Assembly (NCBI GenBank): GCA_029582155.1
Contig: CM055899.1
Span: forward strand, 58,321,349 to 58,385,348
Length of the DNA: 64,000 nt
Source: Panopea generosa
Lineage: Eukaryota; Mollusca; Bivalvia; Adapedonta; Hiatellidae
Reading direction: 5' to 3'
The position numbers and the translations under genes are program-made. Under the pieces are notes generated by a model. The model saw only the letters and a program-made list of their open reading frames with translations. It had not been told where the DNA came from and searched no databases. This document shows, piece by piece, positions 1-64,000 of the stretch. Within the stretch, counting starts at the first letter, position 1. Each line of letters begins with the position of its first letter.

Positions 1-776
1 CTTTGAATTGTCATTAAAATTTTAGAACACTGCCTGGTGAACTGGTAGTGATTGTTCTTAATTTTTCATAATATGTGCATTTCCTAGTCTTCTGGAAAAA
101 CATCATATGTTTTTCGAATACTTTTTGTTAACATGGTCCCAGTTTCTGATTTACTGTCACAATCCATTCTTCTGGCAACACATATTGTAATAAATTGGCC
201 TGGTCCTGGTGTACTACTTGACTGACTTCATCACTGAAAATTTAAAGGAAGCTTATATGAGATAAAGAAATAAATGACAATGTTTGTTTGTATGTAAGCT
301 TAATTTACATCATCACCAGTTTCCCATTTGGGTGATGCACCCAGAAGAGTGAAAAGTTTAGACTTTTTAGGTTTGTGGGGATAGTGCAGGAAACAAGTAT
401 CATAGAAACTTAATCATATGTTTCACCTGATTATTTTGCTTGGTGTATAGCACCATCATAAAAGTCCTCAGTTTAAAGTCCCATCTGAATGACAGTTAGC
501 ACTGCAAGTGAGCCAGTCTCAGGTATCAAACAGTAAAAAAAAATATTACAGTAAAATATTAGGATGTTAAAGATCAAGGTTTTAAGCAATTAAATTATTA
601 GACATTTGTTTGCCACCATCATAATGCAATAAGAAATTAAAAAAAATGTTATATTGTATGAAAGTTGTTTGTTTAAATTCATTTATATCAATGTAGTTGT
701 GCATTAATTTTGTTTGTTTTTGTGTGTTTAAGGATATATAGGCTTATTATATCCATTGAAAAACGATTGAACAAAA
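1..776. other. Non-coding, no recognised feature
   Basis: AT-rich sequence with short homopolymer runs. No open frame, tRNA-like head or tandem repeat is visible on either strand. Confidence 0.5.
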
Positions 777-1206
777 TGAATTCAAACATGATTGTTTGAT
801 CACACAATGGTATATCGTTTTTAAACTGTTTGTGACTTACTATCAATGTAATCAATGATCATTTAAATAAAAAGCGGTTGTATAGTTGGATCAAAGATAA
901 AATTGATGTCAATTATATTAATCCGTGACAATTTTGAAACATTAGTCTTATGGAATGATTTCAGACACGATTGTTTGATCACACAATGGTATATCGGTTT
1001 AAAACTATTTGTGTCTTAGTGAAAATGTTATTATTGATAAGTTTAAATCAAAAGCGGCTGTATAGTTGGAATAAAGATATAATTGATGTTAATTACATTA
1101 ATCCATGAACATTTTGCGGTCCTTTAATCGTTTGTCTAATAATTTGATTTCAAACACGATTGTTTGATCACACAATGGAATATCGGTTTCAAACTATTTG
1201 TGTCTT
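777..1206. repeat. About 180-bp tandem repeat, 2.3 copies (left part)
   Basis: The motif GTTTGATCACACAATGG recurs near 796, 972 and 1163. Each time it is followed by a similar stretch (AACTATTTGTGTCTT, then TGTATAGTTGG and AATTGATGTTAATTACATTAA). The third copy stops abruptly at 1206, and the sequence that should follow is found at 9336, on the far side of an 8.1-kb block. Copies differ by point changes and small indels. Confidence 0.8.
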
Positions 1207-1297
1207 CAGGCGGTTTGATTCCATATTTTGGTAACAGGTTATTCTAACACTGGTATTTTTACAGTATTTTCTGCTAAATTTTCTTTCTTTATTTACT

Positions 1298-2972
1298 GAG
1301 ATTCAAACAATGTAGTAGCAGATTGGGAGCCAAACATTGTACATGGAAATTGAGAGCCAAACAATGTAGACAGAGACTGAGAGCCAAACAATGTAGATAG
1401 AGACTGAGAGCCAAACAATATAGACGGAGACTGAGAGATAAACAATGTACATGGAACACTGAGATACAAACTATGTAGATGTAGACTGAGAGCCAAATAA
1501 TGTAGAGGTAGATTGAGAGCCAAACAATGTAGATGTAGACTGGGAGCCAAACTATGTACATGGAGATTGACAGCCAAATAATATCGATTTAGACTGACAG
1601 CCAAATAATGTAGATGAAGATTGAGAGCCAAATAATGTAGATGTAGACTGAGAACCAAACTATGTACATGGAGATTGACAGCCAAATAATATCGATGTAG
1701 ACGGAGAGCCAAACAATGTAGATAGAGACTGAGAGCCAAACTATGTCGATGTAGCCTGAAAGCCAAACAATGTAGATGGAGACTGAGAGCCTAACAAAGT
1801 ATATGAAGACAGAGAGCCAAACAATGTAGATGTAGACTGAGAGCCAAATAATGTAGATGGAGACGGAGAGCCAAACAATGTAGATAGAGTCTGAGAGCTA
1901 AACTATGTAGATGTAGCCTGAAAGCCAAACAATGTAGATGGAGACTGAGAGCCAAACAACGTATATGAAAACTGAGAGCCAAACAATGTAGATGGAGACT
2001 GAGAGTCAAACATCGTAGATGGAGAATGACAGCAAAACAATATATATGGAGACTGAGAGCCAAATATTATAGACGAAGACTGACTGAGAGACAAACAATG
2101 TGCATGGAGACTGAGAGCCAAATACTGTAGATAAAGACGGAGAGCCAAATAATGCATATTGACACTGGGAGCCAAACAACGTATATGGATACTGAGAGCA
2201 AAAAATGTACATGGAGACTGAGAGCCAAACTTTGTTGATGTAGACTGAGAGCAAAACAATGTAGCTGCAGAATGGGACCAAATATTTTAAATGGAGATTG
2301 AGAGTCAAACTATATCTATGTAGACGGATAGCCAAACAATGTAGATAGAGACTGAGAGCAAAACAATATAAACGCAGATTGAGAGACAAACAATGTGCAT
2401 GGAACACTGTGATCCAATCTATGTAGATGTAGACTGAGAGCCAAACAATTTAAATGGAGATTGAGAGCCAAACAATGTAGATGTAGACTGAGAGCCAAAC
2501 TATGTACATGGAGATTGAGAGCCAAAAATTATCGATGTAGACGGAGAGTCAAACAATGTAGATAGAGACTGAGAGCCAAACTATGTTGATGTAGACTGAG
2601 AGTCAAACAATGTAGAGGGAGCCTGAGAGCCTAGCAAAGTATATGAAGACTTAGAGCCAAACAATGTAGATGGAGACTGAGAGTCAAACATCGTAGATGG
2701 AGACTGAGAGCCAAACAATGTATATGGAGACTGAAAGCCAAATAATATCAACGGAGACTGGGAGACAAACAATGTACATGGAGACTGAGAGCCAAAATGT
2801 GTAGATAGAGACTGAGAGCCATAAAATGTAGCTGTAGACGGAGAGCCAAACAATGCAGACGGAGACTGAGAGTGAAACAATGTAGATGGAGAATGAGAGC
2901 CAAACAATATATATGGTGACTGAGAGTCAAACAATGTAGCTGAAGACTGATAGCTAAACTATGTAGATGTAC
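1298..2972 (+). repeat. 27-bp minisatellite family A, about 62 copies
   Basis: Tandem units of 27 bp with core GACTGAGAGCCAAACAATG followed by TAGATG or a variant. Because the unit is nine codons and has few stops, it is open in several frames. The reverse frame reads repeats like LSLHLHCLA and another reads YIVWLSVYI. These are not taken as proteins: parallel frames are open at once, no splice or start context exists, and the units diverge freely. The same family lies at 3840-3925, at 6090-6606 and, inverted, at 12244-19893. Confidence 0.95.
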
Positions 2973-3157
2973 ACTGAGCACGTGGAATTGTTTGTCAATG
3001 TATAACGCAATGTAGTGTTTACTTAGATATAGTTATTGTCTAAAGAAAATGACGGCATCAATATATTTTTTGCGGTTAGCTTGTACAGCAAATAGCTTAG
3101 CTTTGAAATACTCAGTAAATCTAGTGGAGTGTTGTTATCTTACAATTGCTACAATCG

Positions 3158-3618
3158 GACTTAGACCAGGAACCAGGGGGGCAAAATGGTAGTACCCGAA
3201 AGTAGTTCCATAGAAAATTGACAGTGGTCGTTCAAGATAGTGTGAGTGTGAAAATCCACTTGACAGGTACTATTGCAATGTGAATTTGTGAAGGAAATAT
3301 ATTTTCCCAGAGAATGGTGCAAAATTGAGTGGACTGGTAGCTTTAACACACAGATGGGACTATTTCTTAGACGGTAAGAATTTTGCATAATTTGGCTGAT
3401 TTGACCTCTGTATGTGAAATAGGGACATCTACTTTCGCTTTGAGCAAAATTGTGAAATTGGAAGCAATTAATGCCCATCTTTTTAACTGTTTTTTTTTTG
3501 TGTTCTGCTTGAATTGAATATTAATTCTGAAAAAATCTCAATGAGTTTGGAGTACAACTGAGTGACAGTCTATTCTGCTAATATTACGGTCTATGTGAAA
3601 TTAATGGTGGTCCAGCAT
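3158..3618. mobile_element. 461-bp insertion with 6-bp target duplication
   Basis: The sequence CAATCG stands on both sides (3152-3157 and 3619-3624). Uninterrupted versions of the same flanks occur at 5904-5909 and 9223-9228, where CTACAATCGCCGG is continuous. So a 461-bp element entered this site. Its ends (GACTTAGACC at left, GTCCAGCAT at right) show no obvious terminal inverted repeat and there is no A-rich tail. A minus-strand frame of about 105 codons lies inside but resembles no family I recognise. The same insertion is present in duplicon copy 2, so it predates the duplication. Confidence 0.75.
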
Positions 3619-3839
3619 CAATCGCCGGCCGTGGATGATTGAGCGCCTTTTACTGTCTCTTTCTATCTTTCATATGTCTCATAAAGTAATTGCCTTTTCT
3701 TTTGTTTGAACAAATACGTTTGAGTCCATATTTACTGTTGAGTTCAAAGTTTGGTAACTGGTTATTCTAACACACTAGCTTTTATTATCCTGGTCTTATT
3801 TCAGTAGTTTTTAATGCTAAATTATTTTTATTGCCTGAG

Positions 3840-3930
3840 AGCCAAGCAATGTAGATGTAGACGAAAGGCCAAACAATGTAGATGGAGACTGAGAGCCAAA
3901 CAATGTAGATGGAGACTGAGAAATAAATAA
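3840..3930 (+). repeat. 27-bp minisatellite family A, 3 copies
   Basis: Three units with the GAGAGCCAAACAATGTAGAT core, following a module (3625-3840) related to the one preceding the larger arrays (5905-6080). This shows the module plus minisatellite arrangement occurs more than once per duplicon. Confidence 0.85.
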
Positions 3931-4037
3931 CAGTGAAACAAATCAATCAGTCGCATGTTTAGCGAAATGATAATAAATTGCTATATTAGGTTGATAACCG
4001 ATATATTGTTTTGAATTGCACGACTATTTTTATTCAC

Positions 4038-4230
4038 GGTGGCGCCAAAGTCAAGTGGTCGTGTCACTGGGTTAGTATTCCACGGTCCCGAGTTTGATCC
4101 TCGGTCATGGCACTGGAAAGTATTTCCCACATGTCGCATAATTCGGTGTTGTACACCGCGCATGTGGGGTAAAAGAACCAGGGATACTTCTGGAGTGTAT
4201 TCTGAATTTTGCACTATTCTCCAATAATCT
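4038..4230 (+). mobile_element. tRNA-derived SINE-like element (degenerate)
   Basis: AAGTCAAGTGG near 4050 resembles a polymerase III box A and AGTTTGATCC near 4091 resembles a box B at tRNA-like spacing. A GC-richer body follows. The head (4038-4160) is missing from duplicon copy 2, but the tail from 4160 remains there. Assignment is tentative. Confidence 0.4.
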
Positions 4231-5065
4231 TATATGAAAATAACAGTCACCATAAATAACAATCACGAAGAACATAATGCGCACGCTTTGGGTTTGTACA
4301 CTAACCGCTGGATTGGAAGTTCTGGGAGCTACCTAAACTATTGCGCTCCCCATTATACTTGTAGTTAAGGCCTAACTTACATGACGGTAGGAAGATTTTT
4401 ACACCCAAGAAATTAGATCAGTGTAAATCGGTTGGGCATTAGATCTATTTCTGTTGAAAATGCATAGATCTATATAATTGTCATAATTTCTTTGTACATA
4501 TGAGAACATTTGACACATTTTCATAAGTTCTGTCAAATTTGAATGGCATTGGGTACTGCTTGATGATTCTTGGATACCGGACAAGGATTTCCGCGTATTA
4601 CTACCGGGTACGGAATTTTCATCATACACACCCTCCACGCGTTCATCTTACCCTGCTTTGGCGTTGGAACAATTGATGACGTGACGTATTGAAACATATG
4701 ACGTTGTATTTTTTTATTTGACGTATATTGAGAGTCGTTAAGTTGGACGTGTTCTCGAGTTTCTAATCGGTACTGTTCTGCTCTTGCGCTTGGTGATATT
4801 TTAATTCTAGACCTTTCCACACAATGTCATAGGTCAAATCATCATCAATATGCCTTACTCGATTTATTTGAATCTGATACTACTATAGATATAAAGCGAC
4901 ATTAAATAGATATAAAGCGACATAAAAATGTTTTCCCGCTGGAGATGAACAACGACCTCCGGAAAGAGAATCAAGCGCGAACAACTGCTCTATCGAGTAA
5001 TATTAACATCAACCGAACAGCCCTCGATTTCTACTTTAATTCTACTTTTAACAAGGGATCTCTGC

Positions 5066-5300
5066 GACGGATTGTTCAAATGTGCAGTCGACTAGTGACG
5101 GCCTGTCTCTCGCCGTTGAAGCCGTAGGTTCGAGCCTCAAGCGGTCCACAAACTCCATGGGAGAAAGAATACGATTTACTTGCGGAAGAAAAAGTGGTTC
5201 TACTCAGATTTATCTTGAGTTCTTCGTCAACTAATAAAACTGGATATGCAATACATAATCTGCCATTTGTTGAAAATGACGTTAAGCACAATTCAGGACC
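5066..5300 (+). mobile_element. SINE with tRNA-like head (duplicon copy 1)
   Basis: The head has box A-like GACTAGTGACGG and box B GGTTCGAGCCTC near 5128. The body (GTGGTTCTACTCAG, then ATAAAACTGGATATGC and TTGAAAATGACGTTAAGC) is the same 3' body as the SINEs at 27606, 34628, 41445 and 44229. The head is diverged from those, so this is an older copy or a head-swapped subfamily. Confidence 0.7.
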
Positions 5301-5539
5301 TCGGTGTAGACTGAACTTAAATCAACCTTGGAGTTTAACGTAAAATAAACCACACCCTCTACCCCACACAATATTATCATTATTATTAATGTTTACAGTC
5401 ATACACGTATATCAGTAAATTAAATCATGTGTCTGTGTAATATGCTATAAATAATGTATGTTAGTTTAATACAGTTAATATTTTCAATAAAAAAAAGTCA
5501 TAAAATTTATATATTATTTTTTTTTGTATTTTTTCACCT

Positions 5540-5625
5540 TCGCTGCGGTTTGAACATACGACATTCTGATCGACAATTCAGTGACAGTTGAAGGCGTATG
5601 CCACTGCGCCACTTTGGAGCCTAAT
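5540..5625 (-). mobile_element. tRNA-like element, antisense (duplicon copy 1)
   Basis: On the minus strand the sequence reads TGGCGCAGTGG, a perfect box A, then about 50 bp later TGTTCAAACC, a box B-like motif. It lacks a good acceptor stem and has a spacer too long for a functional tRNA, so it is read as a tRNA-derived repeat rather than a tRNA gene. Confidence 0.5.
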
Positions 5626-6089
5626 AATAATATAACAGTTAACACCTTTTAAAGTTGTTAGATCATGAAAGGGGCGTCATTCTAGTTGACCGGAACTGGA
5701 ATTAATTCATACGTTTGATATACGTATTATGCTATGCAAATTGTTGTAACCGACTGAAAGGTTTTGCTGGTGAGTATAAAATACCTCGAAATGTGTACAT
5801 AGCAACCATTTATATTTGGCGGTTTGCTAGTACAGCAGATAGCCTAGTTTTCAAATCCTCATAAATTTGAGGTGAACCCATCTAGTTGGATGTGGTTGCC
5901 CTACAATCGCCGGTCGTGGATGATTGAGCGCCCCTTTCACTGTCTTATCTCTATATTTCTTCTGTCTAATAAACTAACCTCCTTTTCTTGTGTTTGAAGA
6001 AACCGGTTTGATTCCATATTTTGGTAACAGGTTATTCTAACACTGGTATTTTTACATTTTTTTCTGCTAAATTTTCTTTCTTTATTTAC

Positions 6090-6606
6090 TGAGAGTCAAA
6101 CAATGTAGATGCAGAATGGGAGCCAAACATTGTACATGGAGATTGAGAGCCAAACAATGTAGATAGAGACTGAGAGCCAAACAATATATACGGAGACTGA
6201 GAGACAAACAATGTACATGGAACACTGAGATACAAACTATGTAGATGTAGACTGAGAGCCAAATAATGTAGATGTAGATTGAGAGCCAAACAATGTAGAT
6301 GTAGACTGAGAGCCAAACTATGTACATGGAGATTGACAGCCAAATAATATCGATGTAGACGGAGAGCCAAACAATATATACGGAGACTGAGAGACAAACA
6401 ATGTACATGGAACACTGAGATACAAACTATGTAGATGTAGCCTGAACGTCAAACAATGTAGATGGAGACTGAGAGCCTAACAAAGTATATGAAGACTGAG
6501 AGCCAAACAATGTAGATGTAGACTGAGAGCCAAATAATGTAGATGGTGACTGAAAGTCAAACAATGTAGCTGAAGACTGATAGCTAAACTATGTAGATGT
6601 ACACTG
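6090..6606 (+). repeat. 27-bp minisatellite family A, about 19 copies
   Basis: Same unit as 1298-2972 and the same position in the duplicon. Its last units (AGCTGAAGACTGATAGC and onward) are identical to the last units of copy 1, while the interior has been lost or never expanded. Array length therefore changed after the duplication. Confidence 0.95.
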
Positions 6607-6787
6607 AGCACGTGGAATTGTTTGTCAATGTATAACGCAATGTAGTGTTTACTTAGATATAGTTATTGTCTAAAGAAAATGACGGCATCAATATAGTTTT
6701 TGCGGTTAGCTTGTACAGCAAATAGCTTAGCTTTGAAATACTCAGTAAGTCTAGTGGGGTGTTGTTATCTTACAATTGCTACAATCG

Positions 6788-7245
6788 GACTTAGACCAGG
6801 AACCAGGGGGTCAAAATGGTAGTACCCGAAAGTAGTTCCATAGAAAATTGACAGTGGTCGTTCAAGATGGTGTGAGTGTGAAAATCCACTTGACAGGGAC
6901 TATTGCAATGTGAATTTGTGAAGGGAATATATTTTCCCAGAGAATGGTGCAAAATTGAGTGGACTGGTAGCTTTAACACACAGATGGGACTATTTCTTAG
7001 ACGGTAAGAATTTTGCATAATTTGGCTGATTTGACCTCTGTATGTGAAATAGGGACATCTACTTTCGCTTTGAGCAAAATTGTGAAATTGGAAGCAATTA
7101 ATGCCCATCTTTTTAACTGTTTTTTTTGTGTTCTGCTTGAATTGAATATTAATTCTGGAAAATCTCAATGAGTTTGGAGTACAACTGTGTGACAGTCTAT
7201 TCTGCTAATATTACGGTCTATGTGAAATTAATGGTGGTCCAGCAT
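6788..7245. mobile_element. 458-bp insertion, duplicon copy 2
   Basis: Counterpart of 3158-3618, flanked by the same CAATCG duplication (6782-6787 and 7246-7251). Differences from copy 1 are a few substitutions and a shorter T run near 7120. Confidence 0.75.
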
Positions 7246-8368
7246 CAATCGCCGGCCGTGGATGATTGAGCGCCTTTTACTGTCTCTTTCTATCTTTCAT
7301 ATGTCTCATAAAGTAACTGCCTTTTCTTTTGTTTGAACAAATACGTTTGAGTCCATATTTACTGTTGAGTTCAAAGTTTGGTAACTGGTTATTCTAACAC
7401 ACTAGCTTTTATTATCCTGGTCTTATTTCAGTAGTTTTTAATGCTAAATTATTTTTATTGCCTGAGAGCCAAGCATGTGGGGTAAAAGAACCAGGGATAC
7501 TTCTGGAGTGTATTCTGAATTTTGCACTATTCTCCAATAATCTTATATAAAAAAAACAGTCACCATAAATAAAATCACGGAGAATATAATGCGCACGCTT
7601 TGGGTTTGTACACTAACCGCTGGATTGGAAGTACTGGGAGCTACCTAAACTATTGCGCTCCCCATTATACTTGTAGTTAAGGCCTAACTTACATGACGGT
7701 AGGAAGATTTTTGCGCCCAAGAAATTAGATCAGTGTAAATCGGTTGGGCATTAGATCTATTTTTGTTGAAAATGCATAGATCTATATAATTGTCATAATT
7801 TCTTTGTACATATGAGAACATTTGACACATTTTCATAAGTTCTGTCAAATTTGAATGGCATTGGGTACTGCTTGATGATTCTTGGATACCGGACAAGGAT
7901 TTCCGCGTATTACTACCGGGTAAGGAATTTTCATCATACACACCCTCCACGCGTTCATCTTACCCTGCTTTGGCGTTGGAATAATTGATGACGTGACGTA
8001 TTGAAACATATGACGTTGTATTTTTTTATTTGACGTATATTGAGAGTCGTTAAGTTGGACGTGTTCTCAAGTTTCTAATCGGTACTGTTCTGCTCTTGCG
8101 CTTGGTGATATTTTAATTCTAGACCTTTCCACACAATGTCATAGGTCAAATCATCATCAATATGCCTTACTCGATTTATCTGAATCTGATACTACTATAG
8201 ATATAAAGCGACATTAAATAGATATAAAGCGAAATAAAAATGTTTTCCCGCTGGAGATGAACAACGACCTCCGGAAAGAGAATCAAGCGCGAACAACTGC
8301 TCTATCGAGTAATATTAACATCAACCGAACAGCCCTCGATTTCTACTTTAATTCTACTTTTAACAAGG

Positions 8369-8600
8369 GATCTCTGCGACGGATGGTTCAAATGTGCAGT
8401 CGACTAGTGACGGCCTGTCTCTCGCCGTTGAAGCCGTAGGTTCGAGCCTCAAGCGGTCCACAAACTCCATGGGAGAAAGTATACGATTTACTTGCGGAAG
8501 GAAAGTGGTTCTACTCAGATTTATCTTGAGTTCTTCGTCAACTAATAAAACTGGATATGCAATACATAATCAGCCATTTGTTGAAAATGACGTTAAGCAC
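8369..8600 (+). mobile_element. SINE with tRNA-like head (duplicon copy 2)
   Basis: Duplicate of the SINE at 5066-5300, with GGTTCGAGCCTC near 8431 and the GTGGTTCTACTCAG body. A few substitutions separate the two copies. Confidence 0.7.
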
Positions 8601-8844
8601 AATTCAGGACCTCGGTGTAGACTGAACTTAAATCAACCTTGGAGTTTAACGTAAAATAAACCACACCCCTTACCCCACACAATATTATCATTATTATTAA
8701 TGTTTACAGTCATACACGTATATCAGTAAATTAAATCATGTGTCTGTGTAATATGCTATAAATAATGTATGTTAGTTTAATACAGTTATTTTTTTTAATA
8801 AAAAAAGTCATAAAATTTATATATTATTTTTTTTTGTATTTTTT

Positions 8845-8931
8845 CACCTTCGCTGCGGTTTGAACCTATACCATTCTGATCGACAATTCAGTGACAGTTG
8901 AAGGCATATGCCACTGCGCCACTTTGGAGCC
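8845..8931 (-). mobile_element. tRNA-like element, antisense (duplicon copy 2)
   Basis: Duplicate of 5540-5625, with box A TGGCGCAGTGG on the minus strand. The box B region is slightly changed from copy 1. Confidence 0.45.
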
Positions 8932-9335
8932 TAGTAATAATATAACAGTTAACACCTTTTAAAGTTGTTAGGTTATGAAAGGGGCGTCATTCTAGTTGAC
9001 CGGAACTGGAATTAATTCATACGTTTGATATACGTATTATGCTATGCAAATTGTTGTAACCGACTGAAAGGTTTTGCTGGTGAGTATAAAATACCTCGAA
9101 ATGTGTACATAGCATCCATTTATATTTGGCGGTTTGCTACAACAGCAGATAGCCTAGTTTTCAAATCCTCATAAATTTGAGGTGAACCCATCTAGTTGAA
9201 TGTGGTTGCCCTACAAATGCTACAATCGCCGGTCGTGGATGATTGAGCGCCCCTTTCACTGTCTTATCTCTATATTTCTTCTGTCTAATAAACTAACCTC
9301 CTTTTCTTATGTTTGAAGAAATCGGTTTGATCATT

Positions 9336-9475
9336 AGTGAAAATGTAATAATTGAAAATTTTAAATTAAACGCGGTTGTATAGTTGGATCAAAGATGTAA
9401 TTGATGTTAATTACATTTATCCATGAAAATTTTGCGGTCCTTTAATCGTTTGTCTAATAATATGATTGCAAGTTC
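9336..9475. repeat. 180-bp repeat, right remainder
   Basis: Begins AGTGAAAATG and continues TGTATAGTTGGATCAAAG and GCGGTCCTTTAATCG, matching the part of the 180-bp unit that should follow position 1206. It ends in unrelated sequence near 9475. Confidence 0.75.
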
Positions 9476-9833
9476 ATCTGTTATTTTAACCTGTACATGT
9501 TATTATTCATAGATGTAATTTATATATGCAATTTTTATTATGTAAATTACACATGCGCCAAGCATTGATTGACTTACATGACAATATTTAATTTACATAT
9601 TAATTCTTTAATATGCCATGACCTTAAGCATTAACCCCCGTTGTCTTTAATTGATAGTTAATACAATTTCATGACACGGGTATTGCCCCCCACCCCGCAA
9701 GCAGTTCTGCACTTGTTGATTGCATATTAATTAACGATATTTGTGACCGTTGCCTGCATGTCACATTTGTCTTCTGCATTTTCGCTGCAATTAAGAGTAA
9801 GCATGTAATATGCATTATTTTATTTTATGTAGT
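9476..9833. other. Non-coding, no recognised feature
   Basis: AT-rich. No gene, tRNA-like head or repeat visible. Confidence 0.5.
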
Positions 9834-10616
9834 TATTAATGTCATAATTGATTTATTCTTTTATGAAATTTAACAAAATAATAAATATGAATATATTTTT
9901 GCTATATTATTTAAGAATTGATCATAGAAGAGATATAGACAGTTTGTGTCGTCTGCATTTTCATTATAGCTCTATAGCGTCAGCGTTTCCCTTCTTTCTT
10001 CATATCGTCAGCGGTTTCCTTCTTTGTACACACGAAATATAGCAAAATAATAAGTATTAATATATTCTGGCTATATTTTTTAAAAATGATCATGTTAGCT
10101 ATATAGACAATTTGTGTCGTCTGCATTTTCATTATAGCTCTATAGCGTCAGCGTTTCCCTTCTTTCTACATATCGTCAGCGGTTTCCTTTTTTGTACATA
10201 TTGTCAGCGTTTTCATTCTTAGTCTATGTGCTGGTTAGCGCCAGCGTGGGACTGCAATATTGTTATAGCTGGTGAAGTTATTTATGTCATAATTGATTTA
10301 TTTTAATGTGAAATTGAGCAAAATAATAAGTATTAATATATTCTGGCTATATTTTTTAAGAATTTGTCATGTTAGCTATATAGACAGTTTGTGTCGTCTG
10401 CATTTTCATTATAGCTCTATAGCGTCAGCGTTTCCCTTCTTTGTACATATTGTCAGCGTTTTCATTCTTAGTTTATATGCTGGTCAGCGCCAGTGTGGGA
10501 CTGCACTAGTATTATAAGAGGTGTGGTTATTTATGTCATTATTGATTTATTTAAATGTGAAATTTAGCAAGATATTAAGTATGAATATATTCTGGCTATA
10601 TTTTTTAAGAATTGAT
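9834..10616. repeat. Tandem repeat of about 220-250 bp, 3.5 copies
   Basis: ATGTCATAATTGATTTATT starts copies near 9840, 10285 and 10533. A partial copy starts near 10041. Each contains AATATATTCTGGCTATATT, a TGTGTCGTCTGCATTTTC block and the short internal repeat GTCAGCGTTTCC. Loose GTCAGCG pieces recur at 11131-11235, suggesting a once larger array. Confidence 0.8.
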
Positions 10617-11290
10617 CAGGCAGAACGCATGCACTTTTTTATATAGTAAAACTGTATGTTTTCATTTTGGTAAAATAAACACAATAATTTACAATTAAAA
10701 CTTTCTTATTGACGCATGTATGTTTTTTAAATGTTCTTTTCAAGAAAATACTTAAACCATTAATCATACTAAAGAAATATTGATTTAATCGACCCTTTTT
10801 CAGTCCCTTTCGTAAAACCAATTTCCCATTTCCGTATACAGTATGGATAATTTCATTTTGGAAATAAAACATTAATTTGACAATGGAATTTTCTGAAAAT
10901 ACGCACGTAAGTTTTATTTAATATTCTTTTCAATAATATCATAATAGAAAACATCATCATAATAATGTCACTGATTTAGTATTATCCGCGTTTATTAACA
11001 CTAATAATAGAGCTGCAATTAGATCTATTATCATATTTTTTATTATAAGATCTATTATTATTAATATTATTATCCGTGGTATTAATGTGTATACTAGAGC
11101 TCCAATTTTAATTAACAGTTTCAAAACGTGTCGTCAGCGTTTCCATCTTTGTACATATTGTCAGCGTTTCCTTCTTTGTACATATCGTCAGCGGTTTCCT
11201 TCTTTACCTATATTGTCAACTTAAGCGTCAGCGTTTTACACCGAACCCCCGAAACTGAAAGTAACAGAAAGGAATTATGCGCGTAGCGAT
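10617..11290. other. Non-coding; repeat fragments near the end
   Basis: Mostly AT-rich unique sequence. 11021-11066 contains the AGATCTATTAT motif twice. 11131-11235 has four copies of GTCAGCG(G)TTTCC-like text related to 9834-10616. No gene seen. Confidence 0.5.
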
Positions 11291-11293
11291 GCG

Positions 11294-12243
11294 CAGTAAC
11301 AACCCGCAGAAACGTCTTTAAAGAAATATCAAACTATTCGCGTAAATGGGGTCTCACAATAAATGTTAATAAAACAAAAATATGTATCTCCGAGAGAAAA
11401 AAACAAATAAATAATTTTGAATTTTTTGTTAACGGGGAACCTATTGAAGTTGTTGACACGTTTTGTTATTTAGGTATAAAATTCACTTACACGGGTAACA
11501 TGACACACGCTGTGAACGCGTTATCTGAACAAGCATTGAAGGCTTATAACAACTTACTATCTGTTTGTGATAAACTCAATCTTGACATTAAAACCAAATT
11601 ATCACTTTATGACTCGATGGTGGTACCTACTATCTTATATGAGGCGGAAGTCTGGGGTATCTATGCTTTCAACGAAGTAGATAAAATTCATATTAAATTC
11701 TGCAAACGTATTTTAGGTGTCCGTCAGCAAACCTCAAATCTAGCTGTATTAGGGGACCTAGGAAGATATCCACTGTCAATTATAGCTAAAGAGAGACTGG
11801 ACTAAGATCATGAAAAACCAAATTTTATTACATGTATATATAAATCTTTTATTGATCAATGTGAAACTATCACTGGTAAATGTTGGAGGAGTAATGTGAA
11901 GGAATATTTAGATAAACTAGGATTTGGTGAACCATGATTAAACTTTAATACTGACGTAAATTATTTACCCATGTTCAGACAGAGAATATGTGATCAGTAT
12001 ATCCAGAGATGGAATACTGGCATTGAAGAATTGCCTAAATTGGAATATTTTAGGATTATTGAAGAAACGGTTCATTTTTGAAAATTATTTAGATGTATTA
12101 AAAAATAATGCCATCAGAAAACAGTTAAAGTGTCTTAGATTAAGCTTCCACGATTTTGAAATTGAGTTTGGAAGATTTAATAATATAGATAGAGAAAAGA
12201 GGCTTTGTAAATTGTGTTCCATGAAAGTTGTTGAATCTGAATA
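11294..12243 (+). pseudogene. Non-LTR retrotransposon (LINE) reverse transcriptase, 3' remnant
   Basis: A frame open from about 11287 to the stop at 11803-11805 encodes the end of a reverse-transcriptase domain: KWGLTINVNKTK, then FCYLGIKF, then ILYEAEVWG and IHIKFCKRILGV. These are typical of the thumb and C-terminal region of mollusc LINEs (Jockey/CR1-like clades; exact clade not determined). After 11805 the same protein continues through in-frame stops at 11803 and near 11936 and 12079. It then shifts frame to read IEFGRFNNI and RLCKLCSMKVVESEY, the start of the C-terminal Cys-Cys-His-Cys motif. The final His and Cys are missing because minisatellite sequence begins directly after codon EY at about 12243. 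The 5' three quarters of the element are absent. It is a dead fragment of a reverse transcriptase that would act in target-primed integration. Confidence 0.85.
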
Positions 12244-15200
12244 TTTATATATGTACATGGTTTGGCTCTCAGTCTATATGTACATGGTTTGGCTCTCAGT
12301 CTATATGTACATGGTTTGGCTCTCAGTCTTTATGTACATGGTTTGGCTCTCAGTCTATATATGTACATGGTTTGACTCTCAGTCAATATGTACATGGTTT
12401 GACTCTCAGTCTATATATGTACATGGTTTGGCTCTCAGTCTATATATGTACATGGTTTGGCTCTCAGTCTATATATGTACATGGTTTGACTCTAAGTCTA
12501 TATATGTACATGGTTTGACTCTCGATCTATATATGTACATGGTTTGGCTCTCAGTCAATATGTACATGGTTTGGCTCTCAGTCTATATATGTGCATGGTT
12601 TGACTCTCAGTCTATATATGTACATGGTTTTGCTCTCAGTCTATATGTACATGGTTTGGCTCTCGGTCTTTATATGTACAAGGTTTGGCTCTCAGTCAAT
12701 ATATGTAAATGGTTTGGCTCTCAGTCTTTATAAACATAGTCTAGCTCTCAGTCTATATGTTCATGGTTTGGCTTTCAGTCTATATATGTACATGGTTTGG
12801 TTCTCAGTCTATATATGTACATGGTTTGGCTCACAGTCTATATAAACATAGTTTAGCTCTCAATCTTCATGTACATGGTTTGGCTCTTAGTCTATATGTA
12901 CTGATTTGACTCTATATTCCTGTACATGGTTAAACTCTCAGTCTATATGAACATGGTTTGGCTCTCAGTCAATATGTACATTGTTTGGCTCTCAGTCTAT
13001 ATATGTACATGGTTTGGCTCTCAGTCTATATAAACATGGTTTGTCTCTCAATCTTCATGTACATGGTTTGGCTCTAAGTCTATATGTACTGATTTGACTC
13101 TATCTTCCTGTACATGGTTAAACTCTCAGTCTATATGAACATGGCTTGGCTATCAGTCTATATGAACATGGTTTGGCTCTCAATCTTCCAGTACATGGTT
13201 TGGCTCCTAGTGTTCCTGTACATTGTTTGGCTCTTAGTCTTCCTGTACATGGTTTGACTCTCAGTCTTCCTGTACATGGTTTCGCTCTCAATCTTCCAGG
13301 ACATGGTTTAGCTCTCAGTCTTCCTGTACATGGTTTGGCTCTCAATCTTCATGCATATGGTTAGGCTCTCAGTCTATATGTACATGGTTTGGAACTCAGT
13401 CAATATGAACATGGTTTGGCTTTCAATATTCATGTACATAGCTTGGCTATCAGTCTTTATGCACATGGTTTGGCTCTCAATCTATATGTACATGGTTTGG
13501 CTCTAAGTCTATATATGTACATGGTTTTGCTCTCAATCTATATGTACATGGTTTGGCTCTCAGTTAATATGTACATGGTTTGACTCTCAGTCCATATATG
13601 TACATGGTTTGGCTCTCAGTCTATATGTACATGGTTTTGCTTTCAATCTATATGGACATGGTTTTGCTCTCAGTCTTCCAGTACATGGTTTGGTTCTCAG
13701 TATATATGGACATGGTTTGGCTCTCAGTCTTCCAGTGCATTGTTTGGCTCTCAGTATATCTGTACATAGTTTGGTTCGCAGTCTTTCTGTACGTGGTTTG
13801 GCTCTCAATCTTCATGTAGATGGTTTGGCTCTCAGTCTTCCTGTACATGGTTTGGCTCTCAATCTTCATGTAGATGGTTTGGTTCCCAGTCTATATGTAC
13901 ATAGTTTGGCTCTCAATCTTCATGTATATGTTTTGGCTCTCAATCTTCCTGTACATGGTTTGGCTCTCAGTCTATATGTACATGGTTTGGCCCTAAGTCT
14001 ATATGTACATGGTTTGACTCTCAATCTTCCTGTAGATGTTTTGGATCTCAATCTTCCTGTATATGGTTTGGCTCTCAGTCTATATGTACATGGTTTGGCC
14101 CTAAGTCTATATGAACATGGTTTGGCTCTCAATCTATATGGACATGGTTTGGCTCTCAATCTTCCAGTACATGGTTTGGCTCTCAGTCTATATGGACATG
14201 GTTTGGCTCTTAGTCTTTCAGAACATTGTTTGGCTCTCAATCTATATGTACATAGTTTGGTTCGCAGTCTTCCTGTACGTGGTTTGGCTCTCAATCTTCA
14301 TGTAGATGGTTTGGCCCTTAGTCTATATGTACATGGTTAGGCTTTCAGTCTTCCTGTACATGGTTTGGCTCTATATCTTCATGTAGATGGTTTGGCTCCA
14401 AGTCTATATGTACATGGTTTGGCTATCAATCTTCCTGTAGATGTTTTGGCTCTCAATATTCCTGTATATGGTTTGGCTCTCAGTCTATATGTACATGGTT
14501 TGGCCTGAAGTCTATATGAACATGGTTTGGCTCTCAATCTATATGTACATGGTTTGGTTCTCAGTCTATATGTACATGGTTTGGCTCTCAATATTCCTGT
14601 ACATTGTTTGGCTGTCAGTCTATATGTACAGGGTTTCGCTCTCAATCTTCCTGTACATGTTTTGGCTCTCAATCTTCCTGTACATGGTTTGGCTCTCAGT
14701 CTATATGTACATGGTTTGGCTTTCAGTCTATATATGTACATGGTTTGGCTCTCAGTCTATATGGACATGGTTTGGCTCTCAGTCTTCCTGTACGTGGTTT
14801 GGCTCTCAATCTTCCTGTACATGGTTTGGCTTTCAATCTTCCTGTACATTGTTTGGTTGTCAGTCTATATGTACATGGTTTGGCTCTCAATCTATGTGGA
14901 CATAGTTTGGCTCTCAGTCTTCCAGTAAATGGTTTGACTCTCAGTCTATATGGACATGGTTTGGCTTTCAGTCTTTCAGTACATTGTTTTGCTCTCAATC
15001 TATATGAACATAGTTTGGTTTGCAGTCTTCCTGTACGTGGTTTGGCTCTCAATCTTCATGTAGATGGTTTTGCCCTTAGTCTATATGTACATGGTTAGAC
15101 TCTCAGTCTTCCTGTACATGGTTTGGCTCTCAATCTTAATGTAGTTGGTTTGGTTCCCAGTCTATATGTACATGATTTGGCTCTCAATCTTCCTGTTGAT

Positions 15201-18200
15201 GTTTTTGCTCTCAATTTTCCTGTACATGGTTTGGCCCAAAGTCTATATGTACATGGTTTGGCTCTCAATCTATATGTACATGGTTTGGTTCTCAGTCTAT
15301 ATGTACATGGTTTGGCTCTCAATCTTCCTGTACATGGTTTGGTTCTCAGTCTATATGTACATGGTTTGGCTCTCAATCTTCCTGTACATGGTTTGGCTCT
15401 CAGTCTATATGTACATGGTTTGGCTCTCAATCTATGTGGACATAGTTTGGCCCTCAGTCTATATATGTACATGGTTTGGCTCTCAATCTATATGTACATG
15501 GTTTGGCTCTCAGTCTATATGTACTTGGTTTGGCTCTCAGTCTATATGGACATGGTTTGGCTCTCAGTCTTCCAGTCGTGGTTTGACTCTCAGTCTATAT
15601 GGACATGGTTTGGCTCTCAGTCTTTCAGTACATTGTTTGGCTCTCAATCTATATGTACATAGTTTGGTTCGCAGTCTTCCTGTACGTGGTTTGGCTTTCA
15701 ATCTTCATGTATATGGTTTGGCCCTTAGTCTATATGTACATGGTTAGGCTTTCAGTCTTCCTGTACATGGTTTTGCTCTCAATCTTCATGTAGATGGTTT
15801 GGCTCCAAGTCTATATGTACATGGTTTGGCTCCTAATCTTCCTGTAGATGTTTTGGCTCTCAATTTTCCTGTATATGGTTTGGCTCTCCGTCGATATGTA
15901 CATGGTTTGGCCCTTAGTCTATATATACATGGTTTGACTCTCAGTCTATATGTACATGGTTTGGCTCTCAATATTTCTGTACATGGTTTGGCTCTCAGTC
16001 TATATGTACATGGTTTGGCTCTCAGTCTATATGTACATGTTTTGGCTCTCAATCTTCCTGTACATGGTTTGGCTCTCAGTCTATATGAACATGGTTTGGC
16101 TCTCAATCTTCCTGTACATGGTTTGGCTCTCAGTCTATATGTACATGGTTTAGCTCTCAGTCTATATGTACATGGTTTGGTTCTCAGTCTATATATAAAT
16201 GGTTTAGCTCTCAGTCTATATGTACATGGTTTGGCTCTCAGTCTAAATGTACATGATTTGGTTCTCAGTCTATATGTACATGGTTTGGCCCTAAGTCTGT
16301 ATGAACATGGTTTGGCTCCCAACCTATATGTACATGGTTTGGTTCTCAATCTTCCTGTAGATGTTTTAGCTCTCAATCTTCCTGTATATGGTTTGGCTCT
16401 CAGTCTATATGTACATGGTTTGGCCCTAAGTCTATATGAACATGGTTTGGCTCTCAATCTTTATGTACATGGTTTGGTTCCCATTCTATATGTACATGGT
16501 TTGACTTTCAATATTCCTGTACATGGTTTGGCTCTCAGTTTATATGTACATGGTTTCGCTGTCAATCTTCCCGTACATGTTTTGGCTCTCAATCTTCCTG
16601 TACATGGTTTGGCTCTCAGTCTATATGTACATGGTTTGGCTATCAATCTATATGTACATGGTTTGGCTTTCAGTCTATATATGTACATGGTTTGGCTCTT
16701 AGTCTATATGTACATGGTTTGGTAATCAATCTATATGGACATGGTTTGGCTCTCAGTCTATATGTACATGGTTTGGCTCTCAATCTATATATACATGGTT
16801 TGGCTCTCAGTCTATATGTACATGGTTTAGCTCTCAATATATATGGACATGATTTGGCTCTCAGTCTTCCAGTACATGGTTTGGTTCTCAGTCTATATGG
16901 ACATGTTTGGCTCTCAGTCTTCCAGTACATTGTTGGCACTCAATCTATATATACATAGTTTGGTTCGCAGTCTTCCTGTACATGGTATGGCTCTCAATCT
17001 TCATGTAGATGGTTTGGCCCTTAGTATGTATGTACATGGTTAGACTCTCAGTCTTCCTGTACATGGTTTGGCTCTCAATCTTCATGTAGATGGTTAGGCT
17101 CCAAGTCTATAAGTACATGAATTGGCTCTCAATCTTCCTGTAGATGTTTTTGCTCTCAATCTTCCTGTATATGGTTTGGCTCTCATTCTATATGTACATG
17201 GTTTGGCCCTAAGTCTATATGTACATGGTTTGGCTCTCAATCTATATGTACATGGTTTGGTTCTCATTCTATATGTACATGGTTTGGCTCTCAATCTTCC
17301 TGTACATGGTTTGGCTCTCAGTCTATATGTACATGGTTTGGCTCTCAATCTTCCTGTACATATTTTGGCTCTCAATCTTCCTTTACATGGTTTGGTTCTC
17401 AGTCTATATGTTCATGGTTTGGCTCTCAATCTATATGTACATGGTTTGGCTTTCAGTCTATTTATGTACATGGTTTGGCTCTCAATCTATGTGGACATGG
17501 TTTGGCTCTCAGTCTTCCAGTACATGGTTTGACTCTCAGTCTATATGGACATGGTTTGGCTCTCAGTCTTTCAGTAAATTGTTTGGCACTCAATCTATAT
17601 GTACATAGTTTGGTTCGCAGTCTTCCTGTACGTGGTTTGGCTCTCAATCTTCATGTAGATGGTTTGGCCCTTAGTCTATATGTACATGGTTTGGCTTTCA
17701 ATCTTCCTGTACATGGTTTGGCTCTCAATCTTCATGTATATGGTTTGGCTCCCAGTCTATATGTACTTGGTTTGGCTCTCAATCTTCCTGTAGATGGTTT
17801 TGCTCTCAATCTTCCTGTATATGGTTTGGCTCTCAGTCTATATGTACATGGTTTGGCCCTAAGTATATATGTACATGGTTTGGCTTTCAATCTATATGTA
17901 CATGGTTTGGTTCTCAGTCTATATGTACATTGTTTGGCTCTCAATCTTCCTGTACATGGTTTGGCTCTCAGTCTATATGTACATGGTTTGGCTCTCAATC
18001 TTCCTGTACATGTTTTGGCTCTCAATCTTCCTGTACATGGTTTGGCTCTCATTCTATATGTACATGGTTTGGCTCTCAATCTGTATGTACATGGTTTGGC
18101 TTTCAGTCTATATATGTACATGGTTTTGCTCTCAGTCTATATGTTCATGGTTTGGCTCTCAATCTACATGGACATGGTTTGACTCTCAGTCTATATATGT

Positions 18201-19893
18201 ACATGGTTTGGCCCTCAATCTATATGGACATGGTTTGGCTCTCAGTCTATATGTACGTGGTTTGGCTCTCAATCTCTATGGACATGGTTTTGCTCTCAGT
18301 CTTCCAGTACATGGTTTGGCTCTCAGTCTATATGGACATGGTTTGGCTTTCAGTCTTTCAGTAAATTGTTTGGCTCTCAATCTATATGTACATAGTTTGG
18401 TTTGCAGTCTTCCTGTACGTGGTTTGGCTCTCAATCTTCATGTAGATGGTTTGGCCCTTAGTCTATATGTACATGGTTAAGCTTTCAGTCTTCCTGTGCA
18501 TGGTTTGGCTCTCAATCTTCATGTATATGGTTTGGCTCCAAGTCTATATGTACATGGTTTGGCTCTTAATTTTCCTGTAGATGTTTTGGCTCTCAATCTT
18601 CCTGTATATGGTTTGGCTCTCAGTCTATATGTACATGGTTTGGCCCTAAGTCTATATGTACATGGTTTGGCTTTCAATCTATATGTACATGGTTTGGCTC
18701 TCAGTCTATATGTACATGGTTTGGCTCTCAATCTTCCTCTACATGGTTTGGCTCTCAGTCTATATGTACATGGTTTGGCTCTCAATCTTCCTGTACATGT
18801 TTTGGCTCTCAATCTTCCTGTACATGGTTTGGCTCTCAGTCTATATGTACATGGTGTGGCTCTCAATCTATATGTACATGGTTTGGCTTTCAGTCTATAT
18901 ATGTACATGGTTTGGCTCTCAGTCTATATGTACATGGTTTGGCTCTCAATCTATATGGACATGGTTTGACTCTCAGTCTATATATGTACATGGTTTGGCT
19001 CTCAATCTATATAGAAATGGTTTGGCTCTCAGTCTGTATGTACGTGATTTGGCTCTCAATCTATATGGACATGGTTTTGCTCTCAGTCTTCCAGTACATG
19101 GTTTGTCTCTCAGTCTATATGGACATGGTTTGGCTCTCAGTCTTTCAGTACATTGTTTGGCTCTCAATCTATATGTACATAGTTTGGTTCGCAGTCTTCC
19201 TGTACGTGGTTTGGCTCTCAATCTTCATATAGATGGTTTGGCCCTTAGTCTAGATGTACATGGTTAGGCTTTCAGTCTTCCTGTGCATGGTTTGGCTCTC
19301 AATCTTCATGTATATGGTTTGGCTCCAAGTCTATATGTACATGGTTTGGCTCTTAATTTTCCTGTAGATGTTTTGGCTCTCAATCTTCCTGTATATGGTT
19401 TGGCTCTCCGTCTATATGTACATGGTTTGGCCCTAAGTCTATATGTACATGGTTTGGCTCTCAATCTATCTGTACATGGGTTGGTTCTCAGTCTATATGA
19501 ACATGCTTTGGCTCTCAATCTTCCTGTAGATGGTTTGGCTCTCAGTCTATATGTACATGGTTTGGCTCTCAATCTTCCTGTACATGTTTTGGCTCTCAGT
19601 CGTTCTGTACATAGTTTGCCTCTCAGTCTATATGAACATGGTTTGGCTCTCAATCTTCCTGTACATGGTTTGTCTCTCAGTCTATATGTACATGGTTTAG
19701 CTCTCAGTCTATATGTACATGGTTTGGCTCTCAATCATCCTGTACATGGTTTGGCTCTCAGTCTATATGTACATGGTTTGGTTCTCAGTCTATATGTAAA
19801 TGGTTTGGCTCTCAGTCTATATGTAAATGGTTTGGCTCTCAATCTTCCTGTACATGGTTTGGCTCTCAGTCTATATATACATGGTTTGGCTCA
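12244..19893 (-). repeat. 27-bp minisatellite family A, inverted, about 283 copies
   Basis: Plus-strand units read GGTTTGGCTCTCAGTC plus TATATGTACAT; the reverse complement is the GACTGAGAGCCAAAC unit of 1298-2972, so the array is the same family in the opposite orientation. Most units are 27 bp. A 29-bp variant with an extra TA dominates the first 600 bp and shifts the reading frame. From about 13600 the array has higher-order structure: a marker group, TTCGCAGTCTTCCTGTACG with its neighbours, recurs near 13769, 14248, 15009, 15662, 16959, 17610, 18391 and 19180 (spacings about 480-790 bp, one double). Long open frames on both strands are repeat artefacts. Confidence 0.97.
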
Positions 19894-22536
19894 AGTCATG
19901 CAGAATACACCTGAATATGTGGGGAAGTAGTGACTTACTTAAAGAAGGTATATTTGTTATTAGTTGATAACGTGTGCTGACCCGCTGTTAATTAAATTAC
20001 AAAAATACTGCAAAAGGTTAAAAACCAGATACAATTTAACAAAAAGTGTGTATCTAAAATATAATACTTGTTGTGGGATTAGAAATCAGATCGACTGAGT
20101 GACAATCGGCAGATAAAACCATTATGCTATGTAAGATAGATGCTGAATTTTGCATTTACCTCCAACGTTAAGTTTTCATTTTACACTATTTCTCAATAAG
20201 TACTAGTGCTAGAACACTCATACTTGGATTATAGTTATAACTAACACCCTGCATTCTATAATGCAGATGTTGAGTTCTTTTCTTTTTTTTTTTTTATTTA
20301 TTTAAAAAAAAATTATTCTTTTTTTATTTTTTAATTTTAATTTTTTTTTTTTTTTTTTTTTTTTTTTGTTGATAAATATGTTAAACTGAGACATACTGGT
20401 TAAAGTTTTTTTTGTTTTTTTTTTAAATATGTTTAACTTAGAAATACTGGTTACAGTTTTGTGTGCAACTACCATCAAGTTCATATCTCAAACATCACTT
20501 AATGTATTTGATCGAAACTTCACACAATTCTTCCCACAATATTCCCACAATATTTCGTAGTCAATAGTTTTATAATTCTTGCTTGCATGAATATAATTTT
20601 TTTTTCTCTCCCATGTGTGTATTAACGGTCAAAGCGGACACAGCGAGACATAATATTCCGTGGAATTCTTGTTTTCTGTTTACTTTCTCTTAAACGATTA
20701 AGAAGATGTTTTTATTCAGAGTGCTATGGAAGGAAGGAATGTCAATGTTTATTTTTACTGCTGCATACATATGATATATTCGTTGCCAGTCCTGACGACG
20801 GATTCCAACGTATTTTAGATAATTAAACGATTAATGTGACACACAGAGGATGAATGTAAATAAGATAGAACCAAAGAAATGGTATTTAAAAAATCGAATG
20901 AGTATGTGACATATCAACTTTGTGTTTCGTTACATTAAAGTGATATTTCACTTGCCTACAGCTTCTATTCATATGAACAACTCAATTGCTGACCTTTCTG
21001 TGACATAATGATATTTTAGAAATATTGTATCAATTGTATAATAATGAAATCAATCTTGTGACTACCAGGTAATGAAATGATGACGATATAGCAAGCATCC
21101 ATTAGACGCAACTGTCTCTATGCCTAAAATATATACATGTACACATGGAATAATATCTGTCTGATTTAACGATGAGCTAAATTAGTTTAATTGTTGTTGT
21201 CAAATACTAATCAAATTCGATACATATATCTGAGCTTTGTAAAAATCAAAATCATACGTATTATAATAGTGTGATACATTTCCCGAATATATGTGTATAC
21301 TAATATATAATAGAGTATAGTAAGTAATAATTAATTATTGCTTAAATAAAAGTAAAAAGTCATATAACACAGCTTGCTTACAATGCTGATTCGCGCGTAC
21401 TCATTTTTAATAGTATGACGAAATAAATAGTTCTACGTGACAGGCCACACATTGCTACAGTATGTTATTATTTATATAGTGGATTATATAATTTATATTG
21501 CTAATTTAATAATTTTGTTGTTTATTTCATATTATCTTATTAATGTGTTCCTATTTTATATATTTTTTGTTGATTCCATATACTATTAGTTTTACAATTG
21601 TTTTTAATAAGTAGTGATATACAAGGGAAATTACTGTTTACTAAAATGGATGCAAACATTTTCTAGTTAACTTCCCATTAGTAACAAAGTAAACTATCCC
21701 TTACCAGCACACGGACTTTTTATTTGTATACTATCAAATTTTATTATGTGTTTATATTGTAGAATAAATTATGAACTGTGTGTGAGGCGGTGGTGAAGAG
21801 TTTTAATTATTCGTACATAATGTAATACTAGCATTCCATCATAACTCGTAGCAAATATAACTGTCTTTTCTACTTGTTTTCGTTGGTTTCTTTTCTCTTT
21901 ACGTCTCACACCACTATTACACTTCCCATAGGGCTCAATTGTAACATTTATGTCCAAAACAGAGTGAAAAATTAAATTCTGCAGCATGTGTCCTGGGCTC
22001 AAATTCTTCACTGGTTCAAGATATGCAATCATAAAGAAAAAAAAGAGTATACATTGACCAGGTTTTTTTTTTAAATTCAATGCTTTTGTGAGACCTATCA
22101 ATTTCCAGAGTAATAATATGTCAACTATTCGCCCTAGATGCGGTTCGAACCAACAATTCTGAAATGGCACAGAATTGTCAAGAAAGCTGGTATCAGCATC
22201 ACATTTTCAGTGGTGATTTCTAAAATACTGACCATTTAACTCATGCTAGCAAAAAACAAAACATTGCTGTACAAAGCGCTGAAAACAAAGATGAAAAAGA
22301 GAACTAAAGTTTTATTTCTACCTCCTTCATCTGTAGGTCCGGAGTACTCTCCGGAGTACTCAAGGGAGATAATAGTGGTGTGAGTTCTAAAACTATGCTA
22401 TTAAGAGCAGTATCAAAGTTTTTTTGTATATTAAATGTAATTATTATATTAAACTAGATCAAATGCATGAAAATACATAAAACAGAATATCTTTAATTTC
22501 GTAATATTGTACATCGTAATTTGAAATATGTCATTA
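19894..22536. other. Non-coding unique DNA with poly-T tract
   Basis: No gene recognised. 20279-20368 is a T-rich low-complexity tract. A minus-strand frame at 21769-22170 has no family features and contains an F/K-rich stretch from homopolymers. A palindromic box B-like GGTTCGAACC lies near 22142 without a convincing box A. Confidence 0.5.
20068..20148 (-). mobile_element. Degenerate tRNA-like SINE head
   Basis: On the minus strand the sequence reads CATAGCATAATGGTTTTATC, then CCGATTGTCACTCAGTC and a box B-like GATTTCTAATCCCAC. It resembles a decayed tRNA-derived head with box A and box B at plausible spacing. No body was identified. Confidence 0.35.
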
Positions 22537-22740
22537 TGACCCTTGAGCGCATGGTCTAGTGGTAGAGCATCGAACACATGTTCGGAGGGCCGTGGGTTCG
22601 ATCTTCTCCCGCAGCTGTGTATGGTGAGCACTTTTTCCGCATATACTTTGTACTGGTTCTACCCAGGAAGACTTCGAGCGTGATTTGCCTAAGTTGTAAA
22701 AACTTCTTTCACAATCGAAGTAAAATAAATAAGTTTAAAC
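22537..22740 (+). mobile_element. tRNA-derived SINE, type 2 (GAGCGC head)
   Basis: The head reads GCGCATGGTCTAGTGG (box A) and GTGGGTTCGATC (box B) about 45 bp later. The body continues GCATATACTTTGTACTGG, AGACTTCGAGCG and ends in AAGTAAAATAAATAAG. The same family occurs at 28293 (+) and 52530 (-). Confidence 0.8.
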
Positions 22741-22857
22741 TATGACCCGAGATCAAACATTTCAGAATATTATTATTACAAATATACATTAAATGACTGA
22801 TGGAATTACTAATATGAATCATACCAAACTTTCGATATCGGTGCCGCATGAAAATCC

Positions 22858-25800
22858 CAGTATCATTAATCAAAGGTACAGTAACACAGATGTGATACGC
22901 TGTACTTGATCTTTGTATAATTAGTCAAAGATACAGCAATAGAGGTGTGATACGCTGTACTTGTATTTTGTATCGAAGGTAGAGCAACGGAGGTTTGATA
23001 CTCTGTACTTGTGCTTTGTATCATTAATCAAAGGTACAAAAACAGAGGTGTGATACGCTATGCATGTGTTTTGTAGCATAAATCAAACGTACAGCAACAG
23101 AGGTATTATACGCTGTGCTTGTGCTTTGTATCATTATTCAAATGTACAGCAACAGAGATTTGATACACTGTTCTTGTGCTTTGTCTCATAAATAAAATGT
23201 ACAGCAATAGAGGTGGGATACGCCCTACTTGTACTTTGTATCATTAATCAAAGGTACAACAACAGAGGTGCAACACGCTGTACTTGTACTTTGTATCATT
23301 AATCAAAGGTTTAGCAACGGAGATGAGATACGCCGTACTTATTTATTGTATCATTAACCAAAGGAACAGCAACGGAGATGCGACACGCTGTACTTGTACT
23401 TTGTATCATTTATCAAAGAAACAGCTATAGAGGAGCCACACGCTGTGCTTTCAAATTGTATCATTTAACAAAGGTACAGCAACAGAGGTCCGACGCGCCG
23501 TATTTGTACTTTGTATCACTAATCAAAGAAACAGCATCAGAGGTGTGATACGCCATACTTGTACTTTGTATCATTAATCAAAGATACAGCAACAGAGGTG
23601 TGATACGATGTACTTGTACTTTGTACCATGAATCAAAGATACAGCAACAGAGGTGTGATACTCTGTACTTGTACTTTGTATCACTAATCAAAGATATAGC
23701 AACAAAGGTGTGATACGCCGTACTTGTACTTTGCATCATTATTTAAAGATACAGCAACGGGGATGCGATACGCTATACTTGTACTTTGTATCATTAATCA
23801 AAGTACAGCAACAGAGGTGTGAGACGCTGTGCTTGTGCTTTGTATCATTAATCAAAGGTACAACAACAGAGGTGTGATACGCTGTACTTGTGCTTTGTAT
23901 CATTAATCAAAGGTATAGCAACAGAGGTGTGATACGCTGTGCTTGTGCTTTGGTGTGATATGCCAAACTTGTACTTTGTATCATTAATAATCAAAGTTAC
24001 AGAAACGGAGGTGTGATACGCTGTGTTTGTACTTTGTATCATTAACCAAAGGTACAACAACGGAGGTGTGATGCACCGCATTTGTTCTTTGTAACATTAA
24101 TCAAAGGTAGAACGCAGAGGTGTGATACACCTTACTCGTACTTTGTATCATTAATCAAATGTACAGCAACAAAGATGCGATACGCTGAACTTGTACTTTG
24201 TATCATTAATCAAAGGTACAGCAACAGAGGTGTGATACACTGTACTTGTACTTTAAATCGAAGTTAGAGCAACGGAGGAATAATACTCTGTACTTTTACT
24301 TTGTATCATTTATCAAAGGTACAGCAACAGAGGTGTGATACGCTGTGCTTGTGCTTTGTTTCATTAATCAAAGGTACAGCAACAAAGGTGTGCGACGCTG
24401 TCTTTGTGCTTTGTATTATTTATCAAAGGTACAGCAACAGACGTGTGAGACGCTGTACTTGTACTTTGCATCATTAACCAAAGTTACGACAACGGAGATG
24501 CGATACGCCATGCATACACTTTGTATCATTTATCAAAGGTACAGCAACAGAGGTGTGATACGCTGTACTTGTACTTTGCATCATTAACCAAAGTTACGAC
24601 AACGGAGATGCGATACGCCGTGCATGCACTTTGTATCATTTATCAAAGGTACAGCAACAGACGTGTGAGACGCTGTACTTGTACTTTGCATCATTAACCA
24701 AAGTTACGACAACGGAGATGCGATACGCCGTGCATGCACTTTGTATCATTTATCAAAGGTACAGCAACAGAGGTGTGATACGCTGTACTTGTGCTTTGTA
24801 TCATAAATCAAAGATACAGCAACAGAGGTGTGAGACGCTGTCCTTGTGTTTTGTACCATTAATCAAAGGTACAGCAATACAAGTGTGAGACGCTGTACTT
24901 GTACTATGTATCATTAACCAAAGTTACGACAACGGAGATGCGATACGCCGCTCATGTACTTTGTATCATTAACCAAAGGTACAGCAACGGAGGTGTGATA
25001 CGCCGAAATTGTACTTTGTATCAATAGTCAAAAAACAGCAACGGAAGTGTGATATGCCATACTTGTGCTTTGTGTCATTAATCAAAGGTACAGCAACAGA
25101 GGTATGATACGTTGTGCTTGTGCTTTGGTATGATACGCCGTACTGGTGTTTTGTATCATTAATCAAAGTCACAGCAACAGAAGTGCGATACGCTGTGCTT
25201 TGACTTTTTATCATTAATCAAAGATACAGCAACAGAGGTGTAATATGCTGTACTTGTGCTTTGTGTCATTATCAAAGATACAGCAACAGAGGTGTGATAC
25301 GTTGTGCTTGTGCTTTGGTGTGATACGCTGTACTTGTGCTTTGTATCATAAATCAAAGGTACGGCAACAGAGGTGTGATATGTCTAAATTGTACTTTGTA
25401 TCATTAATCAAAGGTACAGCAACAGAGGTGTGGTACGACGTACTTGTACTTTGTATTATTAATTAAAGGTACAGCAACAGAGGTGTGATACGCCTTACTT
25501 GTACTTTATATAATTAACCAAAGGTACGACAACGGATGTGTGATACGCCATGCATGTACTTTGTATCATTAATCAAAGGTACAGCAACGGAGGTGTGATA
25601 CGCCGTTTTTGTACTTTGTATCATTAATCAAGGTACAGCAGCAGATGTTTGATACGCCATACTTGTACTTTGTATCATTATTCAAAGGTACAGCAATGGA
25701 TATGCGATACGCTGTACTTGTACATTGTATCATTAATCAAAGGTACAGCAATAAAGAAGCGATAAGCCGTGCATGTACTTTGTATCATTAACCAAATATA

Positions 25801-27424
25801 CAGTAATGGAGGTGTGATACGCCGTATTTGTACTTTGTACCATTATTCAAAGATACAGCAAAGTGCTTGTACTTTGTATCATTAATCAAAGGTACAGCAA
25901 CACAGATGCGTTACGCCGTATTTGTACTTTGTATCAATAATCAAAGATACAGCAACGGATGTGGGAAAAGCCATACTTGTACTTTGTATAATTAGTCAAA
26001 GATACAGCAATGGAGGTGTGATACGCTGTACTTGTATTTTGTATCGAAGGTAGAGCAACGGAGGTTTGATACTCTGTACTTGTGCTTTGTATCATTAATC
26101 AAAGGTACAAAAACAGAGGTGTGATACGCTATGCTTGTGCTTTGTAGCATTAATCAAACGTACAGCAACAGAGGTATTATACGCTGTGCTTGTGCTTTGT
26201 ATCATTATTCAAATGTACAGCAACAGAGATTTGATACACTGTTCTTGTGCTTTGTCTCATAAATAAAATGTACAGCAATAGAGGTGGGATACGCCCTACT
26301 TGTACTTTGTATCATTAATCAAAGGTACAACAACAGAGGTGCAACACGCTGTACTTGTAATTTGTATCATTAATCAAAGGTTTAGCAACGGAGATGAGAT
26401 AGGCCGTACTTATTTATTGTATCATTAACCAAAGGAACAGCAACGGAGATGCGACACGCTGTACTTGTACTTTGTATCATTTATCAAAGGGTCAGCATCG
26501 GAGGTGCGATATGCCGTACTTGTATTTGTATCGTTAACCAAAGGTACAACGACCGAGGTGCAATACACCGTACTTGTACTTGTACTTTTTATCGTTAACA
26601 CAAGGTAGAGCAACGGAGGTGTGATACGTTGTATTTGTACTTTCTATAATTATTAAAATGTATTTACAATAGAGGTGTGATACGCCGTACTTGTACTTTG
26701 TATCATCAACCAAAGGTACAGCATCGGAGATGTGATGCATTGTTCTTGTACTTTGCATCATTAATTTAATGTACAGCAATATAGGTGTGATATGCCGTAA
26801 TTGTACTTTGAATCATTAACCAAAGGTACAGCATCGGAGTTGTGATACACTGTTCTTGTACTTTGTATTATTAATTTAATGTACAGCAACGTAGGTGTGA
26901 TACGCCGTAATTGTACTTTGTATCATTAATCAGAGGCACAGCAACAGAGGTGTGATACGCCGTAATTGTACTTTGTATCATTAATCAAAGGTACAGCAAC
27001 GGAGGTGTTATACGCCGTAATTGTACTTTGTTTCATTAACGAAAAGTACAGCATTGGAGGTGTGATAAACTGTTCTTGTACTTTGTATCATTAATTTAAT
27101 ATACAGCAACATAGGTGTGATACGCCATACTTGTATTTTGTATCATTTATCAAAGGTACAGCAACAGAGGTGTGATACGCCGTAATTGAACTTTGTATCA
27201 TTTATCAAAGGTACAGCAACAGAGGTGTGGTTCGCTGTACTTGTACTTTGTATCATTTATCAAAGGTACAGCAACAGAGGTGCGGTACGCCGTAGTTGTA
27301 CTTTGTATCATTTATCAAAAGTACAGCAACAGAGGTGTGGTACGCCGTACTTGTACTTTGTATCATTAATCAAAGGTACAGCAACAGGAGTGGTACGCCA
27401 TACTTGTACTTTGTATCATTAATA
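22858..27424. repeat. 55-bp minisatellite, about 83 copies
   Basis: Units contain TTGTATCATTAATCAAAGG, ACAGCAACAGAGGTGTGATA and CGCCGTACTTG. A block at 22909-23417 recurs at 25979-26487 with a constant offset of 3071 bp, no indel and few changes. Near 24440-24930 a two-unit (110 bp) higher-order repeat is present three or more times (marked by GTTACGACAACGGAG). The unit is not a multiple of three and short frames are incidental. Confidence 0.95.
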
Positions 27425-27605
27425 AAAAAATAACCTCAATTCCTCTTTTAGTGAAGCTGGGACCAGATCATCAACGTGTTCAACCTCAATGCTACGTAAC
27501 GGACCCGATTGTGACTGCTAAATCCGATTGACAGACTATAAATGGCCCTCAGCTTTATGGAGGTCGTTCCGGAACTGGTTGGCCCCGGTTTTAGTATATG
27601 ACTAG

Positions 27606-27820
27606 TAGTCCTTCATGGCCGAGTGGTGTAAGGCGTTGTCTCAAGATCGCTTAGCCTGTCACCGCTAAGGTCGTACGTTTGAGTCCTGCTCGCTCCGAAA
27701 ACTTCATGTGAGAAAGTTTCCAGTTAATTGCGGAAGGACGGTGGTTCTACTCAGTATGACTCAGTCTACCAGTAAAACTGAATATGCCATATACAACCTG
27801 AAATGTGTTGAAAATGACCA
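27606..27820 (+). mobile_element. tRNA-derived SINE, type 1 (Ser/Leu-like head)
   Basis: Head GTCCTTCATGGCCGAGTGG has a box A, then CTCAAGATC and a box B-like CGTTTGAGTCC. The body reads GGACGGTGGTTCTACTCAG and ends CTGAAATGTGTTGAAAATGA. It is a full-length plus-strand member of the family whose head is amplified at 34806-38963. Confidence 0.85.
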
Positions 27821-28120
27821 TATACAAATACAGCGGGTAAGTAATCAAAAATATATCGATTTTGTTTTATATATTTAAATACATGTATTCTATATGTTTT
27901 CATTTAGTGTTCACATAATTTTCACATAATTCCTTTTCAAAATTTTGAAACAAGTCGTCTTAAATAATAAATAGTTTACCCTCTTCAATCAATTGAACAA
28001 AATAAATAAATAAATACATTTAGCAACTCCTTTTTACATTATTCCTTATCATTCTATCAACATTTCTTCTTTTCTTGTCTTTATTTCTGGTATTCAGTTC
28101 TTTCATTGATCGACTTTTCT

Positions 28121-28268
28121 TTATATCGTCATAAATTCGTCATCATCACCATCATCATCATCATCAGTTAACCTCTTTCTTTTCCTTCCACGTACGACCT
28201 CGGTGTCACTAACGCATATTCTAATCGGCTGAGTGTGTTCGTCTGTAGTGATATCATAACCTGCCACT
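28121..28268 (-). other. Possible terminal exon or ORF fragment (weak)
   Basis: On the minus strand a frame ends VVRGRKRKRLTDDDDDGDDD plus EFMTI and a stop, giving a basic nuclear-signal-like stretch followed by an acidic tail. A candidate 3' splice site (GTAGTGGCAG) precedes it at about 28255 and AATAAA follows within about 50 bp. The acidic run is encoded by a GAT repeat, so it may be chance. No family is recognised and no other exon was found. Confidence 0.12.
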
Positions 28269-28292
28269 ACGCCTTGATTAACCCAATATAAG

Positions 28293-28450
28293 TATTGAGC
28301 GCGTGGTCCAGTGGTAGAGCATCGATCCCACAATCGGAGGGATCCTCCCCAACCGCTATGTGTTATGTCCTTGAGCAAGACATTTTTTACGCATATTCTT
28401 AGTACCAGTTCTGCCCAAGAAGACTTCGAGCATAATTTGATTAAGTTGTA
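28293..28450 (+). mobile_element. tRNA-derived SINE, type 2 (truncated head)
   Basis: GAGCGCGTGGTCCAGTGG matches the type 2 head at 22537. The region of box B is rearranged (a short deletion joins the head to TCCTTGAGCAAGAC), and the body GCATATTCTTAGTACC and AGACTTCGAGCA is conserved. Confidence 0.75.
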
Positions 28451-29105
28451 ATAACTTGAGGTAAAAAAAATAAATTTAAATAAATTAATAACATTATATT
28501 CCTATTCATTTTTTTTCTATTAACAATAAACACCACATCATTTCCTTGTTAATTAAATTTTCCTGAGGATGATTATTCATATAAATATCCTACATTTGTA
28601 ATGGATGCCTACGTATGTTAATGAGGCATGCATTTACATTAGCTGTGAATAATTCAACAACTATTTTATCTACGTTGAAACCTTAAACAACATCTTACTT
28701 ACATACGTGTTACGTAGATATCTGACGAAAATTTGCCATGCATGCTTGTTGATCAGAAGGTTCACGATATCAGATGTTATTATCGTATCTCCATTAGCGA
28801 GTATGACTTTACACATACATACGCCCTATATTTTTACGTGTTTACTTAGATATGAATTTAGTTATTAATCACAATTATACCCTGTAGTGTATGACCCCGC
28901 AATTCGAAGAATGGTAAAGGGGCATACGGTGTTACTTCTATTCGATCGTTCGTTCGTGTGTTCGTGTGTGCGTCCGTCAAATTGGTTCCCGTTGAATTGA
29001 TTAAGTATTTGCATTTAATCAATATATTACGTTTAAACTATATTTATTTGTTATCAGCATATAATATAAACAATCAATACTTAGCATGCACCTGCCTACA
29101 GGTCA
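28451..29105. other. Non-coding, no recognised feature
   Basis: AT-rich unique sequence. A TTCG/TGTG-rich short stretch near 28943-28970 is the only simple repeat. No gene seen. Confidence 0.5.
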
Positions 29106-29107
29106 GG

Positions 29108-29415
29108 TTCATCGCAGCAGTGGTCTAGTGGTGGAGCGTCCGTCTTACATGCGGAAGGTCTTGGGTTCGATTCCAAGCCAGGTCATACCAAAGACTTGAA
29201 AAATGGTTCTAGAAGTTTCCTTGCTTAGCGCTTAGCAATAAGAGGATAGTTCTTAGTCTGGTCGGCCCTGTATCAGTATAATGTAACTGGGTGGGGTATC
29301 ATACCATGTGTCTGCGCCATGATACGCCACTGTGGCAGCGCTTAGAATACTGCCTCAAGGATATGCACCGATTGACTGAACACTTGTTGAAAGCGAGGCT
29401 AAACACCATACATCA
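29108..29415 (+). mobile_element. tRNA-Val-like SINE, type 3
   Basis: The head reads GTGGTCTAGTGG (box A), CCGTCTTACATGCGG (a 7-base loop with central TAC, as in valine tRNA) and GGGTTCGATTCC (box B). The T-stem has a mismatch and there is no good acceptor stem, so it is not a tRNA gene. The body (ATACCAAAGACTTG, GTCTGGTCGGCC, GGTGGGGTATCATACC) is shared with 33876-34190. Confidence 0.8.
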
Positions 29416-29735
29416 ACAACAGGTCCGGTTCGATATTTGACAATGTCGGTATACATTTACAGGAGTTATGGCCCCTATTCTACTTAATTTACGGTATAAT
29501 TCACCAACATATAGCGAAGACATCCGTATTTTATGTATTACGTCTAGTTCTTATATAAAACGTAAAACGTATATTATGCAAACAAAATACATACTGGCAA
29601 TACACAAAAAGAAAGATACATGACAGACAATACACGAACCTACAGACAAGTTTTAATCTGTTTGAATCTTTATTATACCTACAGAGTTCAATAATTTAAT
29701 ACAGCATCAATTGTGTTTACACGTTTATAGATTAT

Positions 29736-32700
29736 ACTGACAATGCTTGTTATTGTAACAATACTGACAATGCACGTTATTGTAACAATACTGACAAAGC
29801 ATGTAACAATACTGACCATGCATGTTATTGGAACAATAGTGAAAATGTACGTTATTGTAAAAATAGTGACAATGTACGTTATTGTAACAATACTGACAAT
29901 GCATGTTATTGAAAAAAATACTGACAATGCATGCTGTTGTAATAATGCTGACAATGCATGTTATTGTAACAATACTGACCATGCATGATACTGTAACGAT
30001 ACTGATCAAGCATGTTGTTGTAACGATACCGACCATGTATGTTGTTGTAAAAATACTGACAATGCATGCTGTTGTAATAATGCTGACAATGCATGTTATT
30101 GTAACAATACTGACCATGCATGTTATTGTAAAAATACTGACAATGCATGCTTTTGTAATAATGCTGACAATGTACGTTATTGTAACAATACTGACAATGC
30201 ATGTTATTGTAACAATACTGACAATGCATGTTATTGTAACAATACTGACCATGCATGTTATTGTAACAATACTGACCATGCATGTTATTGTAAAAATACT
30301 GACAATGCATGCTTTTGTAATAATGCTGACAATGTACGTTATTGTAAAAATACTGACAATGCATGCTATTGTAATAATACTGACCATGCACGTTATTGTA
30401 TAAATATTGACATATTATTATAACGATACTGACCATGCATGTTATTATAACACTACTGACCATGCATGTTATTGTAATAATACTGACAATGCATGTTATT
30501 GTAACGATACTGACCATGTATGTTATTGTAACGATACTGACCATGCATGTTATTGTAACAATACTGACAATGCATGTTATTGTAACGATACTGCCCATGT
30601 ATGTTGTTGTAACAATAATAACAATGCATGTTTTTGTAACAATACTGACCATGAATGTTGTTGTAACAATACTGACAATGTATGATATTGTAACAATACT
30701 GACAATGCATGTTATTGTAAATATACTGACCATGCATGCAACACTACTGAACATGCATGTTATTGTAACAATACCGACCATGCATGTTATTGTAACAATA
30801 CTGACAATGCATGCTATTGTAACAATACTGACAATGCATGTTGTTGTAACACGACTGACAATGCATGTTATTTTAACAATACTGGCCATGCATGTTATTG
30901 TCATGATAATGACCATGCATGTTGCTGTCACGATACTGACCAAGCCTGTTATTCTAACGATACTGACCATGCATGTTATTGTAACGATACTAAGCATGCA
31001 TCTTATTGTAACGATACTGACAATACATCTTATTGTAACGATACTGACAATACATATTATTGTAACGATACTGACCATGCATGTTATTATAACAATACTG
31101 GCCATGCATGTAATTGTAATGATACTGACAATGCATGTTATTGTAACGATACTGGCCATGCATGTTATTGTAACGATACTGCCCATGTATGTAATTGTTA
31201 CAAGACTGACAATGCATGTTATTTTTTAACAATACTGGCCATGCATGTTATTGTAACAATACTGACAATGCATGTTATTGTAAAAATACTGAGCTGACCA
31301 TGCATGTGATTGTAACAATACTGACCATGCATGTAACAATATTGAACATGCATGTTATTGTAACAATACCGACCATGCATGTTATTGTAACAATACTGAC
31401 AATGCATGCTATTGTAACATTACTGACAATGCATGTTGTTGTAACACGACTGACAATGCATGTTATTTTAATAATACTGGCCAAGCATGTTATTGTCATG
31501 ATATTGACAATGCATGTTATGGTAAAAATACTGAGCTGACCATGCATGTGATTGTAACAATACTGACCATGCATGTAACAATATTGAACATGTATGTTAT
31601 TGTAACAATACCGACCATGCATGTTATTGTAACAATACTGACAATGCATGCTATTGTAACATTACTGACAATGCATGTTGTTGTAACACGACTGACAATG
31701 CATGTTATTTTAATAATACTGGCCAAGCATGTTATTGTCATGATATTGACAATGCATGTTATGGTAAAAATACTGAGCTGACCATGCATGTTGTTGTAAC
31801 GATGATGACCATGCATGTTGTTGTAACGATACTGACCATGCCTGTTATTCTAACGATACTGACCATGCATGTAATTGTAACGATACTAAGCATGCATCTT
31901 ATTTTAACGATACTGACAATACATGTTATTGTAACAATACTGACAATGCATGTTATTGTAACAATACTGACCATGCATGTAACAATAATGACCATGCATG
32001 TTATTGTAACAATACTGACCAAGTATGTTGTTATAATAATACTGATCATGCATAATATTTTAACAATACTGACCATGAATGTTATTGTAAATATACTGAC
32101 CTGACTGTGCATGTTATTGTAACGATACTGACCATGCATGTTATTGTAACGATACTAACCATGCATGTTATTGTAACGATACTGACAATGTATGTTATTT
32201 TAACAATACTGACCACGCATGCGACAATACTGACCATGCATGTTATTGAAACAATACTGACCATGCATGTTATTGTAACGATTCTGACTTTGCATGATAC
32301 TGTAACGATACTGATCAAGCATGTTGTTGTAACGATACCGACCATGTATGTTGTTGTAACAATACTGACCATGCATGTTGTTGTAACGATACTGACCATG
32401 CATGATATTGTAACGATACTGACCATGTATGTTGTTGTAACGATACTGACCATGCATCATATTTAAACGATACTGACCTTGCATGTTGTTGTAATAATAC
32501 CGACCATGCATGATATTGTAACGATACCGGCAATGCATGTTATTGTAACGATACTGACCATGCATGTTATTGTAACGATACTGACCATGCATGTTGTTGT
32601 AACGATACTGACAATGTATGTTATTGTAACGATACTGACCATGCATGCTATTGTAACAATACTGACCTTGCATGTTATTGTAACAATACTGACCATGCAT

Positions 32701-33420
32701 GTTTTTGTAACGATACAGAATGATATTGACCATGCATGTTTTTGTAACTATACTGACCATGCATGCTATTGTAACAATACTGACAATGCATGTTATTGTA
32801 ACAATACTATCCATGCATATTTTTGTAACGAAACTAACAATGCACGTTATTGTAACAATACTGACAATGCACGTTTTTGTCTCAATAATGACAATGTATG
32901 TTATCGTTACAATACTGACAATGCATGATATTGTAACAATACCCACCACGCATATTATTTCAACAAAACTGATTTTCCATGTTATTGTAACAATACTGAC
33001 AATGCATGTTATTGTTAGAAACTGACCATGCATGTTATTGTAACAATACTGACATTGCATGTTATTTTAACGAAACTGACCATGCATGTAATTGTTACAA
33101 TACTGACATTGCATGTTATTGTAACGAAACTGACCATGCATGTTATTGCAACAATACTGACTATACATGTTATTGTAATAATATTGACCATGCGTGTTAT
33201 TGCAACAATATTGACTATACATGTTTGTGTAACAATACTGACAATGCATGTTATTGTTAGAAACTGACCATGCATGTTATTGTAACAATACTGACCATGC
33301 ATGTTATTGCAACAATATTGACTATACATGTTTTTGTAACAATACTGACATTGCATGTTATTGTAACGAAACTGATTATACATATTTTTGTAACAATACT
33401 GACCATGCATGTTATTTTAA
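29736..33420. repeat. 27-bp minisatellite family B, about 136 copies
   Basis: Units combine TTATTGTAACAATACTGA with CCATGCATG or CAATGCATG. Each unit holds two palindromes: ATTGT-A-ACAAT (5-bp arms, one-base loop) and ATGCAT or CATGCATG. A 241-bp higher-order unit starting ACTGAGCTGACC recurs at 31288, 31529 and (start only) 31770. The sequence is open in several frames on both strands (for example YCNNTDHAC), but this follows from the 27-bp period. Confidence 0.96.
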
Positions 33421-33561
33421 GCAGGTTGATGTTAAATCGTTATTCGTGTTTCGTCTTTTGGTATTCAAATAATGTAGCTCTTCAAAAGTGGAGGTAATCA
33501 ATGTTAAGACTACGGCTGGTTTTAAATTGAATATCAAATGACGAGAGACGAATAATCCAGC

Positions 33562-33655
33562 CTTGTTAGCTCAGTCGGTTGAATACGAGACCACTTCGAT
33601 TCTCGGGACTTACAAACTAAATTACTAACATCCGCTCGAAGGGGACTTTAAACCG
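33562..33655 (+). mobile_element. tRNA-like head fragment
   Basis: TTAGCTCAGTCGG is a good box A of the Thr/Ala type, followed by CGATTCTCGGGAC. It lacks a proper T-arm and acceptor stem, so it is treated as a SINE head fragment. Confidence 0.4.
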
Positions 33656-33875
33656 AGTGACGGTGTTATACATTGAGCACGCTTAAATCAGAAGATTCTA
33701 TCCTAAAATGACTAACATTCTTCTGGGACACCGGTTGCTAGGTTAAACAAGCGTGTACACAACGAGAGACGAATAACAAACTAACAGTCTGAAGTGTCAG
33801 TACTATAAATATAAGTAACTTTGACAAGGCTTCTGTTACCATCAACATTTTCATTAGTTTTTCTTAAACACTTTA

Positions 33876-34190
33876 TCCGCCGTGGTGGTCAAAGGGTAAG
33901 AGCGTCCGCCTCGCATGTGGAAGGTGGTAGGTTGGATTCCCGACCGGATCATACCAAATACTTGTAAAAAGGTACTAGAATTTCCTCTCTTGGTGCTGAT
34001 AGTCCTAGGTCTGGTCGGCTCGATGTCAATGTATTGTTGTTGTATGGTGTTTTTTATTCAGTCATATCGCGACGGTGTCTACTTGAATGTATTCTGAGCG
34101 CAGTCACACTAGAGTATCATGCCGCAGACACATGGTATGATACCCCACCCACTCACATTATACTGACACTGGGACGCCCAGATCTAGAAC
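33876..34190 (+). mobile_element. Type 3 SINE with inverted tail
   Basis: The head at 33880-33950 (GTGGTGGTCAAAGGGTAAG, then GGTAGGTTGGATTCCC) and first body half (ATACCAAATACTTG to GGTCTGGTCGGC) run on the plus strand, as at 29108. The second half (about 34060-34190) is in the reverse orientation: GGTATGATACCCCACC is the reverse complement of GGTGGGGTATCATACC in the 29108 copy. So this copy has an internal inversion or is two copies joined head-on. Confidence 0.7.
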
Positions 34191-34287
34191 TCTCTTCTAA
34201 AGAGTAATTATAAAATACATACAAGTATAAGAAGTAACAACAGACGCTGGTCTTCTATATAGTGTATCTTTATCATCGCATGGCATT

Positions 34288-34493
34288 TTACCTATATCCC
34301 AAATATTTCTTACAGACACTATCCAAAGCAGCAAAGGCATCTCCGTCTGTTAACACACTCAGCTTGCTGATTTCGTTATTTTTGTTGAGAGTATTGTTAT
34401 GACAAAATTGTTTCGAGATTTTAACATACATTGGCAAAACTGCCTCGATCTGCCGGGCTGACCGTGAATGGACAGTGACGGGAAGCAGCAGTT
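34288..34493 (-). CDS. Candidate terminal coding exon, unidentified
   Basis: A 68-codon minus-strand frame without a start codon at its beginning. It follows a possible splice acceptor (GTCTAAGTAAG) and ends at a TAA at 34288. It begins ELLLPVTVHSRSARQ, continues QIEAVLPMYVKISKQF and closes DSVCKKYLGYR. Its base composition is richer in GC than the surroundings and there is an upstream in-frame stop, as expected if an intron lies there. I do not recognise the family. No upstream exon was found before the repeat array at 34.6 kb, so it could be a gene fragment carried with repeats or a chance frame. Confidence 0.25.
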
Positions 34494-34627
34494 CTTACTT
34501 AGACCACAGTCACGTTCACAAGGAACATTCTGTTTGGAAATAAAAATATGTATTTATTTAAAGTTTGTTATAAATTTGACGATAAGATTTCAAGTGAAAA
34601 AAATTGATACATCTTATATACATTTTA

Positions 34628-37600
34628 AGGGGGTTTAACGCCTTTTTTAACATATTCCAGGTTATCTATGGCATATCCAGATTTACTGGTTGAGGAAGAC
34701 CTCAGATTGAGACAGACTGAGTAGAACCACCGTCCTTCCGCAAGTAACTGGACACTTTCTCACGTAAAGTCTTTGGAGCGAACGTGACTCGAACCTATGA
34801 CCTTAGCGGTGAGAGGTAAGTAATCTTGAGACGGCGCCTTAGACCACTCGGCCACGGAGGACCTGGTGAGAGGTAAGTGATCTTGAGACGGCGCCTTAGA
34901 CCACTCGGCCACGAAGGACCTGGTGAGAGGTTAATAATCTTGAGACGGCGCCTTAGACCACTCGGCTACGAAGGACCTGGTGAGAGGTAAATGATCTTGA
35001 GACGGCGCCTTAGACCACTCGGCCACGAAGGACCTGGTGAGAGGTAAATGATCTTGAGACGGCGCCTTAGACCACTCGGCCACGAAGGACCTGGTGAGAG
35101 GTAAATGATCTTGAGACGGCGCCTTAGACCACTCGGCCACGAAGGACCTGGTGAGAAGTAAATGATCTTGAGACGGCGCCTTAGACCACTCGGCCACGAA
35201 GGACCTGGTGAGAGGTAAATGATCTTGAGACGGCGCCTTAGACCACTCGGCCACGAAGGACCTGGTGAGAGGTTAATAATCTTGAGACGGCGCCTTAGAC
35301 CACTCGGCCACGGAGGATCTGGTGAGAGGTAAATGATCTTGAGACGGCGCCTTAGACCACTCGGCCACGAAGGACCTGGTGAGAAGAAAATGATCTTGAG
35401 ACGGCGCCTTAGACCACTCGGCCACGAAGGACCTGGTGAGAGGTTAATAATCTTGAGACGGCGCCTTAGACCACTCGGCCACGAAGGACCTGGTGAGAGG
35501 TAAATGATCTTGAGACGGCGACTTAGACCACTCGGCCACGAAGGACCTGGTGAGAGGTAAATAATCTTGAGACGGCGCCTTAGACCACTCGGCCACGGAG
35601 AACTTGGTGAGAAGTAAGTGATCTTGAGATGGCGCCTTAGATCACTCAACCACGGCGGAGCTGGTGAGATGTAAATGATCTTGAGACGGCGCCTTAGACC
35701 ACTCGGCCACGAAGGACGTGGTGAGAAGTAAGTGATCTTGAGACGGCGCCTTAGACCACTCGGCCACGAAGGACCTGGTGAGAGGTAAATGATCTTGAGA
35801 CGGCGCCTTAGACCACTCGGCCACGAAGGACCTGGTGAGAGGTAAATGATCTTGAGACGGCGCCTTAGACCACTCGGCCATGAAGGACCTGGTGAGAGGT
35901 TAATAATCTTGAGACGGCGCCTTAGACCACTCGGCCACGGAGGACCTGGTGAGAGGTAAATGATCTTGAGACGGCGCCTTAGACCACTCGGCCACGAAGG
36001 ACCTGGTGAGAGGTAAATAATCTTGAGACGGCGCCTTAGACCACTCGGCCACGGAGGATCTGGTGAGAGGTAAATGATCTTGAGACGGCGCCTTAGACCA
36101 CTCGGCCACTGAGGACCTGGTGAGAAGAAAATGATCTTGAGACGGCGCCTTAGACCACTCGGCCACGAAGGACCTGGTGAGAGGTTAATAATCTTGAGAC
36201 GGCGCCTTAGACCACTCGGCCACGGAGAAACTGGTGAGAAGTAAATGATCTTGAGACGCGCCTTAGACCACTCGGCCACGAAGGACCTGGTGAGAGGTAA
36301 ATGATCTTGAGACGGCGCCTTAGACCACTCGGCCACGAAGGACCTGGTGAGAGGTTAATAATCTTGAGACGGCGCCTTAGACCACTCGGCCACGGAGAAA
36401 CTGGTGAGAAGTAAATGATCTTGAGACGCGCCTTAGACCACTCGGCCACGAAGGACCTGGTGAGAGGTAAATGATCTTGAGACGGCGCCTTAGACCACTC
36501 GGCCACGGAGGACCTGGTGAGAGGTAAATAATCTTGAGACGGCGCCTTAGACCACTCGGCCACGGAGAACCTGGTGAGAAGTAAGTGATCTTGAGATGGC
36601 GCCTTAGATCACTCAACCACGGCGGAGCTGGTGAGAGGTAAATGATCTTGAGACGGCGCCTTAGACCACTCGGCCACGAAGGACGTGGTGAGAAGTAAGT
36701 GATCTTGAGACGGCGCCTTAGACCACTCGGCCACGAAGGACCTGGTGAGAGGTAAATGATCTTGAGACGGCGCCTTAGACCACTCGGCCACGGAGGACCT
36801 GGTGAAAGTAGGTGATCTTGAGACGGCGCCTTAGACCACTCGGCCACGGAGGACCTGGTGAGAGGTAAATAATCTTGAGACGGCGCCTTAGACCACTCGG
36901 CCACGGAGAACCTGGTGAGAAGTAAATGATCTTGAGATGGCGCCTTAGATCACTCAACCACGGCGGAGCTGGTGAGAGGTAAATGATCTTGAGACGGCGC
37001 CTTAGAACACTCGGCCACGAAGGACGTGGTGAGAAGTAAGTGATCTTGAGACGGCGCCTTAGACCACTCGGCCACGAAGGACCTGGTGAGAGGTAAATGA
37101 TCTTGAGACGGCGCCTTAGACCACTCGGCCACGGAGGACCTGGTGAAAGTAGGTGATCTTGAGACGGCGCCTTAGACCACTCGGCCACGGAGGACCTGAT
37201 GAGAGGTAAATGATCTTGAGACGGCGACTTAGACCACTCTGCCGCGGAGGACCTGGTGAGAAGTAAGTGATCTTGAGACGGCGCCTTAGACCACTCGGCC
37301 ACGGAGGACCTGGTGAGAGGTAAATGATCTTGAGATGGCGCCTTAGATCACTCAACCACGGCGGAGCTGGTGAGAGGTAAATGATCTTGAGACGGCGCCT
37401 TAGACCACTCGGCCACGAAGGACCTGGTTAGAAGTAAGTGATCTTGAGACGGCGCCTTAGACCACTCGGCCACGAAGGACCTGGTGAGAAGTAAGTGATC
37501 TTGAGACGGCGCCTTAGACCACTCGGCCACGGAGGACCTGGTGAAAGTAGGTGATCTTGAGACGGCGCCTTAGACCACTCGGCCACAGAGGACCTGGTGA

Positions 37601-38965
37601 GAGGTAAATGATCTTGAGACGGCGACTTAGACCACTCTGCCACGGAGGACCTGGTGAGAAGTAAGTGATCTTGAGACGGCGCCTTAGACCACTCGGCCAC
37701 AGAGGACCTGGTGAGAAGTAAATGATCTTGAGACGGCGACTTAGACCACTCTGCCACGGAGGACCTGGTGAGAAGTAAGTGATCTTGAGACGGCGCCTGA
37801 GACAACTCGGCCACGGAGGACCTGGTGTGAGGTAAATGATCTTGAGACGGTGACTTAGACCACTCGGTCACGGAGGACCTCGTGAGAAGTAAGTGATCTT
37901 GAGACGGCGCCTTCGACCACTCGGCCACGGAGGACCTGTTGAGAAATAGGTGATCTTGAGACGGCGCCTTAGACCACTCAGCCAATGAGAACCTGGTGAC
38001 AGGTAAGTGATTTTGAGACGGTTCCTTAGACAAGTCGGCCACGGAGGACCTGGTGAAAGGTAAATGATCTTGAGACGGCGCCTAAGACCACTTGGCCACG
38101 AGCAGGACCTGGTGAGAGGTAAATGATCTGGAGACGGCGCCTTAGACCACTCGGCCAATGAGAACCTGGCGACAGGTAAGTGATCTTGAGACGGCGCCTT
38201 AGACAACTCGGCCACGGAGGACCTGGTGAGAGATAAATGATCTTGAGACGGCGCCTTAGACCACTCGGCCACGGAGGACCTCGTGAGAGGTAAATGATCT
38301 TGAGACGGCGCTTTATACCACTCGGTCACGGAGGACCTGGTGACAGGTAAGTGATCTTGAGACAGCAACTTAGACAACTCGGCCATGGAAAACCTGGTGA
38401 AAAGTAGGTGATCTTGAGACGGCGCCTTAGACCACTCGCCACGGAGGACCTGGTGACAGGTAAATGATCTTGAGACGGCGCCTTAGACCACTCGGTCACG
38501 GAGGACCTGGTGACAGGTAAATGATCTTGAGACAGCAACTTAGACAACTCGGCCATGGAGAACCTGGTAAGAGGTAAATGATCTTGAGACGGCACCTTAG
38601 ACAACTCGGCCATTGAGGACCTGGTGAGAAGTAAATGATCTGAAGACAGCGCCCTAGACCACTCGGCCACAGAGGACCTGGTGAGAGGTAAATGATCTTG
38701 AGACGGCACTTTAGACAACTCGGCTGTGGAGGACCTGATGAGAGGTAAATGATCTTAAGACAGCGCCTTATACCACCTGGCCACGGAGGACCTGGTGAGA
38801 GGTAAATGATCTTAAGACAGCGCCTTAGACCATTCGGTCACGGAGGACCTGGTGAAAGGTAAATGATCTTAAGACGGCGCCTTAGACCACTCGGCCACGG
38901 AGGACCTGGTGAGAGGTAAGTGATCTTGAGACGGCGCCTTAGACCACTCGACCACGGAGGACCCG
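34628..38965 (-). mobile_element. Type 1 SINE with head amplified into a 4.2-kb array
   Basis: The minus strand reads a type 1 SINE: heads from 38963 down to 34806, one box B (AGGTTCGAGTCAC near 34792), the body with GGACGGTGGTTCTACTCAG near 34735-34717, and a tail ending GGCGTTAAACC near 34635. CATTTTA lies on both sides (34621-34627 and 38966-38972), consistent with a 7-bp target duplication around the entire structure. This supports a single SINE insertion followed by expansion of its head in place. Confidence 0.8.
34806..38963 (-). repeat. 57-bp array of tRNA-like SINE heads, about 73 copies
   Basis: Each unit, read on the minus strand, contains GTGGCCGAGTGGTCTAAG (a perfect polymerase III box A), GCGCCGTCTCAAGATC and a CTCACCAGGTCC junction. 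A unit spans the 5' end of the SINE through its anticodon-arm region and stops just before box B. Only the unit next to the SINE body keeps a box B. Units at 34.86-37.7 kb are nearly identical, those at 37.7-38.9 kb carry more changes. At 57 bp (19 codons) frames such as AEWSKAPSQDHLPLTRS stay open, but these are artefacts. Confidence 0.97.
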
Positions 38966-38972
38966 CATTTTA

Positions 38973-40300
38973 TGTTCATTTCAGCTACTTTAATATGACC
39001 CATCTATTTTATCCCTGACTCCGAGAAGAATTTAAGGTCTTAGATGGGACCTGGGTAGGGTATGTACATCCTCCGTCACATCGTAAGTGTGAACTTTAAA
39101 TGTAATATGTAATCATACTTAAGCAGCTGAAATGGTACAAGTGACTTTAGGTCAATTTATGCAATAATATAAATAGTTCATAAAAAAAATATATATATAT
39201 CTAAAATAGTACTGGATATGTTCATTCAAAATATACAGTCATCAAATTCAGATAAAAATAGGTAGGTAATATAAAAAGATAAGCGTATGACCTGAATATT
39301 CAAAGAAGATTCGTCAAAATTACATTTATATATATTGACGTGTAAGCTTTCAATTCAACATCTCTATCAACCAAGAGGAAATCGATCATTAGGTTGTATA
39401 ACGGTAATGTTTGTCGATGTTTGATCAAATCTCATGTTTCCAATCCATCAAGTTTTATTGATCGTGAATAAATGATAAAAACCACACAAAAAAGAATTCG
39501 AACATTCTCCCGGTTGAATATTGGTTAAACATTGGTATACTTCTAATTTGGAAATTGTCGTACAACCTTAAGAACACATAAAAACATGTTTTGGAAAGAA
39601 AACAAAAGATAAATACTTAAGTCGTTACTGGAAACACAGCAAGACAATAGTATTTTTTTCAAAAATTGCTATTTATCATGATCAGTTACAGGAATCCTGT
39701 CCCACATTGAAAACAAAAGAAAATCAAAATGATTTAAATTAATGTGTGTGTGTTTTTTTTAAATAGAAAATCAGTTAATGGGGAGCTAAACCCTGGTTAA
39801 CGTGTGCCGGTAACATGACTCATTCTCAATTTGCAATATCACATTTGTATGGTGTAAAACAAAAATAGGTCCAGGTAAATTAAACTAATTCAAAACAAAA
39901 AACAAGTGATGCTTTACACAAATGTGTGTGTTGACATTATAGAAGCCAGATTAGCAAAATAATAAAAGCAACAAGGGTATGACAAGGCGGAGAAAGGGGC
40001 ACGCATGCAGAACCTCCGTCTGTTTACGACAAACACGCCATCAATGAGTGCACATTTCTTCTGGTCAAAAATGTATGGTAAAAGGGTCAACAATCAACTA
40101 CCAAACTACAACACGTGTTGGACCATAGTATAAGTAAAGTAAAGTAAATTGTTTGTTTAATATATTGACAAAAATGTAGTAAAAACAAAGGTTATTTTGT
40201 GTAACATTTTGTAAATAAGAATTTGAAATGGTTAAGATCCACGACCTCAATTAATTGCAAATTACATCATCATAAAGGTACTGTAAAGAGAAAATATGTT
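38973..40300. other. Non-coding, no recognised feature
   Basis: Unique AT-rich sequence. No gene, tRNA-like head or tandem repeat seen. Confidence 0.5.
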
Positions 40301-40301
40301 G

Positions 40302-40490
40302 TAAACGGGGCGTTAGTCTAACGGATAAAGTATAGTCCGCTCACGCCAAAGGTTGCTGGTTCGACCTCAAGCTTGATCCGAAGATTTTCGTAAAACAACA
40401 TTCAATACTGGTTCTTCCCTGGAAGCGGACTCGAGAGCGATTAATATAAGCTTTGAATTTTCTTCGCAATTGAACTAAATTTTTATCAGA
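40302..40490 (+). mobile_element. tRNA-derived SINE, type 4 (Lys/Arg-like head)
   Basis: The head reads GGGGCGTTAGTCTAACGG (box A) and GCTGGTTCGACCTC (box B). The body reads ACTGGTTCTTCCCTGG, GCGGACTCGAGAGCG and ends TTCGCAATTGAACTAAA. The same body reappears without a head at 43625-43705. Confidence 0.75.
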
Positions 40491-41444
40491 CTATCAGCTG
40501 TTGTAATTGTAACTGACAGGAGCATTGAACAAAATGTACATTAACGTTTTACATTGCCAAGCAATCATCTAATAATTTGACGGAAACGTACATGGTGGGA
40601 CATTTACTATTTTCGTTTTAAATTTGTTCAAATTCCTACAGTATGAATTTATCAGGATTTTTCAAAATTTTGAAATTGGCTATAAACATTCTTTTTCACT
40701 ATATTATGCCTATATATACTCATTGACCCCATCTTGCTGAAAGGATATCTTTTTAAACATACCAAAATAATATTTTGAAAAGGGATTTCCTAACTTGGGC
40801 TACGCGCGTATGTTAGACTAAAATAAATTGTTCGCTTAAAATTGCAACATATTTTGTGACGTATTAAATGAGTTGGGTGCTATTATTTTGATTTCAATTT
40901 GATCCGATATACAGGTTTAAACGTAGTAAAAATAATTTATTTTAGAACAAGTGCAAATCACTATGTGACGGTCGTCTAACAGTATGTAAGTGCTGTCTAT
41001 TTTTAGAATGGTGATTTCATTTTAAGTTTACCACTCCGATGTAAATAGCGATTTTGTCACATTTTGGTAGATTTGACATGCTTAGCCATTCAGATTTTAA
41101 TAACTAATGATATAGAGATGTAATTAACCATTTTAAAAATATTTTTATTTTTATATGCCATTTATAGCGCTTTTTTCCTGATATACTCCTTTTAAAATCA
41201 CTTAATATATAATGTTTCCGAAACTTCAATGTTAAAAGAGGTTTTACGAATTCACAGTATGTACACGCTTGTAAGTCTGTTACATAATTTTCTCTAATAT
41301 TAATTTTAAATAATAACTGAACATACGGAAATATTTCACTCATCCAGTCATTCTCTCCATCCTTCAACGTATATCCATGTAAACATATTGATTTCTAAGT
41401 AGGAATATCTGATACGTCTTATATGAGAGATATAACACTGATGT
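40491..41444. other. Non-coding, no recognised feature
   Basis: AT-rich. A minus-strand frame at 41104-41367 has no recognisable domain. Confidence 0.5.
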
Positions 41445-41660
41445 TGTCCTCCGTGGCCGAGTGGTCTAAGACGATGTCTCAAGATTACTTATCCTCTCAC
41501 CGCTAAGGTCGTAGTTTCGAGTCCCGCTCGCTCCAAATAACTTTATTTGCCAGTTACTTGCGGACGGACGGTGGTTCTACTCAGATTCATTGTGTGCTAT
41601 TTCTCCAACAATATAAAGGATATGTCATTATACATAACCTGAAATGTGTTGAAAATGAGA
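41445..41660 (+). mobile_element. tRNA-derived SINE, type 1, full length
   Basis: Head GTCCTCCGTGGCCGAGTGG, box B-like AGTTTCGAGTCCC, body GGACGGTGGTTCTACTCAG, and tail CTGAAATGTGTTGAAAATGA. Closest full-length plus-strand relative of the expanded copy at 34.6-39.0 kb. Confidence 0.85.
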
Positions 41661-42762
41661 CTGTGTTAAAATCCGTTATGAAACTATCGGTGTCAAGCTA
41701 AATTTGAATATACATGTATGTGTAAAAAGTTTCTTAAAATTACAAATTGTTATTTTTTTATTATTATGTTTTCTGTCATTTACAATTTGCATTAATAAAT
41801 TTACAATAAAATGTTTGTTACATATTTTGTTACAGAACATATGATCACGACTATGCGAAATATAATGTCTTTTAATTATTTACAAGATTTAGTCACCTTT
41901 CTAATCTAGAAACGAAATTAAACGATAGAACATGTACTGAGGCACGTATTTGAATAATGTACACGTGTATTTTTTTAGAAATAAAGTCAAGTGAAAAATT
42001 ATCAAATTTACCGTGTGTCCCTTTAAAACCATCAAAGAAGCCCCACCTAAACATGTTATGTCCACAAAATGATCCAAATGTACATAGTCAAAAAGAAACC
42101 CATTAAATTGAGCAAATCGGTGCAATTTATTTACAACACTTGCTATTTTCTAGAAATACGTGTTTAAAAAGGCATTTTGTAAACTATGATAGCATTTAAA
42201 AAGTCAGTATTAAATATGTTATCCTAAAAAATATCGGACTTGCAAAAATGCAAAACTTTCAAGTAGGCTAAACTTCCGTGAAGTACCCTTTCTGCCAAAA
42301 TATATTAGTGTGACAATGTTCGTTTACTAGATAACGTTCAGTACCTAACGACGTATTCTTCAAATGTTTGCACGAGAAAACTTTGAGAGTGAGTTCATAG
42401 TTCAGCCGGGTTAAAACTGTAAAGATTCAATGACACTATGTTAGCGAAGCTGATATACTTGACGTCTACATACATCAAATATAGTAATGAAAATGACTTT
42501 GACAATAATTGTTTAGCACATAAATTTAACAGTTAAACAGTCTTTTTATTTCACATACATATGAGTTTGTGACACATATGAATAATTTATACAACTTTTA
42601 TTTGAGACTTATTTGCCAAGTTTATTATGATATATCGATGAAAATATTGGTCTTGTAGATGCTATAAACATACCTTTATACCTCCATATTATCTATATCT
42701 CTCTCCTTTTCTCTCTTTCTATTTACCTTTCTCCCTCTCTTTGTTTTTTCAATGTCATTCAT

Positions 42763-42768
<6 letters not shown>
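41661..42768. other. Non-coding, no recognised feature
   Basis: AT-rich unique sequence. No gene or repeat recognised. Confidence 0.5.

Positions 42769-42808
<40 letters not shown>
42769..42808. repeat. (CT)n microsatellite
   Basis: About 40 bp of uninterrupted CT dinucleotides, preceded by a pyrimidine-rich stretch from about 42695. Confidence 0.95.
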
Positions 42809-42810
<2 letters not shown>

Positions 42811-43356
42811 AGGAATACGTTGTCACCATCAAACTTTTACTTGGTTTTATAATTTCCCCTTACAATGATTACAAAACAGATACAGATAAGCTAGTGTAGC
42901 TTTCATCTGAATACCTTTCACTTGTAAAATAATGTAAATTCTGAATAAATGACAATCAATAATAAATAATTGTATCTGGCATAAAACAGTACCTGCGTGT
43001 TTATAGCCCACAATCAATGAATATTGTTAACAAAAACATAACTAACTATCAAGGACGATTATAATCACAGTTCTACATTCACAACACAGCACCACGACAG
43101 CAAAATAGACACAATCAATATGTTATAAGTCAAACCTGCGTAAGCGATCATCTCTAATAAGCAGTCAACTGTCCTAAGCAGTCACTCTTGATATTTCCCA
43201 TTTCTATGCTTTCAATGCAAATTCAGTAACTTTTATTAATATTTCCCTTCTTTGGTTGCTTAAGAAAGATTTGGCTGTACCGATAATAAGAAATAATAAG
43301 TACAATATTTATAAACAGAAGAAATGACAGCGTCTTGGAGCAGCTAGTAGCAAACC

Positions 43357-43505
43357 CCATTCGGATCACCTCGCCGATTATCCTAATTGAGCTCAAAGAT
43401 CATTTGGACCACCTTGCCAATTATCCTAATTCAGCTCGGAGATCATACGGACCACCTCGCTGGTTATCGTAAATTATTCGACCACCTTGCCGATTATCTG
43501 AGTGT
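43357..43505. repeat. 43-bp tandem repeat, about 3.4 copies
   Basis: CCACCTTGCCAATTATCC and GAGATCATACGGACC recur with small changes at about 43-bp spacing. The last copies are shortened. Confidence 0.8.
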
Positions 43506-43624
43506 GTGCAATACTTTAATGTGTAAGTACATATACGTTTCAATTACAGTGAGCCAATGGTTCAATTATTGCTGTCTGAAATTTATTCATTTAACACAAG
43601 CTCCTGTGGCAATCATGTAACAAG

Positions 43625-43705
43625 TCCTAGTTCCTGGTTCTGCCCAGAAAGCAGACTCGAAAGTGGTTCATATAAGATCTGAGCTTTCATCGCAATCGAG
43701 CTAAA
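43625..43705 (+). mobile_element. Type 4 SINE, 3' body only
   Basis: CTGGTTCTGCCCAGAAAGC, AGACTCGAAAGTGG and TTCATCGCAATCGAGC match the body of the SINE at 40302-40490. The tRNA-like head is absent, so this is a 5'-truncated copy. Confidence 0.7.
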
Positions 43706-44228
43706 AGAAATTAACATATTAAACTAAATTGGCTATAATGTGTATAATACAATGTAATCAAGGTTATTCGATACATCTCTTTCATATATTATGATATATT
43801 TTAGACATAAGGTAACACTGTTTTTCTTTTTATGGGCTGTGCATGTAGCACCCAATTCTGCTCAGATGCCAACAAAGCACATTTTGCACAGCCACCTGGT
43901 TGTGGTTATTTGATTGTCCTTGACATTATGCAAATTAAATGACACAAATTTCAATATAATGCCATTGATTAATTATAAAACTAGTAGTGTGTAATAATGC
44001 TAAATCTAATAAAATGTATACTAACATACTTACTAACATGTCTTATCGTTTCGTTCTCCACGGCAGATAACTCCCCGTTTCTCTAAATTATATGCATGCC
44101 TCGGTTATTGTTCTTTATAAGATTTATTTTGCTAATTGATATTTAACTTAATTTTATAAAAGATAAAAACTAACTATCAATACAAACAAATTTGATGACA
44201 TATTATTTCGGTCTGTGTTTCATGTTTT
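43706..44228. other. Non-coding, no recognised feature
   Basis: AT-rich unique sequence. No gene or repeat recognised. Confidence 0.5.
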
Positions 44229-44434
44229 CAGGTTATATATGGCATATCCAATTTTATTGGTGGAAGAAGACGTCAGACCAATTCAGACTGAGTAGAACCA
44301 CCGTCCTTCTGCAAGTTACTGGACACTTTCTCACATAAAGTTTTTGGAGCGAGCGGGACTCGAACCTACGACTTTGTTGGTGAGAGTTAAGTGATCTTGA
44401 GACGGCGCCTTAGATCACTCGGCCACTGGTGACT
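44229..44434 (-). mobile_element. tRNA-derived SINE, type 1, antisense
   Basis: CTGAGTAGAACCACCGTCC (body), GCGGGACTCGAACCTACG (box B, reverse) and TTAGATCACTCGGCCA (box A, reverse). A single head is present, showing the unexpanded form of the element at 34.6-39.0 kb. Confidence 0.85.
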
Positions 44435-44935
44435 CTATAAGCAGTTAGTTAAGGGAAGGAGCAAATGTGGACTTCTAAGGCAGATTGTTGCTTAATACAT
44501 GTTAATTTCCTCTAAAAGCATAGAAATGGGAACTATCGAATGTTGCTTCTTAAGACAAGTGGCTGCTTAATAGAGATTATCTCTAACACAGGTCTGACTG
44601 TAATAGGTTTAAGTTAAGGTTCTATCTGACTATAACTTTATAGTTTTATATCTACAGAAGAGATTTTCGTTGAAAAGGTTGCTAACATCAGCGCTGTGGT
44701 TCTTCATATGAAATGATTTATTGTTTGGTATTAATAATAGTAAAATCAACGTTAGTCAGCCATCTTGTTGTTGTATTAATCTTACTTTTGTAAAATCCGT
44801 TACCTCTGTTTCAGAATCATGATGTATATACAACATTGACCTGTCTTCTGCTTTACCAATACGCAACGTATTTCAAATCTTAACTACGTTTTGACCGGTT
44901 ATCTGTGATATAATAAATATCAATGACGTCATATG

Positions 44936-45660
44936 CAGCTTTATTTGAACGACTCTAAAATCAAGATAACCTGGCTGCTTTGTTATCTTTAGCTGCATTT
45001 GTATTAACAATATCAGTAAACGTTTGCCTTTGCTCATTTACAATGAACCCGTTTGGTTCCGTGCAAGAACAAAGTCACTGCCGATCTCTGCAGAGGGGTA
45101 GAAATCCTCCAAATGGGTGTCGTGTTCATTTTATCAATACTATGGAAATCTCTGATGAAGTCCGATTGTTTGAATCAACCAATCAAAAGCGTAAAAAGAT
45201 TTTCGCTAAATAAAAATGATTTTTATTCTCGGCCGAACTTGTCAAGACGTGTTTGTCTTTTAGAAAAGCAAGCGTCGCATATTGTCAAGACGTTTGTCTT
45301 TTAGAAAAGCAAGCGTCGCATATTGTCAAGACTTTTGTCTTTTGGAAAAGCAAGCGTCGCATATTATCAAGACGTTTGTCTTTTGGAAAAGCAAGCGTCG
45401 CATATTGTCAAGACTGCGATTATCTTCATAGAGTATAATACCGAAGGATAACAGAATTGGCCGAGGATGTACTATTGTAGCAAACCCGTCACTTGGGTGG
45501 TGGTGGTGGCGGGAGTTGGGTGGGCTTAAACCGTGGTGACTGATAAATCGAACATAGCTCTGAACCCTGTTGTCACATCATAATGCTAGATATTGGAATT
45601 GGCCGAGGATGTCTAAAATCATGATAACCTGGCTGCTTTTTTATCTTTTGGCCTGGTATA
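44936..45660. repeat. Partial local duplications
   Basis: GATAACCTGGCTGCTTT occurs at about 44966 and 45630, and GAATTGGCCGAGGATGT at about 45457 and 45596. The segment appears to have arisen by nested local duplication. Short open frames here are not supported as genes. Confidence 0.6.
45240..45413. repeat. 41-bp tandem repeat, 4 copies
   Basis: GTCAAGACGTTTGTCTTTT and AGCAAGCGTCGCATAT alternate in four near-identical units. The third to fourth units differ by single bases only. Confidence 0.9.
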
Positions 45661-46144
45661 TCATTTTTGAAAAGCTGTTGTTATGGCCGTACTATTATAC
45701 AGCTCACGCATGTTGATTCTTAAAAGAATAAACGCATTACCAATTTAAGTTGGACGGCATCTGAAACAATTTGTAATTCTTAAATTTGGCAGTTTCACCG
45801 CCAGTTTGGCACCATCGTATTGTAAGATCTGGCCATGTGCTATTTATGGCTTACGACACACAATGCTAAATCTGATTTCATAATCATTGCTTTTATCATC
45901 TCGTCATGCACGTGCAAAGAATACACTCTGGTTATTAGCTACAATCAGAACTACTGACGAATTTCATAAATAAAGATCAACAATGCCCACGTGTTGCGCT
46001 GTCTGTATATCAGGTTTAAACTTTTATATTCTACATTTTGTGATAACTATGTTACTACGCATCAGCTTATATACATTGTATACATGAACAAAAATAAAAC
46101 GTAGAAATAAAACGTCATCGAATTTTATTATGAATATCAGTAAA

Positions 46145-46626
46145 CATTTGCATTTGTGATCATTTACAATGAACCCGTGTGGTTCCGGGCAAGAATAAAA
46201 TCATTACCGATCTCTGCAGAGGGGTAAAAGTCCTCCGAATGGGTATCATGTTCATTTTATTATTTTTTGTCATGTTCATGATTGTGGTTAAATCGCCAAC
46301 CCCTGTGGGGTTCCAGGGAGCTGTATGAGTGATGACAAGAATAGGATCACTGTGGCTCATGCATGTCGTAAGAAGCTACAATTTATAGAATTTGCTGAAA
46401 CTTTGCAGTTCTGCAGGTATCAAGTTTCTAGGTTAATTCTGCATATACATTTGATGATATGATTTTTAATCTACATGTTAATTTGGTGTTGTATTTTTGC
46501 ATGTAGAGTGAACCTGGAATCTTCCTAACTGTTGGCGTCGAATAACCTACAATGTGTTGGTACGCCGTAAAACCCAATTCATTCATTCATTCATTCATTC
46601 ATTCATTCATTCATTCATTCATTCCA
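46145..46626 (+). mobile_element. Interspersed element with (ATTC)n tail
   Basis: Starts with CAATGAACCCGTGTGGTTCC and runs to TACGCCGTAAAACCCAATTC followed by an ATTC repeat (46580-46626). The first 115 bp are repeated at 45040-45160 (CAATGAACCCGTTTGGTTCC). A short tandem tail of this kind is typical of LINE-mobilised elements. There is no coding capacity and no tRNA-like head. Confidence 0.6.
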
Positions 46627-46767
46627 TTTACAATGTTTTTAAATAATATATATGACCAATACCTAATATAATACAAAATTGTCAATACTATACACACACA
46701 GATAATACTAAATCCTTATTACTAGGCTAAACACATACACAGTATGAGAAACAGTAACATTCTATAA

Positions 46768-47000
46768 GAAGTTTCATTATTACAACAGTTTCATTATTAT
46801 AATAGTTTCATTATGACAACAGTTTTATTAGTACAATAGTTTCATTAACTAAAATTTTATTATTACAACAGTTTTATTAATACAACAGTTTCATTATGAC
46901 AACAGTTTTATAAGTACAACAGTTTCACTATTACAACAGTTTTATTGTTATAACAGTTTCCTTATTAAACCAGTTTCATTAATACAACAGTTTTATTATT
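46768..47000. repeat. 18-bp tandem repeat, about 13 copies
   Basis: Units of the form CAGTTTCATTATTACAA with T/C and G/T variants recur through the interval. Confidence 0.9.
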
Positions 47001-48944
47001 ATCATATTCCTGTTCTAGTGCTTAGTTTTCCTAGCTTAAAAGCTTCAGATACATTTTTTTCAAGTTTTAATTTTTTTTTAATATAATAATTGGAAAAGTT
47101 TAAACAGACGAACAAGATATATAATAGAGTTTTTAGATATAAGACTTTAATGCTATGGTATCTTGGGCAACATGGTAAAATAACACTCAGATTCAATGGC
47201 ATTTTCTCTATTTGTGGTACTATTCTTCGAAATTCAATATCAAAATCGTGAGAGTTTAATCATAGACATGTTATCTGATTTTTCATTGCATTGTTTTAAA
47301 AAATGACTTTTTGCCAAATTTCCAAATATACCATACTAAATAACATGCATGTTTTACTAACTCTTATATCAATATTGTGTACCATTAGTAAAGGGAATTG
47401 TATTTTAGTTATATATACGTATATTTATATTCTACATTTAAATATCATAACAATACAAGCTCGCAAGTGTTTCTTTCTTATGCCATTATTTTCCTATATG
47501 TATCTTGTCCCTGACACTTTTGTAGGACACGTTACGACTGCAAATTAATTGATAGGAGATAATACGTGTGTTTCAAATTCATACGCCAAGTGTCAAAAAG
47601 AATGTCAACATTATATGTGAACATTCAATTTAATGTTTAGGAAAACACACTTTGTATCAATATATAACCGTTATATGATAATACGCCATGTGTTGCCATG
47701 TGGATACTTTCAAATAAGTTATCAAAATGAGTTTGCACAATACTAATTCATTAAAGTCATCTACCTTCGTGTCTAGATGTAAGGTTTATGTTCGTATACA
47801 AGTTGACCCAGTTTATAGTTTCTGAGAAGTGAACCATCGTGGCATCAAAAACAAACAGTATAATTTATCTTTCTGCTCGACTGCAGTCGAGTTTAAATGT
47901 TAAAATTGGCTTGTGCATGTGCAATTGACCTAGATAATATATGAACCTTTGTTGTTACAATATATAACGCACAGATATGAGATTTAAAGGTACACAGGCA
48001 AATATGATGATTTTAAACATTAACAACATTATAAACCGAACTATTGTCAAAGGATTTGTGTTCTGAAATTGCCAATGCATTAACGTTACGGTGCTTTTGG
48101 AGCACTTGGGTTACTCTAGAAAGAGTCATTAGGTAAAAGTTGAAAGGTTGTCATGTGTATCACAAAAAATGTAAAACATGTAATTTTAATCAGTTAAATA
48201 AAAATAATCAACAAGAATCAAACGATTATCAAATTATATTTTAAAGAAGATTTCCTCACTGTAGGTGTCATCATTGGTGTTTGTTCTTTGTTCTATAGTT
48301 AATGATAAAAGATTGAAGGCTTGCCATTCATAGAGAGACCCAAATGAAAGAAGTGAAACTTACATTGATCAGTTTGTCAACCTCTACACTACAAAAATAT
48401 AATGAAAAAGCAGGGGCCATGTGTCATATAACAGATTTTTTTTCTGTCAAATGTAAACACCGTTAAAAAACGGACGTAAACTTCCAAAATATTGTATTTA
48501 TACCCGCCATCTCAAAATATTTTTATTTTCTTAATTCACAATTCAAACATGACAATGCTTCTGAAATGTTACAAACAGATTAACAATGCCACCCAAACCA
48601 AACAATGATAATAAAAGATGTGAAAATGCATCTTAAGAGAAAAAGAAACTAGGATTATTTATGGCAGCAATTATGCGACTACCCCACGGAAGCACTTCCT
48701 GTTTTACAATGGTGGTACTATACCTTTCAATAAATATGAAGTTTTATATTGTAATAATTTCATTTTAATAGTAGCCTGATTCTCGGACCCAAAATATGAG
48801 ACCGAGGACCAGTCTATTTCAATAGTTGCATGTGGAAATATCTTCATAAAAGTATTAAATGATTCGATGATTGGTCAAAATCCATTTAAAATTCACATTG
48901 TCTTTCTTTAAAATAGTCTATGATAACACATTAGAATAGCTGGC
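47001..48944. other. Non-coding unique DNA
   Basis: No gene recognised. It contains a perfect 16-bp palindrome at 47876-47891 (CTCGACTGCAGTCGAG). Confidence 0.5.
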
Positions 48945-49606
48945 AGATATAACAAAACGTGTAATAATTCCTTTTTACTTTCATCAGTTTTATAAACCTT
49001 ATAGAAGGTATAACATGTGGCACATATACATTCCCATACATCATAACATATATGACAAATGTATAATCAAGCGTTTTATTTTCGTCAGTTTTATAAACCT
49101 GATAAAAGGTATAATATATGACACATGTGCATTCGCACACATCATACCATGTATTGCAAATGTATAATCAAGGTTTTTTTTTCGTCAGTTTATAATCCTT
49201 ATAGAAGGTATAACATATGGCACATGTGCATTCGTACACATCATAACATGTATGGCAAATGTGTAATCAAGCGTTTTATAGTCATCAGTTTTTTTCTTAA
49301 GCTTATAGAAGGTATAAAATGTGGCACATGTACATTCCCATACATCATAACATGTATGGCAAATGTGTAATCAAGCGTTTTATTTTCATCAGTTTTATAA
49401 ACCTTATAGAAAGTATTACATGTGGCACATGTGCATTGGCATACATCAGAACATGTATGACAAATGTGTAACCAAGCGTTTTTTTCGTCAGTTTTAAAAA
49501 CATTATAGAAATGATAACATATGACACATGTGCATTCGTACACATCATAACATGTATGACAAATTTGTAATCAAGCGTTTTATTTTTATCAGTTTATAGA
49601 CCTACA
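48945..49606. repeat. 101-bp tandem repeat, about 6.5 copies
   Basis: AATCAAGCGTTTTATTTTC, CCTTATAGAAGGTATAAC and GGCACATGTGCATTCG recur at 99-103 bp spacing. Each copy carries CACATGTG-type palindromic text. No gene. Confidence 0.92.
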
Positions 49607-49880
49607 ATTTTGGTATAAAAGAAACGAAGGTAATACAAAAATGTATTTTAATAAAGATTTGACCACATATTAAATACATGACTTAATGCTTAGTCTCTTA
49701 TATGACGTCTCATACAGTAATACTTGGATGCCAATATTTTCATGTGGTGATACCTCCAGCGAGGCAATGATTTGACATGACGCGTGAACATGAATAAAAC
49801 ACATTATATGCGCATGATAATTTAATAATTAAATGGTTGAAAGGTATATCATTTCAAAATTTCTAAAATACTAAAATATA

Positions 49881-51437
49881 CAGTTTCATATAGTTATACT
49901 TGGTTATCAATAGTTTCCAATAGTTTCATATAGTAACACTTGGTTATCAATAGTTTCATATGGTTACAATTGTTTGTCAATGGATCCATATGGTTACACT
50001 TGGTTATCAATAGTTTCATATGGTTACACTTGGTTATCAATAGTTACATATGGTTACACTTGGTTATCAAAAGTTGCATGTAGTTACACTTGGTTATCAA
50101 TAGTTTCATATGGTTACACTTGGTTATCAATAGTTTTATATGGTAATACTTGGTTATCAATAATTTCAGATGGTTACACTTGGTTATCAGTAGTTTAATA
50201 TGGTTACACTTGGTTATCAATCATTTCATATAGTTACACTTGGTTATCAATAGGTTCATTAAGTTGTACTTAGTTATCAATAGTTAGGTAGAGTTACACT
50301 TGGTTATCAATAGTTTAAAATGGATACACTTGGTTATCTATAGTTTCATATGGTTACACTTAATTATCTATAGTTTCATATGGTAATACTTGGTTATCAA
50401 TAGTTTCATATGGTTACATTTGGTAATCAATAGTTTCATATGGTAACACATGGTTATCAATCGTTTAATATAGTTACACTTGGTTATAAATAGGTTCATT
50501 ACGCTGTACTTGGTTATCAATTGTTAGATATAGTTACACTTGGTTATCAATAGTTTCATATGGTTACACTTGGTTATCAATAGTTACATATGGTTACAAT
50601 TGGTTATCAATAGTTGCATGTAGTTACACTTGGTTATCAATAGTTTCATATGGTTACACTTGGTTATCAATAGTTTTATATGGTAATGCTTGGTTATCAA
50701 CCATTTCATATGGTTACACTTGGTTATCAATAGTTTTATATGATAATGCTTGGTTGTCAATCATTTCATATAGTTACACTTGGTTATCAATAGTTTCATT
50801 AGGTTGTACTTAGTTATCAATAGTTAGGTATAGTTACACTTGGTAATCAATAGTTTAAAATGGTTACACTTGGTTATCAATAGTTTCATATGGTTACACT
50901 TGGTTATCTAATGTTTCATATGGTAATACTTGGTTATCAAAAGTTTCATATGGTTACACTTGGTAATCAATAGTTTCATATGGTAACACTTGGTTATCAA
51001 TAGTTTCATACAGTTACACTTGGTTATACTTAAGTTCATTACGTTGTACTTGGTTATCAATAGTTAGATATAGTTACACTTGGTTATCAATAGTTTCATA
51101 TGGTTAAACTTGGTTATCAATAGTTTTATATGGTTATACTTGGTTATCAATAGTTTAATATGGTTACACTTGGTTATCAATAGTTTCATGTAGTTACTCT
51201 TGGTTATCAATAGTTTCATATGGTTACACTTTGTTATCAATAGTTTAATATGGTTACACTTGGTTATCAATAGTTGCATGTAGTTACACTTGGTTATCAT
51301 TAGTTTCACATGGTTACACTTGGTTATCAATAATTCCATATGGTTATACTTGGTTATCAATAATTTCACATGGTTATACTTGGTTATCAATAATTTCATA
51401 TGGTAACACATGGTTATCAATAGTTCAAATGGTTATA
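49881..51437. repeat. 30-bp minisatellite, about 52 copies
   Basis: Units read ATGGTTACACTTGGTTATC plus AATAGTTTCAT. A marker variant (GTTCATTACGTTGTACTTGG and neighbours) recurs near 50253, 50493, 50793 and 51033. Pairs 540 bp apart are the most alike, giving an 18-unit higher-order repeat. Confidence 0.95.
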
Positions 51438-51449
51438 CCCTTTGTTTGC

Positions 51450-51722
51450 ATATTTAATGTCATTTTAATGCCATTGAGGGCTAACATATGATCAGTTAAC
51501 CGTAGCCAATCTTTTCTATGATCCTGGAAGGTTATCCAGTACTCGAGCGCACCCCATTTCCGCAAGTAACTGATAACTTTCACACTTGAATCAGAGATGA
51601 GAGACGAATGGCAATGCCGTATATCAATTATCACGAAGACTGTCGCCGGGCGGGCGTTCGAACTCATCACCGCCTGATTGGTAGTCAGACGAGCTACCGA
51701 CTGAGCTACCCTGGTCAATCTT
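51450..51722 (-). mobile_element. tRNA-derived SINE, type 5 (Ala/Thr-like head)
   Basis: The minus strand reads AGGGTAGCTCAGTCGG (box A) and GATGAGTTCGAACGCC (box B), then a body with CAGTCTTCGTGATAATTG and TTACTTGCGGAAATGG. The same body, without a head, lies at 60480-60693. Confidence 0.75.
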
Positions 51723-51892
51723 AAAAGAGGTAAAGGTTGATTTGACGTGAGAGAAGATGAATGTAATAGGCTCCTTTAATCCATACAGTAATATAACAAA
51801 GCTGAACAATAACTCAACCAAAGTTAACTTGACGTCGTTATAGCTTAACCTAGTTTAGATTGGCATCATCGTACTGAAAGTGTGCATTGTTT

Positions 51893-52165
51893 ATTTGAAA
51901 CTCCAGAATCTTCAGATTCTGTAACAAGTAAATGTTATTTATATTACTGATATTAGGATACACGCACGTGCATTATATTGGTTTTATCAATTTATACCAG
52001 TTCGTTACCGTTTCCAGAATAGAATAATTCTACATACATGTTATACCGTAACAGGAATGTATCAATGTATCATGCTTGTTAATTGTGTATTTGAAACTCC
52101 AGAATTTCCATGTAATTTATATAACATATATTAGGATACACGCACGTGCATTATATTGGGGTTTT
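51893..52165. repeat. Direct repeat pair, about 190 bp apart
   Basis: TATTTGAAACTCCAGAAT and ATTAGGATACACGCACGTG occur together at 51893-51985 and again at 52087-52162. The interval between the two motifs differs in length. Confidence 0.7.
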
Positions 52166-52529
52166 AGAGACCATTTTGTAGGTCAAAATTTGAAAGCATA
52201 CAGGAACACCAAATATATAGTCAGATAAACTCTTATAATCATTCTATAGTAAACAAGATATATAAGGTTGAAATTTGGATTTTTTCAAGTTCAAGTCTAA
52301 GAATATTCTCAAGAACGATTGGTGAATACTACCCCTGATGTGTGACTATTAAAAGGATAAGTAATTAAAAGTGAATTAACATTCACCACATATTTTAATG
52401 ATTGTATAAGCTGCATTTTTCAGCTCAATATTATTAAAGTGAAATACAAGCTATTGGTTTTATTGCAATTAAAATGCGTTTAAACTGATGTAGTTTACTT
52501 CTATTGAGAAACAGATTATCACAACTTAG

Positions 52530-52672
52530 ACAAATCATGCCCGGGTGCAACCAGAAATATGCATATGCTGAAAACATGTCTTGCTCCAGGATGGACATCA
52601 ATCAAACCCACGACCCTCCGATCCTGGACCCGATACTCTACCACTTGACCACACACTCCACACATATTGTAA
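52530..52672 (-). mobile_element. tRNA-derived SINE, type 2, antisense
   Basis: The minus strand reads GTGGTCAAGTGGTAGAG (box A) and GTCGTGGGTTTGATTG (box B-like), as in the copies at 22537 and 28293. The body is poorly kept. Confidence 0.6.
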
Positions 52673-53400
52673 TTAGATAGCTGCGGTTACCAACACTTTA
52701 TGTGCGTGGGGCAATGATTCAATTTAACGGGACACAAATCTTGGCATCAGCAATACAGTACCCGTGGTTAATTTTTCCCTATACTTTACATGTACATGCT
52801 CCCATATTTCCTACAAATATCTCATCTTGCACAGTTTCCCAAAGTGACCATGCTTGTTCAATGTAGTTTTTTTATAATTTTATGAACATATGTATGCGTT
52901 TCGCCAACCGTTATGTGCGTATTATATATAAACTCGAACAATGTGGTAAACATAAAATCTTAAATAAGATAGTAAAACAGCAATTGCGATTTACCCACTG
53001 GCAGACACGCCAAACAACTGTCTGATGACGTGATAACAACCGACGCAGTTTGGTTAAAAGTATTATTAGATACAGGTTTTGATTATTAACAAAAGAGGGC
53101 TGTCACTCATGTTCAAATATTATTATTAAACATTTATTGACGCATAACAATTATCGAAATGTACATAAATTAAATAAACACTTATTTACGTTATAATAAT
53201 TATTATTAACAAATCTTACATGGATAAGCAATAGAACATACATTTTAAGGTTCGGATTTTTTTATTAAAAATAATTTAAAATAAGTAACACTTAAGTATT
53301 ATTTTCAGATGTTTAATTTTGTAAAGCATTAATATGATAATACTTTAACGATAAAAAGTGCACAATTTCTTTATATGGAAACCATAACAGTTAATATATT
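52673..53400. other. Non-coding, no recognised feature
   Basis: AT-rich unique sequence. No gene seen. Confidence 0.5.
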
Positions 53401-53404
53401 TTTA

Positions 53405-53590
53405 AGTCTTCAGAACTGGTAACTGTGTCAACAGCATATACCTCTTACCGCTAATTTCGTGGGTTTGAGTCCAGAAGGACATTTTGACAAATTGATGATA
53501 AAATGTGTGGAATTTGTTACTAGAGACTGGTTGTTCTACTCAGAATCTTCTTGAGGTACTTCCCTCTAACATTAAATCTTGATGCCATTT
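53405..53590 (+). mobile_element. Degenerate type 1 SINE
   Basis: CTCTTACCGCTAATTTCGTG and GGGTTTGAGTCC (box B region) precede GTTGTTCTACTCAGAATC, matching the type 1 head and body at reduced identity. The box A region is eroded. Confidence 0.55.
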
Positions 53591-55097
53591 AAACAAACTC
53601 CCTGTACTTTTGTTTGACAAACTGAATTAAACTCCAACTGCTCATTTCTTTAAATATTTAACATTAAATAGCCACCATATCAGCGTAAACATCAACAATG
53701 CATTTAAATGAGCAGAAAGTCAATACAAACATCAAGAAGCTGTGATAACGGAGATTACCGGAATTTAACGAGCACTGGCGTCTACCCTCTTAACATATGT
53801 AACATAAAGCAGACGTTCATTGCGACGGGTTTCTTAACATTCAAAGCTTTTAAAATGTCCAATAATGACTTAAATAGCCTATAACAAATTCAGAAATAAT
53901 GTATAAATAAATTAATACCATAACCGAATAAGGATGGATAATACGTAAATGATAATACACGAACAGGCATGTGTTCTACAAACGTGTTATCACGATGTTT
54001 TGCTATAGTAAAGCACATGTATTATAATCGGCCAAATAAGGGTCTCGAATGAAACTATATCAGGATTTTTTCAATTGTTTAAAACATGTTCTTACTCACT
54101 GCTCCTGTATTGTCAAAGAATTAGACTAAAAATACTAATATAAATTGATCGTTTAAAATTTCAGAAATATTTTTGACGTACTTAATGAGTCAAGTGATTT
54201 CATTTTTATTTTAATGTGATCGTTCATTCATGTTTACACGTTGTGGAAAGATACATCAAAACCACCAAAACGTGACAAATTCGATATTTCAATTCATCGA
54301 TTTGTTTTTTTACATCTGTCGCTTTTAGGACGTTACATAAATCATATGATTTACGTCATTTTTTTTATAGATTACGTGCTACATGATTCTAATGTCGCAT
54401 CGCAATAATCTTATCATGTCAATGCATTCATTTCTGTTGATTTACTGTCTGCCTGATAAACATCGGTTTATCAGGTTAATGCAAAGTTTATCAGGCACAT
54501 GTCATTATTGTGTATAATTACAAATTTTGATCTGGAAAGATCTACGTTTAACCCTACTTTTAACTGATTTTCAATTTCATAAAATATACAAATTAGTAAA
54601 AATGACATGATAAAAAGAAATGTCATGTTAGTGTCGAATATGCAGAGCCTTGTCCTGTTTTGTTCTAAGCCTCAACTGATAAAGTCGATAATATCAGACA
54701 CTAACATGGTATTCTTTATTTATCTCGGCCCTAGGGTGAGATAAAAATATTTAGCACCGGTAGTAATATAGATATTCTAATCCAGTATGCAAGAATATCT
54801 CAGGGTGGGGGCCTAGATAAAAGTATTGCACTGGGACGTTGGAACCATATGATTCGGCGTCTTAAAAGCGATGATTGTAAAATATGTTAATGTATTAGAT
54901 TAAAATAATTATATAATGTGTTTGTCGTTCAAGAAAAATCATTCACGGTCCTTTTGGTTTGGATTGAAAATTCCATCCCTTGGAACAGAATTGTCTAACC
55001 GAAACTAAAATATGTTTAAGATTCATGAGAATTTTGTACGGAAATGATGATGAATTGTAAACAATATGATCGTGTTTTTATATACTTTCATCTGTTT
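53591..55097. other. Non-coding unique DNA upstream of the C1q gene
   Basis: No gene recognised. 54452-54475 holds a perfect hairpin (CCTGATAAAC, four-base loop, GTTTATCAGG), followed by a third GTTTATCAGG near 54487. The 3' part would include the C1q promoter, but no TATA box or start site can be assigned with confidence. Confidence 0.45.
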
Positions 55098-55155
<58 letters not shown>

Positions 55156-55200
55156 GAAAAATCATTTATGTATATATATAATTATATATATATATATATA
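55098..55200. repeat. (TA)n microsatellite upstream of C1q gene
   Basis: Two TA runs separated by TTCAAGAAAAATCATTTATG. That spacer copies TTCAAGAAAAATCATTCACG at about 54930. It lies 125-230 bp before the C1q start codon. Confidence 0.9.
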
Positions 55201-55325
55201 CAAGTACTTTTTGATTGACCCTCAAAATAGAAAATAGAAACACAATAGTGAAGTGAGTATTATTCGCGCACTCCATTCTGGATGAAGCCATCGGACAGTA
55301 AGCTTTACAAGGAGAAATACACGTT

Positions 55326-57562
55326 ATGATGGGATCGCATTTCGAACTTTGTATATTTATTTGGCTTGTATGTGTGCCATCTTTTTCCTTTGAAACTATA
55401 CACGAGGAGCCGAGTTCAAGTTGTCAAAGGTCAAGGTTCGACTTTGAAGATAAACTCTTAGAACGAAGCATTCATCTCGCCCATGACATGAAGCTTCTCA
55501 AAGAAAAGGTAGATGCAAAACTAGAGGAATTGCAAGTTGGAAAGGAAACAATGTTGAGAGATATAGTAACGTTGTCAAAGCAGTTGACAACTGAACAAAG
55601 CTCGAAGAATGAACAATTGACAACGCTTGCAGAAGCAGTAAGTAATGGATTTAAAGAAAAAATAGGAGAAGTTGACAAAGAGCTAAAGGAATATGCCGTG
55701 GCAATTAACGACCACATGAACTTGCAACAACAACAAATAGAAAGAATGTCAAGTGATCTTCACAAATTAGCGAATGAAACATTGGCTAAAACAAGAGGTA
55801 TAGTATATCTTCCATATACTTCATAAATTAATTGTTTGTTAGTAAAAAGAAACAATAGTATTATAGTTTATCTTATAAGGTTATTAATAAAAGTAAAATA
55901 AAACACCCATTTTTATGGGGGTTTTTTATCAATGATTTTAGTTCGCTTTCATGCATGAACATGCAGGATGGCTTAAGAACTCTTTTATTAAACAATTACA
56001 AGCCGGATTCATTCTCTGCACCATTGTCCACCTTTTTGATCAGTCTTAAGCAAAAATGCAATATACTAAAATATATTTCCAGCAGAATAGCAGAATGAAA
56101 ATTGGACTAAAATGAAAGATGTATTTTATCACTTATTTTAGTTCAGTTAAACACATGACCATCCGGGAAGTCTAAAAAATAGTTATAATAACGGAATGCA
56201 CTGTGAGTGAGGTCTTGTTCTCGCGTGTGCAAGGTAATTCGGACGAAGTTAATGGTAAAGAAATCGACAGCAACGGTGATTTTATCGTTGTTGTTGTGGA
56301 AGAAGTGGTAGATGTTGTACTAATTCTCTAAATAGTCTTTATTTATATTGAAGTCAATATATACAAACGAAGAGCTCTATGCGGGATTATGCGGCATCCC
56401 GACGGCGGAAAGCTCTATGAGGTTTTATAATCGGAGTTTTATGCGATCCAGCGCGTTAGACCACTCGGTCACGGACCAGTACTAAATTAAGCCACATATC
56501 TAACATTTATCAATTTTATTCGCTATGATTGCGAATCATGAAGCGCACTTTTCGATTGGTCAGTTATCCTTTAGCCTACATCTGGACGTTTGCTTGACAG
56601 GTCGGATAAATCGCTAACCCTTGTAATATACACATACACACAATGCACTGCACTAGAACGTCTGAATGCAGAGTAAATGCGGATGGAACGAAAACGTAGG
56701 TAATATGTCCACTTATAGATAGTATATTGCTATTTTGCTTAAGACTCCGATCAAAAAGGTGGACAATGGTGCAGAGAGATGAATCCGGCTTATAATTGCT
56801 AGTTTGAACCTAAATTCGGTGAAAAAAATAATAATTTTCCATTCGGTGAAATGAGAAAAAGTTCCCCTTTAACTTCCGGGTAGTGATTGTTTGAAATAAA
56901 ACTGTTCTTAAGTCTTCCTGCATGTTCATGCATGAAAGCGAAATAAAATATATAATAAAAAAAGTAATATAAAATTATTCGTCAGCGAACTACGTCAGGC
57001 ATAATGTTTTACAATGCGAATCCACGGTGAAACGATGAAAAAAATCACACTTTCATTTCACTGGAACGGGTTGTGCACATGAACAAGTTTCGCTTGAAAC
57101 TTTTGCTGAAACTATTATGAACATGGTACAAGGAGGTGAATCCAGCTTATAATAGCTAGTTTAAACGTAAATTCGGTGATAAAATGAGTATTTTCCTTTT
57201 GGAGAAATGAGAAAAAGTTCTCCTTTCACCTTTTGGTAGTGATTGTTTGTAAACAAAACATTTCTTAAGACTTCCGGTATGTGCATGTATGTAACTGCAC
57301 TTAAATAAGTGATAAAAAACAACTTTCATTTTAGTCCAATTTTCATTCTGCTATTCTGCTGGTAGAATGTATATATTTCATTCTGCTGTTCTGCTATTCT
57401 GCTGGCAGAATGGAAATACTCGATCTGCTGTTCTGCTATTCTGCTGGTAGAATGATTTGTTTTATTCAGCTATTCTGCTGTTCTGCTTACTTTACCGAGC
57501 CTTCATCGGTGTAATGTTTTATATATAGATATTGTTATTATATATTTAAAATAAAATATTGG

Positions 57563-57619
<57 letters not shown>

Positions 57620-58358
57620 CGGTGTAATGTTTTATATATAGATATTGTTATTATATATTTAACATAAAATATAGGATTCATTAAATATCTTCTTTTTTTT
57701 TTTTTTGTTAAACAATCATATCTTACCACAATCACATGATCAAAGCTATCAAAAACATACACAATATAGTGTTAACACGTATCACAAAAAACTGCAATAA
57801 AATGTCCTTATTATATTACAATCATTTAAATTAAATACTATTTTCTGTAGTTACTTACATCATGTTTAAAATGACAAATTAATTTTAATATAAGGGCTGA
57901 ACATTTTTACTTCTTTTTCTTAATGTATCGGCATTAATATCTAAAATATTATTTTGTATTACTTTACAGTTGAACCGGTTGCATTCAGCGTTACGAGCCC
58001 TACCCAGCAAACTGTAAATGGTGTTCCAACATTCAACACAATCATCACAAACATAGGAGACGGATACAACAAGGAGACTGGAAAATTCACGTGTCCCGTG
58101 GCTGGGGTGTACCAGATCTCACTCACAGTGCATTCCGGCAGTACTTCAGCAAGTGTTTACTGTTATATCAGACTGAATGGTTCAAATAAGGTGATCGCTC
58201 AAGCTTACAAGTCTCTGTATACGTCCAATGCAGTAACAGTTTTGTTATTGCTACAGCTGAATGACGTGGTAGATTTGGGGAGTTGTGGTGGATGGAATCA
58301 TGTCTACACACCAGCAACATTCACAGTGTTCAGTGCCGTCTTGATATCGGCAATTTAA
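55326..58358 (+). CDS. Secreted coiled-coil C1q-domain protein (two exons)
   Basis: Coding exons are 55326-55797 and 57970-58358, giving 286 residues. Exon 1 encodes a signal peptide (hydrophobic CIFIWLVCVPSFSF, probable cleavage near residue 22) and a long heptad-rich region (about residues 38-155, many Glu, Lys, Leu, Gln) expected to form a coiled coil. Exon 2 encodes the C1q globular domain: VAFSV at its start, GDGYNKETGKFTCPVAGVY at its core, and FSAVLI at its end. The intron has a GTATAG donor and a TTTACAG acceptor and is phase 1, splitting a Val codon. There is no collagen stretch, so it belongs to the collagen-less, coiled-coil C1qDC proteins of bivalves. These typically trimerise and act as secreted pattern-recognition lectins (family knowledge; the ligand is not inferable). 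Two adjacent ATGs start the frame. The second (55329) has the better context (A at -3, G at +4). Three cysteines lie in the C1q domain. The frame is intact in both exons. Confidence 0.92.
55915..56190 (-). repeat. Dispersed element E, antisense copy
   Basis: The reverse complement reads CATTCTGCTATTCTGCTGG, TTTTGCTTAAGACTGATC and AAGGTGGACAATGGTGCAG, matching 57330-57370 and then 56730-56790 on the plus strand. It therefore covers the end of one E unit and the start of the next. AAAACACCC and GGGGGTTTT just before it form a short hairpin (55900-55925). Confidence 0.8.
56213..56712 (+). repeat. Element F, copy 1 (about 500 bp)
   Basis: Begins TCTTGTTCTCGCGTGTGC and ends GGTAATATGTCC. It matches 61350-61754, which lacks about 100 bp after GCGTTAGACCA. 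The missing part includes a reversed type 1 box A (CCACTCGGTCAC near 56462). No coding capacity is recognised. Confidence 0.85.
56720..57480 (+). repeat. Element E, sense copy
   Basis: Contains TATTTTGCTTAAGACTCC, GAATCCGGCTTATAATTGC, GGTGAAATGAGAAAAAG and GCTGGAACGGG-like text (CACTGGAACGGGTTG). An internal block is repeated about 340 bp later (57135-57270), and it ends with TTCTGCTATTCTGCTG runs (57345-57490). The same element lies at 63355-64000. Confidence 0.8.
57506..57676. repeat. (ATCA)n tract between 55-bp direct repeats
   Basis: CATCGGTGTAATGTTTTATA and following bases occur before (57506-57560) and after (57616-57676) an ATCA tetranucleotide run of about 57 bp. Confidence 0.9.
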
Positions 58359-58731
58359 CTGTCAGGCCTTAGTTTCAACTTGAGAGTGTAGCATCATTAA
58401 CATTGATCTGTTTACTTGTTATACTTTACCCATGAGTATAAATTTGTTCCGACATTAATTCTGTGTGGTCATCTGATATGTAATGAGCTCGGGTAATGAT
58501 TTAGAGATATTGAAATTTTTAAGTTGAGAAAATCTTAGCTTGAGATGTTTAGTGAAACCGGGCCCAGGTTTGATATGAAATAAGTCAGACAATATTGACT
58601 CAAATCATCAAAACCAACGCGATTAAAGTGCACAGCTTAATTTACAACCGAAAGTTGTATACGTGCACAATCCATTGCAGGAACATAAAAATGTGATTTA
58701 TTACAATTCTATATTTAAAGACGCGACGCAA

Positions 58732-58742
58732 AATAAAATAAA
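58732..58742 (+). promoter_or_regulatory. Candidate C1q polyadenylation signals
   Basis: Two overlapping AATAAA hexamers about 375 bp after the C1q stop codon. They are the first AATAAA motifs downstream and lie at the outer edge of the foldback arm. Whether they are used cannot be told from sequence. Confidence 0.35.
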
Positions 58743-58871
58743 GTCTAAGAATCGTGATGTATGGTTGTTTACGAGCGTTATATTTACAAAAAAAATTAAC
58801 ACGATGACAAAACATATGCAGTACAAAACACACCAGAGATAGATGAACAATTAGGTAATTAAGTCACTGGT

Positions 58872-60155
58872 TTATCTGGCACACCGTGTTATATGGCTAT
58901 ACTCCAGCACACTGTGTTACATTGCTATTGCAGCATACTGTGTTACACTGGTTTATGTAACACACTGTGTTACATTTCTATGTGTGGTACACCATGTATC
59001 TTTGCTATATCTAGCACACTGTGTTACATTACTAATGTAGCATACAGTGTTACATTGCTATATAATATCACATTGTATTACATTTATATATTTACATTGT
59101 CATAACTAGCACATTGGATATACACTGTATTACACCGTTACAACTAGCAAACTGTATTTTATGGCTATATCTAGCTCAGTATGTTACATTGCTATATCTG
59201 CGATAACGTTTTACACGGATGTATCTAGTACATTGCGTTATATTGGTAGTTACTGTGTGGCATTCTGGGTTACATTGTGATATCTGGAACACTGTGTTAC
59301 ATAGCTTTATCTTGCACACCGTGTTATGCGGATATATCTAGCAGACATTGTTACATTACTATTGTAGCATACGGTGTTATATTGGTATTTGTAGCACACT
59401 GTGTTATATTACTATATCTGTGACACTGCGTATCAAATATATATCTAGTATATTGCGTTATATTAACAGTGTGGCAGACTGTGCTACATTGTTATATCTA
59501 TAACACTGTGTTACAAAGCTATATCTGGCACACCGTGTTATGCGGATATATCTATCAGACTATGTTGCATTGCTATTGTAGCATGCTATGTTACATTGCC
59601 AGTTGTGGCACACTGTGTTACGTAGCATTATCTAGCACATTGTATTACATATGATACAGTATGTTTCACTGTTTTATCTAGCACATTGTGATACATGGTT
59701 ATATCTAGTATATTTTGTTACTTTGCTATTGTAGCATTCTGTGTTACATTGCTATATTTAGCACACTGTATTACATCTGGTACACTGTTACATTGTTATA
59801 TCTAGCATACTTTGTTACATAGCTATATCAAGTACACTGTATTACACGTATGTTCATACTTTTAGCATACTGTGTTAGATTGCTATATTTATCATCCTGT
59901 CAAAAGTTGCTATATCTAACACACTTTGTAAATGACTATATCTGGTACATTGCTTATTCTAACACACTGCGTTACCATATGATAGCCATACTCGTGATAC
60001 ATAACTACATGTAGCACACCGTATTGCATTGTTATAAACAAGCAAAGTGTGGTACATCGTTATGTCTCATTAACTTACTGTACAGCCAGGATATAACTAG
60101 AATATTATATTGCATTGCTAGATCTAGCATTCAATGTTAGCTGTCATATTGTATA
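58872..60155 (+). repeat. 27-bp minisatellite family C, left arm, about 47 copies
   Basis: Units read TGTGTTACATTGCTATATC plus TAGCACAC with many substitutions and small indels. The order of variant units mirrors that of the right arm, so the whole arm, not single units, was duplicated and inverted. About 150 bp near 59520-59680 is absent from the right arm. Confidence 0.9.
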
Positions 60156-60479
60156 ATAATAATAATGAAAATAATAATGATAATAATGAAAGTAAAAAAA
60201 ATAATAATAAACAAGTGGAAAAAGTGTCATCTTTAAGGACACCACAAATAGCCATGGTTGAGGATTGAACCCATGACCCTCCAATCATTACTCTCCCGAA
60301 ACATCGGTTGATAGTTTAATTCGCTTCCATTTCAAACGTAGAGGTAATCGTCCGTTGACCGATAAAGGGTTTAATAAATGAATGGTGGTTTAACGCCATT
60401 TTCAGCACATTATACGTTTTATTTAGCATACCCACTTCAACTCGTGGAGTAATACCTTAGAATAATTGATTGATTGACT

Positions 60480-60693
60480 GGATATTTAGCTTAATGTTTA
60501 TGTCATCAAGGGTTAACAGACGATCAGTTTATCTAAACCACTCTTTCCCGGGAATCTTGAAGGTTAACCTGTACTGCAGAACACACATCTCCGCAAGTAA
60601 CCGATAACTTTCCCACTTTTATCAGAAATGAGAGAAAAATGATTATGAGACACTTTGCCGTATATCAATCTTGGCGGAGACTGTAGTGACAGG
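60480..60693 (-). mobile_element. Type 5 SINE body, head lost
   Basis: TCCGCAAGTAACCGATAACT and GCCGTATATCAATCTTGG match the body of the SINE at 51450-51722 in the same orientation. The tRNA-like head is missing at 60693, exactly where the inverted-repeat element starts. Confidence 0.7.
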
Positions 60694-61072
60694 CCCATAA
60701 CTCTTCGTTTTAACTTCTATTCACTTAATGTTTTTTTCATGAAATGAGAAAAGTTCATCTTTAACTAAATAATGTTTAAACATAATAGACACCAAAAAGT
60801 AAAAGTCCACAAAGTGAAAAAAATATATTTTGATGACCAAACAATTTTGCTGTCTATTATGCCCAGTATAATTTCTCCACTATTTCCATACTGCTGAATG
60901 AAATATGAACAAATAAAAGAATGCAGTGTTTTTTATTGTCATTTGGCCCCTGTTAACTGTGAATACATACAATGTAGGAAGTGTCGGTACACATTATTTA
61001 GTTAAAGGTTAACTTTTCTCATTTCATGAATAAAACATTCAGTAAATATAAATTAAAACGAAGAGTGATGGG
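60694..61072. mobile_element. 379-bp MITE-like element with about 82-bp terminal inverted repeats
   Basis: The left end starts CCCATAACTCTTCGTTTTAA and the right end is GAAGAGTGATGGG, its reverse complement with one mismatch. The arms (60694-60775 and 60991-61072) stay complementary throughout, including CATGAAATGAGAAAAGTT. There is no open frame. A target duplication could not be identified. Confidence 0.75.
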
Positions 61073-61089
61073 ACTGGTTCACCTATTTT

Positions 61090-61290
61090 CATAATAATAA
61101 TAATAATAATAAGATTATTATTATTAAATTAATCAATATAAGAATAAGAATAAAAAAAAAAAAAAAAATGATAATAATAATAATGATAAAGTTATAACAA
61201 TAATGACAATAACATTAGATAGTAAGAGTAACGATGATGATGGTGATGATGACGATGAGGATGATGATGATGAACATCATGATGATGTTT
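61090..61290. repeat. Simple repeats (TAA, A-run, GAT)
   Basis: A TAA run at 61092-61113, an A run near 61153-61170, and a GAT-rich stretch at 61233-61290. A histidine/aspartate-rich frame here is an artefact of the trinucleotide repeat. Confidence 0.85.
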
Positions 61291-61349
61291 GAAACAAAGA
61301 TTTTGTAGGTTTTTTTTGCGGCGAATTGATGCCTTTGTATCAATTTCTT

Positions 61350-61754
61350 TCTTGTTCTCGCATGTGCAAGGTAATTCGGACGAAGTTAATGGTAAAGAAA
61401 TCGACAGCAACGGTGATTTTATCGTTGTTATTGTGGAAGAAGTGGTAGATGTTGTACTAGTTCTCTAAATAGTCTTTATTTATATTGAAGTAAAAATATC
61501 CAAACGAAGAGCTCTATGCGGGATTATGCGGCATCCCGATGGCGGGAAGCTCTATGAGGTTTTATAATCGGAGCTTTATGCGTTCCGGCGCGTTAGACCA
61601 GTTATCCTTTAGCCTACAACTGGACGTTTGATTGACAGGTCAGATAAATCGCTGATCCTTGTAATATACACATACACACAATGCACTGCACTAGAACGTC
61701 TGAATTGCATCTAGTGAATGCGGATGGAACAAAAACGTAGGTAATATGTCCATT
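61350..61754 (+). repeat. Element F, copy 2
   Basis: Matches 56213-56712 in the C1q intron, including GCATCCCGATGGCGG and AGAACGTCTGAAT, with about 100 bp deleted at GCGTTAGACCA|GTTATCC. It sits in the loop of the foldback. Confidence 0.85.
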
Positions 61755-61876
61755 TACACACTAAAACAATTTTAATTTAGGAATATGCATTTAAGTTGTT
61801 TTGTCTGAAATTATTTCGCAACTATTTTTTTCTTCAAATTTCGTGATATTTGCGGAGTCAAAGGTACTTTTTGTTT

Positions 61877-61999
61877 GTATATAATATATATATATATATA
61901 TATAATATATATATATGTTATATCTGGCAATGCGAAATTAAGTTAAAACATATATGCATGAAAATATTCATATTCATCATTATTATTACTATCGTTATC

Positions 62000-62055
<56 letters not shown>
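61877..62055. repeat. (TA)n and (TTA)n tracts at the inner end of the right arm
   Basis: A TA run at 61877-61917 and a TTA run at 61977-62055. The TTA run pairs with the TAA-rich end of the left arm at 60150-60200. Confidence 0.9.
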
Positions 62056-62056
<1 letters not shown>

Positions 62057-62059
62057 CAA

Positions 62060-63170
62060 TATGGCAGCTAACTCTATATGCTAGATATAGCAATGCAATA
62101 TAATATTCTAGTTATATCCTGGCAGTACAATAAGTTAGGTAACACACTTTGCTTGTTTATAACAAAGCAATACGGTATACTACATCTAGTTATGTATCAC
62201 ATGTATAACTACCATACAATAACGCAGTGTGTTAGAATTAGCAATGTACCAGCTATAGTCATGTACAACGTGAGTTATATATAGCAACGTTTGTCAGGAT
62301 GATAAATATAGCAATGTAACACAGTATGCTAGACAAATGAACGTAAATGTAAAACAGTGTACTTGATATAGCCATGTAACAAAGTATGCTAGATATAACA
62401 ATGTAACAGTGTACCAAATGTAATACAGTGTGCTAAATATAGCAATGTAACACAGAATGTTACAATAACAAAGTAACACAATGTACTAGATATAACCATG
62501 TAATACAATGTGCTGGATAAAGCTATGTAACACAGTTTTATAGATATAACAATGTAATACAGTCTGCCACACTGTTAATATAACGTAATGGACTAGTTAT
62601 ATTCGTGCAGCGCGGTGTCGCAGATATAGCAATGTAACACAGCGTGCTACAATTAGCATTATAACACCGTATGCTATAATAGCAATGTAACAATGTTTGC
62701 TAGATATATCCGTATAACACGGTGTGCCAGATATAGCTATGTAACACAGTGTTCTAAATATCACAATGTAACCAAGTATCAATATTACACAGTGTACTAG
62801 ATATATCCGTGTAACACGTAATCGACGATAAAGAAAGCAATGTAACATAGTGAGCTAGATATAGCCATAAAATGCAGTTTGCTAGTTGTAACGATGTAAT
62901 AGTGTATCAGATGAAACCAATGTGCTAGTTATGGCAATGTAAATCAGTGAGCAAGATATATAAATGTAATACAATGTGATATTATATAGCAATGTAACAC
63001 TGTATGCTACATTAGTAATGTAACACAGTGTGCTAGATATAGCAAAGTAACATGGTGTACCGCACATAGAAATGTAACACAGTGTGTTACATAAACCAGT
63101 GTAACATAGTATGCTGCAAAAGCAATGCAACAAGGTGTACTGGAGTATAGCCATGTAACACACTGTGCCA
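62060..63170 (-). repeat. 27-bp minisatellite family C, right arm, about 41 copies
   Basis: The reverse complement of 58872-60155, with GATATAGCAATGTAACACAG as the plus-strand form. It is shorter by about 150 bp than the left arm owing to an internal deletion. Confidence 0.9.
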
Positions 63171-63354
63171 GATAAACCTGTGACTTAATTACTTAATTGT
63201 TTATCTGTCTCTGGTGTGTTTTGTACAGCTATGTTTTGTCAAATGTTATCGTGTTAATTTGTTTTGTAAATATAACACTCGTAAACAAACATACATCACG
63301 ATTCGTAGACTTTATTTGATTTTGCGTCGCTAGATATATAAATATGAAAATATT

Positions 63355-64000
63355 TTTTTCTGCTATTCTGCTGTTCTGCTGGAAATATGAATTATTATTT
63401 TTTAGTATATCGCTATTTTGCTTAAGACACTGAACAAGAAGTTGGAAAATTGTGCAGAGAAATAAATCCGGCATATAATTGTTAGTTTGAACGTGAAAAA
63501 TTAGAATTTCTATTTGGTGAAATGAGAAAAGGTTCCCCTTTAACTTCCGGATAGTTATTGTTTGTAAAAAAAAAAAAGTTCTAAACATTCCTGCATGTTT
63601 ATGTATGAAAGCGAACTTAATTCAATGATAAAAAAAAAATATCTTTCATTTTTTTCCACTTTTCTCACTCTCGCGGAATGAGCATTCTGGCAAAATGAAC
63701 CGTTTTTCGTGAATAACTCGTCAGCGGATCATTTCCGCTGATCAAGTAATGAACCAAAAAGTTAGATAAAGTAGTTGGCGAGCGAAATACGTCAGGCAAA
63801 ATGTGAAGTGATGAAAAACTCTCATTTTCATTTTGCTGGAACGGGTTGAACACGTGTACAAGTATCGTTTGTAATTTTAGCTGAACACAGTATGAACAAA
63901 AAATGTGTAAAATGGTACATGGACTTGAACTCGTCTAATAATTGTTAGTTTGAAGTTAAATTCGGTGATAAAATGAGTATTTTCCTTTTGGTGAAATGAG
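63355..64000 (+). repeat. Element E, downstream copy (runs off window)
   Basis: TTCTGCTATTCTGCTGTTC, TATTTTGCTTAAGACACTG and GGTGAAATGAGAAAAGGTTC match the E copy in the C1q intron in order and orientation. The copy is cut by the window end. Confidence 0.8.

Follow-up and report, generated by a model that had tools for sequence, protein, structure and literature searches.

The head array and its anatomy

How does one SINE come to stand behind 73 tandem copies of its own tRNA-like head, and do the repeated box A sequences serve a purpose? The locus that raises these questions lies on contig C6 (58.3 Mb of 87.0 Mb) of the 1.47-Gb genome of Panopea generosa; the stretch of 64,000 nucleotides that was analyzed is referred to here as the window. 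On the minus strand, positions 34628 to 38965 of the window are taken up by 73 head units, each of 57 bp, with a single SINE body after them. TRF, run on the 64-kb window, reported an array at 34808 to 38963 (minus strand) with a period of 57, 73.0 copies, and a score of 6628, and cyclic alignment likewise gave 73 units, 54 of them distinct, with a mean pairwise identity of 0.900. The 57-bp unit corresponds to SINE positions of about 1 to 57 and comprises the SINE start, box A, an anticodon-like region, and the stretch ahead of box B. The 5'-most unit, with the SINE start CGGGTCC, is located at 38907 to 38965 (minus strand), and the head nearest the body continues into the SINE body and tail, i.e., the terminal unit reaches the SINE terminus. 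The body (34628 to 34807, minus strand) begins immediately 3' of the head breakpoint, ends with the GGCGTTAAACCCC tail, and contains, as read from the sequence, the sole box B-like match seen at the locus, GGTTCGAGTCA at 34785 to 34795 (minus strand); inside the array, no box B match was detected with two mismatches allowed. Based on general knowledge, we take TGGCCGAGTGG to be box A and GGTTCGAGTCA to be box B. The motif CATTTTA is present at 34621 to 34627 on the 3' side and at 38966 to 38972 on the 5' side. Thus, the anatomy described in the first-pass annotation, with about 73 tandem units each made of the 5' part of a SINE, a complete body with box B at one end only, and CATTTTA on both sides, was confirmed.

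Within the array, mean mismatches to the consensus decrease from the 5' third (4.42) over the middle (3.04) to the body end (2.36). Recurring blocks of several units were seen by eye, and none of the lags from 1 to 19 units was prominent across the whole array. ARAGORN and Rfam made no call within the window, and the three long open reading frames of the window had matches only below the Pfam cut-offs or none. The window also contains a local duplication of ~3.3 kb (2462 to 6012 and 6090 to 9331), which aligns in two pieces with 93% and 97% identity, and minisatellites with a 27-bp period at 1295 to 2978, 6088 to 6608, 12248 to 19892, 29734 to 33420, 58879 to 59776, and 62417 to 62772, the units of which differ between arrays, with one unit occurring on both strands.

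The SINE family from which the units derive

By its structure, with box A and box B in a tRNA-like head, a 3' tail, and a putative 7-bp target-site duplication, the body-end element is classified as a tRNA-derived polymerase III SINE; we take its tail motif to be reminiscent of those of molluscan SINEs. The window contains three single-head members of the same family, at 27608 to 27814 (plus strand), 41446 to 41655 (plus strand), and 44226 to 44426 (minus strand), with 78 to 87% identity to the body-end SINE; the match of the last begins at query position 16, leaving its start unmatched. These are the copies that had been noticed near 27606, 41445, and 44229. Body-only pieces were found at 5107 to 5285 and 8419 to 8596, and each copy of the ~3.3-kb local duplication has a SINE body fragment.

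Genome-wide, a first look gave 6,343 SINE candidates, of which some may be array units. Scoring 40 of these 6,343 candidates yielded 40 near full-length matches, including that of the window itself, and 70 matches to array units. All seven single-copy relatives have A-rich tails and target-site duplications of 12 to 13 bp (six exact and one with one mismatch). The SINE body in the window differs by 8.0 to 8.5% from the nearest young family copies.

The 7-bp duplication around the window array is short for this family, and its score was reached by 5.3% of 342 mismatched flank pairings, so that CATTTTA is weak by itself as a target-site duplication. Among 12 array loci tested, three (L025, L036, and L038), which are enclosed by exact target-site duplications of 10, 11, and 12 bp, exceeded the 99% null, while the window reached 7 bp and eight, including the sister copy L019 on C6, had no convincing target-site duplication.

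Copies of the array on C6

The right flank of the array occurs five times on C6 at a spacing of 73 to 109 kb, i.e., in the window, in three copies with 94% identity, and in one with 78% identity; a further match, the sixth, spans 69 bases on C12. Judged by this flank, a segment of 73 to 109 kb in the region C6:58.07-58.44M has been amplified in tandem to five copies. The array is present at one common boundary in all five right-flank copies, and we found no empty site, as none of the five lacks the array. The CATTTTA motif has base changes in three of the four other C6 copies.

The four copies that were measured contain 73 (window), 53, 62, and 77 units, while the fifth was read for 900 bases at its right edge only. 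Two of the sister copies, L020 and L021, have no SINE body, and because their arrays meet the left flank at different places, the body was probably lost in two separate deletions. We also compared units within and between arrays. A window unit differs on average by 1.33 mismatches from the nearest unit of its own array versus 2.44 to 3.71 for the nearest unit in the three sister arrays. Such closeness of the window units to each other is as expected if growth went on after the segment had been copied. Own-array closeness is weaker in the sister arrays, with own versus nearest sister values of 3.58 and 4.53 for L019, 3.35 and 3.53 for L020, and 2.44 and 3.65 for L021; among the 62 units of L020, 21 are nearest to another array, 18 are nearest to their own, and 23 are ties. 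The 5'-to-3' age gradient was absent in the three sister arrays measured.

Head arrays elsewhere in the genome

The window array is not unique in this genome. We identified at least 17 groups in which the head of this SINE is duplicated or arrayed, with evident segmental duplicates joined and groups with two or three heads counted. These groups are located at C3 6.49M; C5 69.0M and 70.7/72.1-72.3M; C6 22.95M, 58M, and 64M; C9 5.0M and 70.5M; C12 50.4/54.9M; C14 2.4M and 35.7M; C16 16.8M, 17.5M, and 60.4M; C17 24.0M; and C19 20.9M and 27.2M. They come from the matches listed in a series of head-junction pattern searches, in two of which 100 of 274 and 100 of 126 matches were listed; a narrower pattern, for which all 53 matches were listed, added no group. 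A single junction match at C1:38.44M stands outside the group count, and C5:41.45M, a false match with a single head, was dropped. The arrays have 2 to about 97 heads and periods of 47, 57, 61, 62, 65, 67, 72, 74, 77, and 78 bp, and several groups have a period (57, 62, or 72) in common.

The sequences of 15 of the 17 groups were fetched, i.e., all except C16 60.4M and C19 27.2M. In 14 of these 15 groups, at least one copy has a SINE body at its 3' end, although some bodies are truncated or damaged; the remaining group, C16 17.5M, ends at the edge of the fetched stretch before its 3' end. The box B stretch is gone from the bodies of L035, L039, and L042, and several body-end promoters are damaged. 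In a tree of 47 sequences including 18 array bodies, the groupings of array bodies are mainly those of segmental duplicates. The exception is the C3 body, which groups with the C5 70/72M bodies with a support of 0.984; the periods of these arrays differ (57 and 78), and the two groups may share ancestry. We note that the tree is nearly star-like and has little power. When ranked by distance, young single copies are the closest sequences for most array bodies.

Origin of the array

We propose that the array is a SINE-derived minisatellite that arose from a single-head insertion by DNA-level duplication and in-place growth, with no function needed or indicated, and we assign this reading a probability of roughly 0.8. 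The order of insertion, duplication, and expansion and the mechanisms of duplication and growth, as we infer them, would be as follows. A single-head SINE would have inserted by retrotransposition; a DNA-level tandem duplication would then have linked the 5' edge of the element to a point ~57 bp inside it, giving two heads and one body; and slippage or unequal exchange would have lifted the number of heads to 73. In this reading, the array is older than the amplification that gave C6 its five copies of the 73- to 109-kb segment, and the measured copies changed length independently thereafter. The evidence for birth in place and for local re-expansion is good: heads followed by one SINE body in 14 of the 15 fetched groups, the different lengths of the measured C6 copies, the closeness of the window units to each other and their age gradient, the TGAAA in the first junction at C14:35.72M, and the exact target-site duplications around L025, L036, and L038 speak for them. 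In particular, the proposal of the first-pass annotation that the minisatellite was born from a SINE head after insertion is supported by the boundary common to the five C6 copies and by the bodies of separate groups, which apart from C3/C5 mostly do not group. Our confidence in this reading is lower than it would otherwise be because the C3 and C5 70/72M bodies do group and because several body-end promoters are damaged. The short target-site duplication of the window, the eight array loci with no convincing one, the junctions that do not copy their flanks, the absence of the age gradient in the three sister arrays, the nearest-unit counts of L020, the periods common to several groups, and the lack of an empty site count against it as well.

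The SINE could instead have been two- or multi-headed already when it inserted, if reverse transcriptase had jumped to another template on reaching the RNA 5' end, with only the later growth occurring in place. This scenario would account for the grouping of the C3 and C5 70/72M bodies, for the CACC-AGGTCC junction that the window array has in common with the two-headed locus at C6:63.99M, and for the position of one junction side in most fetched arrays, which coincides with the SINE 5' end or misses it by no more than a few bases (an outcome favored by search patterns in which the SINE start was obligatory). Against it speak the 5'-most junction at C14:35.72M, which holds TGAAA, the same bases as the 5' flank; the unit at C16:60.36M, which begins inside the element; and the lack of grouping of most bodies in the tree. 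Moreover, a body-proximal promoter would be expected to yield a single-head RNA. We therefore consider a multi-headed insertion unlikely. C14:35.72M is the one locus with clear flank bases inside units: the window junction (CACC then AGGTCC) is not an exact copy of the flank (GCGGGTCC), and the junctions of L022, L025, and L028 likewise do not copy their own flanks. A further candidate for flank-derived filler, L035 (C6:22.95M), was dropped, as the filler also matches sequence past the SINE tail and may derive from another SINE.

The presence of head arrays elsewhere and the two C6 copies without a body might also suggest that a SINE fell into a pre-existing satellite. Yet, the unit is the 5' part of the SINE itself and is continuous with the body, the 6,343 first-look SINE candidates (some of them possibly array units) stand against at least 17 array groups, and the point at which the array meets the left flank differs between the two bodiless C6 copies, a pattern expected of deletions. 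Arrays without the SINE at many other loci, which had been named as the finding that would speak against an origin from the SINE, were not what we observed, given the body at the 3' end in nearly all fetched groups. Of all the explanations considered, a pre-existing satellite is the one to which we give the least credence. Birth in place by head duplication thus remains our preferred reading.

Repeated box A sequences and function

A dense row of box A sequences invites the idea that they recruit TFIIIC/TFIIIB or drive polymerase III transcription and have been kept for that. Consistent with such a role, the exact TGGCCGAGTGG is kept in 46 window units, as located with a fuzzy anchor, and box A is paired with box B once, at the body end. 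However, conservation of the box A columns is not consistent. Their mismatch is 4.9% versus 5.9% elsewhere in the window array, and 7.7 versus 9.5, 10.3 versus 8.9, and 8.7 versus 7.4 in the three sister arrays, i.e., lower than the rest in two of the four measured arrays and higher in two; the number of distinct variants per column is larger in box A in all four. Among 10 arrays examined, two (L035 and L041) had no match to the strict box A pattern, with L041 off by one late base. Moreover, the units of a 47-bp head array at C19:27213121-27214566 are without part of box A, and those of a 77-bp head array at C16:60358649-60359861 have both box A and box B. Because the columns are inconsistent and box A is damaged or box B included in other arrays, the multiplication of box A looks like a side effect of the site at which the duplication occurred. 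The functional role suggested for the box A array in the first-pass annotation is not borne out, and we regard it as very improbable. The two-box array at C16:60.36M offers a natural contrast to the window array for work on polymerase III.

Expansion of other parts of the SINE

Using exact-match patterns under a matched spacing rule, we obtained 126 junction matches for the head, 4 for the middle, and 1,345 for the 3' domain; these figures are junctions rather than loci, and the head pattern excluded most C6 58M arrays by design. A box B control gave 11 matches, of which 10 belong to a single array with both boxes in its units. The anchor pairs were present in similar numbers of SINE copies for the head (14/56), the middle (12/56), and the 3' domain (13/56), and in 8/56 for the box B region, in a sample made up of the copies in the fetched loci rather than drawn at random. 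Because the 3' domain gave 1,345 junction matches versus 126, the head does not rank as the chief source of arrays; as far as exact-match patterns can show, expansion affects the two ends of the SINE and hardly touches the middle. With these counts and the box B control, the idea that the head is a hotspot caused by polymerase III factors, which had been prompted by a 5' breakpoint at the SINE start and a 3' breakpoint ahead of box B, was dropped.

The first 100 of the 1,345 3'-domain matches form 22 clusters on C1 and C2. Among the matches listed, the 3'-domain arrays, of which L045 and L046 are examples, have periods of 48 to 90 bp. Of the 22 clusters, 12 contain the junction CTGACTCAGTCTGAGG, which in L045 differs from the sequence ahead of its first copy. 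Tentatively, the minisatellites made by the two ends could differ in their fates. The 3'-domain arrays, being part of the transcript, might spread with it, whereas head arrays precede the body-end promoter, so that transcription would not carry them along and every one of them would have arisen on its own. We hold this to be possible but rather doubtful; recurrent 4-base microhomology could alternatively be the source of the CTGACTCAGTCTGAGG recurrence. If the idea is true, head arrays count new minisatellite births in one genome.

Comparison with known SINE-derived satellites

The array illustrates clearly a known route from mobile elements to tandem repeats and shows no sign of function. A 2025 review (PMC12692304) lists SINEs among the sources of satellites. 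In the open-licence literature, narrow terms for SINE head arrays and for tRNA-gene replication stalling retrieved no paper, and head arrays with box A alone were not the subject of any of the titles and abstract openings listed. In a mollusk, the limpet Patella caerulea, PcH-sat is described as a tandem repeat related to a SINE (Nin-SINE), with a 179-bp monomer that is related to a 3' SINE portion, is given as being without box A and box B, and is mainly pericentromeric (PMC11121367). The family described here is likewise a SINE-related molluscan tandem repeat; unlike PcH-sat as described there, it consists of the 5' head and forms scattered arrays adjoining a SINE body.

The closest known counterparts are the SINE-derived satellites (sSats) of squamates, and the window array is of the same kind. 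As described by Vassetzky et al. in 2023 (PMC10702118), sSats consist of tandem units of ~70 to 290 nt from part of a SINE, the terminal unit is longer and extends to the SINE end, the origins are many and separate, and longer loci are more uniform; box B is part of the main snake unit. The window array resembles them in that its units derive from part of the genome's own SINE, with a terminal unit reaching the SINE end, and its 73 units are well above the four tandem units that are the minimum for an sSat. It differs from them in SINE family and organism and in its 57-bp unit with box A and without box B, and the subtelomeric preference of sSats, a tendency that does not define single loci, is not seen in it. 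That account does not decide whether sSats occur outside squamates. Our data show SINE-derived satellites in a further genome, in which arrays of one SINE with between 2 and about 97 heads lend themselves to comparisons of age, breakpoint, and size, and in which five segmental copies, four of them measured, represent paralogous length variants with a common boundary. They also correct a tempting functional reading of the repeated box A and place the array with the SINE-derived satellites known from squamates.
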